The translations under genes and the position numbers were made by a program. DNA of 61,170 nucleotides from Chloroflexota bacterium (GTDB lineage: Bacteria; Chloroflexota; Anaerolineae; JAAYEA01): positions 1-61,170 of the forward strand of contig JAIOAV010000012.1 in NCBI GenBank assembly GCA_019873665.1, in the 5' to 3' direction. The notes below the pieces were generated by a model. It made no database searches and had not been told where the DNA came from. It saw nothing but the letters and a program-made list of their open reading frames with translations. Shown here one piece after another: positions 1-61,170 of the stretch. The stretch's first letter is position 1. Each line of letters begins with the position of its first letter.

Positions 1-2346
1 AAGGACCTGCGGCCGCAATTGCAGGTTACCTATATCATCGGCGAGTTGCCCACCGCGACACCGACCATCACGCGAACGCCAACGAACTCGGCGACGCCCA
101 CCCTGACCCCGTGGCTCACCCCGACGTCGACCCGCACCGTTACCCCCACGGGAACGCCCGGCACGCCGACCAGGACACCTACTCCCACTGCCACGCCCGG
201 CGATGTCTATATCCGCATCGCCCCGAACTCGCGCAGCGTGCTGCTGGGTGATATCTTTACGATGGACATCATGATTGACGCTAGCACGCCGGTCGACTCG
301 GCGGCGGTGTACTTGAACTATGATCCGACCAGATTGTGGGTAGTGGATGAGTTCGGCAACCCGACGGGCCAGATCATCGCCGGCGCGGCGCTATCCACCG
401 TCTTTCAAAACACCGCCGACAACGGTACTGGCGAGATCACCTTCATTGCTGGCGCGCCGCTGCCGCCTGCGCCGGCCCCCTCTGGCACTTTTCTGGTGGG
501 GACCATCCGCTTCAAGGCATTGGCAGAGGCGCTTGGTGGCACAGGCGTCAATTTTAGCCTGACAACGCCGCGCAAGACCACGACGCTCTATGAGGGCGTC
601 GCCAACCTGAAGGGCGCCACCGATGGCATCGTCTATATCTCGTCGGCGACACGCACACCCACCGTCACTGGCACGCTGCCCACCGCCACGGCGACCGGCA
701 CCGCCACCCGCACCGCGACGTCCACCGCCACATTGGTCCCTGGCGCAACGGCCACTCACACCATGACGCCAGTCGGCCCAACGCCGGGCAATGTGACGGT
801 CTATATCTCGCCATCGCCCAAGAACGTCGTCGTCAACGACATCTTTACCCTCAATATCATGGTGAATGCCCTGACCCAGCCGGTGGATTCGGCCAGCATC
901 TATGTGGACTTTGACCCCTCCTACCTGCGGGTCGTGGATGCCAGCGGCAATCCGGTGGGCAGCATCATTCCCAGTGCCGACTTTGGCGCGGTGTTCGAGA
1001 ACGTCGCGGATAATGCCTTGGGTACCATCAACTATCAGGCGGGCATCCCCACCGGTCTGCCCGCGTGCAACGGGGTCTGCACCATCGCCACCATCCGGTT
1101 CAAGGCGTTAAACCAGACGGCCGGTACGTCGGTGGTCTTTCATACTACGGTGCCGCGCCGCACGCGCCTGATCATGGCAGGCATCGTGCAGAACGCGACG
1201 ACCGTTCCCGGTACAGTGGTCATACAGATCGCGACACCAACAGGAACGGCTACCCAGACGCCGGTGCACACGGCCACGCCGACCGCGACGTCAACGGCCA
1301 CACCTACCGTAACGCGGACGCCTTCGGCGACGCTGACGCCGTCTCACACGCCGACGGGCACCATTACGCCGGGCACGGTTACGCTGCTGCTGGAGCCCGG
1401 CCTCAAGATCGCCATCGTGGGTGAGATCTTTGATCTGGATGTAAGGGTGAACGCCGGAGCGCAGCCGGTGGATAACGTGCAGGTTCACATCAATTTCAAC
1501 GCGGCGTGCCTGCAAGTCGTCTCCGTGTTGCCGGACCTGTCGGCGCTGCCAGATGTGGTGAGCGCGCCCGCATGGGACAACACGTTGGGTCAGGTTAGCT
1601 ATGGCGGAGCCGTGTTGGTCGGGCCGCCCGCCAGCGGCAGCTTCCGCGTGGCCACGATTCGCTTCCTGGCGACCGCGCCGGTGGGCGGCACGGTGATCAG
1701 CTTTGTCTACTACCCGCCGCTGCGCAACACCTCTGTAACCTATCTCGGCGCCAGCGTCCTGGCGGGAAGCACGAATAGCATCGTGCTGGTGATGCCAGGC
1801 GGCGGCGCAGCTACCGCCACGCCTACCAGGACGAATACCCCTACGCCAACGCCGTCACCCACTCCCACGGCGACGCCGACTGTCACGCCCACGCTGCCCA
1901 GCGGGCCCTGGGGCTCGGTGAGCGGCCGCGTCATCCTGGAAGGGCGCACCAATCATGGCGGCGTCCTGGTGAGCGTCGGTGCCAACTCGGCCATCACCGC
2001 TGCGGATGGTACTTTCACTGTGACCGGCGTGCCAGTCGGCATCTACACGGTGCGGGCCGCCAAACAGAGCTATCTCTATGCGGAAAAGACGGGTGTAGTA
2101 GTCGTGAATGGCCTAACGACGCCACTGCCTGACGTCGGGCTCTATGGCGGTGACTGCAACGGCGATGGCATGGTGGATCTCTATGACATGGTCGTCGTGG
2201 GCATGGCATATGAAGCGACTCCCGCCTCCCCGCACTGGAATCCGACAGCGGATATCAACGGCGACAATGTCGTGGACTTGCTCGATCTGGTGATCATTGG
2301 CAACAATTTTGAGAAGGTCGCGCCAACTGCTTGGACCATGTTCTAG
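1..2346 (+). CDS. Cohesin-domain and dockerin secreted protein (5' partial)
   Basis: The frame is open to the first base of the window, so the true start and signal peptide lie outside; an in-frame TTG at 19 is probably not the start. Three cohesin-like beta-sandwich domains of about 140 residues (roughly 65-205, 258-400 and 455-597, counted from base 19) share a GDIFTMDIMI-type strand and a later TIRFKAL-type strand. They are separated by Thr-Pro linkers of the TPTATP type. A carboxypeptidase-regulatory-like fold (about 630-705) follows, then a dockerin type I at the C-terminus with two Ca-binding loops, DCNGDGMVDLYD (from residue 712) and DINGDNVVDLLD. It should act outside the cell in cohesin-dockerin assembly or surface attachment; partners are unknown. 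No cellulase lies nearby. A bidirectional terminator follows. Confidence 0.85.
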   Translation, partial: KDLRPQLQVTYIIGELPTATPTITRTPTNSATPTLTPWLTPTSTRTVTPTGTPGTPTRTPTPTATPGDVYIRIAPNSRSVLLGDIFTMDIMIDASTPVDSAAVYLNYDPTRLWVVDEFGNPTGQIIAGAALSTVFQNTADNGTGEITFIAGAPLPPAPAPSGTFLVGTIRFKALAEALGGTGVNFSLTTPRKTTTLYEGVANLKGATDGIVYISSATRTPTVTGTLPTATATGTATRTATSTATLVPGATATHTMTPVGPTPGNVTVYISPSPKNVVVNDIFTLNIMVNALTQPVDSASIYVDFDPSYLRVVDASGNPVGSIIPSADFGAVFENVADNALGTINYQAGIPTGLPACNGVCTIATIRFKALNQTAGTSVVFHTTVPRRTRLIMAGIVQNATTVPGTVVIQIATPTGTATQTPVHTATPTATSTATPTVTRTPSATLTPSHTPTGTITPGTVTLLLEPGLKIAIVGEIFDLDVRVNAGAQPVDNVQVHINFNAACLQVVSVLPDLSALPDVVSAPAWDNTLGQVSYGGAVLVGPPASGSFRVATIRFLATAPVGGTVISFVYYPPLRNTSVTYLGASVLAGSTNSIVLVMPGGGAATATPTRTNTPTPTPSPTPTATPTVTPTLPSGPWGSVSGRVILEGRTNHGGVLVSVGANSAITAADGTFTVTGVPVGIYTVRAAKQSYLYAEKTGVVVVNGLTTPLPDVGLYGGDCNGDGMVDLYDMVVVGMAYEATPASPHWNPTADINGDNVVDLLDLVIIGNNFEKVAPTAWTMF

Positions 2347-2365
2347 CCAGCAGCGCGAACGCAAC

Positions 2366-2402
2366 AAAAGAGCCGACAGGCGAGATGTCTGTCGGCTCTT
2401 GT
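2366..2402. terminator. Bidirectional intrinsic terminator
   Basis: A perfect 12-bp stem, AAGAGCCGACAG (2368-2379) with CTGTCGGCTCTT (2389-2400), and a 9-base loop. A-rich sequence precedes it and T-rich sequence follows. It lies between the convergent cohesin gene and GNAT gene and can serve both. Confidence 0.85.
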
Positions 2403-2412
2403 TACGTGGGCG

Positions 2413-2946
2413 TTAGCGCCGCCAGGTAGTGCAGAAAAAGAGCGCGATATCCCTGTTGATATAGTAGCGGTCGTTGTAGCCGCAAAAGTGGTAGCCATTC
2501 CGACGATACAGCGAGATAGCCGGATAGTTCTTGGTCTGACATTCCGCCATCAGCGATTGCAGCCCTTGCATATCGGCCCAAGTAAAGGCAGCGCGCAGCA
2601 ACTGCGTGGCGATGCCGCGCCGCCGATGCATCTCATCTACCACGAGATGCCGTATCCACCCCGTTTTGTGCCATTCCGCGGCGACGACATCAATGAACCC
2701 CACCACCTTGCCGTCCGCCTCGGCTACTTTCCAACACCGATCTTCCGTCAGCGGTGCTGCCAGATCCTCTAGTGTGCGCGGATAGGCAACGCGCAGCGGA
2801 CGCGGCAGATGCGATTGCCGGAAAGTAAACACGGTTTCCTCTCCGCGGCTCTGCTCTGCCAGTTGCCACACCTGGTCGGTGATGTATGACGGGTCAATGG
2901 CCAGACAGGCATCAAGATCGTCGTAGTTTGCTTGGCGAATCTGCAT
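2413..2946 (-). CDS. GNAT family N-acetyltransferase
   Basis: 177 residues, a normal single-domain GNAT length. The acetyl-CoA pyrophosphate-binding motif A is visible as RRRGIATQLL at about residues 108-117, after the strand IRHLVVDEMH. The C-terminal part, AISLYRRNGYHFCGY, is the usual GNAT beta5 region. The order of elements resembles streptothricin-acetyltransferase-like and RimI-like enzymes, but the acceptor cannot be read from sequence. It is followed by a terminator shared with the convergent upstream gene, and it lies 46 bases downstream of the DUF58 stop, so it may be the last gene of the moxR-DUF58 transcript. Confidence 0.85.
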   Translation of the reverse strand: MQIRQANYDDLDACLAIDPSYITDQVWQLAEQSRGEETVFTFRQSHLPRPLRVAYPRTLEDLAAPLTEDRCWKVAEADGKVVGFIDVVAAEWHKTGWIRHLVVDEMHRRRGIATQLLRAAFTWADMQGLQSLMAECQTKNYPAISLYRRNGYHFCGYNDRYYINRDIALFFCTTWRR

Positions 2947-2992
2947 CGCTGTCGACCTGCTCCCTCTCGGACTCGATCATGGCCGGCAACGC

Positions 2993-4258
2993 CTAGAACT
3001 CGAGCGCGCGTCGCGTCAGCACTTGGGCGATGGCATCCCCTTCCCGCACATGGTACGACAGGATGCCGTTGGCAGCCAGCGCGCTTTGCACCAAGCGGAC
3101 GTCGCCGGCGCCACCAAAACTCGTCGCATCCAACACCACGCCCACGCCGCGAATCCCGCGCCGATCTAGGTCACGCAATGCGTTTACCCAGCGCACGTCC
3201 GTGGACGGCGTGATGACGATCACAGTGGTATTGCGACCAAAACGCGTCCCCTCGGAAGCCAACGTCTCCGCGATAGGGATGTCGCCCTGGGCGCGCAACA
3301 CCGCCAGCGTCTCCAGAATCTTGTTGAGTTGCCGCTCACCCCGGTCGGATTGTAGCAGCTCGCGGCGCTGGCCATAGGCCAGCAGCCCGACGGCGCGGTT
3401 GCGCGCCAGGAAATGCTTGGCGATGGAGGCGGCAATCAGCACGCCATATTCCTCAGTGCTCGGCTCTAGCGTGAACTGGTAGCGCTCGTCCCAGAACGGG
3501 ACTGCACCCTCTGGCTGTGGAGCCTCGACGCGCAAATGCGCCTGCACGCTGGCTTCCATATCGAGGAAAATCCATACATCCGCCGTGGGATCCAGCTCGA
3601 ACTCTTTGACGATCAGCCGGCCTGTGCGCGCCGTGGAGCGCCAGTGAATGCGGTTAAAGCTGTCGCCGGGGAAATAATCGCGCACGCTGGAGACATTCGT
3701 CGTGACATAATGAGTCCGCTGGTGTCTCGCGCCACCTCCTGGCAGCTCGCCCAGCGGTAAGGCAAAGTAAGGCAGGTCCACCGTCGCCGGATACACGACC
3801 AGATTCTGGGTCTGCGAGATATGCCGGGTACGCTGAAAGAAACCAAAGGGGTCGCCGGTGATGAGCGTCATTGGGCCAAGGGCAAAGCGCCCGCGCTTGC
3901 GGCAGATAGTGCGCACCGTCCAGGTGCGCTGTCTCTGGCTACCAAGGTTGGAAACCACAAAGCTGGCACGATGGTTCGGCAGATCAGAGTGATCACGCAC
4001 ATCCACCCAGAGCTTGGGGAGGGGACTGCTGTTCCGGATCACCAGCCGCTCCTCCGCCAGGCGGCCCACCTGCGTGCGAGAGGCGCGCACGACGCGTTCG
4101 GCACTGACACCCCAGATATTACCCCATGACCAGAGAAAGGCGAGCACAAAGATCGCCAGAAGCAAGTACAGAAGGATAAAGAAGACTCGGTTGCCCGTGG
4201 CCAGCGCCTCGACAAGGACGATGATAAACAGCAGCAGATAGATCCAGTTCCTTCTCAT
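2993..4258 (-). CDS. DUF58 domain-containing membrane protein
   Basis: 421 residues. Two hydrophobic segments at about 5-22 and 25-45 anchor the protein. The family signature DYFPGDSFNRIHWRSTAR is followed by a von Willebrand A-like region starting at IFLDME. DUF58 proteins are encoded next to MoxR AAA ATPases and are thought to act with them as membrane-linked chaperone or assembly partners, though the mechanism is unsettled. Here it follows moxR with an 11-base gap on the same strand. A second, separate MoxR/DUF58 pair lies at 12730-14980. Confidence 0.88.
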   Translation of the reverse strand: MRRNWIYLLLFIIVLVEALATGNRVFFILLYLLLAIFVLAFLWSWGNIWGVSAERVVRASRTQVGRLAEERLVIRNSSPLPKLWVDVRDHSDLPNHRASFVVSNLGSQRQRTWTVRTICRKRGRFALGPMTLITGDPFGFFQRTRHISQTQNLVVYPATVDLPYFALPLGELPGGGARHQRTHYVTTNVSSVRDYFPGDSFNRIHWRSTARTGRLIVKEFELDPTADVWIFLDMEASVQAHLRVEAPQPEGAVPFWDERYQFTLEPSTEEYGVLIAASIAKHFLARNRAVGLLAYGQRRELLQSDRGERQLNKILETLAVLRAQGDIPIAETLASEGTRFGRNTTVIVITPSTDVRWVNALRDLDRRGIRGVGVVLDATSFGGAGDVRLVQSALAANGILSYHVREGDAIAQVLTRRALEF

Positions 4259-4269
4259 CAGGATCCTTT

Positions 4270-5223
4270 TCAGGCCGCCCGAACGCGGCTGCCGGGGACC
4301 GGCACCGACTGCAACACCTCTTGGACTACGGAGCGCGAGTCCACATTGCGGATGCGCGCCGAAGGGCTGACGATAATGCGGTGCGCCAATACCACTTGCG
4401 CCAGCGCCTTGATGTCGTCGGGGATGACGTACTCGCGGTTGCGCATCGCTGCCAGCGCCTGGCTCGTGCGATAAAGACCCAGTGAACCGCGTGGGCTTGC
4501 ACCCAGATAGACGTCCGGATGATTGCGCGTGGCATTCACCAGGGCGATGATGTACTCTTTCATCGAGTTGTCCACATAGACGTTCTTGATCTCTTCCTGC
4601 GCCGCCAAAAGCTCTGCTACGGTAACCACCTGGGTGATCTTTTCAATGGGGTGTGTATGTTGCTGCGAATCCAGAATGCGCATCTCGTCCTGTGGCAGCG
4701 GGTGACCCAAGCTGATACGCAACAAGAAGCGATCAAGCTGCGCTTCCGGCAGCGGAAAGGTGCCCTCGTATTCGATGGGGTTCTGCGTCGCCATCACCAT
4801 GAATGGCTTGGGCATCTGATAGGTCACGCCATCCACCGTCACCTGACGTTCCTCCATCGCCTCCAGCAGCGCCGACTGCGTCTTGGGCGTGGCCCGGTTG
4901 ATCTCGTCGGTGAGCAGTATTTGCGTCAAGACGGGGCCAGGACGGAACTGGAACTCCTGTGTTTTCTGGTTATAGACGGAAACGCCAGTAACATCGCTGG
5001 GCAGCAGGTCTGGCGTGAACTGGATGCGCCTGAAGGTGCAGCCGATGGATTTGGCGGTGGCGCGGGCGAGCATCGTCTTGCCCACACCGGGCACGTCTTC
5101 GATCAACACGTGGCCCTGGCAGATCAGCGCCAGCAACGTCAGCTCTACCGCATCGTGCTTGCCGATGATAACCTTTTCGACGTTGCCAATCACCCGCTCG
5201 GCGATCAACTGGATATTGCTCAT
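4270..5223 (-). CDS. MoxR-family AAA+ ATPase
   Basis: 317 residues from the ATG at 5223, preferred over an in-frame ATG at 5259 because GAGGAGAGA sits just upstream of it. Walker [12 protein letters not shown], Walker B LLTDEINR, and the sensor [20 protein letters not shown] typical of MoxR are present. The C-terminal lid carries the [10 protein letters not shown] motif. MoxR ATPases are cytoplasmic AAA+ chaperones acting on partners with vWA or DUF58 domains; the partner is the next gene. It is probably first in the transcript. Confidence 0.92.
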
Positions 5224-5380
5224 AAGTCTCTCCTCTTGCGTTGACATCCTGTGCCCCACACGTCATCTGCCCAAGACCTTCACGCCAAGCGGCGGCACAT
5301 TGCGATAGTGGATAGGCCTCAAGCAGGCCCAGTTTACCCTAAATATGCGAAAAATGCAAAACATTCCGCACACACGCGAT

Positions 5381-5420
5381 AAAAAAGCGTGCCAGGCGTG
5401 AAAATCGCCTGGCACGCTTT
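5381..5420 (-). terminator. Intrinsic terminator of the PA14 gene
   Basis: Read on the minus strand, a 15-bp perfect stem (AAAGCGTGCCAGGCG paired with CGCCTGGCACGCTTT, arms 5384-5398 and 5406-5420) ends in a run of T (plus-strand A run 5381-5386). It lies directly after the stop of the PA14 protein gene. Confidence 0.9.
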
Positions 5421-5430
5421 GCGCAGCTGC

Positions 5431-6765
5431 CTACCGTGGTACAAAGCGCACCGCATCGAAGGCCAGCACCCGCGACAGATACGGCTCGTAGGTGATGTCG
5501 TTTAGCGAGACGTAATCCTCGCGCGTGCCACGGAAGCGATAGGTGCCGAGCGAGACCCATGTCCCGGAGTTGGCTGCCTGGTCCACGATCCGCGACGTAA
5601 AGCCGTCCTGATGCGAGACCCAGTAGCGCGCTCTGGCCGTAAGCGAGTAGCCCACAGGCACCCAGGGAACTCCTGCCGAAATGGTCGTGAGCGGGACGAA
5701 CACGTACACCTCATACCGGCCCGGCGCTAGATCCGGATACCAGCGTGCCCAGTTGTAGTTCGCCCGCCACTGGTCGTTGTTGCGTGTCCAGTGGAGCGAG
5801 CCAACATACCCACCCATGGCGACGCGCCAGCTGGTGACCGCACCGCCCTTGACAAAGCCAGCGCTGCTGTCATCCACGATCACCTCTCTGGGACCGGGTT
5901 GGTCCGCGCCGACCGGAGACCAGATCAGGGCAGCCACGGCGACGCCCATGTTCTCATAGTACTCCATCTTGACGGGGATCTGCCCCGCGGGCAGGTAGAT
6001 GATCCCGTAATGGTCGCGACGCGCGCTATCCTCCCAAGCATCAATGAGCAGGTGGTTGTTCACCCAGACACGAACCCCATCATCCGTTGTGGCCGTGAAC
6101 CGATATAGCGCACCGGCCGGGATGGTGATCGAACGGGTCCAGCGCACCGAGAAGAGATCGCTATTCACCACGCCGGGCGCGGGCGAGCCACTGGCCCAGT
6201 CAAAGTTGATGATCACGTCGTCGCGCACCAAGGCCGGCGCGCCACTGAGGCTGACGTTGTTATAGTACTCGCCACGCCAGTTACGGATGGCCGGTTCGAC
6301 CGGCGCCCAGGAGAACTGCGCCACAGCAACGCCGCCGTTCTCATAGTATTCGACGAGCAGTAGGTGATGTCCCTCGCTGAGATATCGGTCAGCGGTGGCC
6401 GTCAACGCCGCATGGTCATGCCACATGTTGATAATCAGCTCACCATCCAGCCAGACGCGCATACCATCATCCGCTGTGGCAGTAAAGCGATAGTTGCCGG
6501 GCGTGACCTGTATGTAACGCGACCACCGCGCCGAGAACTGATCGGCGCTGACGGCGGGATGGGGGCTGCCAGACTGCCAGTCATAGTTGATGGCGGCCTC
6601 GCTTTGCTGCAACACGGGCGCTCCGGAAAAGTACATGTTGTTCCAGTACGCTGCGACCCAATGTGGATCGCTGTGCTTGGGCGTGATCAGGACGCCCTCC
6701 TGCGCCAGCGCCGGGCTGGCAACCAGCAGAAGCATTATCAGGGCAAGCGCTAGTCTCTTGAACAT
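5431..6765 (-). CDS. Secreted protein with two PA14-like domains and a golvesin-like C-terminal domain
   Basis: 444 residues from ATG 6765, chosen because AAGGAG lies 7 bases upstream and a signal peptide follows at once (MFKRLALALIMLLLVASPALA). Two homologous domains (about 25-145 and 150-285) each contain PA14 hallmarks: WRGEYYNN-type starts, FTATADDGMRVWLDG/FTATTDDGVRVWVNN, and VEYYENGG/MEYYENMG. PA14 domains bind carbohydrates in many secreted proteins. The last 150 residues match the golvesin/xanthan-lyase C-terminal-like type (VDDSSAGF start, YEVYVFVP, LNDITYEP, FDAVRFVPR). The protein is probably extracellular and glycan-binding; there is no catalytic module. Confidence 0.8.
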   Translation of the reverse strand: MFKRLALALIMLLLVASPALAQEGVLITPKHSDPHWVAAYWNNMYFSGAPVLQQSEAAINYDWQSGSPHPAVSADQFSARWSRYIQVTPGNYRFTATADDGMRVWLDGELIINMWHDHAALTATADRYLSEGHHLLLVEYYENGGVAVAQFSWAPVEPAIRNWRGEYYNNVSLSGAPALVRDDVIINFDWASGSPAPGVVNSDLFSVRWTRSITIPAGALYRFTATTDDGVRVWVNNHLLIDAWEDSARRDHYGIIYLPAGQIPVKMEYYENMGVAVAALIWSPVGADQPGPREVIVDDSSAGFVKGGAVTSWRVAMGGYVGSLHWTRNNDQWRANYNWARWYPDLAPGRYEVYVFVPLTTISAGVPWVPVGYSLTARARYWVSHQDGFTSRIVDQAANSGTWVSLGTYRFRGTREDYVSLNDITYEPYLSRVLAFDAVRFVPR

Positions 6766-6911
6766 GGCATTTCTCCTTATCCTTCCACTGTTGCAGTCAC
6801 CACAATACTGGATAACCGCCCTGCTTGGTGGCTGCATCACTCCCCATTCTTCTCCGGCGGGTCTGCCGCCGAGATCAGCCTTTGCACATCAACGCGCGTC
6901 CCCGCGCGGTG

Positions 6912-7559
6912 CTAGTCCAGCTCCAACGGCGCGTGGGGGTCTGTGGCCAAAACGACGCGATCGCCGCTGCCATGATAGACGTATCTACGCTCCGCCACCG
7001 ACAGAGTGATAACATAGCCAGGGGTGATGACTTGCGCGTACACTTTGCCTGGCTCTGGGACACCCAGGCTGGTGTCGCTGAACTCGGTGGCGCTAACGCC
7101 CACCACCCCGATACGGTCCGCTGCCACGCCGAGCCGCAGCGACAGGTCGGCTCTGGCTAGCGAGCTTAACGCTGCCTTCTCGTCGGCAGGCTGCTCTTGC
7201 GCCTCCGACACGGCCACGACGTAATTCTTGCTCCCATGATACAGGTATTCGCGCCCATCCGCTATGAGCTTGATCACATAGCCGGGCGTGATCACCGTCA
7301 GGTATGATTTGCCCGGCTCGGGCACACCGAGGCTGCTATCCGGGAACTCGGTGGGGCTGACCTCCACCGCCCTGACTTGATCCACCGTCACGCCGAGCCG
7401 TCTGGCCAGGTCGGCCTGCGCGAGGCGCGTCAGTGTCTCGATCTCGCCCTCCTGGGGGGTGGGCGACACGCCTTTGCGATCCGGCGCTGCCGCGCAGCTG
7501 GAAAGCAACAGGGTGGTGATTATGATAACTATGGCCAGGATTGCTCTTTTGTTGGTCAA
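6912..7559 (-). CDS. Lipoprotein with two copies of an uncharacterised SLGVPEPG module
   Basis: 215 residues from TTG 7559, which has GAGGAGG five bases upstream; the first in-frame ATG is 7592. An N-terminal hydrophobic stretch ends in the lipobox LLSSC, so it should be a lipid-anchored surface protein. The mature part is two tandem modules of about 70 residues with the pattern RLGV..D...V.VS.TEF.D.SLGVPEPGK.Y..VITPGYVI.L....R.Y.YHGS. I do not recognise a characterised function. The next gene on this strand (7624-8229) is upstream and carries two more copies, so this is a local duplication. It is probably cotranscribed with that gene (64-base gap). Confidence 0.75.
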   Translation of the reverse strand: MTNKRAILAIVIIITTLLLSSCAAAPDRKGVSPTPQEGEIETLTRLAQADLARRLGVTVDQVRAVEVSPTEFPDSSLGVPEPGKSYLTVITPGYVIKLIADGREYLYHGSKNYVVAVSEAQEQPADEKAALSSLARADLSLRLGVAADRIGVVGVSATEFSDTSLGVPEPGKVYAQVITPGYVITLSVAERRYVYHGSGDRVVLATDPHAPLELD

Positions 7560-7623
7560 TTCCGCCTCCTCATCGCCGCCTTTGCGGCGCACCTATTATT
7601 GTATCATTGTATCGCGGCGCCGC

Positions 7624-8229
7624 CTATCGGGCCGCATCCTGTGGCACAGCGACCACATAACGACCGCTGCCGTGATAGGTATATACCTGCGCGTCCACTG
7701 CTAGCTGGATAATATATCCTGACGTGATCACCGGCGCGTACATCACGCCCTCTCGCGGCATGCCGAGGCTGGCATCGCGAAACTCAGTCGCGGCGACGCT
7801 GACTACGGCAATCTCTTGAGCAGGCATCGTCAGTCGCGCGGCCAAATCCGCGATCGCCAGCTCCACCGGCGGCGCACCATCCCCGCCTGGCTCGCTCACG
7901 CAGATGACACGGTCGCCGCTAGCGTGATAGGTGTAGCGCGCACTATCCACTCGAAGCTGGATCTCATACCCCGGGGTCAGCGCGGGCGCGTCCACCAGAC
8001 CCGGCTCCGGCTGATTCAGATTGGCATTGGCAAAGGCACACGACTGCACCGCATCTACCATCACCTGGTCCAGGCTCACGCCCAGCCGTTGCGCTAGATC
8101 GGATGTCGCCAGCGCAATCAGCGGGAACGCCTCGGCCTCTTGACGTCCCGCGGCACGGGAAAAGGTGGCGCCCCCGATCAGCGCCAACAGCAGGACCATC
8201 ATGCCGATCCGCAGATGTGCCTTGCTCAT
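7624..8229 (-). CDS. Secreted paralogue with two SLGVPEPG-type modules
   Basis: 201 residues. AGGAGGGG lies upstream of ATG 8229. A signal peptide (MSKAHLRIGMMVLLLALIGGATFSRA) precedes two modules of the type found in the downstream lipoprotein. The second is close to consensus (VAATEFRDASLGM, VITSGYIIQL, YTYHGSG). The first has drifted: TEF.D.SLG is replaced by CAFANANLNQPEPG, but TPGYEIQL and YTYHASGD remain. There is no lipobox cysteine. The function is unknown. A perfect inverted repeat at 8282-8300 lies upstream, between it and the divergent gene. Confidence 0.7.
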   Translation of the reverse strand: MSKAHLRIGMMVLLLALIGGATFSRAAGRQEAEAFPLIALATSDLAQRLGVSLDQVMVDAVQSCAFANANLNQPEPGLVDAPALTPGYEIQLRVDSARYTYHASGDRVICVSEPGGDGAPPVELAIADLAARLTMPAQEIAVVSVAATEFRDASLGMPREGVMYAPVITSGYIIQLAVDAQVYTYHGSGRYVVAVPQDAAR

Positions 8230-8281
8230 CAGATGCCCCTCCTGGTCTCTTCTTGCTTATATAGACGATTTCGTAAGCGCG

Positions 8282-8300
8282 GACGTTCCGCCGGAACGTC
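8282..8300. promoter_or_regulatory. Inverted repeat, possible operator in a divergent intergenic region
   Basis: GACGTTCCG and CGGAACGTC form perfect 9-base arms around one central base. It sits between the divergent genes ending their upstream regions at 8229 (minus) and about 8368 (plus). This placement suits a dimeric repressor or activator site, but no regulator gene is adjacent. Confidence 0.4.
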
Positions 8301-8332
8301 AATCTTTTGCTGTAAAATCTCTACACCTTTTG

Positions 8333-8361
8333 TTGTGTTCCACGGCAGTATCGTGTATAAT
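8333..8361 (+). promoter_or_regulatory. Sigma-70-type promoter
   Basis: TTGTGT (8333-8338), a 17-base spacer and a consensus TATAAT (8356-8361). The start of transcription would be near 8368. That is almost on the ATG at 8371 and argues for the downstream GTG 8434 as the translation start of the next gene. Confidence 0.6.
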
Positions 8362-8433
8362 AGAAGATAGATGAATGGCCATTGCCAGCGAAAGGCGGCT
8401 CGCCAGGCCATCAGACTCGTCAATGGGGGCACT

Positions 8434-9363
8434 GTGAGGCGCGTGAAATTCAAGTGGAGCCGCATTCCGGCCACAGGGCGCTATCTGGCGCTGGGCGTGC
8501 TCGTGGGCTTGCTGCTGCTCAGCTTATGCCGCTGGCGAGTGATCGCAACCAGTGCCGCCTGGCAGGCGCTCTCTCGGACGTTGCCATGGCGTCAAGAGAC
8601 CAAAGTGCGAGTTGATGGGCAGATCGAAGCCCAGACGGAAGGGGTGTGGATCGTGGCCGGCTATCAGGTGCGCGTGCCCCCCGCCAGCGTCTCGGATGTT
8701 ACTGGCGCGTTGTGGGAGATCGGCGACTGGGTGCGCGTCAAGGCTGTGGTAGAGCCGGATGGAACGCTGGCTGCCACAGAGATTCTGCCCCTGGCCGGTG
8801 CGCCGGGCCTCAGCACATCAGATCTCAAGACGGTGTCCCCGGTAGCTGCCGCAGGCTGGGTAGTTGAGTCTGAGGGCGATATCACGAGCTTGCCAGCCGA
8901 CGGTTTGTACGGCAGTTGGTCAGTGGATGGCAAGGCGGTGCGGGTAGGCGGAGATACCGTCATCCACGGCACACCGCGCGTGGGAATGCATATCAACCTG
9001 CGCGGCATACAGGACAACAGTGGCCTTGTGCAAGCGAGCGAGATATGGGTCGAGGTAGACGATACGGAGACGGTGCTGACGGGAAGGCTCTGCCCCGTTT
9101 GGGGGAGCCCTGCTTCGGGAAGCGCCGTCCCAGTGGGCAACGCTTCGCAAGACAACGTTCTACGGAGCGCAGGCGTATCGCGCAAGACATGGCAACTGCT
9201 GAGCGACAAGGGCGAGGCGATCGCCAAGATCGTGGTGGATGAATCCACCTTTATTGATGAGAGCCGCGGCCGGGCGGACCAAGACGCCTGGGCTGAGATC
9301 CGGGCTGTGCCCCTCCCGGACGGCTCGTGGCTGGCACGCTATATCCGCGTGCTCCGGCGCTGA
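8434..9363 (+). CDS. Membrane-anchored DUF5666-like protein
   Basis: 309 residues from GTG 8434 (an in-frame ATG at 8371 would add 21 residues but lies about 3 bases from the predicted transcript start). One hydrophobic segment (YLALGVLVGLLLLSL, about residues 18-34) anchors an extracytoplasmic part. That part has at least two repeats of the kind VDGQIEAQTEGVWIVAGYQVRV...GDWVRVKAVVEPDGTLAATEI, resembling the small OB-like DUF5666 domain. No catalytic residues are seen and no function is assigned. It is probably monocistronic, with a terminator-like hairpin about 100 bases downstream. Confidence 0.65.
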   Translation: MRRVKFKWSRIPATGRYLALGVLVGLLLLSLCRWRVIATSAAWQALSRTLPWRQETKVRVDGQIEAQTEGVWIVAGYQVRVPPASVSDVTGALWEIGDWVRVKAVVEPDGTLAATEILPLAGAPGLSTSDLKTVSPVAAAGWVVESEGDITSLPADGLYGSWSVDGKAVRVGGDTVIHGTPRVGMHINLRGIQDNSGLVQASEIWVEVDDTETVLTGRLCPVWGSPASGSAVPVGNASQDNVLRSAGVSRKTWQLLSDKGEAIAKIVVDESTFIDESRGRADQDAWAEIRAVPLPDGSWLARYIRVLRR

Positions 9364-9461
9364 CCGACGACGCGAGACACATCGGGCGAACCTGCCGCGG
9401 TCTGGGGGCTGGCGGTGCCGTCCGGATCAACTATCATCTGTAGTGAGAGGCGACATCTCAG

Positions 9462-9491
9462 CCCTGGCCGCACATGTGCGCCAGGGTTTTG
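9462..9491 (+). terminator. Intrinsic terminator in a 383-base gene-free stretch
   Basis: CCCTGG (9462-9467) pairs with CCAGGG (9481-9486), and the inner CGCACA/TGTGCG extends the stem with one bulged base. TTTTGT follows. It lies in the gap 9364-9746; the rest of that gap shows no convincing gene, only the ribosome binding site of the next one. Confidence 0.6.
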
Positions 9492-9746
9492 TCATATAAC
9501 AGGTATGTGTATTTGTGTGGTCGCTTGTGGCACAAGGGCGTCGCCATCTGCAGGACAATGTGATGACACGTCAACTGGCGCTGGCCCGTCAGGCTCTGTG
9601 CCCGGCGTAGAGTCATCCTAAATAGCGTAGCAACCGCGGTATTCAGCCTTTGGGGGGCTCTCCGCACATATGATGTTGGAGGGAAGGGAGACCGGCTCTG
9701 GTTGTCCCATCGAGACACAGCAATCTTTCATAGGAGGTCCCTCGTC

Positions 9747-11081
9747 ATGCACAGGAATACCGTTCGGCCCCTTTCCGGTCTATTGGCGATCTCACTCGTC
9801 GCCATACTGTTGATCATGGGGTGGCCTGGCCTGAGCCATAACCCGCTTACGGGAAGGCCACGGGGCGAGATGGCGCTGGCAGCGCAGACCAGCAATACGC
9901 TTACTTTGGTGGAAGGCAGATTCGAGGTGCGCGCGCAACTTGATGGGAGCGCGCTGCATATAGCCATTACGGCGATACCATCGGCGACGCTATCTCGCTA
10001 CTATCTCGTCTTCTGGGCGCTCGATCTGACACCTGAGCAGTTGAGCCACCTCGCGCTGGTCCGGCCGTACCAGTACACCGCGCCCTGGATTGATGATTCG
10101 CTCTTTCCCGCAGTCGGAATAGCGTACCTCAACGACACGCAACGCATCAACGGACAATGGCGGCTGGATCCCACTTTTGGTATGCGTTTCGCCCTGCGCT
10201 ATTGGGGTTCGTGGCAGCAGGCGCTCGGCTTTGGTGGCGCATCGCACCCGGCGCCATATAGCACGCACGCCTTTGTGCTGCAATTCGACCAGCCGATGAA
10301 CATCACCCAGCTGCGCATCGGGCTGGACGCGCTGCCACCGAATGCCGTGTACCCATCGGCATGGGAGATCGGCACGCTCATCTTTGCCGAGCCGACGGCG
10401 ACGCCGACTGCCACGCCAAGCCCCACTAACACTGCTACGAGCACGGCAACATCCACGGCAACGCGGACGCCCACGCCGACATACACGCCGACCGCGACAT
10501 ATACCTCGACACCGACGGCGACATACACGCCGACCGCGACGTACACCTCGACGCCAACCTATACGCCAACGGCGACTAACACCTCGGTGCTGACTCACAC
10601 GCCCACGACAACGGTTGTGCCGACGAGCACGCCCACCAACACGCCAACTCCCACAGCCACCGAGACCGCCACGCCAACACCCACCGAGCGTGCCACAGAG
10701 CCTGCCGAATTCTGCACGCCAATTCTGCAGGCGCGACTGGCCGCGGCCTTCTACTTTGATCCAGGAGCGGCCTTTGTAACCGAGATCAAGAATCTCTCCT
10801 CAGACTGCGCCTTTGATGGTCCACCCGCCTATCGGGTGATGCTAGTCAAAGGGTACGCAGACAATGGCGCGGGTCCCATCCAATTCCGCGAGGTGCCGAT
10901 CCTGCCGCCGCCGATTCCGCCCCTGGGCACAGTGGGCGGCTACTGGAACGATCCGGCCTCCGCCTGGGGGCAGCGCATCATCAAGTTCGATATGCACGCC
11001 GAAAAGTACGTGATCTGGGTCGAATGGCAGGGCATGCGCCTCTCGCCAATCTACGAGATTGACAACCCAACGCTCCCATAG
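9747..11081 (+). CDS. Secreted protein with Thr-Pro linker, unknown function
   Basis: 444 residues from ATG 9747, set by AGGAGGT 8 bases upstream; the frame is open back to 9702. A signal peptide or anchor ([19 protein letters not shown]) is followed by a folded N-terminal region (about 45-212) with no recognised family. A Thr-Pro linker of about 95 residues comes next, then a C-terminal domain of about 110 residues starting at [11 protein letters not shown]. That domain contains a cysteine pair and the phrase YVIWVEWQG. The linker style matches the cohesin protein at the left end, implying the same secretion and surface context. A clear terminator follows. The function is not recognisable. 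Confidence 0.75.
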
Positions 11082-11115
11082 ACGACGATGTGGGAGGAAC
11101 GCGAGTGGCTCCTAC

Positions 11116-11143
11116 AGGGGCGTCCATGGGACGCCCCCTTTTT
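11116..11143 (+). terminator. Intrinsic terminator
   Basis: GGGGCGTCC (11117-11125) pairs perfectly with GGACGCCCC (11129-11137) around a 3-base loop and is followed by CTTTTT. It ends the Thr-Pro linker gene and immediately precedes the promoter of the next operon. Confidence 0.85.
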
Positions 11144-11170
11144 GGCTCGCACCACCTTACGGTGTATAAT
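11142..11170 (+). promoter_or_regulatory. Promoter of the DUF4129-MoxR-DUF58 operon
   Basis: TTGGCT (11142-11147), a 17-base spacer and a perfect TATAAT (11165-11170). It lies about 100 bases upstream of the first gene of a tightly packed five-gene operon. Confidence 0.7.
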
Positions 11171-11268
11171 GGCAGCTGTAACCCTCCGGCCGCGCCGCTG
11201 TGCAGGGGACGGCGCACGGCGCGATGCCGCATGTAGCGCCGCCGGATCCGGCGGCGGGGGAAGATGCC

Positions 11269-12123
11269 ATGATGACACAGCATCGGATCACGATCATCGT
11301 GCTGGCCGGCATGGCGCTCATCGCGCTGCTGCTGCTGGCGGCAGGCGCTGGTGGCATTGACCTCTCCATCCCTGCGCAGCCCTTTCCCTTTCGCATCCGC
11401 CTGCCACGATTCAGCCTGAACCTGAGCGCCGAGTCCCAACCGGCCAACGGGGAGATAACCGTGCCGGCCTGGACGCGGTACCTGCTCCTTCTCGTGCCAC
11501 TTGCGATTCTGGCTATCCTCATCTCCCCTGAAGCCCGCAAGAGCTTCTTGCGCTCCGTCTTCATCGCGCTGGCCTTGCTGCTAGTCATACGCAGGGTGAG
11601 CCTACAGCTGGCCCAGAAGCATGGTGAGGATGGGCTTGCTTTCGGCGGCGAGTTATCGCTCTCGCCGCCTGCCGAGTTTCTCAACAACCCGCCCGCGTGG
11701 CTGGTATGGGGTGTCCCATTGTTGCTAGCGATGCTTCTGGCGGGCGCGACCTTGGGCGTCGGTTGGATGATCTGGCGACAGACCCGCTCTCGCCGCATGT
11801 TAAGGGGTCTGGCGCAAGAGGCGCAAGGCGCGTTGAATGCGCTGCAAGGCGGAGAGGATCTGCGCAACGTGGTGTTACGCTGTTATCAAGGGATGATCCG
11901 CGTGCTGCGACGAGAACGAGGGATCGAGCGACACTCCTCGATGACTGCCGCCGAGTTCGCGGCGCAGCTGGCACAGACCGGCCTCCCGACAACCGAGATC
12001 GCGCGTTTGACGCGGCTCTTTGAGCGGGCGCGCTATGGTAGCCAGGCACCCGGCGCGGCAGAAGAGGCCGAAGCCATTGCCTCATTGCAGGCCATCGTGG
12101 AAGCGGTGGGGAAGGCCTCATGA
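11269..12123 (+). CDS. DUF4129 domain-containing membrane protein
   Basis: 284 residues from the ATG-ATG at 11269; the frame is open from 11200 but the extra N-terminus looks non-coding. There are hydrophobic segments near the N-terminus, at about 65-85, around 100-115 and at about 145-165. The cytoplasmic C-terminal part has the DUF4129 pattern VVLRCYQGMIRVL ... SMTAAEFAAQL ... LTRLFERARYG. DUF4129 proteins occur with MoxR, DUF58 and transglutaminase-like genes, and this one opens such an operon. It overlaps the next gene by ATGA, so translation is probably coupled. Confidence 0.8.
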   Translation: MMTQHRITIIVLAGMALIALLLLAAGAGGIDLSIPAQPFPFRIRLPRFSLNLSAESQPANGEITVPAWTRYLLLLVPLAILAILISPEARKSFLRSVFIALALLLVIRRVSLQLAQKHGEDGLAFGGELSLSPPAEFLNNPPAWLVWGVPLLLAMLLAGATLGVGWMIWRQTRSRRMLRGLAQEAQGALNALQGGEDLRNVVLRCYQGMIRVLRRERGIERHSSMTAAEFAAQLAQTGLPTTEIARLTRLFERARYGSQAPGAAEEAEAIASLQAIVEAVGKAS

Positions 12124-12740
12124 GCAGGGTGTGGCGTGACCGGCTGATCCTCGTGGCGATGGCTGCCTTCCTGGTGGGCGTCCTGGCATATCTGCTGCGC
12201 GATTTCTCCCGCGAGATGATTGTCCGCTATCTGGCACGTTATGTCTGGGTGCTCAACCTTGTGCTCCTGAGCATTCCCCGGCCACTGCTCTGGACGCTCT
12301 TTATCCTTTCGCTCTTGACCATCACCTTTCGGAGCCTGGCGGCGGAAGAGCCACAGACGCGGCCAAGCGCGGCTCCGGATCACCTCCCGCCGGCAGTGGG
12401 ACCAGTGGCCGCGGAAATGCACTGGGTTCAGCTAGCCCGTGTTGGACACTACGGCCGTTGGCGGCTGGCACAGCGGCTGGCGGACCTCGCGGCGGAGGCG
12501 TTGGCGTATCAGCGTGGGCTGCCATCGAGCGACGTCAAGCAGTTGCTGCGACGCGGCGAGATCGCGCTGCCCGCCGAGTTGATGCTCTACGTGCGTGGTG
12601 GGCTTGGCTCGGTCATCGCGCCACCGGCACGCTTTGCTCGGTGGCGCCGTGGCCGACCAACAAGCGTGCTGAGCACCGAGCGCGCAGCGGATCTGGTTCG
12701 TTATCTAGAGGAGGAATTGGAGGTCAAATATGACGGCTGA
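12120..12740 (+). CDS. Membrane protein of the MoxR operon, unknown function
   Basis: 206 residues. ATGA overlap with the preceding gene and 11-base overlap with moxR place it firmly in the operon. Two hydrophobic segments (LILVAMAAFLVGVLAYLL and LLWTLFILSLLTI) precede a cytoplasmic, Arg-rich and Glu-rich domain of about 130 residues with RLADLAAEALAYQRG and AADLVRYLEEELEVKYDG. I recognise no named family. From its place between DUF4129 and MoxR it is probably a further partner of the same assembly. Confidence 0.75.
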   Translation: MSRVWRDRLILVAMAAFLVGVLAYLLRDFSREMIVRYLARYVWVLNLVLLSIPRPLLWTLFILSLLTITFRSLAAEEPQTRPSAAPDHLPPAVGPVAAEMHWVQLARVGHYGRWRLAQRLADLAAEALAYQRGLPSSDVKQLLRRGEIALPAELMLYVRGGLGSVIAPPARFARWRRGRPTSVLSTERAADLVRYLEEELEVKYDG

Positions 12741-13692
12741 CGTCCGAGCGGTGTCGGCGCTGACCGATCGCGTGATCGGCGAGGTGGAGCGAGCGATCGT
12801 AGGCAAGGGCCCGCTGCTCGCCAAGATGATGGCAGCGATCCTGGCAGGCGGCCATGTGCTGCTGGAGGATTATCCGGGCCTGGCCAAGACGCTCATCGCC
12901 AAGAGCCTTGCCACCGCACTGGGGCTGCAATTCAAACGCATCCAGTTCACCCCTGATCTTTTACCCGGTGACATCACTGGCGGCTATGTTTACGATCGCG
13001 ACAGCGGTCGCTTCCGGCTCCATGAGGGGCCGGTTTTTGCGAACATCATTCTGGCAGACGAGATCAACCGCGCCTCTCCCAAGACGCAATCCGCGCTCCT
13101 AGAGGCGATGCAGGAGTATCAGGTAACGTTGGAGGGGGAGACGATGCGTCTGCCCTCGCCCTTTTTCGTGATTGCGACGCAGAACCCCATCGAATACGAG
13201 GGTACTTTTCCGCTGCCCGAAGCGCAACTGGACCGTTTTCTCATGAAGCTGTCGGTGGGGTATCCGACCGAGCAAGAGGAGCAGGAGATACTGCGACGGC
13301 GGCGAGCGCGCCGCCAGGACGAGTTTGACCTGCAGCAGGTTACCGATGTCGAGGAGTTGCTGGCAGTCCAGCGCGCCGTAGAAGAGGTCCATGTGGACCC
13401 GGACGTGGAAGCGTATATCGTCGCGCTGGTCGCAGCTAGCCGGCGGTCGGCACAGGTGGCCGTGGGTGCAAGTCCACGTGCCTCCCTGGCCTTGCTCAAA
13501 CTGTCGCGCGCCTGGGCGGCGATGCATGGCCGGGACTATGTGCTGCCGGATGATGTCAAGCTCTTTGTGATGCCTGTGCTATTGCACCGGCTGATCCTGG
13601 AACCAGACCTCTGGATGGAGCGGCGCGCCGTTGACAAAGTGATCCAGGGACTTTTGCAGATCGTGCCGGTGCCGGTGATCGAAACCACGTAA
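12730..13692 (+). CDS. MoxR-family AAA+ ATPase (second copy)
   Basis: 320 residues; GGAGG lies upstream of the ATG inside the end of the previous gene. Walker A is YPGLAKTLIAKSLA (the GLAKT form is common in MoxR proteins), Walker [19 protein letters not shown], sensor [13 protein letters not shown] lid motif SPRASLALLKLSRAWA is present. It should be the chaperone ATPase working with the DUF58 protein encoded one base downstream. It is clearly diverged from the MoxR at 4270-5223, so the two loci are not a recent duplication. Confidence 0.92.
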   Translation: MTADVRAVSALTDRVIGEVERAIVGKGPLLAKMMAAILAGGHVLLEDYPGLAKTLIAKSLATALGLQFKRIQFTPDLLPGDITGGYVYDRDSGRFRLHEGPVFANIILADEINRASPKTQSALLEAMQEYQVTLEGETMRLPSPFFVIATQNPIEYEGTFPLPEAQLDRFLMKLSVGYPTEQEEQEILRRRRARRQDEFDLQQVTDVEELLAVQRAVEEVHVDPDVEAYIVALVAASRRSAQVAVGASPRASLALLKLSRAWAAMHGRDYVLPDDVKLFVMPVLLHRLILEPDLWMERRAVDKVIQGLLQIVPVPVIETT

Positions 13693-13693
13693 G

Positions 13694-14980
13694 ATGAGAC
13701 GCTTTCTGCTGCTCGGCCTCCTGGTGTACGGGTTGCTCCTGCTGGGGCTCTTGACGTTGCAGCGCAACGCGCTGGTGTTGGCCATCCCGCCGGCGGTGTA
13801 TCTCCTCGCCGCGCTGATCTATGCGCCGGACGAGCCGCGGCTGAGGGTGCAACGCACGCTGAGCGCGCGCCAGGTTGCGCCGCACGTGCCGGTTCATGTG
13901 CGCCTGACAGTGCGCAACGATGGCGCAGCGCTGGAGGAGCTGACGCTGGAGGACAGGGTGCCGACAACGCTGACCATCGTGGAGGGTGAACCGCGCCGAC
14001 TGCTGTCGCTGGGCACGGGTGAGCAGGTCGAGCTGGCATACACCGTCTCGGGGCCACGGGGCGAATACGAGTTCGACGGCGTACGCGCGCAAGCTAGTGA
14101 ATACCTTGGGCTTTTTCGCCACATACGACATCTAACCCTCTCTGATCATCTACTGGTTGTGCCCGAGATCAGCCTCCTGCATGAGGTGGCGATCCGCCCC
14201 CGGCGCACACACGGCTTTGCCGGGCCGGTACCGGCGCGCCGCGGAGGGCCAGGAGTCGAGTTTTACGGCGTGCGCGAATACCACTTTGGCGACCCGTTGC
14301 GCTGGGTAAACTGGCGGGCCAGCGCGCGACATGAGCGCACCTTGTACACCAACGAGTACGAGCAGGAGCGGATCACCGATGTAGGCCTGATCCTGGACGC
14401 ACGCCAGCGGAACAATGTCGTCGCTCACGACGATTCGCTCCTGGAGCATGGCGTGCGCGCCACCGCCGCTCTGGCCGACCTCTTCCTGCGGGATGGCAAC
14501 CGGGTGGGCCTCCTGATCTATGGCTGGTATTTGGATTGGACCTTTCCTGGCTATGGCAAGGTGCAGCGACAGCGGATCATGCGCGCGCTAGCGCGCGCCC
14601 GCGCCGGCGCTGGCATCGTATTCGAAACGCTTGATTCGCTCCCCGTGCGCTACTTCCCCGCGCACTCGCAGATCGTCATGATCAGCCCGCTCTGTCCGGA
14701 GGATGTGGCAGTGCTGCGCCGCCTGCGAGCGCGTGGCTATCAGGTGCTCGTCGTCAGCCCGGATCCGGTGCAATGGGAAGCGCCCACCCTGTCAGGCAAA
14801 CAAGATGCTGAGCTGGCAATCCGCATCGCACGCCTGGAGCGCGATCTGCTCTTGCGCCGCGTGACTAGGATCGGTGTGCGCGTGGTGAACTGGCCAGTGG
14901 ATCGCCCGTTAGATCAGGCGCTATATGCGGCTTTAGGACGACTGCCGCAGGAGCAGCGGACGCTGGAGCGGGTGCTATGA
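13694..14980 (+). CDS. DUF58 domain-containing membrane protein (second copy)
   Basis: 428 residues. Two hydrophobic N-terminal segments (about 4-18 and 25-38) are followed by the DUF58 core VREYHFGDPLRWVNWRASAR and a vWA-like strand VGLILDARQRNN. It starts one base after the moxR stop and overlaps the next gene by ATGA. Partner role with MoxR is inferred from the family. A cysteine-poor, Arg-rich C-terminal region resembles that of the first DUF58 copy only in layout. Confidence 0.88.
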   Translation: MRRFLLLGLLVYGLLLLGLLTLQRNALVLAIPPAVYLLAALIYAPDEPRLRVQRTLSARQVAPHVPVHVRLTVRNDGAALEELTLEDRVPTTLTIVEGEPRRLLSLGTGEQVELAYTVSGPRGEYEFDGVRAQASEYLGLFRHIRHLTLSDHLLVVPEISLLHEVAIRPRRTHGFAGPVPARRGGPGVEFYGVREYHFGDPLRWVNWRASARHERTLYTNEYEQERITDVGLILDARQRNNVVAHDDSLLEHGVRATAALADLFLRDGNRVGLLIYGWYLDWTFPGYGKVQRQRIMRALARARAGAGIVFETLDSLPVRYFPAHSQIVMISPLCPEDVAVLRRLRARGYQVLVVSPDPVQWEAPTLSGKQDAELAIRIARLERDLLLRRVTRIGVRVVNWPVDRPLDQALYAALGRLPQEQRTLERVL

Positions 14981-15483
14981 TCGCGCGACTGACAACAGCG
15001 GCGATTGTGGCAGCGGCTGGCGCGCTGGCGTGGGCTTATGGGGCACGCGGCATCTGGGTGGGCGCGGCAGTGGGCTGTGGCGCAGGCGCGCTCTGGCTGG
15101 CGGGGTTGTGGCGGCAGCGGCGACGCGTCTCAGCGCTGGCGCTGGCAGCCTGTCTCGGCACGATCGTGATCGGGGCGACACTGCCATTGCCGATTTGGCC
15201 GCTGTTGCTGGGCCTGATCGCCACGCTCGCCGCGTGGGATCTAGAGCACCTGGCAGCGCGGCTGCGCTATGCGCGCAGTGACACGGCAGCGCCAGAGGTG
15301 CGCGCACTGCAACGTTGCCATCTGGCGCGGCTGGGTGCGGTGAGCGGGGTCGGCGGGGTGCTGGCGGCAGTCGCTGCCACGTGGCAAGTGCGCTTTGGCC
15401 TGGAAGTGGCCTTTTTGCTGGGAGCACTGGCGGTCTTTGGCCTGAGCCGCGCCCTGCGCTTTATGCGTCGCGAGAGCGATTAA
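14977..15483 (+). CDS. Small polytopic membrane protein, last gene of the MoxR operon
   Basis: 168 residues, very rich in Ala, Leu and Trp. Four to five hydrophobic segments are visible: about 4-22, 23-42, 50-72, 112-128 and 135-152. The ATGA overlap with the DUF58 gene supports co-translation. No family is recognised. It could be an accessory membrane subunit of the MoxR/DUF58/DUF4129 assembly. Confidence 0.7.
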   Translation: MIARLTTAAIVAAAGALAWAYGARGIWVGAAVGCGAGALWLAGLWRQRRRVSALALAACLGTIVIGATLPLPIWPLLLGLIATLAAWDLEHLAARLRYARSDTAAPEVRALQRCHLARLGAVSGVGGVLAAVAATWQVRFGLEVAFLLGALAVFGLSRALRFMRRESD

Positions 15484-15498
15484 GCCAAGCCCTGCGTC

Positions 15499-15621
15499 TC
15501 AGTCGCCGAGCCATTCCTTCACCCATTGTTTATACAACTCGTGCTCCGGCTCCATGACCGACCGATACAAGACGTTGGCTGCCACACTGTAGCCGCCGAC
15601 AAAGACCCGCGCTGCCCCCAT
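15499..15621 (-). CDS. Possible small ORF downstream of the hydrolase
   Basis: From ATG 15621 the frame encodes 40 residues (MGAARVFVGGYSVAANVLYR, then an acidic and Trp-containing tail ending KEWLGD). The reading frame stays open upstream to about 15688, and the codons between (KDRIEGLRRLQL) also look protein-like. No ATG, GTG or TTG occurs there. A GGAG lies near 15664 just after the TAA of the upstream hydrolase gene, so a longer product with an unusual start is possible. The amino-acid composition and good codon use suggest a real product. It could instead be the remnant of a longer gene. Confidence 0.4.
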   Translation of the reverse strand: MGAARVFVGGYSVAANVLYRSVMEPEHELYKQWVKEWLGD

Positions 15622-15671
15622 GAGTTGCAGGCGGCGCAGCCCTTCTATGCGGTCTTTGCTCCGGCGCGCCG

Positions 15672-16562
15672 TTACGCGCCTTTGTCGGGGTCATCCGACA
15701 AAAAGCCAAGCAATAGCTCGTTGAACTCTTGCGCCTTTTCCACCATTGGCAGGTGGCCGCATTCCTCCAGGATGCGCAACTGCGCGCCGGCGATCAGTTG
15801 ACGTGCCGTCTCGGCCTGCGTCACCGGCAGAATCTGATCCTCCCGACCCCAGATGATCATAGTCGGCGCAGTGATCTCGCGCGCCTGTGCCTGGGCCGAT
15901 TGCATCACCTCCCGCCGGATGCCGCCGGCATCCACGCTATAGCGTGTGGCAGCGAGGAAGAAACGCGACGCGCCGGGGAGGCGTGCCAGCCGATAGTGGG
16001 TGTTGATGCATTCCCGCGTGACTAGATCGTGCCGGTAGAACAGACGCATCACCATCTGGCGGGTGCCGAGGCGCGACGGCAGTGTTAGCAGCTCGCCCAG
16101 CAACGGCAAAGACTTGAGGCGATAACTCCAATGCACCTCCCGGCCAAAGCCGAGCGTCGCGACGAGGACGAGCTTGTGCACCATATACGGAAATTCGTGA
16201 GCGAGATGGAGCGCGATGGCGCCCCCCACGCCGTGGCCTACCAAGTAAAAGCGCGAGATGCCCAAACCAAGCATCAGGTTTTTGAGGAACTCGGCCTGCA
16301 TGGCAAAGGAAGGATGCTCGCGGGGCTTGTCGCTGCGGCCAAAGCCTGGCAGATCGGGCGCGTATACCTGAAAGCGTGCCGCCAGAGGCTCGATCGTATA
16401 GCGCCAATGGTCAACCGAGCCGCCCAGGCCGTGCACCAGCACCGCTGGCTCCCCTTCGCCCATCGTCCAGTAACGCGCCTGGACCCCGCTGATGTGGCGG
16501 TACTGATCCTTAGGCCGCGTCGCCGGGGGTAACTCTTGGTGCGCGGGTTTGTTGCGCCCCAT
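15672..16562 (-). CDS. Alpha/beta-hydrolase fold protein lacking the nucleophilic serine
   Basis: 296 residues, the normal size for a hydrolase of the epoxide-hydrolase/haloperoxidase/MhpC type. The fold is complete: VHGLGGSVDHW oxyanion region, DLPGFGRSDKP, catalytic-acid strand IIWGREDQILPV and the histidine motif EECGHLPMVE. The nucleophile elbow, however, reads GHGVGG instead of GHSxGG; the codon is GGC, one base from the serine codon AGC. It may be a non-hydrolytic fold member, use another residue, or be inactivated. It starts 3 bases after the tRNA methyltransferase stop, so they share a transcript. Confidence 0.8.
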   Translation of the reverse strand: MGRNKPAHQELPPATRPKDQYRHISGVQARYWTMGEGEPAVLVHGLGGSVDHWRYTIEPLAARFQVYAPDLPGFGRSDKPREHPSFAMQAEFLKNLMLGLGISRFYLVGHGVGGAIALHLAHEFPYMVHKLVLVATLGFGREVHWSYRLKSLPLLGELLTLPSRLGTRQMVMRLFYRHDLVTRECINTHYRLARLPGASRFFLAATRYSVDAGGIRREVMQSAQAQAREITAPTMIIWGREDQILPVTQAETARQLIAGAQLRILEECGHLPMVEKAQEFNELLLGFLSDDPDKGA

Positions 16563-16565
16563 TTC

Positions 16566-17468
16566 TCACACCTCCTCGTCGAGGTCGTCAGTCAGCCCCG
16601 CTATCGTGCTGTCCGCCATCTCGCCATTCTCTATCCCCTCCGCCGCCTCGGGCGTTGCATCCTGCGTCGCCTCCGACGCTGCCTCGCCGTTTTCCGGTGG
16701 GCGGTTGGTCTGCCGCGCAAAGATCATATAACCGGTATGGCCCACCATCCGATCCTCCGGGCGGAGGCGTTGCGCCACCGCCTTGTAGCCGCGCAACAGG
16801 ATCTCAGCCACTTCGATATCGGCGAAACGGTGCAACTCGAGCCCTGCGACAAGGTCCGAGACCTGGTTTGTGGTGGGCACGAGCGCGCCGAAAAAGCCAC
16901 CTCCGGTCAGCGCCTCGCGCGCCTGCTCCAGATAGAGCCACGGCTCGCGCACATCGAGAAAGAGCGCGTCCACATCTCGCTCGTCGAACCCCTCTCCAAT
17001 GTCGCGTTGCTTCAGCTCCACGTAGGCGCTCAAGCCGACGCGCTCCAGGTTGCGCGCGGCGGCGCGGAGCATGTCCTCCCGCTGCTCGTAGGAATAGACA
17101 CGACCCGTGGGACGCACGGCGTGCGCCAAAGCGATGGCCATAGCGCCGCTCCCGGTGCCCGCCTCGATGACGCGCGCGCCGGGACCGATGTTCATCTTGA
17201 GCAGCAAATAGCCGATCTCCTTCGGGTACACGATCTGCGACAGCCGCTTGACGTTCATCAGTAGGTCGTGAATCGAGGGTTGTAGCAGGAGAAAGGGGTA
17301 TTCACGATGCGACATGATCTCGCGGCCCCACGGCTGGCCGATGATCTCATCGTGGCTGACCATGCCGCGATGCGTGTGTTGCGTGCCGCCGGCCTGCAGG
17401 CGAACCATAAAGCGCTTGCCGTCCTTGCTGATCAGCAGCGCAATATCTCCTTCCTTTGCTACACTCAC
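16566..17468 (-). CDS. trmI: tRNA (adenine-N1)-methyltransferase, TrmI family
   Basis: 300 residues from GTG 17468. The N-terminal small domain (GDIALLISKDGKRFMVRL) is followed by the SAM-dependent Rossmann domain with motif I VIEAGTGSGAMAIALA. Further family motifs are YSYEQREDM and DALFLDVREPWLYLEQA. TrmI methylates N1 of A58 (sometimes A57) in the T loop of tRNAs. The last 40 residues are an unusual acidic tail rich in Glu, Ala and Asp that bacterial TrmI normally lacks. The gene heads a transcript that continues into the hydrolase-fold gene. Confidence 0.88.
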   Translation of the reverse strand: MSVAKEGDIALLISKDGKRFMVRLQAGGTQHTHRGMVSHDEIIGQPWGREIMSHREYPFLLLQPSIHDLLMNVKRLSQIVYPKEIGYLLLKMNIGPGARVIEAGTGSGAMAIALAHAVRPTGRVYSYEQREDMLRAAARNLERVGLSAYVELKQRDIGEGFDERDVDALFLDVREPWLYLEQAREALTGGGFFGALVPTTNQVSDLVAGLELHRFADIEVAEILLRGYKAVAQRLRPEDRMVGHTGYMIFARQTNRPPENGEAASEATQDATPEAAEGIENGEMADSTIAGLTDDLDEEV

Positions 17469-17506
17469 AACGGATATGCCTCCCCGCCGAATGCGATCGC
17501 GGGCAT

Positions 17507-17535
17507 ATTATAGTGCAAAGGAGGGATAGCGCCAA
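17507..17535 (-). promoter_or_regulatory. Promoter of trmI
   Basis: On the minus strand TTGGCG (17530-17535), a 17-base spacer and perfect TATAAT (17507-17512). It lies 39 bases upstream of the GTG start. Confidence 0.65.
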
Positions 17536-17629
17536 CCAGCACGTGTCATGGGGTACCGTCCGCGCCATTATCTAGCGCAGCGCGCTCATCGTCATCCACC
17601 GCACCCGCACTGCGTGACAGCTGTCCGCC

Positions 17630-18961
17630 TCACTTTGCAGCGCTCGCCGGCTCTGCCGTCACGTAGTTGGGCAGTTCCAGCTCCACCTGGCGCAAGCGGG
17701 GATACAGGAAGGCTGCCAGCACAGCCATCAAGATGACGCAGCCCAGAACGATGTAGAGAAAGCCGATCCCACGACCGGTTCCAACGCCGATGATCTGCCC
17801 GACGGTGTTGGCTAGCGGGCCGCCCTCGGCAAGCAGCGGTTCAAAGACATGGTCGGCGAGCGGGCCAGCGATGAGATATGCGAGCGGCAGCGAAGACCAA
17901 GCGATCATGCGCCGCACGGCGAACACGCGCCCCTGCACATCAGGCGCAGTCTTGCTCTGCCAGATGGCCTGGCTGCAGCCGTTGGTGATCGGCATGCTGA
18001 AGAAGAACAGAAAAGCGCCAGCAGCCAGTATCCAGGCCCGCGGCGGAAATCCCGCGATAAAGAGCGCCGCGCCCATCAACAGATTGGCAGCAAGGATGCC
18101 ATATATGCGGCGTTTGGGACCGCCCCACACGCTCATCGTCAGGCTGCCGGCCAGAAAGCCAAGGCCACCCGTGGACATGATTAGGCCCAGCACGGCCGCG
18201 GTGGCAAAGCTCAGCACCAGAGGGGTGAACAGCACCTGCACGATGCCGGTGGCAAAGTTGGTCATGGCGAAAAAGAGCAATAGGCCGATCAACCCAGGCC
18301 GCGCCCGAATATACTCCCAGCCATAGATGGCTTCGCGAAGCAGCGAGCCTTCTCCCGCTTTCCCCTCCGCGGTCCTCGCCGGCCTCGGCACACGAGACAC
18401 GAGCAATGTGAGGACGGCAAAGAGGAGGGTCGCAAAGTCCACCAGCATGATCCCATGCACCCGGATGATGCCTATCAGCACGCCGGCCAGCGTGGGGGAG
18501 AGGATCTGCGCCGCCGCCTCGCCGATCTGCACCAGGCCGCTGGCGCGACCGAGATGCTCTTGCGGCACGAGCAGTGTCGTCGCTGCGGAGTAGGCCGGCC
18601 ACTGGAAGGCGCTAAAGGTCGAGCTGATCGCCATTGCGAGATAGATGTGCCACACCTCAAGCCTGCCCGCCAGCAGCAACAAGGCCATGCTCAGTGTACA
18701 CAGTCCTGCGCCGAGATCGCTGAGGATCATGGCCTGGCGGCGATCCCAGCGGTCCACCAGGGCGCCCGCAATGGGGGAGAACACGATCCCAGGCAGCGCC
18801 GTGAACAACGAGATGAGCGCGAACTGCGTAACCGATCCCGTGCGCTGATACACCCAGACGCCCAGTGCGAATCCGGTGAGGCCGGAGCCCATGAGCGAGA
18901 TCAGTTGTCCAAACCAGATGAGGAGAAAGGCCCGAAATCCACGCGCGGCGACGATCTTCAT
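17630..18961 (-). CDS. MFS transporter
   Basis: 443 residues from ATG 18961, chosen for the AGGGAG upstream and for the immediate first membrane segment (FRAFLLIWFGQLISLMGSGL); in-frame ATGs exist up to 19132 but encode an unlikely N-terminus. Twelve hydrophobic segments are visible. The loop 2-3 motif has the form GALVDRWDRRQAMILSD, as in the bacterial MFS group with enterobactin-exporter-like members. It probably exports or imports a small organic molecule by proton coupling; the substrate is unknown. A related transporter lies at 34075-35307. Confidence 0.85.
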   Translation of the reverse strand: MKIVAARGFRAFLLIWFGQLISLMGSGLTGFALGVWVYQRTGSVTQFALISLFTALPGIVFSPIAGALVDRWDRRQAMILSDLGAGLCTLSMALLLLAGRLEVWHIYLAMAISSTFSAFQWPAYSAATTLLVPQEHLGRASGLVQIGEAAAQILSPTLAGVLIGIIRVHGIMLVDFATLLFAVLTLLVSRVPRPARTAEGKAGEGSLLREAIYGWEYIRARPGLIGLLLFFAMTNFATGIVQVLFTPLVLSFATAAVLGLIMSTGGLGFLAGSLTMSVWGGPKRRIYGILAANLLMGAALFIAGFPPRAWILAAGAFLFFFSMPITNGCSQAIWQSKTAPDVQGRVFAVRRMIAWSSLPLAYLIAGPLADHVFEPLLAEGGPLANTVGQIIGVGTGRGIGFLYIVLGCVILMAVLAAFLYPRLRQVELELPNYVTAEPASAAK

Positions 18962-19160
18962 CACCATCATCTCCCTCGCCCAGATCCACCCATCTCGTAG
19001 GCAATGCAAGGAGACGTCACTTACCCCCAAAAAGTATAGGTGCAGATGAGCTAATTGACAACCCGACACGACAGAATGGGCAAGTGGCATAGATGGGAAC
19101 GCCGCTCTGGGCGAGCCATTGGGCTGACGCATCCATAGCCAGCCCCATCCTCTGGAGCGT

Positions 19161-19189
19161 TTGACAAACGCCGCAGGGTGTGTTAGCCT
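19161..19189 (+). promoter_or_regulatory. Promoter of the amidohydrolase operon
   Basis: Consensus TTGACA (19161-19166), a 17-base spacer and an extended -10 element TGtTAGCCT (hexamer 19184-19189). It lies 40 bases before the ATG at 19229. Confidence 0.6.
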
Positions 19190-19228
19190 ACCATGCAGCG
19201 AAGCGACCGCAGTTCAAGGAGGTATAGC

Positions 19229-19984
19229 ATGCGAATAGACGCGGACTGCCACATCTCCTCGCGCGCTGCGCCGGGTGAGATCGGCGTGGACGAGCTCGTG
19301 CGCCAGTTGGACCAACTCGGTGTGGACAGGGCGATCACCTGGCCGATGGTGTCATATACGCGCGAGATCGCCGGCGACAACCGTGCCATCTATGAGGGCG
19401 CGCGGCGTTACCCTGACCGTATCATACCCTTTGGCGGCGTCAACCCGCGGCTGGGGCTGGAGCAGGCCAAAGATGAGCTGAAACGATGCATCGAAGAGTA
19501 TGGGATGCGCGGCATAAAACTGAACGGCGCGCGTGATATCTACTTCATAGACGACCCCAAGCTCAGCCTGCCGCTGGTGGAGATAATCGCCGCGGCGGGG
19601 CTGGTGCTGGCGGTGCATTGCGGCGCAAACGACTATGAGCGCACGCACCCCTTCCGCGTGGCCAAACTCTCGGCGCAGTTCCCGGCGCTGCCCATCTTGA
19701 TCGTGCACATGGGCGGCGCGGGCCAGCCGCATCTGCATGAGGCGGTGATCGAGTTCGCGGCGCAGTATCCCTCGTGGTGGCTGGTGGATTCGGAGGCGGA
19801 CTATCGCCGCGTGCAAAGCGCCATTCAACGGCTCGGCGCGAGCCGCGTGTGCTATGGCAGCGACACCCCGTTTTGTCAGATGCGCTACGAGTGGGCGCTG
19901 CGGCAAGTGGCATATCAGGACCTATCGGCGGCGGAACGTGACCAGATCATGGGCGGGAACATCGCCCGGCTGCTCGCGCTTTAG
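19229..19984 (+). CDS. Amidohydrolase family protein (amidohydrolase_2 / TIM-barrel)
   Basis: 251 residues from ATG 19229, preceded by AAGGAGG; the longer frame from 19193 overlaps the promoter. It begins with the metal-binding strand MRIDADCH, and further ligands fit VHCGAND, IVHMGGAG and the late YGSDTPF. The layout is that of ACMSD-like and related metal-dependent hydrolases or decarboxylases. The substrate is unknown. It is the first of four genes that look catabolic: the SDR gene follows after 28 bases. Confidence 0.82.
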   Translation: MRIDADCHISSRAAPGEIGVDELVRQLDQLGVDRAITWPMVSYTREIAGDNRAIYEGARRYPDRIIPFGGVNPRLGLEQAKDELKRCIEEYGMRGIKLNGARDIYFIDDPKLSLPLVEIIAAAGLVLAVHCGANDYERTHPFRVAKLSAQFPALPILIVHMGGAGQPHLHEAVIEFAAQYPSWWLVDSEADYRRVQSAIQRLGASRVCYGSDTPFCQMRYEWALRQVAYQDLSAAERDQIMGGNIARLLAL

Positions 19985-20012
19985 CGCGGCATTCGGAAAG
20001 GGAGACGGCACG

Positions 20013-20768
20013 ATGGGACAGCTAGATGGCAAGGTCGCGGTGATCACCGGCGGCGGCAGCGGCATCGGTAAGGGGATCGCCCGCGCGTTTGCGGCAGAGG
20101 GATGCAGCGTGGCGTTAGCCGGGCGGAATGCGGCACGGCTGCAGGCCGCGGCGGACGAGATCACACGTGAGAGTGGCGCAGGCAGTCATGACGTGCTCGC
20201 CATCCCCACCGATGTTACGGTGGAGGCGCAGGTCGTGGCACTTTTTCAGCAGGTCATGGCGCACTGGGGACGTGTGGACATCCTGGTCAACAGCGCGGCA
20301 GCGTTCGACTGGGCGCGGATAGACGAACTGTCGCTGGCCGCGTGGCAGTGCGTGATTGACACGGGCGTGACAGGGGCGTTCCTTTGCACGCGCGAGGCGT
20401 TCAGGATTATGAAGGCGCAAGGGGGCGGCCGCATCGTGAACATCGGCAGCATCGCCGCGCAACGCCCGCGCGAGTTCTCCGCCGCCTATACCACCAGCAA
20501 GCACGCCATCTGGGGCTTGACGCAGAGCACGGCGCTGGATGGGCGCGAGTTCAATATCGTCGCCAGTTGCCTGCATCCGGGCAACGTCGCCGTGGAGCGA
20601 CGGCTCGGCGCGCCCGCGCAGAGCGGTAAAGACGAGGGAAACGAGGTGCTCATGCCCACGACTGAAATCGCCCGCGTGGCGCTGCTGATGGTCACGCTGC
20701 CACCGGACGTGAACATGCTGGAAGCGATCGTGCTGCCAGTGCAGCAAAAGTATCTGGGCAGAGGCTAA
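20013..20768 (+). CDS. Short-chain dehydrogenase/reductase (SDR)
   Basis: 251 residues from ATG 20013, with AAGGGAG upstream. The cofactor motif TGGGSGIG lies at residues 12-19, NSAA is present, and the catalytic set is a Ser in NIGSIAAQ and YTTSK in the YxxxK position. This is a classical SDR that oxidises or reduces an alcohol or ketone with NAD(P). The preceding amidohydrolase and the following URO-D-like gene are on the same strand with short gaps, suggesting one degradation pathway for a small hydroxylated compound. Confidence 0.9.
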   Translation: MGQLDGKVAVITGGGSGIGKGIARAFAAEGCSVALAGRNAARLQAAADEITRESGAGSHDVLAIPTDVTVEAQVVALFQQVMAHWGRVDILVNSAAAFDWARIDELSLAAWQCVIDTGVTGAFLCTREAFRIMKAQGGGRIVNIGSIAAQRPREFSAAYTTSKHAIWGLTQSTALDGREFNIVASCLHPGNVAVERRLGAPAQSGKDEGNEVLMPTTEIARVALLMVTLPPDVNMLEAIVLPVQQKYLGRG

Positions 20769-20820
20769 AGCGGGCCTGCCGTTCGCTGTGCAGCATTCCA
20801 CTTTGGGAGGGTCACAACCG

Positions 20821-22068
20821 ATGCGCATTCCCCCGCACGATCAAGACATATTGCGGCGGCTGGGCGAGGAGCAGGCGCGGATCGCCGCCCTGCCGGTGCA
20901 CGCCGAAAAGGCAGAACTCTGGCGACGCCTCAACGACCTGGAGCCGGTCCGCCCCATGGTCTGGATCAACGAGATCTGCTGGAACGAGATGAACGTGGAC
21001 GACGAGCTGACGCTGCGCTGCACCGACCCTTGGGCACGCGAGGTGGAGCAGGGGCTGCGCCGCCTCCTCTACCAGTGGCGTCACCTGCCAGCGGACATGA
21101 TCGTCAGCGACTATATCCCCTGCTGGCTGGTGGTGCACAGCACCGGGTTCGGCATCACCGAGGATGTGGACATCGTGCGCACCGACCCCACCAGCAGCGT
21201 CGTCTCGCGCCGCTTTCATCGCCAGATCGTGGAGCCGGAGGACATCGAGAAGATCAAGCTGCCGGTGGTCACCTACGATGCCGAGACGACGGAGGAGCGC
21301 TACGAGGCGTTGGCGGCGATCTTCCGCGACATCCTCCCCGTGCGCAAGGTGGGTTTCAAGGGCACCTGGTTTGCGCCGTGGGACGAGCTGATCCGCTGGT
21401 GGGGCGTGCAGGAAGCGATGATGGATCTGGTGCTGCGCCCCGAGATGGTGAACGCCATCATATCACGGCTGGTGGACGCCTATCTGTGCGAACTCGACCA
21501 GTGGGTGGAGCTGAACCTGCTGACGCGCAACGACGACAACACCCGCATCGGCTCCGGCGGTTATGGCTACACCTCGCAGCTCCCGGCGCGCACCTACAAT
21601 CCGGCGCACCCGCTGCCGCACGACCTGTGGGGCTGCGCCACGGCGCAGATCTTTTCCGGCGTCTCGCCGGCGCAACACTGGGAGTTCGCCTTGCGCCACG
21701 AGCTGCGCTGGCTGTCGCGCTGGGGGCTGACCTACTATGGCTGCTGCGAGCCGCTGGACCTCAAGGTGGAGATGTTGCGGCGCATCCCCAACCTGCGCAA
21801 GATATCCATGAGCCCCTGGGTGGATGTGGCGCGGGGAGCGGAGGCGATCGGGCGCGATTATGTATTCTCGCACAAGCCGACACCGGCGTATCTGGCGGAG
21901 GACACCTGGCGGCCTGAGCTGGTGCGGGCGACGCTGCGAGACGCACTGGAGAAGGCGCGGGGATGCAATGTGGAGCTGATCATGAAGGACATCTCCACCG
22001 TGCGCTACCAGCCTCAGCGACTCTGGCAGTGGGAAAAGATCGCCATGGAACTGGTGGAGAGGCAATGA
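20821..22068 (+). CDS. URO-D/MetE-superfamily-like protein, unknown function
   Basis: 415 residues from ATG 20821, with GGGAGG upstream. It resembles uncharacterised proteins of the uroporphyrinogen-decarboxylase and cobalamin-independent methionine synthase fold group. A late YYGCCEPLDLKVEMLRRIP segment could provide metal-binding Cys and Glu, followed by KISMSPWVDVARGAEAIG. True porphyrin decarboxylase motifs are not seen and no haem genes are near. In its operon with an amidohydrolase, SDR and Gfo/Idh/MocA enzyme it may act in breakdown of a carbohydrate-like or methylated compound. This role is inference only. Confidence 0.7.
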   Translation: MRIPPHDQDILRRLGEEQARIAALPVHAEKAELWRRLNDLEPVRPMVWINEICWNEMNVDDELTLRCTDPWAREVEQGLRRLLYQWRHLPADMIVSDYIPCWLVVHSTGFGITEDVDIVRTDPTSSVVSRRFHRQIVEPEDIEKIKLPVVTYDAETTEERYEALAAIFRDILPVRKVGFKGTWFAPWDELIRWWGVQEAMMDLVLRPEMVNAIISRLVDAYLCELDQWVELNLLTRNDDNTRIGSGGYGYTSQLPARTYNPAHPLPHDLWGCATAQIFSGVSPAQHWEFALRHELRWLSRWGLTYYGCCEPLDLKVEMLRRIPNLRKISMSPWVDVARGAEAIGRDYVFSHKPTPAYLAEDTWRPELVRATLRDALEKARGCNVELIMKDISTVRYQPQRLWQWEKIAMELVERQ

Positions 22069-22191
22069 GCCCTGACGGGTCGCTCCGATAGCCCTCGCTC
22101 GGCGTCAGGAGCGTGAGCGCGCGTTTTCCGCTTCCTGGGCAATTGCGCTACAATGCAACCACTTGAGATCATAGCAGGAGAAGGAGGAATC

Positions 22192-23361
22192 ATGGCCAAG
22201 ACGATCAAAGCAGGCGTGATCGGAGCCGGGATACTGGGGTCCCAGCATGCCAGTTTCTTGCACGGACATGCGGCGACGCAGGTGTTGGGCGTCGCCGATC
22301 TACGCGCCGAGGTGGCGCAGAAGGTGGCCGCGCAGGCGCAGGCCACGGCATACACCGACTATCGCGAGATGCTACGCGCCCAGCCGCTGGATCTGGTGGT
22401 GGTGGCCACGCCGGATCCGCTGCACCGCGAGCCGACGCTGGCGGCGCTGGAGGCGGGCGTGCCGAACATCATCCTGGAAAAGCCGCTGGCCACGACGGTG
22501 GCGGACGCGGAGGCGATCTACGAGGCGGTAGAGAAGCACAAGGCGCGCCTCTTTGTCAACTTTGCCAACCGCGCCGTGCCCACCGATGCCGCCACCCGCT
22601 ATGTGATCCAGCAGGGGCTGATCGGGCCCGTGATGTACGGCGAATCGCGCCTCGATGACAACATCACCGTGCCGCTGGCGCTCTGGGGCGACCGCTCCAG
22701 GGAGTGGGCGGGTGCTTCGTCCACGGCGCACTTTTTGCTCAGCCACGTGGTGGACCTGCTGCGCTGGTATTTCACGCCGGCGGAGGTGACCGAGGTCTTT
22801 GGCATCGTGCAGAAAAAGGTGCTGGGATTCACACCGGATGTCTATGACGCATTTCTCACTTTCAACAACGGCGCGAAGGTGCGCGTCAAGGCGGAGTGGA
22901 TCAAGCACATTGACGAGCTGGTCGAGTTCTACATGTGCTTTTCTGGCGCGACGGGCACGGTGATCTATAACAAGCGCGCGGGCTTTGGCGGGCAGACCGG
23001 TTGGCGCGCAAACCTGGACAAGAAGCTCACGCCGGAGCAGCTTCTGGCGCATCAAACCGCGTTGCTCAAGTACGACGCGAACCTGAAGGCGATTTTGCAC
23101 CGGCCCAGCCCCAGCGCTGGGCAACTGGCCGCGGGCGGCGGGGAGCTGACGCCGGCGCTGGAGTATATCGGCCCGTGCAGCGTGCCGCTGGCGGGCATGG
23201 TCGGCCCGATGGTGGATGCCATCCTGGAGGACACGCTGGAGCCCAAGAGCTGGGCGGGTCGCGGGCCGCTGCCGAACCATGTGGATGGCTTACAGCAGAC
23301 CAAGGTCGTGGCGGCCATCATCCAATCGTCCGAGACAGGCAGAGTGGTGGAGGTCAAGTAA
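22192..23361 (+). CDS. Gfo/Idh/MocA family oxidoreductase
   Basis: 389 residues from ATG 22192, directly after AAGGAGGAATC. The NAD(P)-binding start AGVIGAGILGSQHA, the strand VVVATPDPLHRE and the motif EKPLATT of the family are present. The C-terminal half is the usual beta-sheet substrate domain. These enzymes oxidise sugars, inositols or their derivatives; the substrate cannot be inferred. A weak -10 like TACAAT at 22149-22154 suggests it may also have its own promoter 124 bases after the URO-D-like gene. Confidence 0.88.
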   Translation: MAKTIKAGVIGAGILGSQHASFLHGHAATQVLGVADLRAEVAQKVAAQAQATAYTDYREMLRAQPLDLVVVATPDPLHREPTLAALEAGVPNIILEKPLATTVADAEAIYEAVEKHKARLFVNFANRAVPTDAATRYVIQQGLIGPVMYGESRLDDNITVPLALWGDRSREWAGASSTAHFLLSHVVDLLRWYFTPAEVTEVFGIVQKKVLGFTPDVYDAFLTFNNGAKVRVKAEWIKHIDELVEFYMCFSGATGTVIYNKRAGFGGQTGWRANLDKKLTPEQLLAHQTALLKYDANLKAILHRPSPSAGQLAAGGGELTPALEYIGPCSVPLAGMVGPMVDAILEDTLEPKSWAGRGPLPNHVDGLQQTKVVAAIIQSSETGRVVEVK

Positions 23362-23365
23362 CGAT

Positions 23366-23393
23366 TTGCCTCTTGTGGGCAGATGCGTAAAAT
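23366..23393 (+). promoter_or_regulatory. Promoter of the riboswitch-controlled lipoprotein gene
   Basis: TTGCCT (23366-23371), a 16-base spacer and TAAAAT (23388-23393). Transcription from near 23400 would give a leader of about 275 bases containing the riboswitch and terminator below. Confidence 0.6.
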
Positions 23394-23416
23394 CTAGATG
23401 ACGACAAGCTACAAGC

Positions 23417-23558
23417 CGTTCTCCGAACTGCATGGCCTAAATCCGGCAGGACATGGCGTGCAGTCGCGTTCGGGCGTAGAGGCCGCGGGGTGGTCCCTGT
23501 GCTGAACAAACGGTAGCGGTGGAAACGCCGCTGCCCCCCGCGTTTGGAAAGGAGGACG
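23417..23558 (+). promoter_or_regulatory. Moco (molybdenum cofactor) riboswitch aptamer, form with an extra arm
   Basis: The 3' block CCCCCCG..TTTGGAAAGGAG matches my recollection of the conserved end of the Moco RNA (E. coli moaA leader: CCTCCCG..TCTGGAAAGG). P1 pairs 23417-23424 with 23551-23558 (8 bp, one G-U). P2 pairs ACTGCA 23427-23432 with TGCAGT 23459-23464 and encloses TGGCCTAA...ATGG. An additional arm lies at 23468-23507 (GTTC/GAAC, inner GGCC/GGTC). The last hairpin pairs GGTAGCGG 23512-23519 with CCGCTGCC 23528-23535. The same blocks recur in the minus-strand leader at 32398-32500, which lacks the extra arm. It should sense Moco or tungsten cofactor. Confidence 0.82.
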
Positions 23559-23584
23559 CCATGATAGCGGTTTCTTTGCTATGC

Positions 23585-23627
23585 ACTGGCGTTTCCGCCT
23601 GCCTTACAGCGGGAATGCCAGTTTTTT
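23585..23627 (+). terminator. Riboswitch expression platform: terminator with antiterminator
   Basis: A 14-bp stem with two G-U pairs (23585-23598 with 23609-23622) is followed by six T (23622-23627), 50 bases before the lipoprotein start codon. Its 5' arm includes GGCGTTTCC (23588-23596), which is exactly complementary to GGAAACGCC (23521-23529) inside the aptamer. Folding of the aptamer would free the terminator, so ligand should switch the gene off. Confidence 0.8.
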
Positions 23628-23676
23628 GTGTCTATTCGGCAGCCTATCGCTGCACTCTCTCGAAAGGAGAAAACGA

Positions 23677-24618
23677 ATGGGTAACAAGTGGTCGAAGAAG
23701 TTGAGTATTGCGGTGGTGGTTCTGCTCTTGGTTGCGCTGGCCGCAGCGTGCAGTCGCGGCGGCGCGCCCAAGGTGGACTGGACGGTGGAGATCAGCGGCG
23801 CGGTAACCAAGCCTCTCACTCTCAGCTATGCCGATCTGGCCAAACGAGAGCAGGTCAGGCTGGAAAACGTGCTGATGCGAAAATCGCAGGGCGAGGATAC
23901 CACCAACACATGGGAAGGGCCGGCGGTGGACGCGCTGCTGCAAGAGGCGGGCGTCTCCAGCAGGGCAACGGGCGTGACGGCAATGGCCGCCGACGGCTAT
24001 GCCATCCAGATGACGCTGGCTGACTTGCAAGGCGGCATCATCGCCCTGAAAATGGATGGGACGTGGATCGCAGACGACAAGGATCATGGCCCGATCCGCC
24101 TGGTGGTGCCGGGCAAGCCGGCGAACCACTGGCTGTTCCAGCTCACCGATATCGTGGTGGAGGAGAGTGCCATCGCCTCGCCGACGCCGCGTCCGCCGAA
24201 GGAGACCGCCACGCCGGTTCCCACGGCGACGAACACGCCCGCCCCTGCGGCAGCCGGCGGCAGCGTGGAAATCGTCGTGAACGGCAAGGTGTCCACCGAG
24301 CTCAAGCTCACGTTAGCGGACCTGAAGGGACTGGGGCCAACAACAATCCAGGCCCCGCACCCCAAGTCGGGCGAAGTGGGCACGTATGAGGGTGTGCTGC
24401 TGAGCGGGATTATGGAGAAGGCTGGCGCGGCCGCGGACGCGACCACGCTCGTGGCCACCGCCAGCGACGGCTTTAGCGCCGAGATTCCTTACGCGGACCT
24501 TACCGGCTGCAAGGACTGCATGATCTCATTCAACGACAAGGGCGAAGTGCAACTCGTAATGCCGGGCATGGCCAGCAAGGCGTGGGTGAAGGGGATCGCC
24601 CAGCTCACGCTCAAGTGA
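23677..24618 (+). CDS. Lipoprotein with two Mo-cofactor-domain-like repeats
   Basis: 313 residues from ATG 23677 (AAAGGAG upstream). The signal sequence ends in the lipobox LAAACS, so it is lipid-anchored outside the membrane. Two domains, about 27-165 and 222-313, are joined by a Thr-Pro linker. Each has the pattern of the sulfite-oxidase-type molybdopterin-binding fold: SGAVTKPLTLSYADLAK, WEGPAVDALLQEAG, TAMAADGYAIQM, RLVVPGKPANHW in the first; VNGKVSTELKLTLADL, YEGVLLSGIMEKAG, ATASDGFSAEI, LVMPGMASKAWVKG in the second. The Mo-ligating cysteine of true enzymes is not evident. Under a Moco-type riboswitch it is probably a cofactor-binding or capture protein rather than an oxidoreductase. Confidence 0.8.
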   Translation: MGNKWSKKLSIAVVVLLLVALAAACSRGGAPKVDWTVEISGAVTKPLTLSYADLAKREQVRLENVLMRKSQGEDTTNTWEGPAVDALLQEAGVSSRATGVTAMAADGYAIQMTLADLQGGIIALKMDGTWIADDKDHGPIRLVVPGKPANHWLFQLTDIVVEESAIASPTPRPPKETATPVPTATNTPAPAAAGGSVEIVVNGKVSTELKLTLADLKGLGPTTIQAPHPKSGEVGTYEGVLLSGIMEKAGAAADATTLVATASDGFSAEIPYADLTGCKDCMISFNDKGEVQLVMPGMASKAWVKGIAQLTLK

Positions 24619-24628
24619 GATGCCACCG

Positions 24629-24670
24629 GAGGGGATACGAGTCGGGCCCATGCCTGACTCGTATCCCCTC
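24629..24670. terminator. Bidirectional intrinsic terminator
   Basis: A perfect 15-bp stem, GAGGGGATACGAGTC (24629-24643) with GACTCGTATCCCCTC (24656-24670), between the convergent lipoprotein gene and the last gene of the ECF operon. The T tract is weak on the plus side (GCTATTTG). Confidence 0.75.
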
Positions 24671-24671
24671 G

Positions 24672-25814
24672 CTATTTGTGATGCAAGATGATCGGGATCA
24701 GCATGTCCTCCGGCAGCAGCGAGTCGTGATTCCCTAGCCGTCCCTCTTCCTGCACGGCATGCTGGCCGTGGTCGGCAAAGATGATGACCAGTGTATCTGT
24801 GGGGAGCGCGGCCAAGAGTTGCCCAACATGCGTGTCCACTTCGCGCACCTTGGCAGCCACCTCTGGGCTGGCCGGGCCGTAAGTGTGGGCAAAGTCGTCA
24901 ATGCCGTGCCAGTGCACAAAGAGCAGGTCAGGCATCTCCCGACCGATGGCGGTCAGCGCGTTGGCCAGCACCTCGTCGTCGCTGCTTCCATCCCCGTTCT
25001 GATCGGACGATAGCTGTAGCGGCACGTTGCGCAGGTTGAAGGCGAGAGCATAGCCCTCGATCGCCACAGCCTTCCGCCCCACCGCATGGATGACGTCAAA
25101 GATCGTCTCCAGCTCGGTGTCGCGCGCGCTGGTATCGCGGACGCCATTGCGAGCCGGCAGCGCGCCGGTGAGCAGTGCCGCCGTCGCCACTTTGGTGGCG
25201 GAGGGATACATCGTCAGCGCCAAGAGTGGCTCACCTAATGCTGCCAGATGTGGTACATCCCCCACCGCTACCGCGCGCTGGTGATGCAGGTAGCCAAAGC
25301 CATCCAGAAAAATAAGCGCGACGTGCGCCGCAGTAGTTGTCGTCAATGGTCGGCCCTCACTGACGGCGGGCGCGGGAAGCCCCAGCGCCGCCATTGCCGT
25401 CGGCGCGATGTCGAGGATAGACGCCTGCACCGCTGCCAGTGCCGACGGCACGAGCGCCTCCACGCGCAGCGGGCGGAACGTCGCCGCGCTGTCTTGCCGC
25501 GTGCCGAGGCGCAGCTCGCCGCTGCGCAACCAGGTGGCCTGCCGTGCCGTCTCGTCGCGCCAGTCGAGCACCTGCCCATCCACCATCACCGTCTCCAGCA
25601 GCGACGCGCCATGCTCCCAGAGCACGCGCTCCAACGCCACCCCATCCGCCGCCTCCTCCGGGAAATCAGCAGCGAGCTGGCACCACTCAGCGGCGGTGAA
25701 TGCGGTGATCTCGCCCCCGATCAGCAGATCGCATTGCCAGCTCGGCTGACAGGCGCTCAGCAAGACAAGGACGAGCACCAGCAGCAGAGGGGCGAGGATT
25801 CGCAAAGTTCTCAT
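24672..25814 (-). CDS. Phosphodiesterase/alkaline-phosphatase-superfamily lipoprotein
   Basis: 380 residues from ATG 25814. Lipobox LLSAC puts the lipid anchor at Cys22. Residues 160-380 carry the metal and catalytic set of nucleotide pyrophosphatase/phosphodiesterases: Asp171 in LIFLDGFGY, Thr201 (LTMYPSATK) as likely nucleophile, LLTGALPARNGV, Asp306/His310 in GIDDFAHTYGP, Asp348-His349 in FADHGQH and His363 in GNHDS. An EF-hand-like DQNGDGSSDDE lies at 271-281. Residues 28-125 (LLIGGEITAFTAAEW, VALERVLWEHG) look like a degraded copy of the Mo-cofactor-like domain of the neighbouring lipoprotein. It is the last gene of the riboswitch-controlled ECF operon; it may cleave a phosphate or nucleotide from an external cofactor. 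Confidence 0.8.
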   Translation of the reverse strand: MRTLRILAPLLLVLVLVLLSACQPSWQCDLLIGGEITAFTAAEWCQLAADFPEEAADGVALERVLWEHGASLLETVMVDGQVLDWRDETARQATWLRSGELRLGTRQDSAATFRPLRVEALVPSALAAVQASILDIAPTAMAALGLPAPAVSEGRPLTTTTAAHVALIFLDGFGYLHHQRAVAVGDVPHLAALGEPLLALTMYPSATKVATAALLTGALPARNGVRDTSARDTELETIFDVIHAVGRKAVAIEGYALAFNLRNVPLQLSSDQNGDGSSDDEVLANALTAIGREMPDLLFVHWHGIDDFAHTYGPASPEVAAKVREVDTHVGQLLAALPTDTLVIIFADHGQHAVQEEGRLGNHDSLLPEDMLIPIILHHK

Positions 25815-25828
25815 CTTGGAGATATCTC

Positions 25829-26662
25829 CTATTCTGAAGTGATGGCAACAACGTCGCGCACCCACTCGTGGCGCGGCAGCGCAGGCGATGCCAGCAAGAG
25901 CTGGTCATCCAGCTGTAGCAGCACCGCGCTCGCAGCTGCCAACGCTTCCCAGGTGATGGTCTCGCCCCCGGCAGTGGTGATGCGCAGCCGGGTGGCGGCA
26001 GGTTGCGCCAGCCAGCCGCGCAGCGGCGCGCTTGGATAGGCGTGCGTGTAGATGGCGCGATAGAGCTGGTTGTCCAGCGGGCTCTTGAAAAGCGCTGGCA
26101 AGCCGGTCTCGGTGAGCATCGCCGTCTCGCGCAACATCATCCGTCCCAGCGAAGTCGGCGCGCCGTCAACAGTCAGCGGCGTCTCATCGCCCACGACGAT
26201 GACCCACCGCACCCCCTTGAGCCAGGTGGATTCGTGATGATTTTCATCGCGAAAGCGCACCCCCTCCAGATAGGGCAGGAGCACCGACTCGTCCGTAACG
26301 TAGGGGCGGTCGAGGATCACCAGCCCGCCATCCAGCGACTGTAGCGCCACCTGGGCGAACTCCTCGACGCCGCTGCGGCGCAACAGCTCGGTGAGTGTCA
26401 GCTTGGTGCCGGTTGCATCGTTGCGATACGGGAAAAGCTCATTCACCAGATAGTAGGTGTTGCGCGGCACGTCGCCCAGCACCCAGAGCTGCGACTGGAA
26501 CGGGGCGTCGGCCCACTCGATGGCACCATGCAGGTCGTGGCAGTCGGCACATGTGGCGCGCGCTGCTACCTCCTTGGCTGGCAGCACATGCCAGCCTGTA
26601 AGGCCGACGCCGATCAGCACGCCCACCAACAGCGCCAGCGGGATCCACCAGCGATTGGTCAT
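25829..26662 (-). CDS. Membrane-anchored protein with a CxxCH motif and Mo-domain-like repeats
   Basis: 277 residues; GGAGGGAG precedes the ATG. One N-terminal hydrophobic segment (IPLALLVGVLIGVGLTGW) leads out of the membrane. CADCH at residues 38-42 is a haem c attachment motif. Downstream, LTLTELLRRSGVEEFAQVAL, DESVLLPYLEGVRFRDE and WLKGVRWVIVVGDE follow the pattern of the short Mo-cofactor-like domain, and a second weaker copy may fill the C-terminus. It sits between the HdrD-like gene (28-base gap) and the phosphodiesterase gene (14-base gap). It may pass electrons to an external cofactor or act as a binding subunit; no named family is recognised. Confidence 0.68.
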   Translation of the reverse strand: MTNRWWIPLALLVGVLIGVGLTGWHVLPAKEVAARATCADCHDLHGAIEWADAPFQSQLWVLGDVPRNTYYLVNELFPYRNDATGTKLTLTELLRRSGVEEFAQVALQSLDGGLVILDRPYVTDESVLLPYLEGVRFRDENHHESTWLKGVRWVIVVGDETPLTVDGAPTSLGRMMLRETAMLTETGLPALFKSPLDNQLYRAIYTHAYPSAPLRGWLAQPAATRLRITTAGGETITWEALAAASAVLLQLDDQLLLASPALPRHEWVRDVVAITSE

Positions 26663-26690
26663 GTTCTCCCTCCAGGCATGTGCTCTGCCC

Positions 26691-28586
26691 TCATGCCAGA
26701 CTGTCCGCTACCAGTTCGATAATATCGCGCACAGAGGCGGCAGCCAGCGCCTCCTCCAGCATGGTGGCGCAATAGGGGCAGGCGGTGGCACACATCTCCG
26801 CGCTGGACGCCCGCACATCGGCGGCGCGCAGGCGGCTGACTCGCTCTTCTGGCGGCCGCTCCAGCCAGAGTTGCCCGCCGCCCCCGCCGCAGCAGCGCGC
26901 ATCCCGCCGTGCTGACTCCATCTCCACGAGGCGCGAGCCGGGCAGCGCTGCCAGCAGCCGCCGCGGCGCGTCGTAGATGCCGTTCGCCCGGCCCAGATAA
27001 CAGGGATCATGGTAGGTAACCGTTTGCACGTCGCCTCTGCTGCGCAGTGCGATCCGCCCCGCGTCCAGCAGCGCGGCGACGGCGACGGTGGCGTGTTCCA
27101 CAACGAAATCGGCACCCAGCGCCCCGTATTCGTGGCGCAGCGTGTTGTAGCAATGCGGGCAGAGCGTGACAAGGCGGCGAAAGCGCCGCTCCCGCAGTCG
27201 GGCGATGTTCTCTGCGGCCAGAAGCTGCCAGACGCGCTCGTTGCCCATGCGGCGCGCTGGGTCGCCGCAGCAAAGCTCCTCTTCTCCCAGCGTGGCATAG
27301 CTCACCTGCGCTGCGTCCAGGATGCGGCAGAGGGCACGCGCGGCGGCGTGACGGCGCGCATCAAAGGCGGCATGGCAGCCCAGCCAGAGCAGGACATCGG
27401 TCTCGCCGCCGGGCGGGAGAAGCGGCGCAGCCAACGGCAGGCGCTGCGCCACGTTGGCTCCCCACGGGTTGCCGCGCTGCTCCAGATGGCGCGACACCGA
27501 CTGCAGCGACGCGGGGAACTCGCCTGCCGCCAGCACGCGCTCGCGCCGCATCTCCAGCAAGACACGCAGCGGCTCGGCATACACCGGGCAGGCCTCCTCG
27601 CAGGCGAAGCAGGTTGTGCACGCCCAGAGTGCGTCTTCGCCCAGCCGTTGCGCCAGGACACCATGTTCTGGCCGCTGAAACGTCTCCCACACCGCCCGCG
27701 GGTCCAACAGCTGCCCCGCCTGCTGCGCGGGGCAAACCGCAGTGCAACGGCCGCAGTGCATGCAGGCATCAGCATCCAGCAACGATTTCCACGTCAGCTC
27801 GGTGGGCTGTGCCGCGCCGAGAGGCACATCCTCGCGCGTCAGGTCCAGCGACGGCATCACGCCCAACGGCCGTCGGTTGCGAGCAAAGACGGCCAGCGGC
27901 GCGGCGACGACATGGCGCATCTTGGTCAGCGGCAACCAGACAGCGAGGCCGATGCCAAACACGTGCAAGAGTTGCCAGTGCCAGGCGTAGAGCGACCGCA
28001 CCAGATCATCGGGCCACTTGGCTGTGGCGGTAGCGATCAAGTTGCTGGCGAAAGCGAGGCGCTCCCATGGCGGGTCTGCCAGTCGTACAAACAGCCCTTC
28101 GCTGATCCACGTCCAGAACGTCAGGACGACCAACACGGCCCAGAGAACGGTATCCTCAACGCGGCGCGGCGTCTCGCGCAGGCGATAACGCCGCCAGGCG
28201 GCCAGCACCAGCCCGCTGGCTGCCAGCACCAACGCCACGTCCATTACCAGATGAAGCGTGCCGCTCTCCTTGAGCGCATCGCCGTTAGGCGTAACATAGT
28301 GCGTGAGCAGGTTGCCCACAAGCAGTATCAGGAAAGCGCCCACCAGGAGCGCGTGCATCAGCCCACCTCGACGCCGGCGCAGCGTGCGCGCGTGCAACAC
28401 CGCCACGCGCACCACCTCCCAGAGACGCTCACCCGGGCGGTCGCTGCGCGCCAGGGTGCGGCCCCGCTGCCATCCCCAGACCATGCGCGCCACGATCACT
28501 ACGCCGCCGAGGAGCGCTGCGCCCAGCAGCGCATAGAGCGCCGGATAGGTTGTAACCGAATGCACCACTTCCCGCCACCAAGTCAT
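26691..28586 (-). CDS. HdrD/DsrK-like membrane iron-sulfur oxidoreductase
   Basis: 631 residues. The N-terminal 245 residues contain five to six hydrophobic segments with a layout like nitrate reductase gamma or DsrM cytochrome b domains, including possible haem-ligand histidines (GTLHLVMD, WHWQLLHVFG). Two 4Fe-4S motifs follow, CMHCGRCTAVCP and CTTCFACEEACP. Two CCG-type cysteine domains come next (LGCH...CCGDPARRMG, and HDPCYLGRANGIYD...CCGGGGGQLW). This is the fused membrane plus HdrD/GlpC-type arrangement that moves electrons from quinol to a thiol, disulfide or other acceptor. Its place inside an ECF transporter operon is unusual. The start has no strong ribosome binding site. Confidence 0.82.
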   Translation of the reverse strand: MTWWREVVHSVTTYPALYALLGAALLGGVVIVARMVWGWQRGRTLARSDRPGERLWEVVRVAVLHARTLRRRRGGLMHALLVGAFLILLVGNLLTHYVTPNGDALKESGTLHLVMDVALVLAASGLVLAAWRRYRLRETPRRVEDTVLWAVLVVLTFWTWISEGLFVRLADPPWERLAFASNLIATATAKWPDDLVRSLYAWHWQLLHVFGIGLAVWLPLTKMRHVVAAPLAVFARNRRPLGVMPSLDLTREDVPLGAAQPTELTWKSLLDADACMHCGRCTAVCPAQQAGQLLDPRAVWETFQRPEHGVLAQRLGEDALWACTTCFACEEACPVYAEPLRVLLEMRRERVLAAGEFPASLQSVSRHLEQRGNPWGANVAQRLPLAAPLLPPGGETDVLLWLGCHAAFDARRHAAARALCRILDAAQVSYATLGEEELCCGDPARRMGNERVWQLLAAENIARLRERRFRRLVTLCPHCYNTLRHEYGALGADFVVEHATVAVAALLDAGRIALRSRGDVQTVTYHDPCYLGRANGIYDAPRRLLAALPGSRLVEMESARRDARCCGGGGGQLWLERPPEERVSRLRAADVRASSAEMCATACPYCATMLEEALAAASVRDIIELVADSLA

Positions 28587-28648
28587 CCCATTTCACCGCG
28601 GTCTTGTGATAGGGACAGGTCCAAGGCTACGCCTGACTCGAATTCCGA

Positions 28649-29464
28649 TCATCTGCCCACCCGCCACCAGAGCGCCATGCCTGCCGCGACGGCAACTCCC
28701 AGCGCCAGCAGCGCCAGGCGATCGGCCCGGGTCGCCTGCACCTGGCGCACAAAGGTGCGCGTCGGATATCGGCCAAAGGCGCGCCCCTCCATCGAGATGG
28801 CCAGCGCGTCCACTTTGCCCAGCGCCGAGACGAGCAGCGGCAACAGGAGCTGACGCAACAGCTTCCAGAGACGCGTCGGCGACCGCACATCGTAGCGCAC
28901 GCCGCGCGCCAACTGCGCCTCATACACCGTGCTCCCCTCCAGCTCAAAGAGGGGCGCCAGCCGCAGCGCCGTGACGAGCGCAAAGCCGTAACGATACGGC
29001 AGCCCAGCTCGCATCAGCGCGTAGGCGAGCTGGCTGGGATCGGTGGTGGCCACTGTGAGCATGCTCAGCAGGATGATCGCCAAAAAGCGCCCGCCGACGA
29101 TCACCCCGGCCCGCACGCCATCCACCGTCACGGGCCACGCGCCGCCGCCCCACGGCCACAGACAGAAGAGCGGCATACCGCGCCGCACAAAGAGCGCCTG
29201 CAGCAGAAAGAAGGCGATCCCCGAGCCGAGCAACAGCCGGGAGCCGCGCATGCCCCGTCCCACCCGCAGCCCGACGCGCCAATAGAGCGCGATCGCCAGC
29301 GCCAGCACCGCCAGCACCACCGCCATCAGCAGATTTTGCTCGCGGCGCGGCGAGACAAAGAGGAGCAAGCTCAACCAGAGCAGCCAGCCCAGCTTGACCA
29401 GCGGGTGCAGCCGGTGCAGGAACGAGTCTCCCGGATGGTACGTCAGGCGCGGGGGCGCAGACAT
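28649..29464 (-). CDS. ECF transporter transmembrane (T) protein
   Basis: 271 residues with about six hydrophobic segments. The EcfT coupling region shows the two Arg-containing motifs AQLARGVRYD and ISMEGRAFG in the long cytoplasmic helices. DSFLHRLHPLVKLGWLL is the usual N-terminal start of the family. It scaffolds the ATPase and substrate-specific S component. Its start overlaps the last base of the ATPase stop codon, which implies coupled translation. Confidence 0.88.
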   Translation of the reverse strand: MSAPPRLTYHPGDSFLHRLHPLVKLGWLLWLSLLLFVSPRREQNLLMAVVLAVLALAIALYWRVGLRVGRGMRGSRLLLGSGIAFFLLQALFVRRGMPLFCLWPWGGGAWPVTVDGVRAGVIVGGRFLAIILLSMLTVATTDPSQLAYALMRAGLPYRYGFALVTALRLAPLFELEGSTVYEAQLARGVRYDVRSPTRLWKLLRQLLLPLLVSALGKVDALAISMEGRAFGRYPTRTFVRQVQATRADRLALLALGVAVAAGMALWWRVGR

Positions 29465-30945
29465 CAGGTCGCCTCCGGCACGTCGCCATAGAGCGGCAGA
29501 TACGGTTGGCGGCCCAGCACATCCAGCCGCGCAAAGGCCACCCGCGGCGGCGCATCCAGCAGCAGCCGCCCCGCCTCCAGAAAGAGCACGCGGTCCGCAT
29601 AATACTCAGTCGTCAGCGGATCATGCGAAACAGCGATCACCGCGCCTCCCTGGCGCGTGAATGCTGCGAGCTGGTCCATGAGAAAGGCGGCGTTTGCCGG
29701 GTCCTGCCCGATCAACACCTCATCCAACAGCAGCAGGCGCGGCGCATACGACAGGACAGACGACAGGTTCAGCCGCCGCTTTTCGCCATAGCTGAGGCGA
29801 TAGGGGTGCGTGTCGCGATAGGGCGTCAGGCCATAGTCGTCCAGCAGCGCCATCGCCCGCGCCGCGCCCGCCGCGTCCTCAAAGTTGCGCGGGGCAAAGG
29901 TCGCCTCGTCCCAGACCGTCTCGCAGAAAAGCTGGTGATCTGGGTTCTGGAACACCATGCCTGCGTCGCGCGCCAGGCGCGAGACTGGTGTGCGGCGTGT
30001 GTCCTGGCCGCACACTATCACATCGCCCGCCGTGGGCTTGAGCAGGCCGAGGAGGACGCGCAGCAGCGTGCTCTTGCCCGCGCCATTGTCGCCCATCACC
30101 ACGACGAACTCTCCGGCGCGGACTTCCAGCGTTATGTCGCGCAGCACCTCACGTCCCTCGCGAACCACCGACACGCCCCGCAACGACGCCAGCGCCGCGC
30201 GGACGGCGCGAGGTTCCGACTGCCGGGCTGCCGCAGGGCGTGGCAGCGTGGGCAACGCAACGGGGGAGACGCCGCTATCCGCGACAATGCGCCCCGCCTG
30301 CATGGCGATCAGGCGCGGCGCAAAGGGTTGCAGGTAGGCGGTCTTGTGCTCGATGACGATGACTGTCGCGCCCGTCTCGCGGCGGAGCCGGTCCATCACG
30401 TCGAGCACGGCGCGGGTGGCAGTGGGGTCGAGATTGGAGGTGGGTTCGTCGAGGATCAACACCTGCGGCCGCATCACCAGCATCGCCGCGATGGCCACCT
30501 TCTGCTTTTCGCCGCCGGATAGCGTCGCCAGCGTGCGATCCGCCAGGTGCGACGCGCCCACCACCTCCAGCGCCCATGCCGCACGCGCGGTGATCTCGGC
30601 AGGCGGCAGGCCGCAGTTTTCCGGCCCGAATGCCAGCTCGTCGGCGACGGTGAGGGTGCAGAACTGGTTCTCCGGGTTTTGCTGCACAAGCCCGATAATG
30701 TCGGCGACCTCATAGATTGGACGGTGGCGCACGTCAATGCTACCCACATGGACCTCGCCCACCGCCTCGCCAGCGTACTGGCGAAACAGATAGCCGCTTA
30801 GCGCCAGCGCCAGTGTGGACTTGCCGCAACCGCTGGGGCCAGTGAGCACGACAAACTCGCCCGGCGCAATCCGCAAGTGCACGTCCTGCAACGCCGGGCG
30901 CGGCGCGCCGGCAAAGCGAAAGGTCAGGCCCCGCACGTCTATCAT
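29464..30945 (-). CDS. ECF transporter ATPase with two fused nucleotide-binding domains
   Basis: 493 residues, two complete ABC domains in tandem, so it replaces the usual EcfA/EcfA' pair. Domain 1: Walker A GPSGCGKST, signature LSGGEKQ, Walker B LILDEPTSNLD. Domain 2: Walker A GDNGAGKST, signature LSYGEKRRLNL, Walker B LLLLDEVLIGQDP. The second domain departs from consensus in the signature and in the D-loop. It powers the ECF importer together with the flanking T and S proteins (6-base gap to the S gene). Confidence 0.9.
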   Translation of the reverse strand: MIDVRGLTFRFAGAPRPALQDVHLRIAPGEFVVLTGPSGCGKSTLALALSGYLFRQYAGEAVGEVHVGSIDVRHRPIYEVADIIGLVQQNPENQFCTLTVADELAFGPENCGLPPAEITARAAWALEVVGASHLADRTLATLSGGEKQKVAIAAMLVMRPQVLILDEPTSNLDPTATRAVLDVMDRLRRETGATVIVIEHKTAYLQPFAPRLIAMQAGRIVADSGVSPVALPTLPRPAAARQSEPRAVRAALASLRGVSVVREGREVLRDITLEVRAGEFVVVMGDNGAGKSTLLRVLLGLLKPTAGDVIVCGQDTRRTPVSRLARDAGMVFQNPDHQLFCETVWDEATFAPRNFEDAAGAARAMALLDDYGLTPYRDTHPYRLSYGEKRRLNLSSVLSYAPRLLLLDEVLIGQDPANAAFLMDQLAAFTRQGGAVIAVSHDPLTTEYYADRVLFLEAGRLLLDAPPRVAFARLDVLGRQPYLPLYGDVPEAT

Positions 30946-30951
30946 CCGTAG

Positions 30952-32322
30952 CTATCGCACCTCAATGGCGACGACATCGGTGGCGAGCACGCGGCCATCG
31001 TCATGCGCCACAGCAAAGGTCATGCCGGCGGCGGTATTCACGCCCCAGAGCCGCCAGCCGACGTCGCGCTGCGCCTCGTCCAGCGAGAGTGTGGCGCTCT
31101 GCCCGGTCGCGGTCATCAGGACCAGCTCAGTCGCGCTCGCCTGCGGCTGCCACTTTTTCAGCACTGGCGCCAGCGACATCCCCTGGTACTTGTTCGTGCC
31201 CTGCCCCAGATCAAGCTGGCCGTTCTCCATCTCCATCTGCCAGTCAGCAGGGTTATAAGGGAAGGGACGATCCACCGCGCCGCGCACCACCACCAGCGCC
31301 TGCGCCACCAGGCGGATCTCCTGTACATTGCGCACCCATGCCTTCGGGTTCTCCGCGCCGGCGATCTCGTAGCGCATCTCGTCGCCCGCGCCGCGATGCG
31401 CCAGGATCAGCGTATCGCTCCGCTCGATCTCGTCCCGCGTGATGAAAAAGCTATAGCCGTCGGTGGCACTGACCAGCGCCGCGCCCACCGTGTCATCCGG
31501 CTGCGCCACAGCAATGATCTCCCGCAGCGGCACGCCGGTGAACTGCCGCGCCATATTGTTGACCTGGAGCCGGTACGTCTGCGGGCTGAAGCGCACGTCG
31601 GTCGCCGTGTATTCGTACGGCGCGGCGACATTGCCCACGATGCGCACCGCGGGCGGCCCCTTCAGCGCCGTCGAGAGGTAAAAGCCGGCGCCCACCGCCA
31701 GCAGCGCCATCGCTCCTAGAAAGAGCGGATACATGCGACGGCCCAGCGGCGCGACCGGCTGATCCTTCACCACGCCCGCGCGACGCAGCGCCCGCAACAG
31801 CGTATATCCCAATCCGCCCGCCAGCACCACCCCCGACACGAACGCGATGCCGGCAATGAGCCAGATAAAGCGCAAAACATCCTCCGGCGCGGCGGCAAAG
31901 AGCTGGAAAACGAATACATTGGAGGCAGTGGCCAGCCCGCCCGCCAGAGTCAGAGGCAACAGGCGATCCTTGTAGCGGAAGGGAAGCACCGCCGCATCCA
32001 CCAGCAAGCCAGCGACGAGGTCAATCAGCAACACCAACACACCATGCGTATTGCCACTGAGAAACTCGACCGCGCCCTTGAGCAGGCCGGTGATTGTCCC
32101 TGCCCCTGCCTTGCCGGTGAGGCCCACGGCCAGCACCAGCCAGAGGACGTGTAACCCCGCTGCCCACTGCAGCGACCCGGAAATGCCGAGCGCCGCCTGA
32201 AGCGCGTCGCCGATGGCATTTATGGCCGTGCCGCTGACGCCGCCCAACGCTGCCAGCGCCGCCATCAACAACAGATCGCGTGTGGTGAAATAGTACCGAC
32301 GCCCTGAGATTTGATCGTTCAT
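30952..32322 (-). CDS. ECF S component fused to Mo-cofactor-domain-like repeats
   Basis: 456 residues from ATG 32322, with AGGGAG 7 bases upstream; the frame is open to 32505 only because it runs through the riboswitch. The N-terminal 210 residues hold six or more membrane segments with an S-component layout. FTTRDLLLMAALAALGG and VEFLSGNTHGVLVLLIDLVAG recall the YkoE type. The outer C-terminal 245 residues contain two domains resembling the lipoprotein at 23677: GVPLREIIAVA, VSATDGYSFFI, AWVRNVQEIRLV in the first, and TGQSATLSLDEA in the second. I know of no S component with such a fusion. As first gene after a Moco-type riboswitch it probably binds molybdopterin, Moco or the tungsten form. 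Confidence 0.78.
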   Translation of the reverse strand: MNDQISGRRYYFTTRDLLLMAALAALGGVSGTAINAIGDALQAALGISGSLQWAAGLHVLWLVLAVGLTGKAGAGTITGLLKGAVEFLSGNTHGVLVLLIDLVAGLLVDAAVLPFRYKDRLLPLTLAGGLATASNVFVFQLFAAAPEDVLRFIWLIAGIAFVSGVVLAGGLGYTLLRALRRAGVVKDQPVAPLGRRMYPLFLGAMALLAVGAGFYLSTALKGPPAVRIVGNVAAPYEYTATDVRFSPQTYRLQVNNMARQFTGVPLREIIAVAQPDDTVGAALVSATDGYSFFITRDEIERSDTLILAHRGAGDEMRYEIAGAENPKAWVRNVQEIRLVAQALVVVRGAVDRPFPYNPADWQMEMENGQLDLGQGTNKYQGMSLAPVLKKWQPQASATELVLMTATGQSATLSLDEAQRDVGWRLWGVNTAAGMTFAVAHDDGRVLATDVVAIEVR

Positions 32323-32353
32323 GGATGTACTCCCTGCCTGACGTGAGACATAG

Positions 32354-32389
32354 AAAAAGGCCCGTGCGCAGGAAAGGAGAGCACAGGCC
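32354..32389 (-). terminator. Riboswitch expression platform of the ECF operon
   Basis: On the minus strand GGCCTGTGC (32381-32389) pairs with GCACGGGCC (32359-32367, one G-U) and is followed by five T (32354-32358). The competing antiterminator pairs TGTGCTCTCCTTTCC (32371-32385) with GGAAAGGAGCGCACA (32395-32409), 14 of 15 positions. The latter includes the aptamer's 3' P1 strand, so ligand binding should release the terminator and shut the operon off. Confidence 0.88.
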
Positions 32390-32397
32390 CAGCATGT

Positions 32398-32500
32398 GCG
32401 CTCCTTTCCAAAGGCGGGAGGCGCAGCCGTTTCCCGCTGCACCCTATCGGTTGCGCGCCATCGGCGCCCCTGCGCCCTTAGGCCACGCAACTCGGAGCTT
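32398..32500 (-). promoter_or_regulatory. Moco/Tuco riboswitch aptamer, compact form without the extra arm
   Basis: Read on the minus strand: P1 GCTCC (32494-32498) with GGAGC (32400-32404). P2 GTTGCG (32486-32491) with CGCAAC (32450-32455) encloses TGGCCTAA and ATGG around a GGCGC/GCGCC hairpin. The last hairpin pairs GGTGCAGC (32436-32443) with GCTGCGCC (32420-32427) and is followed by TCCCGCCTTTGGAAAGGAG. These blocks match the leader at 23417-23558 and, as I recall, the Moco RNA family. Only six bases separate P2 from the last hairpin, so the P3 arm is missing. Such P3-less variants have been linked to tungsten cofactor. Confidence 0.85.
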
Positions 32501-32519
32501 TTCATGTTTGCTTGGTGTG

Positions 32520-32548
32520 ATTATATGCGAAACGGGGCGGGATGGCAA
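32520..32548 (-). promoter_or_regulatory. Promoter of the ECF operon
   Basis: On the minus strand TTGCCA (32543-32548), a 17-base spacer and perfect TATAAT (32520-32525). Transcription from about 32513 starts just before the riboswitch. Confidence 0.82.
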
Positions 32549-32559
32549 AGAGATGTCCC

Positions 32560-32588
32560 TTGCGTGCGGCACGCATCTGCGGTAGACT
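32560..32588 (+). promoter_or_regulatory. Promoter of the sulfatase gene
   Basis: TTGCGT (32560-32565), a 17-base spacer and TAGACT (32583-32588), divergent from the ECF operon promoter and 40 bases before the sulfatase ATG. Confidence 0.55.
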
Positions 32589-32627
32589 GACGTGCAGATC
32601 GAGCGCCATCTGAAGGGAGGACATCTC

Positions 32628-34067
32628 ATGGCTGGCAGACCGAATGTCGTGCTCTTTTGCGTGGACCAGTGGCGGGGCGATTGCCTCAGCGTGGATGGCC
32701 ACCCCGTTGTGCACACGCCCTATCTCGACCAGATGGCGCTGAATGGCTGTCGCTTTGCCCGCGCCTATTCAGCCGTACCAAGCTGCATTGCCGCGCGCGC
32801 CTCACTTTTCACCGGGTTGACGCAAGAGAGCCACGGGCGCGTCGGCTACCAGGATGGGGTGCCATGGACCTATCCCATCACGCTGGCGGGTGAGTTCACG
32901 CGCCACGGCTACCAGACGCAGGCGATCGGCAAGATGCACGTCTATCCAGAGCGGTGGCTAGCCGGGTTCCAGCACGTCATCCTGCACGATGGCTACCTGC
33001 ACTTTGCCCGCCGCCGCGAGAACTGGGATGCCATTGACGACTATATCCCCTGGCTGCGTCAACAGCTTGGGCGCGACGCGGATTACTTCGAGCACGGCGT
33101 AAACTGCAACTCGGTGGTGGCGCGGCCATGGGACAAGGACGAATACCTTCATCCCACCACCTTTGTCGTAACGCAGGCGATTGACTTTTTGCGGCGGCGC
33201 GACCCGACCAAACCGTTCTTCCTCTTTCTCTCCTTCCACCGCCCGCACCCGCCATACGACCCGCCGGCATGGGCGTTCGAGCAGTATGTGGATCGACCTA
33301 TGCCCGCGCCGCCGCTGGGGAATTGGTTCGACCTGTGGCGCGAGCACGCCGACCCCTACCGTCCCGACGCAGCGGTGGGGGAAATCCGGCCTGACGTGTT
33401 GCAGCGGGCACGGGCCGGCTATTACGGCCACATGTCGCATATTGACCACCAGATCAACCGCTTTGTGGAGACGCTGCATGAGCGTGGCCTGGCGCAGGAC
33501 ACCATCCTATGTTTTGTCTCCGATCATGGCGAGCTGATGGGCGACCATCATCTCTTCCGCAAGACGCTGCCATACGAGGGGTCGGCGCGCGTGCCGCTGA
33601 TCCTGGCAGGGCCGCCCGCCGCGGGCATCCAGCGCGGTGCGGTGTGCACAGAGGTGGCCGAGCTGCGCGACGTCATGCCGACGCTGCTGGATTGCGCCGG
33701 GCTGGAGATCCCGGCGGGCGTCGAGGGACGTAGCTTACTGCCGCTGGCGCGCGGCGAATCGCTCCCGTGGCGGCCATACCTGCATGGCGAACACACGACG
33801 ATGGGGCAGTCGGTGCAATGGCTGACGGACGGCCACGAGAAGTATGTCTGGTGCAGTGGCAACGGTGCAGAGCAGCTCTTTGACCTGGAACACGACCCGC
33901 AGGAAGAGACCGATCTGACGCGCATGTCAGGTCACGAGGCACAGGTGCGACGTTGGCGCGAGGTGATGATCGCCACGCTACAGGGCCGCGAGGAGGGGTT
34001 CAGCGACGGCACGCGGCTGATCACGGGCCGGCCGGTGCATCCGGTGCTGCGCCGCCTGCGGGAGTAG
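32628..34067 (+). CDS. Sulfatase family hydrolase
   Basis: 479 residues from ATG 32628, with GGGAGG upstream. It starts with RPNVVLFCVDQWRGD (metal Asp13) and carries the active-site segment SAVPSCIAARASLFTG. Cys53 would be the formylglycine precursor, but the motif is CxAxR rather than the usual CxPxR. SDHGELMGDHHLF supplies the late metal-binding Asp and His, and the C-terminal LYLEHDPQEETDLT-type region (LFDLEHDPQEE) is typical. There is no signal peptide, so it is probably cytoplasmic and acts on a small sulfated or phosphonate substrate. No formylglycine-generating enzyme gene lies in the window. Confidence 0.85.
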   Translation: MAGRPNVVLFCVDQWRGDCLSVDGHPVVHTPYLDQMALNGCRFARAYSAVPSCIAARASLFTGLTQESHGRVGYQDGVPWTYPITLAGEFTRHGYQTQAIGKMHVYPERWLAGFQHVILHDGYLHFARRRENWDAIDDYIPWLRQQLGRDADYFEHGVNCNSVVARPWDKDEYLHPTTFVVTQAIDFLRRRDPTKPFFLFLSFHRPHPPYDPPAWAFEQYVDRPMPAPPLGNWFDLWREHADPYRPDAAVGEIRPDVLQRARAGYYGHMSHIDHQINRFVETLHERGLAQDTILCFVSDHGELMGDHHLFRKTLPYEGSARVPLILAGPPAAGIQRGAVCTEVAELRDVMPTLLDCAGLEIPAGVEGRSLLPLARGESLPWRPYLHGEHTTMGQSVQWLTDGHEKYVWCSGNGAEQLFDLEHDPQEETDLTRMSGHEAQVRRWREVMIATLQGREEGFSDGTRLITGRPVHPVLRRLRE

Positions 34068-34074
34068 GCGGCTA

Positions 34075-35307
34075 CTACTCCAGTCGGCGCAGGCGTGGCG
34101 TGAGCAACGTCAGCGCCAGCACGCACGCCAGCACTATTATGCCCAGAATGCCGAGCACCGGCCCGACGCCAATGCGATCCGCCAGAGCGCCGGTGGGCAG
34201 CGTGCCCAGCGGCGCTAGGCCCCACACCATCATATCCACGCCCATCACCCGCCCGCGATACTCGGGCACGCAGGTGAATTGCAGCAGCGTGGCGCCGGTG
34301 ATCATGCAGACATTGTTCCCCGCGCCCAGCAGCATCATCGCACCCAAAGCCAATGGCAGCGAGCGTGCTGCCGCCAAAAGCATCAGCGCTGCTCCCGCCA
34401 CTAGGCCGCCGCCGAGGAGCAGCCATCCCTTGCCACGCACGTTGCTGGCGGAGGCGATGATGACCGAGGTGATGAGGCCGCCGATGCTGGCCGCTCCCAT
34501 GAGGATGCCCAGCCCCGCCGCGTCCAGGCCCATCTCCTCGGTGGTGAATTTGGGCATAAAGGTACGGTAGGGCATGACCAGCACGATCCGCACCAACGCC
34601 ATAGCGACGATCGCCAGCAGCGTCCGCTCGCTGCGCAGATACCCAAGCCCCGCCCGCAGGTCGGCCCACACCGAACGGCAGACCTGCTGTACGGCCGGCA
34701 GGCGGGGCAGTCGCGCTACCGCATAGACGGCAAACACGTTTAACCCCACCATCACCGCGTACGCCCCCGCGACGCCGATCGCCTCCACGAGGAAACCGGC
34801 GGACGACGCGGCGACGGTGGCCATCATCCCCATGGCCACCGCGTTCAGCGAGATGGCATTGAGCAGCGTCTGGCGGTCCACCAAGTCCGACACGATCGCC
34901 TGCTGCGTCGGCATCATCAACGCATAGAGGACACCGCTAACCAGAGCGCTGAGGGCCAGATGCCAGATGGCGATCTTGCCAGAGGCGACCAACAGGGTGA
35001 TCACCGCGAGGTTGATGGTAACCGCCAGCCGTGTCCAGAGGAGGACGCTGCGCTTGTCGGCGCGGTCGGATAGCACGCCGCCATAGGGCGAGAGGAGAAA
35101 CATGGCGACGTTCGTGCCGGTGCTGACGCCGCTGAGGGCAAGCGCCGAGCCGGTGAGTTCATAGACGAGCCATCCTTGCGCGATCGTGCCCATCTCGAAA
35201 CCGGCGGACACGGCAAGGCGACCGAACCAGAACCAGCGAAAGTGGCGGTTCGCCAGCGCGCCAAGAGATGGGGGGCGAATGCGTCCCGGCATCGCGGGGA
35301 GGGGCAC
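34075..35307 (-). CDS. MFS transporter (second copy)
   Basis: 410 residues with twelve hydrophobic segments. The start RHFRWFWFGRLAVSAGFEMG and the loop GVLSDRADKRSVLLWTR are those of the same MFS group as the transporter at 17630-18961. The substrate is unknown. It is convergent with the sulfatase gene (7 bases between stops) and its upstream region runs into the repeat cluster starting at 35425. Confidence 0.85.
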   Translation of the reverse strand: MPLPAMPGRIRPPSLGALANRHFRWFWFGRLAVSAGFEMGTIAQGWLVYELTGSALALSGVSTGTNVAMFLLSPYGGVLSDRADKRSVLLWTRLAVTINLAVITLLVASGKIAIWHLALSALVSGVLYALMMPTQQAIVSDLVDRQTLLNAISLNAVAMGMMATVAASSAGFLVEAIGVAGAYAVMVGLNVFAVYAVARLPRLPAVQQVCRSVWADLRAGLGYLRSERTLLAIVAMALVRIVLVMPYRTFMPKFTTEEMGLDAAGLGILMGAASIGGLITSVIIASASNVRGKGWLLLGGGLVAGAALMLLAAARSLPLALGAMMLLGAGNNVCMITGATLLQFTCVPEYRGRVMGVDMMVWGLAPLGTLPTGALADRIGVGPVLGILGIIVLACVLALTLLTPRLRRLE

Positions 35308-35424
35308 GATCTGCTCCCATACGGTGTGATAGCGGTATTATACCACAACTGGCCCTTGCGCGCTGTGGAGCGGGGTTGTATACTGCCGTAAGAGGCCTCC
35401 AGGGTTCTGGAACTCCTGAGGCCT

Positions 35425-35505
35425 GGGGATTGCTGCGCCGCTGCGCGGCTCGCAATGACAGCGCCAGTGTCATTGCAAGGGAGCGAAGCGATATAAGCAA
35501 TCCCC
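35425..35505. repeat. Palindromic interspersed repeat, copy 1
   Basis: An inverted repeat running from GGGGATTGCT to AGCAATCCCC, with inner arms CGCAATGACA and TGTCATTGCAAGGGAGCGA. It is the first of three related units in the 392-base gap 35308-35699. The core GCAATGACA / TGTCATTGC with GAGCGAAGCGA is, as I recall, a repeat family widespread across bacterial genomes. Confidence 0.75.
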
Positions 35506-35517
35506 AACCAGCCACAC

Positions 35518-35598
35518 GAGGATTGCTGCGCTGCCGTGCGGCTCGCAATGACAGCGCCAGTGTCATTGCGAGAGAGCGAAGCGATCGAAGCAATCTCC
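35518..35598. repeat. Palindromic interspersed repeat, copy 2
   Basis: Same layout as copy 1, from GAGGATTGCT to AGCAATCTCC, with arms GCAATGACA and TGTCATTGC. It is separated from copy 1 by 12 bases and differs from it at scattered positions, so the copies are not freshly duplicated. Confidence 0.75.
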
Positions 35599-35611
35599 AA
35601 CCAGTCATACA

Positions 35612-35660
35612 GGGATTGCTTGGCCGCTGCGCGACTCGCAATGACGTCGGCCGGGTCATT
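35612..35660. repeat. Palindromic interspersed repeat, truncated copy 3
   Basis: The left half (GGGATTGCTTGG...CGCAATGACG) is present, but after GTCATT the right half is missing. It ends about 40 bases before the start codon of the next gene and is the reason an open frame extends upstream of that gene. Confidence 0.65.
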
Positions 35661-35699
35661 CAACTTCTGCTTTCACTACGAGGAGTCGGAGGAGGGAAG

Positions 35700-37673
35700 A
35701 TGACACGAGATGAGTTCTGGACCGCGCCGCGGGGCGATTATGCGTCGCGCTGCCGCACCTTTCTGGAGTACGCAGTGGCAGCGAATGAAGAGACAGGAAA
35801 GGGAGCTCTGGTCTCGCAGATCGCCCGCCTGGAGCTGGGTCGCGGGCCGATTGATGAGGACGCGATCCGCGCGGCGCTCGCCTTTGTGGACGCGCGCCAT
35901 GACTGCGCCGATTTCGTCGTCGCCTGTCTGCTGCGCATCCTCTACCAGTACGTCAATAGCCCCCTCCTCGCGCCCGATCTGCTGGACGCGATCCAGCGCA
36001 CGGTGCGCGGTTTCAAGTACTGGATCGTGGATCCGGGCGATGAGATGATGTGCTTCTGGAGCGAGAATCATCAGCTCGGCTTTTGGGCGAACGAATACCT
36101 CGCCGGGCAGCTCTACCCGGACGCGATCTTTGCGAACACCGGCGAGACGGGCCGCTGGCATATGGCACGCGCCCGCCCCAAAGTGCTCCGCTGGCTGGAC
36201 CTGAAAGCGCGCGTCGGCTTTGCCGAGTGGGATTCGAACACCTACCACCGCGTCAACGTGCAAAACCTCACGAACCTCGTGGACTATGCCGCGGATGAAG
36301 ATGTGGCACTCAAGGCAGCAATGCTTCTAGACCTGATCTTTTTCGATATGGCGGTGGATTCCTTCCGTGGCGTGTTCGGTTCCTCGCATGGCCGCTCCTA
36401 TCCGCCCGGCAACACTAGCGGCCGCCGCGAGGGCACCTCTGCCCTGCAAAAGATCGCCTGGGGGATGGGCAGCTTTGGCGACCCCAATCACGATGCCGCC
36501 CTGGGCCTGGCGACGAGCCGCCGTTACCGCGTGGCGCGCACCATCGAGGCGCTGGCGCAACACTTGCCGGAGGAGCTGGAGAATCGCGAGCACCAGGGTC
36601 TGGCCATCGAGGAGGCCGCTGCCTATGGGTTGAACCTGAGCGATCTGGATCAGGCGATGCTTCTCTGGGAGAGCGGCAAGTTGGCCGCCCACAGGATCGA
36701 GGCGTCGCTGGCGCTGGCCGAGCGCTTTTGCTCACATCGCTTCAACGTAGTGATCCGTCCCTATGCCGAGGCAGTGCTGGGCACCTATCGCGCGCTGGCT
36801 GCCCGGGGCACCCCATACGACGGCGACCTCGACCGCACTGCGCTGCGGCCGGTGGACAAGTACACATACCGCACGCCCGACTATCAGCTCTCCTGCGCTC
36901 AGGATTACCGCAAGGGGCTGCCGGGCTACCAGCAGCATATCTGGCAGGCCACGCTGGGGCCAGACGCCATCGTCTTCAGCCTGCATCGCGGCTCTGCCAG
37001 CGACGAGAGCTACAAATACTGGGTAGGCCGCTTCCCGCGGGCGGCGCAGTACAAGAATGTGCTCGTGGCGCTCTACGACATCCCGGCGCAGCCGCTGCCC
37101 GGCCCCAAGACGGTGATCCCGCCGGAGGCCGGGGGGAACGCCATGCCGTCCGTCGGCCCGGCGGAGGAGGAACTGCTGCCGCGCACCGTGGCGTGGTTCC
37201 CGCGCGACGCGTTCGATGAGGTGGTGGAGCGCAGTGGATGGGTGATGGCGCGCAAGGGGCAGGGATATATCGCGCTCCGCTCGCAGCAGCCGACGCAATG
37301 GAGCGCGCATGGTGTGTTCAAAGGCGAGGGGTTGGTGGCAGAGGGCCGCCGCAACGTGTGGATCTGCCAAATGGGCCGCGAGGCTGCCGATGGCCCCTTT
37401 GCCGACTGGGTGGATCGCATCGCCGCAGCGAAAGTGAGTTTCGGCGATCTGGCGGTGGTGTACGAGGCACCCGGAGTCGGCCAAGTGCGCTTTGCCTGGG
37501 AAGGCCCGCTGACAGTGGACCGACGCAACGTACCGCTGCACGGCTATCCGCGCTTTGATAACCCATACTGCTGCGCGCCGTTCGGCAGCGCGCGCTACGA
37601 GATCACGCATGGCAGCCATCGCCTCGTGCTGGATTTCGCCATCCCGCGCCGTGAGGAGAGCGGGCCGGCATGA
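35700..37673 (+). CDS. Large uncharacterised protein
   Basis: 657 residues from ATG 35700, preceded by GGAGGAGGGAAG. The frame remains open to 35268, but that part is the repeat cluster. The N-terminal 400 residues are helical, with W-, Y- and H-rich segments (MMCFWSENHQLGFWANEYLAGQLYP, of which FWSENHQLGFW is notable) that suggest an alpha/alpha toroid. The last 230 residues are beta-rich. This two-part layout recalls heparinase or alginate-lyase-type polysaccharide lyases, but no signature is certain. There is no signal peptide. It lies near a sulfatase, a Gfo/Idh/MocA enzyme and an esterase, which fits carbohydrate use. Confidence 0.6.
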   Translation: MTRDEFWTAPRGDYASRCRTFLEYAVAANEETGKGALVSQIARLELGRGPIDEDAIRAALAFVDARHDCADFVVACLLRILYQYVNSPLLAPDLLDAIQRTVRGFKYWIVDPGDEMMCFWSENHQLGFWANEYLAGQLYPDAIFANTGETGRWHMARARPKVLRWLDLKARVGFAEWDSNTYHRVNVQNLTNLVDYAADEDVALKAAMLLDLIFFDMAVDSFRGVFGSSHGRSYPPGNTSGRREGTSALQKIAWGMGSFGDPNHDAALGLATSRRYRVARTIEALAQHLPEELENREHQGLAIEEAAAYGLNLSDLDQAMLLWESGKLAAHRIEASLALAERFCSHRFNVVIRPYAEAVLGTYRALAARGTPYDGDLDRTALRPVDKYTYRTPDYQLSCAQDYRKGLPGYQQHIWQATLGPDAIVFSLHRGSASDESYKYWVGRFPRAAQYKNVLVALYDIPAQPLPGPKTVIPPEAGGNAMPSVGPAEEELLPRTVAWFPRDAFDEVVERSGWVMARKGQGYIALRSQQPTQWSAHGVFKGEGLVAEGRRNVWICQMGREAADGPFADWVDRIAAAKVSFGDLAVVYEAPGVGQVRFAWEGPLTVDRRNVPLHGYPRFDNPYCCAPFGSARYEITHGSHRLVLDFAIPRREESGPA

Positions 37674-37725
37674 GCCCTGGAAGTGGTTGCCCTATGCGCC
37701 TGGTCTGGCGCGCACAGTGCGGAGA

Positions 37726-37754
37726 TTGTCAACGCCGCGGCCTGGTGGTAGAAT
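37726..37754 (+). promoter_or_regulatory. Promoter of the GNAT-oxidoreductase genes
   Basis: TTGTCA (37726-37731), a 17-base spacer and TAGAAT (37749-37754) with an upstream TGg (extended -10). It lies 35 bases before the ATG at 37790. Confidence 0.7.
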
Positions 37755-37789
37755 CGGCTGCTCGATGAACACGCGCGAGAGGAGCCGGC

Positions 37790-38749
37790 ATGGATATCGT
37801 GCCTTTTGCCACAGAACATCTGGAAAGCGCCGCCGCGCTCGTCTGCCGTCGCTATGCGCTGCTGACCCGGGAAGCGCCAGCGCTCCCGCCACGGTATGCC
37901 GACCCTGCGACGATCCTTCCCAGATTGCGCGACATCATGGCGGCTGCGCCCGCCGTGGCCGCGTTGGATCGGGGGATGCTCGTGGGCTTTCTGGCGGCAT
38001 GGCTTCTCCCCTCGTTTCGCGGCCAGCCGGGCGTGTTCAGCCCCGAATGGGCCAACGCTGCGCTACTGGAGGTCAGCGCGGTCATCTATGAGCGGATGTA
38101 CGCGCGCCTCGCGGCAACGTGGGTGGCGGATGGCCACATCGTGCACGGCATCGCCATGTTGGCGAACGACCGGGAGGGACTTGCCGGATGGAGCTGGCTG
38201 GGCTTTGGTATGGCCGCGGCGGATGCGGTGCGCGACCTGCAGCCGGTGCGAGGCCTCGTGCCGGACGTGGCGGTGCGGCGCGCCGGGCCGGCGGACCTGG
38301 ATGCCGCCGCGGCGCTGGATCAGGCGCTGTGTGATCATCTGGCTGCATCGCCGGTGTTCCTGCTGCCACGCGACACCGCAGCGCGCAACCGCACGGCGCA
38401 GCGGCTGGCCGATCCGGCAATGGCCATCTGGCTGGCGGAGCACGAGGCCGAGCCGCTGGCGTATCTGACTATCGGCCCGGCAAACCACGACGCGAGCGAC
38501 ATCATCCACGACCCCAAGACCGCAAGCATCGTCGGCGCGTATACCAAGCCCGAGGTGCGGCGTGAGGGGGTGGCGACAGCGCTGCTGGACCGGGCGCTGG
38601 CATGGGCGCAGGAGGCGGGGTACACGCGCTGCGCGGTGGATTTCGAGCCGATGAACGCGCCCGCGGCACGCTTCTGGCTGCGACATTTCATGCCAGTAGT
38701 GTATTCCGTGGTGCGGCACGTGGACGCGCGGGCCTCAATGATGCGGTAA
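37790..38749 (+). CDS. Tandem GNAT acetyltransferase
   Basis: 319 residues; GAGGAG precedes the ATG. The C-terminal half is a clear GNAT domain: SIVGAYTKPEVRREGVATALLDRALAWA (motif A: RREGVA), then APAARFWLRHFMPVVYS. The N-terminal half (DIVPFATEHLESAAALVCRRY, LVGFLAAWL, SWLGFGMAAADAV) looks like a second, degenerate GNAT domain. Such double-domain forms occur in mycothiol synthase-like and other acetyltransferases, but the substrate is unknown. The next gene begins 29 bases downstream. Confidence 0.8.
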   Translation: MDIVPFATEHLESAAALVCRRYALLTREAPALPPRYADPATILPRLRDIMAAAPAVAALDRGMLVGFLAAWLLPSFRGQPGVFSPEWANAALLEVSAVIYERMYARLAATWVADGHIVHGIAMLANDREGLAGWSWLGFGMAAADAVRDLQPVRGLVPDVAVRRAGPADLDAAAALDQALCDHLAASPVFLLPRDTAARNRTAQRLADPAMAIWLAEHEAEPLAYLTIGPANHDASDIIHDPKTASIVGAYTKPEVRREGVATALLDRALAWAQEAGYTRCAVDFEPMNAPAARFWLRHFMPVVYSVVRHVDARASMMR

Positions 38750-38778
38750 GCATCCGTCGCTGAGGCGAGGGGAGGGCA

Positions 38779-39738
38779 ATGAAACTGATACTCGTGGGCA
38801 TCGGTTCATTTGGCTCTGGCTGGTACAAGCGAATCAAGGCAGACCACCCGGAGTTGGATGTTGTCGTGGTGGATCGGGACGAGACGGCGCAGGCCAGAGT
38901 GACTGCCCCCGATCGTTTCTATACGTCGCTTTCCGTGGCGATCGCGCAAGAACAGCCCGACCTCATCGTGAACGCCACCCCGCCTGGCGTGCACACCCTC
39001 ATCAATCACATCGCCTTCGATTACCGCGTGCCGGTGCTGTGCGAAAAGCCAATGGCCGAGACCTATGACGAGGCGCGCCAGGTCGTCGCCCGCGCCACCC
39101 GCGAGGGTATCCCTTTCATGATCGCCGAGAACTATCGCCGCTTCCCACACTGCCGCAAGGTCAAGAAGCTGCTGGACGAGGGTGTCATCGGCCCGCTCGC
39201 CAATGTGCATGTGGATTTCCGCCGGCGCTTTCGCACGACCAAGGCGTACTTTTCGGCGCTGGCCGACCCTTTGCTGGTGGATGTGGCGATCCATCACCTG
39301 GATCTGATGCGCTACTTTGCGGGAGCTGAGGGCGTGCGGCTCTGGGCGCAGAGCTATAACCCACCGGGAAGTTGGTGCCCGGGGCACATGAACGCCTGCC
39401 TCTGGCTGGAAATGACGTCTGGCATAACCATCAGCTACAATGGCAGCATGGTGGCACAGGCCCCGGAGACGACATGGACCGGCGACTGGCTGTTGGAGGG
39501 GCGAGATGGCGCTATCGTGCTGGCAGACGATCGGATCACGCTGCACCGCGCCGGGCAGGGCACGCCCGTGGATGATCTGTCGGACGTTAGCCGTAACGGG
39601 CCGCTGGATGATTTCCTCGCCGCGTTGCAGACAGGCATCGCCGCCGAGACGTGGGGGCCCGATTACCTGCACACCCAGGCGCTTTTGCATGCCGCGCTCA
39701 CATCCAGCCGCGAGGGGCGCATCGTGGATGTCCCGTAG
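38779..39738 (+). CDS. Gfo/Idh/MocA family oxidoreductase (second copy)
   Basis: 319 residues; GGGGAGGG precedes the ATG. The dinucleotide-binding start LILVGIGSFGSGWYKRI, the strand VNATPPGVH and the motif CEKPMAET are typical. A late HH pair (DVAIHHLDLMRYF) sits where the family places a catalytic His. It is a sugar- or cyclitol-type dehydrogenase of unknown substrate. It is not a close copy of the enzyme at 22192-23361. Confidence 0.88.
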   Translation: MKLILVGIGSFGSGWYKRIKADHPELDVVVVDRDETAQARVTAPDRFYTSLSVAIAQEQPDLIVNATPPGVHTLINHIAFDYRVPVLCEKPMAETYDEARQVVARATREGIPFMIAENYRRFPHCRKVKKLLDEGVIGPLANVHVDFRRRFRTTKAYFSALADPLLVDVAIHHLDLMRYFAGAEGVRLWAQSYNPPGSWCPGHMNACLWLEMTSGITISYNGSMVAQAPETTWTGDWLLEGRDGAIVLADDRITLHRAGQGTPVDDLSDVSRNGPLDDFLAALQTGIAAETWGPDYLHTQALLHAALTSSREGRIVDVP

Positions 39739-39920
39739 GGGAATAACTCGGAGATGGCATGAGCTGCCAGGGTTCTTGGCGGACGAACGGCGCGCCAGAG
39801 CGTCGGGGCAGGCTCGTTTCGCCCCGGGCCGGCTGCGTGTACGATAACAAGACACCGAGTCAGGTGGATTGGAGCTTCGCCTGACGGCATCCCATCACTA
39901 CAAGCGAGGAGACACTCCAC

Positions 39921-40664
39921 ATGAGAGAACAACCTGCGCGCTATCTGACACCCATACTCGATGTCGAGATGATCGGCGACATCGTGTTCGGCGCGTCCCG
40001 CGTCGTCAGCGGCGAGATGGAGACACTGCGGCTGGATATCTACCAGCCGGCGGGGGACACAGCGCCGCTGCGCCCGGCGATCCTCTGGTTCCACGGCGGC
40101 GGCTTTCGTCCCGGCAACGACAAGCGGCAGATCTATATCCCCCGCTTTGCCAATGCCTTTGCCGCACGTGGCTATGTGGGCATCGCGCCCGACTATCGGG
40201 TACGTGCTGATCCAGAGTCAGATTGGGCTGGCACGATAGGCGACGCCATCGCCGACGCGCGCATGGCGCTGGAGTGGGTGCGCGCCCACGCGCCCGACTA
40301 CAGAATCGATCCGCGGCGCATCGCGCTGGCAGGCGGCTCCGCCGGCGGCATGATCGTGGTCAGCCTGGTGCACGGGCCGGACGCGCCGACCGGTATATGG
40401 GCGCTCCTCGACCTGTGGGGCACGCCGGGCGCATCGTTCCGGCAGTTTTCAGGGGTGAGTCCCTTGGCTCCCCCCACATTCATCGTGCACGGCACCGCCG
40501 ACGCGTTGGTCCCGTATGAGTGGAGCGCGCAGTTCGCCACTGACCTGGCGCGCGCTGGCGTACTGCATCAACTCCTCACCCTGGAGGGCGCGCCGCACAC
40601 GCCGCTGGCGCACATGGAGCAGATAGTGGCCGAGATCGCGGCGTTCCTGGCAAAACTGCTCTAG
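39921..40664 (+). CDS. Alpha/beta hydrolase, esterase of the Aes/BD-FAE type
   Basis: 247 residues; GAGGAG precedes the ATG. The oxyanion motif WFHGGGF, nucleophile elbow GGSAGG, acid in VHGTADALVPYEWS and a late histidine in GAPHTPLAHM form a full catalytic set, in contrast to the hydrolase-fold protein at 15672. It has no signal peptide. It probably removes acetyl or similar esters from a carbohydrate or small molecule. The 182-base gap before it shows nothing clear. Confidence 0.85.
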   Translation: MREQPARYLTPILDVEMIGDIVFGASRVVSGEMETLRLDIYQPAGDTAPLRPAILWFHGGGFRPGNDKRQIYIPRFANAFAARGYVGIAPDYRVRADPESDWAGTIGDAIADARMALEWVRAHAPDYRIDPRRIALAGGSAGGMIVVSLVHGPDAPTGIWALLDLWGTPGASFRQFSGVSPLAPPTFIVHGTADALVPYEWSAQFATDLARAGVLHQLLTLEGAPHTPLAHMEQIVAEIAAFLAKLL

Positions 40665-40754
40665 ACCACACCTTCACGCGCTACAGGGCCTGGTCTTTGG
40701 CGTATCTCTCCCCATACGTCGGGGTGTTGCGATGGCTTAGGCCCTAATCCCGAT

Positions 40755-40782
40755 TTGACACTGCGGTTTTTTGTGCTATAAT
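40755..40782 (+). promoter_or_regulatory. Consensus promoter of the MarR-ABC exporter operon
   Basis: Perfect TTGACA (40755-40760), a 16-base spacer, and perfect TATAAT (40777-40782) with an upstream TGc. It is the strongest promoter match in the window and must be held in check, fitting the operator that overlaps it. Confidence 0.88.
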
Positions 40783-40797
40783 ATTAGCTAGCTAATA
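40782..40797. promoter_or_regulatory. Palindromic operator, probable MarR site
   Basis: TATTAGCTAGCTAATA is a perfect 16-bp palindrome that begins at the last base of the -10 box and covers the transcription start. A second partial copy, AGCTAGCAA, follows at 40801-40809. Its position fits autorepression by the MarR protein encoded 36 bases downstream. Confidence 0.75.
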
Positions 40798-40832
40798 ATC
40801 AGCTAGCAAAGTGTTTCCCAAGGAGTATTCGC

Positions 40833-41315
40833 ATGCATTTGCCCGATACCGGTTCGATTGACTTTTTGCTGGCGCAGGTATGCCGTCTGCATCGCGCTCG
40901 TGCGCACACCCTGCTGGAGCAGCTCGGCCTCTATCATGGCCAGCCGCCGCTTCTCTTTGCCCTCTGGGAACAGGAAGGTCTCTCCCACACCGAGCTGGCA
41001 GAGCGGCTGCATATCCAGCCCGCCACCATCACCAAGATGGTGCAGCGCATGGAAAAGGCCGGCTTTGTGGAGCGTCGCCCTGATCCTGCCGACCAGCGCG
41101 TCTCGCGCGTCTATCTCACGGCTGCCGGTTACGACGTGAAAGCGCAGGTGCAGGGCGTCTGGCGTCGGCTGGAGGACGAGACGTTCGCGGGGATCCCGCA
41201 GCAGGAGCGCGAGGTGCTGCGCGGGTTCTTGCTGCAGATGCGTGAGAACCTGCTCCGCCTGGCCGGCGAAGAACGCCCCTTAGACGAGTTTTCGCCGCAG
41301 AAGGCTGCGACCTAA
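40833..41315 (+). CDS. MarR-family transcriptional regulator
   Basis: 160 residues; AAGGAG precedes the ATG. The winged helix lies at about 45-115, with LSHTELAERLHIQPATITKM as recognition region and the wing VERRPDPADQRVSRVYLT. It should bind the palindrome in its own promoter as a dimer and repress itself and the two ABC exporter genes. Release is probably by a toxic small molecule, as in LmrCD-type and similar systems. Confidence 0.9.
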   Translation: MHLPDTGSIDFLLAQVCRLHRARAHTLLEQLGLYHGQPPLLFALWEQEGLSHTELAERLHIQPATITKMVQRMEKAGFVERRPDPADQRVSRVYLTAAGYDVKAQVQGVWRRLEDETFAGIPQQEREVLRGFLLQMRENLLRLAGEERPLDEFSPQKAAT

Positions 41316-41388
41316 AACATAGTGGCGCAAGCTCCGCTTGCGCCTCCCCAGGTATACCGCAGGCGTAGAAAGGAGTTATCGTCAAGCG

Positions 41389-43140
41389 ATGAAGTCATCA
41401 CTCAAACTGCTCAAATATCTGAAGCCCTATTGGCACTGGGCCATCCTGGCACCGCTGTTGATGGTGCTCGAGGTGGCCATGGACCTGATGCAGCCGCGCA
41501 TGATCCAACGTATCATCGACGAGGGCATTGCCGCAGCGAACATGAGCATTGTGATCAACACAGGGCTCCGAATGGTCGGTCTCGCGCTCATCGGGGCTAT
41601 CGGCGGCATCGGCTGCACCGTCTTTACCGAGCTGGCGTCGCAGGCATTTGGCGCCGATGTGCGCAGCGCGCTCTTTCGCAAGGTGCAATCCTTTTCCTTT
41701 GCGAATCTGGACGAACTGGAGACCGGTGCTCTCGTCACCCGCCTGACCAACGACGTAATGCAGGTGCAAGAGGTGGTCTCCATGATGCTGCGCATCATGA
41801 TCCGCGCACCGATGATGTTGATCGGCAGCCTTGTGCTGGCGATTGTGACGAGCCCGCGCTTGGCGCTTCTGATCGCTGTGCTGGGGCCGATCGTGTTGGC
41901 GATCATTATCTGGGTGATCAACAGGGCATATCCGCTCTTTGGCGAGGTGCAACGCCGGTTGGATGACCTAAACACGGTGTTGCAGGAGAACCTGGCTGGA
42001 GTGCGCGTTGTGAAAGCGTTCGTGCGCGGCGCGCACGAGATCGCCCGTTTCATGGGCGTCAACAAGCGCTTGATGGACCAGACAGTGCATGCCATACGCA
42101 TCGTCTCCGTGAACGGCCCGGCCATGATGTTCATACTCAACCTGGGTGTGGTGGGCGCGCTCTGGTTCGGCGGCGCTGCTGTCAAGATCGGCACGATGCA
42201 TGTGGGCCAGCTGATCGCCTTTGTCAACTATCTCACGCGCACGCTCATGTCGCTGAACATGGTGAGCATGGTTGTGATGCGCTTTGCCCGCGCCCAAGCC
42301 TCTGCCGACCGCATCGAAGAGGTGATGGTTACCGAGCCAACAGTGCAGGACGCGCCAGGCGCGCAGCCCGCGCAACTATCGCGTGGCCGTGTGGCCTTCG
42401 AGAATGTCACCTTCAGCTACGACGGCCACAGCAGCGCGCCAGTGCTGAAAGACGTGAACTTGATTGCGGAACCAGGTCAGACGGTGGCCATTCTCGGCGC
42501 GACCGGCTCCGGCAAATCCAGCCTGATCCACCTGATCCCACGCTTTTACGACGTGACGGCGGGACGGATTACCGTCGACGGCGTGGATGTACGCGGGGTG
42601 CAACAGGCGACGCTGCGGCGGCACCTCGGCGTGGCGCTCCAGGAGCCAGTGCTCTTTAGCGGCACAATCCGCGACAACATCCGCTACGGACGACCAGAGG
42701 CCACCGATGAAGAGGTAATCGCCGCTGCCAAGGCCGCGCAAGCGCACGACTTTATCATGTCTTTCCCCGACGGTTACGATACGGTGGTCGGCCAGCGCGG
42801 CGTCAACCTCTCCGGCGGGCAAAAGCAGCGTATCGCCATCGCCCGCGCCCTGATCACGCAGCCTGCCGTCCTTATCCTGGACGATAGCACCAGCTCCGTG
42901 GATGTGGAGACGGAGACCAAGATCCAGGAGGCGCTGGCAAAGGTGAAAGAGAACCGCACTTGCTTTGTCGTGGCGCAACGTATCAGTACCGTGCTGACCG
43001 CCGACAAGATCGTGGTGCTGGATAATGGGCAGATCGCCGCCGAAGGCACGCACAGCGAGCTCCTCAGAACGAGTCCCATCTATCGTGAGATCTATGAATC
43101 GCAGCTTGGAAATGGAGTGATCTCTAATGGCGCAGAATAG
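41389..43140 (+). CDS. ABC exporter half-transporter with degenerate Walker B glutamate
   Basis: 583 residues from ATG 41389 (AAAGGAG lies 13 bases upstream; the frame is open from 41338). Six membrane segments are followed by a nucleotide-binding domain: Walker A GATGSGKSS at about 370, signature LSGGQKQ at about 474 and Walker B LILDDSTSSVD at about 495. The catalytic Glu after the Walker B Asp is Asp here, as in the degenerate partner of heterodimeric exporters such as BmrCD or TM287/288. It is preceded by an 8-bp hairpin (41324-41344) after the marR stop. It overlaps the partner gene by 14 bases. Confidence 0.9.
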   Translation: MKSSLKLLKYLKPYWHWAILAPLLMVLEVAMDLMQPRMIQRIIDEGIAAANMSIVINTGLRMVGLALIGAIGGIGCTVFTELASQAFGADVRSALFRKVQSFSFANLDELETGALVTRLTNDVMQVQEVVSMMLRIMIRAPMMLIGSLVLAIVTSPRLALLIAVLGPIVLAIIIWVINRAYPLFGEVQRRLDDLNTVLQENLAGVRVVKAFVRGAHEIARFMGVNKRLMDQTVHAIRIVSVNGPAMMFILNLGVVGALWFGGAAVKIGTMHVGQLIAFVNYLTRTLMSLNMVSMVVMRFARAQASADRIEEVMVTEPTVQDAPGAQPAQLSRGRVAFENVTFSYDGHSSAPVLKDVNLIAEPGQTVAILGATGSGKSSLIHLIPRFYDVTAGRITVDGVDVRGVQQATLRRHLGVALQEPVLFSGTIRDNIRYGRPEATDEEVIAAAKAAQAHDFIMSFPDGYDTVVGQRGVNLSGGQKQRIAIARALITQPAVLILDDSTSSVDVETETKIQEALAKVKENRTCFVVAQRISTVLTADKIVVLDNGQIAAEGTHSELLRTSPIYREIYESQLGNGVISNGAE

Positions 43141-45007
43141 ACCCAGCCCTCAATCATCCAGTCTTATGCAGCCGCGAGGACTGATGGGACGCGGTCCTGG
43201 CGGCCCCGGTGGCCACATGATGCGGCCCGTCGAGCGCGCCAAGGATGTCCGCGGCACGCTGCGGCGCATCTGGGATTATCTGAAACGGCAGAAGGCGGCG
43301 TTGCTCGCTACTGTGCTCTTGGTGATCGCCAGCTCTGGTCTGGCGCTGCTCGGCCCCTATCTCATGGGCCTGGCGATTGACCATTACATCATCGTCGGCG
43401 ACCTTGCCGGCTTGGCGCGCGTTGCGCTCATGATGATCGCCGTCTATGCTGTTGCCTCGCTCACCGCCTGGCTAGAGGTGTACGTCATGACCAATGCCTC
43501 ACAGGCCACGGTGCGCGATATGCGCAACGACCTGTTCATCCGGTTGCAGGCGCTTTCGCTCCGCTTCTTTGACCAGCGGACGCACGGCGAGCTGATGAGC
43601 CGCCTCACCAACGACGTCGAGATGGTCAGCATGGTCCTCAGCACGGGCGTGACCATGTTCCTCTCAGCGCTTCTGAGTGTGGTGGGTGTCGGTACGGTGA
43701 TGCTGCTGCTCAACTACCGTCTGGCGCTGGTCAGCCTCATCACCATTCCACTGATGATGGCGCTCACAAACTATATCGCCAAACACACGCGGCGCGGCTT
43801 TCAGGAGCAACAAGAGTCGCTGGGCACACTGAATGGCATCATCGAAGAGACGGTTACTGGCCAACGTGTGGTCAAGGCGTATGCGCGCGAGGAGGAGGCG
43901 ATCGCCAAGTTCGAAGTTGCGAACCGGAAGCTCCAGCGCGCCGCCACCTACGCCCGCACCTTCGCCGGCACGGTCGGCCCGATGTCCAACTTTGTGAACA
44001 ACCTGTCGTTCGCCGTCGTTGCCGGCGTCGGTGGCTGGATGGCCATGGGCGGGCTGGCCACCGTTGGCACCATCGCCGCCTTTATCAGCTATGCGCAGCG
44101 CTTCAGCCGCCCGCTGAACGAGATCGCCAACCTATGGAGCACGATCCAGTCAGCCATCGCCGGCGCGGAGCGTGTCTTTGAGATCATTGACCAGGTGCCT
44201 GAAATCCAGGATGCGCCGGATGCGCTGCCGCTGGAGCAGGTGCAGGGCGATGTTGTCTTTGACGATGTCTGCTTTGCCTATGAGCCGGGCGTACCAGTCC
44301 TCAAGCATGTGAGCCTCCACGCGGCTCCCGGCCAGACCGTCGCCCTTGTCGGGCCGACCGGCGCGGGCAAGACCACCATTGTCAACCTGCTCACCCGTTT
44401 TTACGATATTGAGAGCGGCAGCATCCGCGTGGACGGGCACGACATCCGCACCTTGAAGAAGGATGACCTGCGCCGCACGCTGGGAATCGTGCTGCAAGAC
44501 ACTTTCCTCTTCTCCGGCACGGTAATGGACAACATCCGCTACGGCCGGTTGGATGCGACGGACGAAGAGGTGATCGCCGCGGCCAAGCTGGCGAACGCGG
44601 ATCAGTTCATCCAGCGACTGCCAGAGGGGTACAACGAGCCGTTATCGGAGCGGGCGTCCAACATCAGCCAGGGGCAGCGGCAGCTCCTCGCCATCGCCCG
44701 CGCCATCTTGGCAAACCCGGGAATCTTGATTCTGGACGAGGCTACCAGCAGCGTGGACACGCGCACGGAAAAGCACATCCAAGAGGCGATGCTGCGCCTC
44801 ATGACCGGCCGCACCAGCTTTGTCATCGCGCACCGACTCAGCACCATCCGCGAGGCAGATCAAATCTTGGTCATCAACAACGGCGAGATCATCGAGCGTG
44901 GCACACACAAAGAGCTTCTGGCACAAAAGGGTTTCTATTACAATATGTACATGAGCCAATTCAAGGGCCAGCGCCATCTGGTGCCAGAGCTGCAGGCGGC
45001 AGATTAG
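43127..45007 (+). CDS. ABC exporter half-transporter, catalytic partner
   Basis: 626 residues. A Pro-, Ser- and Gly-rich N-terminal extension of about 45 residues precedes six membrane segments. The nucleotide-binding domain has Walker A GPTGAGKTT (about 409), signature ISQGQRQ (about 512) and canonical Walker B LILDEATSSVD (about 538). The signature departs from LSGGQ. It would face the partner's degenerate Walker B in the dimer, so one of the two ATP sites should be inactive. Probably a multidrug or lipid exporter under MarR control. Confidence 0.92.
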   Translation: MAQNRPSPQSSSLMQPRGLMGRGPGGPGGHMMRPVERAKDVRGTLRRIWDYLKRQKAALLATVLLVIASSGLALLGPYLMGLAIDHYIIVGDLAGLARVALMMIAVYAVASLTAWLEVYVMTNASQATVRDMRNDLFIRLQALSLRFFDQRTHGELMSRLTNDVEMVSMVLSTGVTMFLSALLSVVGVGTVMLLLNYRLALVSLITIPLMMALTNYIAKHTRRGFQEQQESLGTLNGIIEETVTGQRVVKAYAREEEAIAKFEVANRKLQRAATYARTFAGTVGPMSNFVNNLSFAVVAGVGGWMAMGGLATVGTIAAFISYAQRFSRPLNEIANLWSTIQSAIAGAERVFEIIDQVPEIQDAPDALPLEQVQGDVVFDDVCFAYEPGVPVLKHVSLHAAPGQTVALVGPTGAGKTTIVNLLTRFYDIESGSIRVDGHDIRTLKKDDLRRTLGIVLQDTFLFSGTVMDNIRYGRLDATDEEVIAAAKLANADQFIQRLPEGYNEPLSERASNISQGQRQLLAIARAILANPGILILDEATSSVDTRTEKHIQEAMLRLMTGRTSFVIAHRLSTIREADQILVINNGEIIERGTHKELLAQKGFYYNMYMSQFKGQRHLVPELQAAD

Positions 45008-45129
45008 TGAGGCTGAACACGCATCCGCGCGTATCCTTTCGTTTGCATTGGGGTTACGTTATGTAGTCGGGGCATGAGCCGCGACAGCATTTATCATACG
45101 GCGCGAGACGCGCAGAAAGGAAGGCGGAG

Positions 45130-45285
45130 ATGAAACTGAATAAGAAACTCGGCTTGCTGTTGCTCGGCATCTGGGTCGCCTTAAGCGGGCTCTTCTCGCT
45201 ATTCAGCATCAGTGTTTCGTGGTTGGGCACGATCATGGCGCTCCTCGCCATCGTCGCTGGCGTCTTGGTGCTCCTCGACCGTTAG
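45130..45285 (+). CDS. Small (51-residue) membrane protein
   Basis: ATG 45130 has AAAGGAAGGCGGAG upstream. The product starts MKLNKKLGLLLLGIWVALSG and contains two hydrophobic segments separated by SISVSWLG, ending VLVLLDR. Similar short proteins occur widely in bacteria without known function. A strong terminator lies 28 bases after the stop. It may be the last gene of the exporter transcript or have its own promoter in the 122-base gap before it. Confidence 0.75.
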   Translation: MKLNKKLGLLLLGIWVALSGLFSLFSISVSWLGTIMALLAIVAGVLVLLDR

Positions 45286-45312
45286 TATCGCACTCGTGCC
45301 ATTTACATGCCG

Positions 45313-45348
45313 GACTTCCAAAGCCCACGGGCTTTGGAAGTCTTTTTT
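45313..45348 (+). terminator. Strong intrinsic terminator
   Basis: A stem of 13-14 bp (GACTTCCAAAGCCC, 45313-45326, with GGGCTTTGGAAGTC, 45329-45342) is followed by six T. It separates the exporter region from the sugar reductase operon. Its T run overlaps the next -35 box. Confidence 0.9.
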
Positions 45349-45374
45349 GTCCGACGCGCAGGGTGTGCTATAAT
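45347..45374 (+). promoter_or_regulatory. Promoter of the sugar reductase-glycosyltransferase operon
   Basis: TTGTCC (45347-45352), a 16-base spacer and perfect TATAAT (45369-45374) with TGc in front (extended -10). It abuts the preceding terminator. Confidence 0.75.
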
Positions 45375-45411
45375 GCCGCGCGAGAGCATGGCCGAAAGGG
45401 GCAAGCCGCGC

Positions 45412-46239
45412 ATGAAGGTTACCATCGTGGGAAGCAAGGGACAACTGGGCAGCGCATTGCAGAAAGCGCTGGCGGGCGAGTCGCTGCAGCTCCTGGATTT
45501 GCCGGAATATGACATAACCGTCCTCCCCGCCGCGCGCGACGAGATCATCTCGTTTCAGCCAGATGTGGTCATCCTCGCGGCAGCGATGACCGACGTGGAC
45601 GGCTGCGAACGCCAGCCGGAGCTGGCGTATCGCGTCAACGCGCTGGGCACACGTAACGTGGCACTCGCCTGTCAGGCGCTGGATGCGCCGCTGCTTTATG
45701 TGAGCACCGATTATGTGTTCGATGGCGTGGGACGCGAGCCGCGTTGGGAGTACGACACACCCAACCCACAGTGCGTCTATGCCCGCTCCAAGCTGGCAGG
45801 GGAGCAAATTGTTCGCGACCTCTTGACCCGCTTCTACATCGCCCGCACCGCCTGGCTCTATGACCGCACGCATCGCAACTTTGTCAACACGGTGCGGCGG
45901 CTGGCAGCGGAACGCGACTCGCTGCGCATGGTGACCAACGAGGAAGGCTCGCCCACCTATGCGCCCGACCTCGCCGCCGCTATCGCCCAGCTCATCCGCA
46001 TCCCGGCGTACGGCATCTACCATTTCACCAATACCGGCACCTGCTCCCGCTACGAATGGGCGCGCCGGATCATGGATCTGCTGGGGCGACCGGACTACCC
46101 GATCTATCCCGCCGACTCGTACCCGCGTCCCGCCAAGGTGCCCGCCTTTGTCGAGCTGCGCAACCTGTTTGGTGCGGCGCTGGGGATCACGCTGCGCCCC
46201 TGGCAGGATGCCCTGGCCGAGTGCCTGCGCGATGGCTGA
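45412..46239 (+). CDS. dTDP-4-dehydrorhamnose reductase-like sugar nucleotide reductase
   Basis: 275 residues from ATG 45412 (GAAAGGGG upstream); an ATG at 45388 would lie almost at the transcript start. It has the RfbD layout: MKVTIVGSKGQLGSALQ at the NAD(P) site, DVVILAAAMTDVDGCE, catalytic region STDYVFDG and YARSKLAGEQ (YxxxK). It is expected to reduce the 4-keto group of a dTDP-sugar for surface polysaccharide. The other rhamnose genes (rfbA, B, C) are not in the window, so the substrate could differ. It overlaps the glycosyltransferase by 8 bases. Confidence 0.85.
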   Translation: MKVTIVGSKGQLGSALQKALAGESLQLLDLPEYDITVLPAARDEIISFQPDVVILAAAMTDVDGCERQPELAYRVNALGTRNVALACQALDAPLLYVSTDYVFDGVGREPRWEYDTPNPQCVYARSKLAGEQIVRDLLTRFYIARTAWLYDRTHRNFVNTVRRLAAERDSLRMVTNEEGSPTYAPDLAAAIAQLIRIPAYGIYHFTNTGTCSRYEWARRIMDLLGRPDYPIYPADSYPRPAKVPAFVELRNLFGAALGITLRPWQDALAECLRDG

Positions 46240-47179
46240 TACTCCTCGCATCTCGGTCATCATCCCGAACTGGAATGGCGCACATCTCCTCCCCACCTGT
46301 CTGGACGCGCTGCGGACGCAGAGCTATGCAGACTATGAGGTGATCGTGGTGGATAACGCCTCCCGCGATGAGTCCTGTGCGCTCATCCGCCGCGCCTATC
46401 CAGAGGTGCGCCTGCTGCCGCTGCCGACGAATCGGGGCCTCACCGGCGGCTGCAACGCCGGGATCGCCATCGCGCGCGGCGAGATCGTCGCACTTCTGAA
46501 CAACGATACCGAGGCAGATCAGCAGTGGCTGGAGGCGTTGGTCAGCGCGCTAGATAGATATCCGGATGCTGGCTCGGCGGCGACCAAGATCCTGCTCTAT
46601 GACCGGCGGGATGTGCTGAACTCGGCGGGCGACCTCTATGGGCGGGATGGTCTCCCGAATAGCCGGGGCGTGTGGCAACAGGATAGGGGGCAATTCGATC
46701 GCGAGGAGTACGTCTTTGGCGCCTGCGGCGGCGCGGTCGCCTATCGCCGTCGCATGTTGGACGAGATCGGCCTGCTGGACGAGGGCTTTTTTATGTACTG
46801 CGAGGATGTGGACCTGGCGTGGCGAGCGCAGCTCGCCGGATGGCGATGTATCTATGCACCGGACGCACGCATTTTCCACCGCCTCAGCGCCACCGGCGGC
46901 GGCGTAACGGCCAGTTATTACACCGGACGCAACACGCTCTATGTGCTGGCCAAGGATATGCCACCGACCCTCCGCCGTAAGTATGCACGCCTCATCTGGG
47001 CGGCACAGTTCCGGATCGCGCGGGACGCGCTGCGCGCGTGGCGCGGGGAGGCGGCACGGGCGCGCCTACGCGGGCAACTGGCCGGGCTGCGCGACTGGCC
47101 TCGCTTGGCGAGGCGGCATCGCGAGGTGGCACAGTTCCGCCGCGTGTCGGACGAGTATCTGGAGAGCATTCTAAGCTGA
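46232..47179 (+). CDS. Family 2 glycosyltransferase, rhamnosyltransferase-like
   Basis: 315 residues from ATG 46232, inside the end of the previous gene. The GT-A fold start ISVIIPNWNGAHLLPTCLDAL, the strand VIVVDNASRDES, the nucleotide-binding LLNNDTEADQQWL and the acceptor region FMYCEDVDLAWRAQLAGW are typical of WbbL-like enzymes. It probably transfers the sugar made by the preceding reductase onto a glycan in the cytoplasm. There are no membrane segments. Confidence 0.9.
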   Translation: MADTPRISVIIPNWNGAHLLPTCLDALRTQSYADYEVIVVDNASRDESCALIRRAYPEVRLLPLPTNRGLTGGCNAGIAIARGEIVALLNNDTEADQQWLEALVSALDRYPDAGSAATKILLYDRRDVLNSAGDLYGRDGLPNSRGVWQQDRGQFDREEYVFGACGGAVAYRRRMLDEIGLLDEGFFMYCEDVDLAWRAQLAGWRCIYAPDARIFHRLSATGGGVTASYYTGRNTLYVLAKDMPPTLRRKYARLIWAAQFRIARDALRAWRGEAARARLRGQLAGLRDWPRLARRHREVAQFRRVSDEYLESILS

Positions 47180-47187
47180 GCGGTCTT

Positions 47188-47216
47188 TTGACTAAAACAG
47201 ACATCGCGTGTATGAT
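47188..47216 (+). promoter_or_regulatory. Promoter upstream of the small ORF and metG
   Basis: TTGACT (47188-47193), a 17-base spacer and TATGAT (47211-47216). The leader after it can form CTGACG (47251-47256) with CGTCAG (47286-47291). I see no T-box sequence despite the synthetase gene downstream. Confidence 0.72.
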
Positions 47217-47313
47217 GATAGAATCAGCGTTCGCCCGATTGTAATATCCTCTGACGCCGGGCAATCAATGTTCCCTGCTGGCGCGCGTCAGGCACGGGAT
47301 CAAGGAGGCAGCG

Positions 47314-47439
47314 GTGCACTGGTATCGTGCGCAAAAGGACGGCAAGCCGGTCTGGACGTGGTTCCTCAGCCACCGGCCAAGCACATACCGCCGTATTACG
47401 GCAGCAAAGGGCAATATGGGGGCCCCCGCCCCCAGATAA
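47314..47439 (+). CDS. Probable small protein (41 residues)
   Basis: GTG 47314 has AAGGAGG at the ideal distance (5 bases). The product reads MHWYRAQKDGKPVWTWFLSH followed by a basic stretch (RPSTYRRITAAKG) and ends PAPR. Its composition is aromatic and basic, protein-like rather than random. A good promoter lies 98 bases upstream and metG begins 92 bases downstream with no terminator between, so both may share one transcript. No known family is recognised. Confidence 0.55.
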   Translation: MHWYRAQKDGKPVWTWFLSHRPSTYRRITAAKGNMGAPAPR

Positions 47440-47531
47440 CGCGCTTTCGCTAGCCATTTGCTGTTTTGCCTTGTACCCCTGCATCGCACCCGATTCTCTG
47501 GATGCGACAGACGCTGAGAAAGGATCTGACC

Positions 47532-49286
47532 ATGACCGACCGTATACTCGTCTGTGTGGCCTGGCCCTACGCCAATAGCCCCTTACATCTGGGGCATATC
47601 ACCGGCTCTATACTGCCGCCCGACATCTTTGCCCGCTATCAACGCCTGCAGGGCAAGGAGGTCCTGATGGTCTCTGGCAGCGACACGCATGGCACGCCCA
47701 TCTCGGTGCGTGCCGAACAGGATGGCGTGCCGCCAGAAGAGATCATTGCCCGCTTTCACCAGTCCATCCTGGATTCGCTGCAAGGTCTGGGCATCTCGTT
47801 TGATCTCTACACGCACACCAATACCAAGAATCACTATGCCGTCACCCAGGATATGTTCCTGCGACTGTATGAGAAGGGCTACATCTTTGCCCAGAGGATG
47901 CAACTTCTCTACTGCGAGACTTGCCAGCGCTTTCTGGCCGACCGCTATGTGGAAGGCATCTGCCCGCACTGCCATGCGGTGGGAGCGCGCGGGGACCAGT
48001 GCGACTCATGCGGGCGCTCTATTGAGGCCATCGAGCTGATCTCGCCTGCCTGTCGCTGGTGCGGCGGGAAGCCAGTGGTGCGCGAGACCGAGCACCTCTT
48101 TCTCGACCTGCCCGCCTTTGCGGAACCACTGCAGAAGTGGCTGCGCGACAAGGGGTTTTGGCGGCCCAACGTCATCAACTTTGCGCGCAACCTGCTGGAT
48201 GCCGGCCTGCAACCGCGCCCCATCACCCGCGACTTGGACTGGGGCATCCCCGTGCCCGTGGCGGGGTTCGAGGACAAGGTCATCTATGTCTGGTTCGATG
48301 CAGTCATCGGTTATCTATCGGCTACCATCGAGTGGGCGCAGATCACCGGCGACGAGGAGCGATGGCGCGACTGGTGGCAGAGCCCATCATGCAAGGCGTA
48401 CTACTTCCAGGGCAAGGACAACATCTGGTTCCATGCCATCATCTGGCCTTCGATGCTGATGGGCTATGGCGACCTGAACCTGCCGTATGACATCCCGGCC
48501 AACGAATTCCTGAACCTGGAGGGGCGCAAGTTCTCCTCCAGCCGCAACTGGGCGATCTGGATGCCTGATTATCTGGCGCGTTATGCGCCCGACCCGCTGC
48601 GCTATGTGCTCACGGCGACGATGCCCGAGACGAACGACAGCGACTTTACCTGGCGCGAATTTGTGCGACGGAACAACGACGAGCTGGTGGCCACCTATGG
48701 CAACCTGGTGCACCGCGTGCTGACCTTTGCCTATCGCAACTTTGACAAGCAGGTGCCCAAACCCGGGCGGCTTTCCGCCGATGACACCCGCATCCTGGAC
48801 ATCGTGGCGAACGCGTTTGTGCCAGTTGGCCGCGAAATCGCCAACTGCCACTTCCGTGCGGCGCTGGGCGAGGCGATGAATGTAGCGCAAGAGGTGAACC
48901 GCTATCTGGATACCGCCGCGCCGTGGAAGGTGTTGAAAAAGGATCCGGCGGCGGCAGCCACGATGATCTATGTGGCGCTGCGCGTGATTGACTCGCTGAA
49001 GATCCTCTTTTACCCGTTCCTGCCATTCTCATCGGAGGCGCTGCACGAGATGCTTGGCTACGACGGCTCCATCGCCGGCCGCCAGTATCAGCAGAACATC
49101 GCCGAGGGAGACAAGATCCACCGCGTGTTGCGCTATGATGGCAGCAAAACGGTGGGCACCTGGGGGCCGAGCCATCTGCCGGTGGGGCAGAAATTGCGTA
49201 CGCCCAAGCCCCTCTTTCTCAAGCTAGAGGAATCGGTCGTTGAGGAAGAAGTGGCGCGGCTGGAGCAGGCCACGCTGAAAAAGTAG
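47532..49286 (+). CDS. metG: Methionyl-tRNA synthetase
   Basis: 584 residues from ATG 47532 with AAAGGAT upstream. Class I motifs are PLHLGHITGS (HIGH) and LEGRKFSSSRN (KMSKS equivalent). The zinc-binding insert has the four-Cys-pair form CETC...CPHC...CDSC...CRWC. The catalytic domain is followed by the helical anticodon domain. The C-terminal EMAP-like tRNA-binding domain of longer MetRS forms is absent. It charges tRNA-Met in the cytoplasm and is normally essential. Confidence 0.96.
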   Translation: MTDRILVCVAWPYANSPLHLGHITGSILPPDIFARYQRLQGKEVLMVSGSDTHGTPISVRAEQDGVPPEEIIARFHQSILDSLQGLGISFDLYTHTNTKNHYAVTQDMFLRLYEKGYIFAQRMQLLYCETCQRFLADRYVEGICPHCHAVGARGDQCDSCGRSIEAIELISPACRWCGGKPVVRETEHLFLDLPAFAEPLQKWLRDKGFWRPNVINFARNLLDAGLQPRPITRDLDWGIPVPVAGFEDKVIYVWFDAVIGYLSATIEWAQITGDEERWRDWWQSPSCKAYYFQGKDNIWFHAIIWPSMLMGYGDLNLPYDIPANEFLNLEGRKFSSSRNWAIWMPDYLARYAPDPLRYVLTATMPETNDSDFTWREFVRRNNDELVATYGNLVHRVLTFAYRNFDKQVPKPGRLSADDTRILDIVANAFVPVGREIANCHFRAALGEAMNVAQEVNRYLDTAAPWKVLKKDPAAAATMIYVALRVIDSLKILFYPFLPFSSEALHEMLGYDGSIAGRQYQQNIAEGDKIHRVLRYDGSKTVGTWGPSHLPVGQKLRTPKPLFLKLEESVVEEEVARLEQATLKK

Positions 49287-49306
49287 CTTCTAGATCCGCT
49301 CTCCAC

Positions 49307-49339
49307 AGGCTTCGGGAGTCCTCAAGACTCCCGAAGCCT
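49307..49339 (+). terminator. Hairpin after metG, possible terminator
   Basis: AGGCTTCGGGAGTC (49307-49320) pairs perfectly with GACTCCCGAAGCCT (49326-49339). No T run follows, so termination is uncertain. It lies between the metG stop and the start of the DUF2142-like gene. Confidence 0.5.
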
Positions 49340-49358
49340 CCCTGATCGGACACGGCAC

Positions 49359-50894
49359 ATGGCCCATACCCGTCCGTCTCACATGCCGGCATGGCCGCTG
49401 GCCTTGCTCATCGCGCTCTACCTGGCCCTGGGCGCGCTCTATGCGGTGCAGACGCCCACCTGGCAGGTCCCCGACGAGCCGGCGCACTATAACTATATCC
49501 GCTATCTGGCGGAGCGGCGCACTCTGCCGGTGTTGCAGCCGGGCGATTACCCGCTCGGCTATCTGGAAGAGATCAAGGGTGCCAAGTTCCCGCCCGAGAT
49601 GTCCATTGATCCGATTCGCTACGAGTTCTACCAGCCGCCCCTCTACTATCTCCTGATGGTTCCCATCTATCTGGCCACCGGGGGCCTGCCACTGGCGCAA
49701 CAGGTGGTGGCGCTGCGCCTCGTGTCGCTCCTCTTTGGCGCAGGCGTGGTGGCGCTGGCGTATGTCACCGCACGTGCCACGCTGTCGCCCGGGCGCGAGG
49801 AGGCCCCGGCGGAGGTAAGGGGCGCTAGTACCACCGAGATCAGCCCGGACCTGCTAGCGTTTGGCGTGGCAGCGTTCATCGTCATGCTGCCGATGCACCT
49901 GACGATGATGGCGGCGACCAACAACGACGGCCTGGCGGAGCTGGTGCTGGCAGGAGTGCTATATCTCGCGGTGCGTGTCGTGCAGCGCGGCGGAGATGTG
50001 CGCCATTGGACGGCGTTGGGTGCATTGGTGGGCATCGCGCTGCTCACGAAAGGCACCACTTACATCGCCCTACCACTGGCGCTGGTGGCCGCCTTCTGGG
50101 GGCAGCGCCACAGCGCGCGCCGTCGCCCGTGGCGTCCACTGGTCTGGGTGTGCGGCGTGGCGGCCCTCGTCGCAGGCGGATGGTTCCTGCGCAACGCGGC
50201 CGTTTACGGCTGGCACGACCCGCTGGCGTGGCAGCGACACACGGCAGTCGTCAGCGGTCAGCTCACCCGCGCCGCATATATCGCGCAATATGGCAGCCTC
50301 ACCTGGGCACGTGAGTTCATTTGCACCACCTTTCACAGTTTCTGGGGGCAGTTCGGCTGGATGGCCGTGCCGATGGATCAGCGGGTGTATCTGGCGCTCT
50401 ATCTGCTTTGCGGGCTAGTAACGCTGGGACTGGCACTCTGGGTCGTGCGCCGATGGCGAGAGCGCAGCGCACGCGAGTCGGCGGCCCAATGGCGAGCACT
50501 GGGGATCATGGCGCTATCGCTGGCGCTGTCGGTGGCGCAATATCTCTGGCTCAACCGCCAACTCGTGCAGTTCCAGGGCCGATACCTCAACTCGTCGCTG
50601 ATCCCGCTGGCGCTGGCGTTCACGGTGGGGTGGGCGGAGTTGTGGCGGCACGAGTATGCCGGATGGCTGACGGGGGCGCTGGGTGCGGGGATGGTGTTGT
50701 TGCTCGGCAAGGGGATCGTTACAGGCGACCCGGACAAGGTGGCGCTGGCGCTGCTGACGACGGCCACGCTGGCCTTTGCCGTGCGCCGATTCCTCTCCGA
50801 TCGCACGAGGCCGCTCCTTTACCTGCTGCTCTACCCTATCCTGCTGGCGCTGGCATGCGCTACACCCTTCCTCTTTATTGCGCCCTATCTGTAG
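49359..50894 (+). CDS. Polytopic membrane protein, DUF2142/glycosyltransferase-C-like
   Basis: 511 residues with about eleven to twelve hydrophobic segments. The first outer loop contains the acidic and proline motif WQVPDEPAHYNYIRYLAE and later YEFYQPPLYYLL, which fits DUF2142 and related membrane glycosyltransferases that use polyprenyl-phosphate sugars. The donor and acceptor are unknown. The start at 49359 lacks a strong ribosome binding site. An ATG at 49383 is an alternative. Confidence 0.72.
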   Translation: MAHTRPSHMPAWPLALLIALYLALGALYAVQTPTWQVPDEPAHYNYIRYLAERRTLPVLQPGDYPLGYLEEIKGAKFPPEMSIDPIRYEFYQPPLYYLLMVPIYLATGGLPLAQQVVALRLVSLLFGAGVVALAYVTARATLSPGREEAPAEVRGASTTEISPDLLAFGVAAFIVMLPMHLTMMAATNNDGLAELVLAGVLYLAVRVVQRGGDVRHWTALGALVGIALLTKGTTYIALPLALVAAFWGQRHSARRRPWRPLVWVCGVAALVAGGWFLRNAAVYGWHDPLAWQRHTAVVSGQLTRAAYIAQYGSLTWAREFICTTFHSFWGQFGWMAVPMDQRVYLALYLLCGLVTLGLALWVVRRWRERSARESAAQWRALGIMALSLALSVAQYLWLNRQLVQFQGRYLNSSLIPLALAFTVGWAELWRHEYAGWLTGALGAGMVLLLGKGIVTGDPDKVALALLTTATLAFAVRRFLSDRTRPLLYLLLYPILLALACATPFLFIAPYL

Positions 50895-50929
50895 AGACAA
50901 GATCCAGGAGAAAGTCCTGCCGTGCGACG

Positions 50930-51316
50930 TCACTCCCGATGCAGCAGCCGGTAGATAACCGTCCCCACTACCGCTAACGATACCACCCAGATCAGCACGA
51001 TCACCACTGAGGCGGGCCGACTGACCGGCAAGCCATCCGCCACCGTCTCCCGCGCCCTGACGCGGCTTTCTGCCACCACCTGAGGCGGCATCATTCGCAG
51101 TACCAGCCACACGCCCAGCGGCACGAGCACGAGATCATCCAGATAGCCGAGGATGGGGATGAAGTCGGGGATCAGATCAATGGGACTGAGGGCATAGCCC
51201 ACCACCAACGCCGCCAGGACGCGCGCCACCCACGGCACGCGCGGATCGCGATAGGCCAGATAGAGCGCATATGTCTCCGCCTCCAGCGCGACCACACGCT
51301 CCCGCCAGGGTGTCAT
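50930..51316 (-). CDS. DUF1232 (YkvA-like) membrane protein
   Basis: 128 residues. The DUF1232 signature [20 protein letters not shown] is present at about residues 41-60 and there is a second hydrophobic segment at the C-terminus ([19 protein letters not shown]). The family's function is unknown. Its ATG overlaps the end of the rhomboid gene by 4 bases, so the two are coupled. Confidence 0.88.
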
Positions 51317-52017
51317 CGGTACAAGTACTGCTCATAGAGGGGCATGGCAAGCTGGCGGACACGACAGCCCATCGCCTTGCACCCCAGGCCCACCAGGATG
51401 CCGATGATGAACCCGCCGATATGCGCGAACCAGGCAACGCCGCCCGACTGCACGCTCGCCAGCGAGAGCAGCCCGGAGAAGAATTGCAGGACAAACCAGC
51501 CACCCAGCGCGATGACCGCGGGCATCTCGATAAAGCGCACAAAGAAGCCGATCGCGACCAGATACTGGACACGCGCATAGGGAAAGAAAACGAGGTAGGC
51601 TCCCAACACCCCGGCAATGGCACCGCTCGCCCCCAACGCCGGAATCGGCGAATCGGGCGCAACGGCGATCTGCGCCAGGCTTGCTCCCACCCCCGCCACC
51701 ACATACACGACCAGATAGCGCACGTGCCCCACCACGTCCTCTATGTTGTCGCCAAAGATGAACAGGTAGAGCATGTTGCCCAGAATATGCAGCAGGCTGC
51801 CGTGCATGAACATGGCTGTCAGAAGTGTCATCGCTGCGCCCAACGAGAAATCATAGAAGATCCGCGCCGGCACCACCGCCCAGCGCAGGAAAAACGCCTC
51901 CAACTCCCCAGATGATAGCGTGAGCTGGTAGATGAACACCAACACATTCATGGCGATCAGCGTCAGATTGACCACCGGAAAGCGATAGGTGGGGTTCTCA
52001 TCGCGCAGTGGCAACAT
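51313..52017 (-). CDS. Rhomboid family intramembrane serine protease
   Basis: 234 residues with six to seven membrane segments. The catalytic Ser lies in GASGAIAG and the catalytic His in AHIGGFIIG. The conserved [18 protein letters not shown] loop and helix are also present. It cleaves membrane-spanning substrates within the bilayer; targets are unknown. It is coupled to the DUF1232 gene downstream. Confidence 0.93.
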
Positions 52018-52094
52018 CGGTTCTTTCTCCTGTCTGCGCCGTCCTGTGCACGGCGCACTTGCTCATAAAACAGGCTGCCGCGGCAACGGGCCTA

Positions 52095-53183
52095 CTACAG
52101 CCAGCGCAGTGCCCCGGGGCGGCAGCGCGTAACGCAGAGCCCGCACCCCGCGCAGCGGAACATATCCACGCGCGCGATGCCCCCCTGCACGTGGATGGCA
52201 TCATACGGGCATGATAGCTCGCAGAGACCACACGCCGTGCATGCCGCCTCCTCCACAACAGGGGGGACCGCGACGCGGTGCGCCGGGCGCTCCCGCAGGC
52301 AGCGCAATGTCAGCCCGCGAATGTCGGCCACGCTTTGATAGCCGTGCGCGTCCAGCCATGCGCCGATCTCTGTGGCGATCTTGCCGAACACGGTCGGCCC
52401 ACGCAGGATGGCGGCGGTGCACACCTGCACCGCGGTCGCCCCAGCCATGAACATGGCGATGGCGTCGCTGCCCCGACTGATACCGCCCACGCCCAGCACC
52501 GGCAGCCCGACTGCCCGCGACACATCCAACACGCAGCGCAGCGCCAGCGGCTTGAGCGCCGGTCCCGAGAGCCAGCCATGGCCATCGGCGCTGCCCAGAA
52601 GCGGCTGCCCGGTCTCGACGTCTATCCCCAGACAAGGGCCGAACGAGTTGATGGCAGCAATGCCATTAGCGCCCGCCTTGGCCGCCAGTTCGGCAGCGCG
52701 GCTGATCTCCCGTCCCAGCGGGCTGAGCTTGACGAACACCGGCACTGCCACCGCATCCTTGGCGGCGCGGATGGCATCCATCATGGGTTGCGGGTTCTCT
52801 CCAATATAGTGCGTGGAAAGCTCCAGCGCGTCGGCAAAGGGCCGCACGCGCGGCGCCAGCGCGGCGATGTCCGCAGCCGAATAGCCGAGGCTGACGATCA
52901 GCGGCAGACCCGCGCTCTTGGCGAGGGCATATTCGCGCTCCAACCACTGCTCCGGCGGCAGCTCGGACCAAAGCTCGCAGTTGAGCAAGCCGTGTGGGAT
53001 CTCGGCCATGCTCGGCGTGGGCACATCCGCCGCGCGCACCGAGATCGTCTTGGCCACCAGCGCACCCGCGCCTCCCGCCGCGCACGCCAGCAGCGCCTTT
53101 CCATCCCGCCCCGGTGGGCCGGCAGCGGGCAACACCGGATTACGCAACGCCAGCCCACAGAGATCAACGTTGAGGTCCGCCAT
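52095..53183 (-). CDS. Dihydroorotate dehydrogenase-like protein with two 4Fe-4S clusters (PreA-like)
   Basis: 362 residues. The TIM-barrel FMN domain shows LRNPVLPAAGPPGRDG, FVKLSPLG, INSFG and LGVGGISRGSDAI. The C-terminal ferredoxin part has CTACGLCELSCP and CAGCGLCVTRC. This is the layout of the NAD-dependent dihydropyrimidine dehydrogenase PreA subunit. The usual FAD partner PreT is not adjacent. Its start lies inside the end of the hybrid kinase gene (20-base overlap). It probably reduces pyrimidines or a related heterocycle. Confidence 0.85.
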   Translation of the reverse strand: MADLNVDLCGLALRNPVLPAAGPPGRDGKALLACAAGGAGALVAKTISVRAADVPTPSMAEIPHGLLNCELWSELPPEQWLEREYALAKSAGLPLIVSLGYSAADIAALAPRVRPFADALELSTHYIGENPQPMMDAIRAAKDAVAVPVFVKLSPLGREISRAAELAAKAGANGIAAINSFGPCLGIDVETGQPLLGSADGHGWLSGPALKPLALRCVLDVSRAVGLPVLGVGGISRGSDAIAMFMAGATAVQVCTAAILRGPTVFGKIATEIGAWLDAHGYQSVADIRGLTLRCLRERPAHRVAVPPVVEEAACTACGLCELSCPYDAIHVQGGIARVDMFRCAGCGLCVTRCRPGALRWL

Positions 53184-54648
53184 CTCCCTCCCCCGTCAGC
53201 GGGTACACCGTAGGCACAGTAAAGCGAAACACGCTGCCCCCCTCTGCGGGGCTTTCCAGCCAGATCCTGCCCCCCTGCGCCTCTACCGCCAGCTTACAGA
53301 ACGCCAATCCCAGGCCAGTGCCGCGGCGGCGGCTCCCTTCCGGTCGAATCTGGCTGAACTTCTGGAAGAGCTGGTCACGGTCCCTGGGCGCGATCCCTGC
53401 GCCCTGATCGGCCACCGAGACGGTAACAAAGCCCGGCTCCTCATCCACTGTGGCGCTGATGGTCACCGTGCCGTCGCGGGGCGAGAACTTGATCGCGTTG
53501 TCCAGCAGGTTTCCCAAAACGCGATCCAACAGATCTTGATCGGCCATGACCAACGGCAGGTCGGGCGAGACGCGGTTCTCCAACCTGACCTCCTGGTAGG
53601 CACTCAGCGCGCTGAATTCGGGCATCATCTCTTGCACGACGTTGGGGAGCGCCAGCGGCGTGAGCTGCAGCGGGAAGCCCCCCTCTTCCAGCCGGTAAAA
53701 GTCGAGCATCGTGTTGGTGAGGCGCAACATGCGGCGGCCGCTGTGCGTCGCTACCTCCAGAAAGGTGTCTATGACGGCCTCGCTCTGCCCGCGTTCGTGC
53801 AAGAGGCGCAGCGTCTCGATGCCGCTCATGATGACGGTGAGGGGGCTGCGCAGATCGTGCACCAGCATGCCGATCATGTCCTGACGCATCGCTTCGGCGA
53901 CGCGCTGGGCTGTCACGTCACGGCCGATGGCCTGATAATACTCCTTGCCACGGTAGATAAAGCGTTTGATCCGCAGTTGTAGGATTAGCGTTTTGCCCTG
54001 CTGCGCGGAAAGGTCCACTTCGATCTCGACTTCTCGTCCTTCCGCGAGCTCAGGGACCCGCGCCCAGAACGACTCGGGCAGCTGTAGATCGCGAACCGTC
54101 ATCGTGGTCAGCTGTGCCTTGCGGTATCCCAGCAACTCGCATGCCCGGCGGTTGGCATCGGTGATCTGCCCTGCCGTGTCGGCGACGAGGATGGGATCCA
54201 TGCTCTCCTCAAAGAGGTGTCGGTAGCGCTCCTCTTCTTGGCGGGCTTCTTCCTCCGAATGGAGCTGTTGCAGATAGCGCACCGCGCGATCCATAGCGAT
54301 GCGCACTGTCTCTTGGTCAAAGGGTTTGATCAAATAGTCGAACGCACCGAGCCGCAACGCGCGCACAGCGGACTCCAGAGAGGAATACGCCGTCAGGGTG
54401 ATGATTGGCGGGTGATTGGGCCGCTTGGCCAGCTCTTCTACGAGATAGTAGCCATCCACCTCGGGCAACGCCAGATCGGTGATGACGATCTGGATGTCAT
54501 TGGGCTGGTCGAGTATCTGCAGCGCCTGCGGGACGCTATACGCGGCCACGCTGGGATAGCCGAGCACGCGCAGCACTACCGCCAGAAGGTCGCAGACATC
54601 CTTCTTGTCGTCCACGATGAGTACGCGGTACGGTTTCAGCTCAGCCAT
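53164..54648 (-). CDS. Receiver-PAS-histidine kinase hybrid
   Basis: 494 residues from ATG 54648. Domains in order: receiver (VLIVDD at the start, phospho-acceptor Asp58 in ITDLALPEVDG, KPFD near 105), PAS (about 145-245), HisKA with His264 in MLVHDLRSPLT, and HATPase with LLDNAIKFSP, VADQGAGIAP and GTGLGLAF. There is no membrane segment, so it is a cytoplasmic sensor. The receiver at the N-terminus suggests it relays a signal from another kinase. No output regulator is nearby. It lies 4 bases after the SsnA-like gene. Confidence 0.9.
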   Translation of the reverse strand: MAELKPYRVLIVDDKKDVCDLLAVVLRVLGYPSVAAYSVPQALQILDQPNDIQIVITDLALPEVDGYYLVEELAKRPNHPPIITLTAYSSLESAVRALRLGAFDYLIKPFDQETVRIAMDRAVRYLQQLHSEEEARQEEERYRHLFEESMDPILVADTAGQITDANRRACELLGYRKAQLTTMTVRDLQLPESFWARVPELAEGREVEIEVDLSAQQGKTLILQLRIKRFIYRGKEYYQAIGRDVTAQRVAEAMRQDMIGMLVHDLRSPLTVIMSGIETLRLLHERGQSEAVIDTFLEVATHSGRRMLRLTNTMLDFYRLEEGGFPLQLTPLALPNVVQEMMPEFSALSAYQEVRLENRVSPDLPLVMADQDLLDRVLGNLLDNAIKFSPRDGTVTISATVDEEPGFVTVSVADQGAGIAPRDRDQLFQKFSQIRPEGSRRRGTGLGLAFCKLAVEAQGGRIWLESPAEGGSVFRFTVPTVYPLTGEGDGGPQR

Positions 54649-54652
54649 CGCC

Positions 54653-55999
54653 TCACTCCCCGGCCAACCGTCGCCACAGCTGCGCCGCCCGTTCGCGGGC
54701 GCGCGCCGCAATCTCCGCTGTGTCCAGATGGGTGAGAACGCGATCGCGCATCAGGACCTCGCCGGCAACTATCGTAGTCGTCACCTGACTGCCATCCAGG
54801 CCAAACAGCACATGCCAGGGCCAGTTCTCTGCCGTAACCGGTGTCGGTGGAGCATAGTCCACAAGGATGACGTCCGCGCCCGCGCCGACGGCGAGACAGC
54901 CTAGCGGCTGGGCAAAGAGCGCGCTCGCCAGCCGTCCGTTGTGGCCGAATGCCATCTCCATCACTTGCGGCGCGCTGAGCGCACGCGGATCACGCGCCGC
55001 CAGCTTGGGCAGCAGGTATGCGGTCGCCATCTCGGCAAACATGTTGTTGCTGAAACCATCGTTCCCCAGTCCCACCGGCACGCCTGCCGCCAGCATCTGC
55101 GCCACAGGTGCCACGCCAACTCCGTTATTCATGTTGGAGCGGGGATTATGTACCACATAGGTGCCCGTCTCATGCAGCAGCGCGACTTCCGCCGCGTCCA
55201 GATGCACGCCATGGGCGGCAATCGTCTTGGGGCCGAGCACGCCGGCTCGCGCCAGTCGCCCAACGGTACGCGTACCCGCGCGCACCAGCGCGTCCTGCAC
55301 ATCTACCTCCCCCTCCGCGAGATGAAGGTGAAAGCCCACATCCAATGCCCGCGCCAGCCCCACTGCCTGCTCCAGGGTCTCGTCCGACAGGGTGAAAGAG
55401 GCATGCAAGCCAAAGGCGCTGGTGAGCCAGCCGTCGCCGCCGCATTCTCGATAGCGCGTCCGCCTGATGAAGCGCACATTCTCCTCCAGCCCAGCCTGGG
55501 CGGCATCCGGCCCGTCCCGATCCGACACCTCATAGCAGAGGCAGGCACGCACACCCGCCTCCTGCACCGCCCGCGCGATCACATCTAGCGAGCCGGCGAT
55601 GGCGTAGGGCGAGGCGTGATGATCTACGAGGGTGGTAGTGCCGTGCTGGATCGCGTCCACAAGGCAAACGCGCGCCGATTCATAGATGTCTTCCGGCTGC
55701 AGCGCCTTGTCCAGCCACCACCAGAGATGCTCCAGGATTTGCGGCAGGTTCGCGGGCGCAGGCCCCGGGAGCGAGATACCACGCGCAAGGGCCCCATAAA
55801 AGTGCGTATGCGCGCAGATCACCCCCGGCAACACCCATTGCCCCCGCGCGTCCAGCCGGGGCTCGTCCGGGTGCGCGGCTTCCAGCGCCGCCGACGGCCC
55901 CAGCGCGGCAATGCGCTGGCCGCGGAGGAGCAACGCGCCATCAGGGATGATCGCGTTTCCCTCCGCCACGGTGACCAGGTTGCCATGCGTGATAAGCAT
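54653..55999 (-). CDS. Amidohydrolase, SsnA-like
   Basis: 448 residues. The metal-binding start PGVICAHTHFYGALARG is close to the SsnA/TrzN/atrazine chlorohydrolase group. Other ligands fit FHLHLAEGE, AAHGVHL and GLGNDGFSNN. These enzymes deaminate or hydrolyse heterocycles. The gene leads an apparent operon with the hybrid kinase and the PreA-like enzyme, so a purine- or pyrimidine-like substrate is plausible. The symbol ssnA is not given because the match is only at family level. Confidence 0.85.
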   Translation of the reverse strand: MLITHGNLVTVAEGNAIIPDGALLLRGQRIAALGPSAALEAAHPDEPRLDARGQWVLPGVICAHTHFYGALARGISLPGPAPANLPQILEHLWWWLDKALQPEDIYESARVCLVDAIQHGTTTLVDHHASPYAIAGSLDVIARAVQEAGVRACLCYEVSDRDGPDAAQAGLEENVRFIRRTRYRECGGDGWLTSAFGLHASFTLSDETLEQAVGLARALDVGFHLHLAEGEVDVQDALVRAGTRTVGRLARAGVLGPKTIAAHGVHLDAAEVALLHETGTYVVHNPRSNMNNGVGVAPVAQMLAAGVPVGLGNDGFSNNMFAEMATAYLLPKLAARDPRALSAPQVMEMAFGHNGRLASALFAQPLGCLAVGAGADVILVDYAPPTPVTAENWPWHVLFGLDGSQVTTTIVAGEVLMRDRVLTHLDTAEIAARARERAAQLWRRLAGE

Positions 56000-56122
56000 G
56001 CCACCTTACCTCTTGGGGTCAAACGTGGGGCAGACTCACCACGTATTCTATCACAACTCGCACGGCGGGCAACTAGCAGAAAGGCACAGTCGTTGCTTGA
56101 GGGTGTCCTCAGGGTAGGGCGC

Positions 56123-57013
56123 TTACGTATGCCAGTAGAGGCGGCCATCCTGCACGGTGAAAGCGATCTCGCCGGTGTTATGCAAGTGGCTGAGGTAGGC
56201 ATGCAACGCGGGCGACACCATGTAATAGTCGCGCACGTGGCGCAGCGACACGCCAAAGCGCGCGCAGAACTCGCTGACCAGGTCATGCGCTTCCACCGGC
56301 GACGCGGTCAGCCGCGTGCGTAGATAGGCGAGTGTCTCCTCGATCTGCGCGAGGTTCGCGGCGAGCAGGTCGCTGATATCGGCATAGGCGGCATCGTGCG
56401 ACAGCACATAATAGTCGGCGGAGAGCTGCCGCAGCCGCTGCAAGCTGGCCAGCCGCATGGTGACGCTGTAGGAGTAGCCGATACGCATGTCTTGTAGCTC
56501 GTGCACGCTGGAGAGCAGATCACCGGTGAAAAGCACTCCCTCGACGCGGTAGCCGGTATGCGCGCCGGTATGGCCCGGCAACGCCAGTGCCTCGACGGTG
56601 ACGCCAGCCACATCGTAGGACCCTTCGGCCACCAGCACATCTGGCTGCGAGCGGCGCGGCGCAAAGCGGGGCACAGCCAGCTCCCGGATCGGCTCAGCGC
56701 CACCAAAGAGGCAGAGTGTAGCCCATTCGGGGTATTCGAGAAGCACCGAATCGAGCGCCGGGGCATAGATGCGCGCGCCGGTCTGCTCCACGAGGTAGGC
56801 GTTGCCGCCGGTGTGATCGCCGTGCCCGTGCGTGTTGAAAATGGCCACTGGCGTGAGGCCGAGGGGCTCCAGGGCGCCAAGCAACTGCTTGGCATGTCGA
56901 TCACCCACGCCGGAGTCAATCAGGACCGCCTGCCCATCCTGGCCCGCGATGACGCCGATGTTGACAACACCGGCGAGATAGTACACATGATGCTGGATAT
57001 GGCATAGGTCCAT
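56123..57013 (-). CDS. Metallo-beta-lactamase-fold hydrolase
   Basis: 296 residues. The metal motif THGHGDHTGG (HxHxDH), the strand VLIDSGVG, ALPGHTGAHTGYRV and LFTGDLL are typical. The C-terminal 90 residues are helical. The substrate is unknown; glyoxalase II-like or quorum-quenching lactonase-like roles are possible. It is followed by a 123-base gap without features before the SsnA-like gene. Confidence 0.9.
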   Translation of the reverse strand: MDLCHIQHHVYYLAGVVNIGVIAGQDGQAVLIDSGVGDRHAKQLLGALEPLGLTPVAIFNTHGHGDHTGGNAYLVEQTGARIYAPALDSVLLEYPEWATLCLFGGAEPIRELAVPRFAPRRSQPDVLVAEGSYDVAGVTVEALALPGHTGAHTGYRVEGVLFTGDLLSSVHELQDMRIGYSYSVTMRLASLQRLRQLSADYYVLSHDAAYADISDLLAANLAQIEETLAYLRTRLTASPVEAHDLVSEFCARFGVSLRHVRDYYMVSPALHAYLSHLHNTGEIAFTVQDGRLYWHT

Positions 57014-57061
57014 GATGAGGGGGGAAACCTCCTCTGCAGTCTGCTGACAAGCTGCGGCATT

Positions 57062-57090
57062 TTGCCAAAAAGACTGATCCGTGGTACACT
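57062..57090 (+). promoter_or_regulatory. Promoter of the tRNA-Arg gene
   Basis: TTGCCA (57062-57067), a 17-base spacer and TACACT (57085-57090) with TGg in front. It lies 10 bases before the tRNA. Confidence 0.7.
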
Positions 57091-57100
57091 ATCTCTGCGT

Positions 57101-57172
57101 GCCCCTGTAGCTCAGAGGATAGAGCAGCGGCCTCCGGAGCCGTGCGCGGCAGTTCGAGTCTGCCCAGGGGTA
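57101..57172 (+). tRNA. tRNA-Arg (anticodon CCG)
   Basis: The full cloverleaf is visible: acceptor GCCCCTG with CAGGGGT (first pair G-U), D arm GCTC/GAGC, anticodon stem GCGGC/GCCGT with loop CTCCGGA (anticodon CCG at 57134-57136), T arm GGCAG-TTCGAGT-CTGCC. CCA is not encoded. It reads CGG codons, frequent in this GC-rich sequence. The convergent ROK gene ends only 4 bases away. Confidence 0.95.
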
Positions 57173-57176
57173 CTTT

Positions 57177-58172
57177 TCATTTCCTCTTGCCAACTCTGGC
57201 CACTGCCAACATCGCCGCGCCCAACACGCCTGCTTGATCTCCCAGCTTGGCAGCGACGATCTTGACTCGCTGCAGGTCGTGCTTGGCGATGAGGTTGGCA
57301 AAGGCAGTCTCGCGCACCGGCGCCAAGAAGTACTCGCCTAGCGCCTCCACCACCCCGCCGCCCAGGATCACCATCTCCGGGTCAATCAGGTTGACGATGC
57401 TGGCCACCGCCAGCCCCAGATAGTGCTGCGCCCAGCCCAGCATCTCCAGCGTCAACGCGTCGCCTCGCTGCACCGCCTCGGCGAGCACACCGCTGGTGAG
57501 ATCGTCCAGCTTGTCGCCGGCCAGCTCAGTCAGGATGCTCGTGCGCCCCGCCTTGATCGCCGCGACGAGATCGCGGGTGATCGCCGTGCGGCTGGCGACC
57601 GCCTCCAGGCAGCCGCATGCGCCACAGCCGCAGCGCGGCCCGTCCGCCACGATGATCATGTGCCCCACTTCGGCGGCGACATGGCGAAAGCCACTGCGGA
57701 GCTGGCCGCCGAGGATCAGGCCGCCACCGATGCCCGTGCCGACAAAGATGCCCACAAGGTCCGACACGTCCCGGCCAGCCCCCAGCTTGAACTCGCCGTA
57801 CGTGCCTGCATTCACATCGTTCTCGACAAAGACGGGCAGCCCTGTCTTGTCGCGCAGCCGCTCCGCCAGCGGCATATCCACCCACCCCGGCAGGTTCGGC
57901 GCGTTGAGGATGACGCCGGTTTCGGGATTGAGCGGCCCTGGCGCGCCGACGCCGATGGCCAGCACCCGCTCCGGCACGACATCCGCCCTGCGCAGCACCC
58001 TCTCCACGCTCTCGGCGATCCGCGCGATCACTCGCTCTGGTCCCATCTCGGCCTCGGTAGCCTGCTTGGCCTGTGCCACGATCTCGCCTTTTTTGTTGAT
58101 CAACGCGGTGAGGATCTTGGTACCGCCCAGATCCACGCCGACGACATAGCTTCTGCGACTCTTTCTGGCCAT
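57177..58172 (-). CDS. ROK-family sugar kinase (glucokinase-like)
   Basis: 331 residues from ATG 58172, preceded by AAAGGGGG; the longer frame to 58322 is not supported. The ATP-binding start VVGVDLGGTKI, the substrate motif FVENDVNAGTYGE and the ROK zinc motif CGCGACGCLEA are complete. The intact kinase residues and lack of a DNA-binding domain mark it as a kinase, not a repressor. It probably phosphorylates glucose or N-acetylhexosamine in the cytoplasm. Confidence 0.92.
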   Translation of the reverse strand: MARKSRRSYVVGVDLGGTKILTALINKKGEIVAQAKQATEAEMGPERVIARIAESVERVLRRADVVPERVLAIGVGAPGPLNPETGVILNAPNLPGWVDMPLAERLRDKTGLPVFVENDVNAGTYGEFKLGAGRDVSDLVGIFVGTGIGGGLILGGQLRSGFRHVAAEVGHMIIVADGPRCGCGACGCLEAVASRTAITRDLVAAIKAGRTSILTELAGDKLDDLTSGVLAEAVQRGDALTLEMLGWAQHYLGLAVASIVNLIDPEMVILGGGVVEALGEYFLAPVRETAFANLIAKHDLQRVKIVAAKLGDQAGVLGAAMLAVARVGKRK

Positions 58173-58375
58173 TGTGGCCCCCTTTCCTGCGCGCCATCCT
58201 GACACGCCTTGCACCCGCAATCGCCCGGTGCTATAATCCCCGCGAAGGCCGTGTCTTGTGGCACGCGTCTTTATACCACCGGACGGACAAGATGCCAAAT
58301 GCGGCGCAGAGATAGCAGTCACCGGCAGATGCGAGAACAGCGCGCTCGCGCATGGAGCGGGCAGGCAGGAGCAGC

Positions 58376-60112
58376 ATGAACCAGCCTCCTTCCCTCATCC
58401 CCGGCCAACGCAAAGTCTTCGCCGGCGTCGCTGCCTCCTCCGGCGCAGCCGCTGGCCGTGCCTTTGTCTATCACCCACTGACCAAGCGCCCGGAGCGGCG
58501 CGTGCCGCAAAATGTGGTGCAGGAACGGGAGCGGCTGGCGCAGGCGCTGGCGGCGGCAGGCGCGGAGCTGGCGGCGCTGCGTGCAGAGGCGGTGAAGACC
58601 GTCGGCGAGGAGCGGGCGACGATCTTTGACATGCAGCTCACCTTTCTCGCCGATCCTCTCCTGATGGAAACGGTCAACGATGCGCTGGCGTTCGGCCAGG
58701 ATGCTGCCGCGGCGTGGTGGCAGGCGATCGAGACCGGCGGGGCGCGCCTGCGCGGCATCGGGGAGGAGACGTGGATGGCGCGTGCCAGCGACCTGGAGGA
58801 CCTGGGGCGGCGCGTGCTGCGACATCTCTTGGGCGACACTGGGCGCGACTGGGGAAACATGCAGCGCGGACAGATCATCATCGCGCAGGAAATAACACCT
58901 AGCGATGTGGTGATGCTGGCGCAACAGGGGGCTGTGGGGCTGGCGCTAGCGTCTGGCAGCAAGACGGCGCACAGCATCATCTTGGCGCAGGCGTTGGGCC
59001 TGCCCGCCGTGGTGGAAGTAGGCGATGCACTGCTGGCCGTGCCGGAGGGCGCGCCGGTGGCGGTGGATGGCGATGCCGGGCTGGTGATCGCCTGGCCGGA
59101 CACGACACTGGATCGGCGTTGCTTCATGGCAACGCCGGCGGTGCGACGCGAAGCGCTGCCCTGCGTCGCGGCGACCACTACCGATGGCCACGTGATCCCC
59201 GTGCTGGCGAATATCGGCAGCGTCAGCGGCGCAGAGCATGCGGCGCGCCAGGGTGCGGATGGCATTGGCCTGTTGCGCACCGAATTCCTCTATCTCGGCC
59301 GACGCGAGCTGCCTGACGAGGAGGAGCAGGTTGCTACCTACGCCGCCACCGTGGCCGCGCTGGGCGGCAAGCCGCTGGTGATTCGCACGCTGGATGCCGG
59401 CTCCGACAAGGAGATGCCGGGGCTCGATCTACCACATGAGCCGAACCCCGCGCTGGGGATGCGGGGCGCGCGCGTCAGCCTGCAACGGCCCGACGTGTTG
59501 GCGACCCAGTTGCGCGCCATCTTGCGCGTGGCGGCCCGCTTTGCCGCCGATCCCCCGCTCCTGCGGGTGATGTTCCCGATGGTAACCAGCGTGGACGAGT
59601 GGTATGCCCTGCGGCAGATTTGGGACAACGCGCGGGCTGGACTGGCGGCAGGCGACGCGCCGCTACCTGTCGTGCCTCTGGGCGTGATGATCGAGGTCCC
59701 CGCGGCGGCGCTGATGGCGGATCGGTTCGCCCGCGAGGTGGATTTCCTCAGCATCGGCAGCAACGACCTGATCCAATACACGCTTGCTGTAGACCGCGAC
59801 CGCCCTGCGCCCCTATCGCTGGCCGACGGCCTGCAGCCGGCGATGTTGCGCCTGATACACTCGGTGGCGCAGGCGGCGCACCGTTTGGGCAAGCGCGTCT
59901 CGCTCTGTGGCGAGCTGGCGGCGGACCCGGTGGCACTGCCGCTGCTGATCGGCCTGGGGGTGGACGAGGTGAGCGTGGACCCAGCCATGGTCCCCATCGT
60001 CAAGGAGCGCGTGCGGCAGCTTTCGCTCGCGGATGCCCGCCGCCTAGCGGGGGAGTGTCTGGCCCTGGGAACAGTGGGCGAGGTGCGGGCGCGGGCAGCG
60101 CACTTTAAATGA
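58376..60112 (+). CDS. ptsI: Phosphoenolpyruvate-protein phosphotransferase (PTS enzyme I)
   Basis: 578 residues from ATG 58376, preceded by AGGAG. The phospho-accepting His199 lies in SGSKTAHSIILAQ. Further enzyme I motifs are GIGLLRTEFLYLGR, the PEP-binding GMRGARVSL, SIGSNDLIQYTLAVDRD and the active-site Cys in LCGELAADP. It transfers phosphate from PEP to HPr. Neither HPr nor any EII gene is in the window, so the downstream route is open. The segment around His199 lacks the usual GGxTSH form, and a dihydroxyacetone-kinase-type or nitrogen-type EI remains possible. Confidence 0.9.
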   Translation: MNQPPSLIPGQRKVFAGVAASSGAAAGRAFVYHPLTKRPERRVPQNVVQERERLAQALAAAGAELAALRAEAVKTVGEERATIFDMQLTFLADPLLMETVNDALAFGQDAAAAWWQAIETGGARLRGIGEETWMARASDLEDLGRRVLRHLLGDTGRDWGNMQRGQIIIAQEITPSDVVMLAQQGAVGLALASGSKTAHSIILAQALGLPAVVEVGDALLAVPEGAPVAVDGDAGLVIAWPDTTLDRRCFMATPAVRREALPCVAATTTDGHVIPVLANIGSVSGAEHAARQGADGIGLLRTEFLYLGRRELPDEEEQVATYAATVAALGGKPLVIRTLDAGSDKEMPGLDLPHEPNPALGMRGARVSLQRPDVLATQLRAILRVAARFAADPPLLRVMFPMVTSVDEWYALRQIWDNARAGLAAGDAPLPVVPLGVMIEVPAAALMADRFAREVDFLSIGSNDLIQYTLAVDRDRPAPLSLADGLQPAMLRLIHSVAQAAHRLGKRVSLCGELAADPVALPLLIGLGVDEVSVDPAMVPIVKERVRQLSLADARRLAGECLALGTVGEVRARAAHFK

Positions 60113-60118
60113 AGGAGA

Positions 60119-61170
60119 CTACCGCGCATCCAGCGAATCTACCACCAATCGCCCCGTGATCCCCCGCACCACCACCGCGTGGCGGCCCTCCGACAAACCA
60201 GCCACATCCAGCACCGGCGCCGACGGCGCGACGGACGGCGCGTATAGCACCACGCAGCCCGCGAGACGGCCATCCACCAACACCTCTACCGTGCCATAGT
60301 CAGGCCCCTTTGGCGCCCAGAGCGTGAACTCACCGCCAGCAACGTTCCATTTGGCCCGGCCGCCCGCCCCGCTGTGCACCGCACCGACGCCATACCGGAA
60401 GAGCGGCGACGCCACCTCCTCCCAGTTTCGCATGTCCTGCCCCGCGCCCAGCAATGCTTCCTGGTAGAGCCACGTCAGCGTCGCCGGGCGCGCCGCTCCC
60501 TCCACGACAAAGCGCCGCATGGCCAGCCAACTGCTCCGCTCTACCAGCGCCCCCAGCGTCCCCGCCCCTGTCTCCACCGCGCCCGCCCAGAGCGTCATGC
60601 CATCCAGCGCCATGCTGGCGCGTCCATCTTGCACAGCGAGCTGTAGCGTGCGGCAAGACGCCGCCGGGCAAGACCCCGCCGCCAGCACGCGCTCCGCCTC
60701 GCCGTCCGCGCGGTGAATCACCTCCCACCCGTCGCGGCGCAGGCGCAACCCGCCGCCGCGCGGCATGGCCAGCGGGTGAATCATCGCGTCGCTCCGCGGC
60801 GCGTGCGGGCAAAGCGGCGCGGTGTTACCCCAGAAAAAGCAAACACTCCCCTCCAGCGCGAACTCGGCCTCCAGGCTGAAATCGCCATACCATTCCCGCA
60901 GCAGCGCCAATGCGGGGGCCTGATGCGCGCTGAGCTGCCAGCCCTGCGGAACGTATGGCGCGTCCCAGTCGCGGCTCGCAAGGTTGATCGTGCCGAAATC
61001 GTCGGCATCCTTGCTGGGGAACATGACGTGCCAGCGGCGCTGCGCGTCCACGAATCCGGAAAGGGTCTGCCCCCAGATGCCGGCGGCCTCGTGCGCCACG
61101 GGCGCGCCGTGCCAGGCCGACCCATGCTGCCACAGCTCCCACGCCTCCGGCCGCATCGCGTCCGCCAGCG
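60119..61170 (-). CDS. Uncharacterised protein, 5' end cut by the window
   Basis: The frame is open from the window edge through an ATG at 61156, and the codons before that ATG (LADA) look coding, so the start is probably outside. About 350 residues are visible. WELWQHGSAWHG, HVMFPSKDADDFGTINLASRDW and LREWYGDFSLEAEF suggest a beta-rich, jelly-roll-like protein, possibly of the laminin-G or glycan-binding type. The last 80 residues (TVEVLVDGRLAGCVVLY, GLSEGRHAVVVRGITG) look like a small Ig-like module. No family or function is certain. It is convergent with ptsI, 6 bases apart. Confidence 0.6.
   Translation of the reverse strand, partial: LADAMRPEAWELWQHGSAWHGAPVAHEAAGIWGQTLSGFVDAQRRWHVMFPSKDADDFGTINLASRDWDAPYVPQGWQLSAHQAPALALLREWYGDFSLEAEFALEGSVCFFWGNTAPLCPHAPRSDAMIHPLAMPRGGGLRLRRDGWEVIHRADGEAERVLAAGSCPAASCRTLQLAVQDGRASMALDGMTLWAGAVETGAGTLGALVERSSWLAMRRFVVEGAARPATLTWLYQEALLGAGQDMRNWEEVASPLFRYGVGAVHSGAGGRAKWNVAGGEFTLWAPKGPDYGTVEVLVDGRLAGCVVLYAPSVAPSAPVLDVAGLSEGRHAVVVRGITGRLVVDSLDAR

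Follow-up and report, generated by a model that had tools for sequence, protein, structure and literature searches.

A candidate salvage locus for the molybdenum or tungsten cofactor in a Chloroflexota genome: an ECF transporter and a lipoprotein behind two Moco-type riboswitches

Gene content of the locus

The window (the whole stretch of DNA analysed, 61,170 nucleotides) belongs to the draft genome of a Chloroflexota bacterium (4.16 Mb, 185 contigs, 91.5% complete, 6.15% contamination). The following features were identified in it.

23409..23570, + strand: Moco-type riboswitch RF01055 with P3 stem, leader of the lipoprotein gene (cmscan 64.8 bits, E-value 2.5e-13)
23586..23627, + strand: predicted intrinsic terminator of the lipoprotein leader, between aptamer and start (hairpin 23586-23621 plus U6; script and fold)
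23677..24618, + strand: lipoprotein with two Cys-less sulfite-oxidase-type domains (PF00174 E-value 7.7e-25, two stretches; ATG at 23677)
24672..25814, - strand: phosphodiesterase / nucleotide pyrophosphatase lipoprotein (PF01663; ATG at 25814)
25829..26662, - strand: membrane-anchored CxxCH protein, sulfite-oxidase/PruR-like fold (family alignment, model and fold searches)
26691..28586, - strand: HdrD-like membrane protein, 4Fe-4S plus two CCG domains (PF02754, PF13183)
28649..29464, - strand: ECF T component, CbiQ/EcfT (PF02361 E-value 6.3e-26)
29464..30945, - strand: ECF A component, fused double ECF ATPase (TIGR04520 E-value 4.5e-104, two stretches)
30952..32322, - strand: ECF S component (PF09819; model and fold searches)
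32354..32389, - strand: predicted intrinsic terminator of the S-operon leader (hairpin 32389-32359 plus U5; script and fold)
32385..32509, - strand: Moco/Tuco-type riboswitch RF01055 without P3, leader of the six-gene operon (cmscan 71.3 bits, E-value 3.1e-15)

The first-pass annotation had proposed two Moco-type riboswitches at one locus, one preceding a lipoprotein of two cofactor-domain-like repeats and the other a six-gene operon, and had suggested a covariance-model check of both leaders. All of this is borne out: both leaders score far above the RF01055 gathering score of 36 bits (Rfam cmscan), PF00174 matches the lipoprotein twice, and the S, A, T, HdrD-like, CxxCH and phosphodiesterase genes all lie within 24672-32322 on the minus strand. 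These are the only two RF01055 matches in the draft genome among the first-look candidates scored (150 of 160). Stem P3, as read from the cmscan alignment, is absent from the S-operon aptamer and present in the lipoprotein aptamer; in the available part of Regulski 2008 (PMC2408646), the P3-lacking type is linked to the tungsten cofactor. A terminator is predicted 3' of the aptamer in both leaders. The S-operon leader also has a predicted competing antiterminator, in which the aptamer segment GGAAAGGAG pairs with CTCCTTTCC (script and fold).

The S component and its pocket

S, T and paired ATPases are encoded together, as expected of a group I ECF transporter. S combines a YkoE-type membrane domain (residues 11-189), whose fold was recognised in model and fold searches, with two sulfite-oxidase-fold (SUOX) ectodomains found in the same way. 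PF00174 remains below threshold on S (21.7 against 24 bits), and the profiles of the two ectodomains match one another at 98.7%. The search for the S fusion in Chloroflexota that the first-pass annotation recommended reveals a conserved family, with an RF01055 riboswitch upstream of S in 29 of 31 relatives.

S is homologous to YkoE (E-value 1.6e-14), and some databases annotate it as a thiamin/HMP permease. On this view the system would be a common thiamine/HMP transporter (YkoEDC), or one for another vitamin, lying by chance beside Moco genes. A profile alignment inspected by eye argues against this. Of the thiamine-contacting residues of YkoE, Glu77 alone is retained in the window's S (as E86), and Trp49, Gln95, Asp131 and Tyr46 are replaced by H58, A104, Q140 and A55. 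Over the 59 rows compared (L065 being a second row for the genome of L031), Trp49, Asp131 and Tyr46 are replaced in all or nearly all S sequences, and the substitutes are themselves conserved. Gln95 fits thiamine better, being retained outside Chloroflexota in 21 of 26 rows, but the fused SUOX domains and the presence of RF01055 rather than a TPP riboswitch at those 29 Chloroflexota loci do not. We dropped the thiamine-transporter reading of S on the pocket residues and the riboswitch class, and consider a vitamin transporter extremely improbable.

Relatives and gene neighbourhoods

S, A and T form the constant core of the operon across the 31 Chloroflexota relatives. Further relatives come from Bacillota, Bipolaricaulota, Phycisphaerae, Thermoplasmata and Asgard archaea, and the protein database lists an S homologue (P0201) from Thermovorax subterraneus; RF01055 gave no match at the archaeal loci scanned (18 of 19, L060 left out). 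The tree omits L065 and the short L052 and has its long branches flagged; loss versus gain is not read from it. Surface phosphoesterases accompany S in both bacteria and archaea, and the phosphoesterase step recurs in other lineages with an unrelated enzyme. The best solved relatives of the window's phosphodiesterase lipoprotein are nucleotide pyrophosphatases. Its N-terminal region looked sulfite-oxidase-like by eye, and was set aside on unconvincing profile comparisons (best 57%, with the CxxCH family). In archaea a RIO/APH-like kinase gene accompanies S; no kinase partner was matched in any Chloroflexota locus examined.

The HdrD-like protein resembles TfrB, LdhH and GlpC (curated family matches). 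Its presence in the operon together with the CxxCH protein raises the possibility that the locus encodes a respiratory or redox complex (HdrD, cytochrome-like and SUOX proteins) that itself uses the cofactor, with the transporter as an accessory. Such a complex is highly improbable: HdrD is found in just 3 of the 31 relatives, against the constant S-A-T core, and the lipoprotein family lacks the conserved metal-binding Cys of sulfite-oxidase molybdoenzymes, Met68 standing there (by eye against L169).

The lipoprotein is predicted from its sequence to be a cofactor or pterin binder. The two SUOX domains of S and the CxxCH protein resemble the pterin binder PruR, and the PruR-type arrangement, a Cys-less sulfite oxidase fold outside the membrane, is present. 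The CxxCH protein has no match in Pfam, and its model gave no Foldseek match at E 0.001, PruR being the best at E 0.011. According to PMC13259868, Moco probably does not fit into the PruR pocket, so the ligand here could be a smaller pterin.

Cofactor synthesis genes and cofactor enzymes

No match to MoaA, MoaC or MoeA was found in the window's genome (draft, 91.5% complete), which encodes several kinds of Mo/W cofactor enzyme and retains, outside the window, MocA- and MobA-like nucleotide-adding genes. One PF00384 gene of this genome (L167) is NuoG-like and was excluded as a cofactor enzyme.

The same pattern extends to other genomes: where cofactor enzymes are retained, the presence of S tracks the loss of moaA, moaC and moeA, in agreement with the expectation of the first-pass annotation. 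The genome-wide counts, which concern MoaA, MoaC and MoeA (MoaE, MogA and molybdate/tungstate transporters lie outside them), cover 48 of 57 loci (L042, L044, L046, L048, L050, L052, L054, L059 and L061 were left out). All three proteins are absent in 31 of 49 S-bearing genomes, of which completeness is known for 13 only, most relatives being MAGs; L065 (G160) is by coordinates the same genome as L031 (G185) and makes one entry. Cofactor-enzyme matches are present in all 31. In genomes of 90% completeness or more, MoaC occurs in 6 of 17 with S (including G359 and G385, with partial S) and in 58 of 63 without S (63 of 380 others, taken in listing order; p 3e-6). MoaC is therefore also absent from 5 of those 63, as it is from 3 of 29 controls without full-length S, some of which weakly match its SUOX or membrane part. 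These three controls (G064, G144, G024), the ones covered by the cofactor-enzyme searches, contain cofactor enzymes, and such losses in genomes without full S count against the salvage reading. MoaA and MoaC are both retained in 13 of the 31 Chloroflexota relatives and in both Bacillota genomes; import is thus not always obligatory. Among MocA-type proteins typed in Moa-less genomes, 1 of 5 lies above the curated cut-off, and in the one prototroph control typed none does.

These losses bear on two further readings. In the first, the transporter brings in a simpler pterin or a precursor (metal-free molybdopterin or cPMP), from which the cell completes the cofactor. The resemblance of the SUOX-fold domains to PruR, a binder of small pterins, is consistent with it, as are the retained Glu that contacts the pyrimidine in YkoE and the MoeA genes kept by three Moa-less Chloroflexota relatives (G170, G173, G175). 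We judge it unlikely, since in those 31 S-bearing genomes MoeA has gone along with MoaA and MoaC. The available part of PMC13197769 describes MoeA as the family of insertases that serves both Mo and W.

In the second, the ECF system takes up molybdate or tungstate like other transporters under Moco riboswitches, and the SUOX-fold proteins have another role. RF01055 is known 5' of molybdate transporters (PMC2408646, available part); TupA/TupB-like and MOT1 genes adjoin S in L051 (typed) and L055 (by eye), and in L012 a TupA-type protein carries a fused PF00174-like domain. Oxyanion import is nonetheless very unlikely. A genome that has lost MoaA, MoaC and MoeA could not obtain the cofactor from the oxyanion alone; S belongs with the YkoE-type binders of organic ligands and has SUOX domains; and a second importer would hardly be needed at loci already having Tup-type genes.

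A proposed salvage pathway

We propose, with a probability of roughly three in four, that the locus serves the salvage of Moco or its tungsten counterpart (Wco) by capture outside the cell, trimming and import, with two riboswitches terminating transcription when the cofactor is plentiful. The first-pass annotation had read the locus as a capture-trim-import system, and the riboswitch, S-fusion and gene-loss computations lend this reading support at the level of sequence. The imported ligand is probably the pyranopterin Mo/W cofactor in an already metalated form, since no match to the metal insertase MoeA was found either.

Outside the cell, the Cys-less SUOX domains of the lipoprotein, the CxxCH protein and S would hold the pterin. 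The phosphodiesterase would cleave dinucleotide forms (MGD/MCD) to the mononucleotide, and the HdrD/CxxCH pair, where present, may hold the dithiolene in its reduced state. Import of Mo/W-MPT would then fall to the YkoE-like S together with A and T. Inside, AOR-type enzymes could use it unchanged, and MocA/MobA-like enzymes would re-add the nucleotide for enzymes of the xanthine dehydrogenase and DMSO reductase types. When the cofactor is plentiful, both RF01055-type riboswitches would shut the locus off by transcription termination at the predicted terminators.

We are evenly divided on a wider claim: that this is the first complete prokaryotic Moco/Wco salvage system, comprising binders, trimming, ECF import of metalated cofactor and rebuilding by MocA/MobA or an archaeal kinase, and that Chloroflexota and many archaea (including Asgard) are auxotrophs fed by release from their neighbours.

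Moco is so unstable that most of its users are believed to synthesise their own. Importer genes, if the proposal is true, would put Moco, like vitamin B12, among shared goods and explain how genomes lacking synthesis genes come to have Mo/W enzymes; they would also suggest a route of cofactor delivery, with a bearing on human Moco deficiency. Among the matches listed in open-licence PMC no paper on a Moco transporter was found, only passing suggestions. In the parts of these sources available, a role in molybdopterin uptake is suggested for some outer-membrane proteins of the T11SS (PMC12282271), "molybdenum cofactor transporters" are mentioned among genes of the fungus Geosiphon (PMC13315312), and Moco uptake by other animals is raised merely as a question (PMC11879881).

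Comparison with known systems

YkoEDC is a group I ECF thiamine/HMP transporter (PMC5037267; YkoE structure 5EDL). It is under a thiamine riboswitch, whereas the present operon is under RF01055; S has two extra sulfite-oxidase-fold ectodomains, Trp49, Asp131 and Tyr46 (in Chloroflexota Gln95 as well) are changed, and the locus adds surface phosphoesterase and pterin-binder-like lipoproteins. The riboswitches have the same aptamer as the Moco/Tuco riboswitch of Regulski 2008 (PMC2408646), in both P3-lacking and P3-containing types. The genes named in the available part of that work concern synthesis, oxyanion transport and cofactor use, some being of unknown function; an ECF cofactor importer is not among them.

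Like the periplasmic pterin-binding protein PruR (PMC13259868), the predicted binders have an extracytoplasmic sulfite oxidase fold without the metal-binding Cys, and PruR Tyr104 and Trp160 have apparent counterparts here (by eye). PruR serves DcpA/DTB signalling, whereas the present domains lie in or beside a transporter. Finally, the proposed pathway resembles dietary Moco uptake in Caenorhabditis elegans, in which Moco made by others is used. The available part of PMC9793310 describes uptake of exogenous Moco as unexamined or unobserved outside C. elegans as of 2022, and poses its crossing of membranes as a question. No transporter is named there, whereas here a prokaryotic system with named genes can be put forward.

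The operon and its Chloroflexota relatives

Gene calls and domain searches bear out the six-gene operon with all three ECF parts described in the first-pass annotation: the closely spaced genes encode, in order, S, A (a fused double ATPase), T, the HdrD-like protein, the CxxCH protein and the phosphodiesterase. Divergent from this operon lies a sulfatase-family gene (window positions 32592-34067) with no evident link to it. A scan of named genomes yielded 57 S loci: 31 in Chloroflexota, 19 in archaea (Thermoplasmata, Hermod-, Heimdall- and Thorarchaeota), two in Bacillota, two in Bipolaricaulota and three in Phycisphaerae. Scored by tblastn at 45 bits, the 31 Chloroflexota loci, incomplete where several contigs stop within the operon, contain A (31/31), T (25/31), the CxxCH protein (22/31), the lipoprotein and the phosphodiesterase (17/31 each) and HdrD (3/31). 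All but two of these 31 loci (L021 and L023) have an RF01055 match upstream of S, at 130 nt or less in 25 of the 29 and at 185-521 nt in four. In L012 a small ORF separates the two, and this locus also encodes a fusion of a TupA-type binder with a PF00174-like domain (23.2 bits).

Five Chloroflexota loci (L010, L024, L026, L030, L031) also exhibit a cobalamin riboswitch no more than about 9 kb away from the Moco system. In the L024 stretch 16727-21263 it is followed by a surface protein with a terpene-cyclase fold and by genes resembling ECF S and T, a neighbourhood that suggests a cofactor-scavenging island.

Riboswitches and terminators

Both Moco-type riboswitches claimed for the locus were recovered with the RF01055 model (71.3 and 64.8 bits, cut-off 36); no further one was found elsewhere in the window's draft genome. 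In L009 and L010, as in the window, the lipoprotein genes are headed by separate riboswitches. The predicted terminators of the window are:

S-operon leader: 3' of the aptamer, hairpin plus U5
Lipoprotein leader: 3' of the aptamer, hairpin plus U6

Among 31 leaders (29 relatives and both window leaders), 26 have a predicted terminator within about 90 nt, where dinucleotide shuffles would give 1.8. A stretch complementary to the conserved aptamer GGAAAGGAG occurs in 24 of the leaders, against 4.9 expected; the window's lipoprotein leader is not among these 24. The leader layout, as predicted from sequence, is the plan of a transcriptional OFF switch. Stem P3 is present in the lipoprotein aptamer, and missing from the S-operon aptamer and, by eye, from 26 of the 29 relatives' aptamers (exceptions L009, L012 and L018). 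Regulski 2008 (PMC2408646) associates P3-lacking Moco-type RNAs with tungsten-cofactor metabolism.

Missing cofactor-synthesis genes

S goes with the absence of moaA, moaC and moeA, a relation that the first-pass annotation had proposed to examine. Among 49 S-bearing genomes (48 genomes of loci, G160 and G185 being identical, plus the window's), MoaC is found in 15, MoaA in 15 and MoeA in 17, and all three are missing in 31; in G207 a fragment of MoaA scores under the cut-off. Each of the 31 genomes without these three genes exhibits cofactor-enzyme matches (AFOR_N in 30, PF02738 in one). Within Chloroflexota, all three genes are missing in 16/32 genomes with S versus 1/29 without full-length S (p = 3.8e-5), 26 of the latter having MoaC. 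In a second draw of 397 same-class genomes of known completeness, MoaC is present in 6 of the 17 with S versus 58 of the 63 tried among the 380 without (p = 3.4e-6). None of the three genes is found in seven genomes at 91-97% completeness, assigned by matching coordinates: that of the window and those of L008, L010, L015, L024, L026 and L031. On the S tree the moaA/moaC state switches 10 times, so a single inherited event does not account for the link.

Three genomes without full-length S (G064, G144, G024) lack MoaA and MoaC (G064 also MoeA), yet have cofactor enzymes; perhaps they use another importer, or genes were missed.

Cofactor enzymes and nucleotide-adding genes

The window's genome encodes eight AFOR_N proteins (613-655 aa for the five read). 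Its other cofactor enzymes are two proteins of the xanthine-dehydrogenase type, one of the DMSO-reductase type and two of the sulfite-oxidase type that bear the Cys; by eye, one of the last two starts with a Tat-like signal. It also has a MocA-type domain (180 bits, below the cut-off of 186) and a MobA-like gene. Of the six other Moa/MoeA-less genomes searched, five have high-scoring PF12804 genes of the MocA/MobA kind. Typing assigned four of these to the MocA type, L010 above the cut-off (202 bits) and L015, L024 and L031 below it (141-158 bits), as is the prototroph control L181 (145 bits); the fifth, from L026, is a high-scoring match outside the four typed. The sixth genome, that of L008, is the exception, with no PF12804 match above 72 bits, no PF02738 match, one weak PF00384 match and 11 AFOR_N. 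With Moa/MoeA missing and MocA/MobA-like genes kept, the early synthesis steps and metal insertion therefore seem to be gone, and the last, nucleotide-adding step seems to stay where its enzymes exist. MoeA is described as the insertase type for tungsten too in PMC13197769.

In some Moa-less genomes the MocA-type domain is fused to a HAD phosphatase or YqeC (L171:586-2079, L174:568-2004, L170, L172, L175).

Archaeal and Bacillota relatives

A phosphoesterase adjoins the archaeal and Bacillota S-A-T operons; it is of the calcineurin type in all five archaeal proteins and the single Bacillota protein examined. The archaeal L058 enzyme carries a PF00174 domain above cut-off (25.0 versus 24 bits), and three other archaeal ones score 17.7-23.2 bits, below it. 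A RIO/APH-like kinase adjoins S-A-T in 10 of the 19 archaeal loci (L038-L041, L045, L046, L050, L057, L058, L060); in the four that were typed, the scores reach the RIO/APH Pfam cut-offs or fall just below them. It is a candidate kinase for a dephosphorylated pterin cofactor. On the Thorarchaeota contig L058, a formate-dehydrogenase/DMSO-reductase-type molybdoenzyme (1138-3120) lies two genes upstream of S.

Both Bacillota loci have two RF01055 riboswitches each. Among the neighbours of S in L051, the sole locus of the pair that was typed, are TupA- and TupB-like genes, an ABC ATPase and MOT1. A giant surface protein lies 3' of the second Moco riboswitch in L051 (14671-19524; 1618 aa to the locus end) and in L055 (14662-21030; 2123 aa to the locus end), the former with a PF00174 match. 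As a protein query, the Bacillota S retrieved 722 homologues; Syntrophomonadaceae, Desulfotomaculaceae and the named species Thermovorax subterraneus are represented among the 120 listed.

Proposed mechanism and comparison with known systems

The idea of cofactor uptake is supported by independent genome-wide evidence; import, trimming and the identity of the ligand are inferred. Sulfite-oxidase-fold binders would capture the cofactor, a surface phosphoesterase would trim it, and ATP-driven import would follow. Bacteria would then add the nucleotide back, archaea perhaps the phosphate by means of the kinase, and the cofactor would feed back on transcription. The best support for trimming is that phosphoesterases of two unrelated families accompany one kind of transporter, and that some of them bear a trace of the binder domain. 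A redox role for the HdrD-like and CxxCH proteins is a guess.

As far as literature searches show, such a salvage pathway would be new; a 2025 paper (PMC12282271) suggests, in a passing remark, a possible role in molybdopterin uptake for some T11SS outer-membrane proteins. Compared with YkoE, a known ECF S component, the window's S is alike in fold but unlike in pocket.
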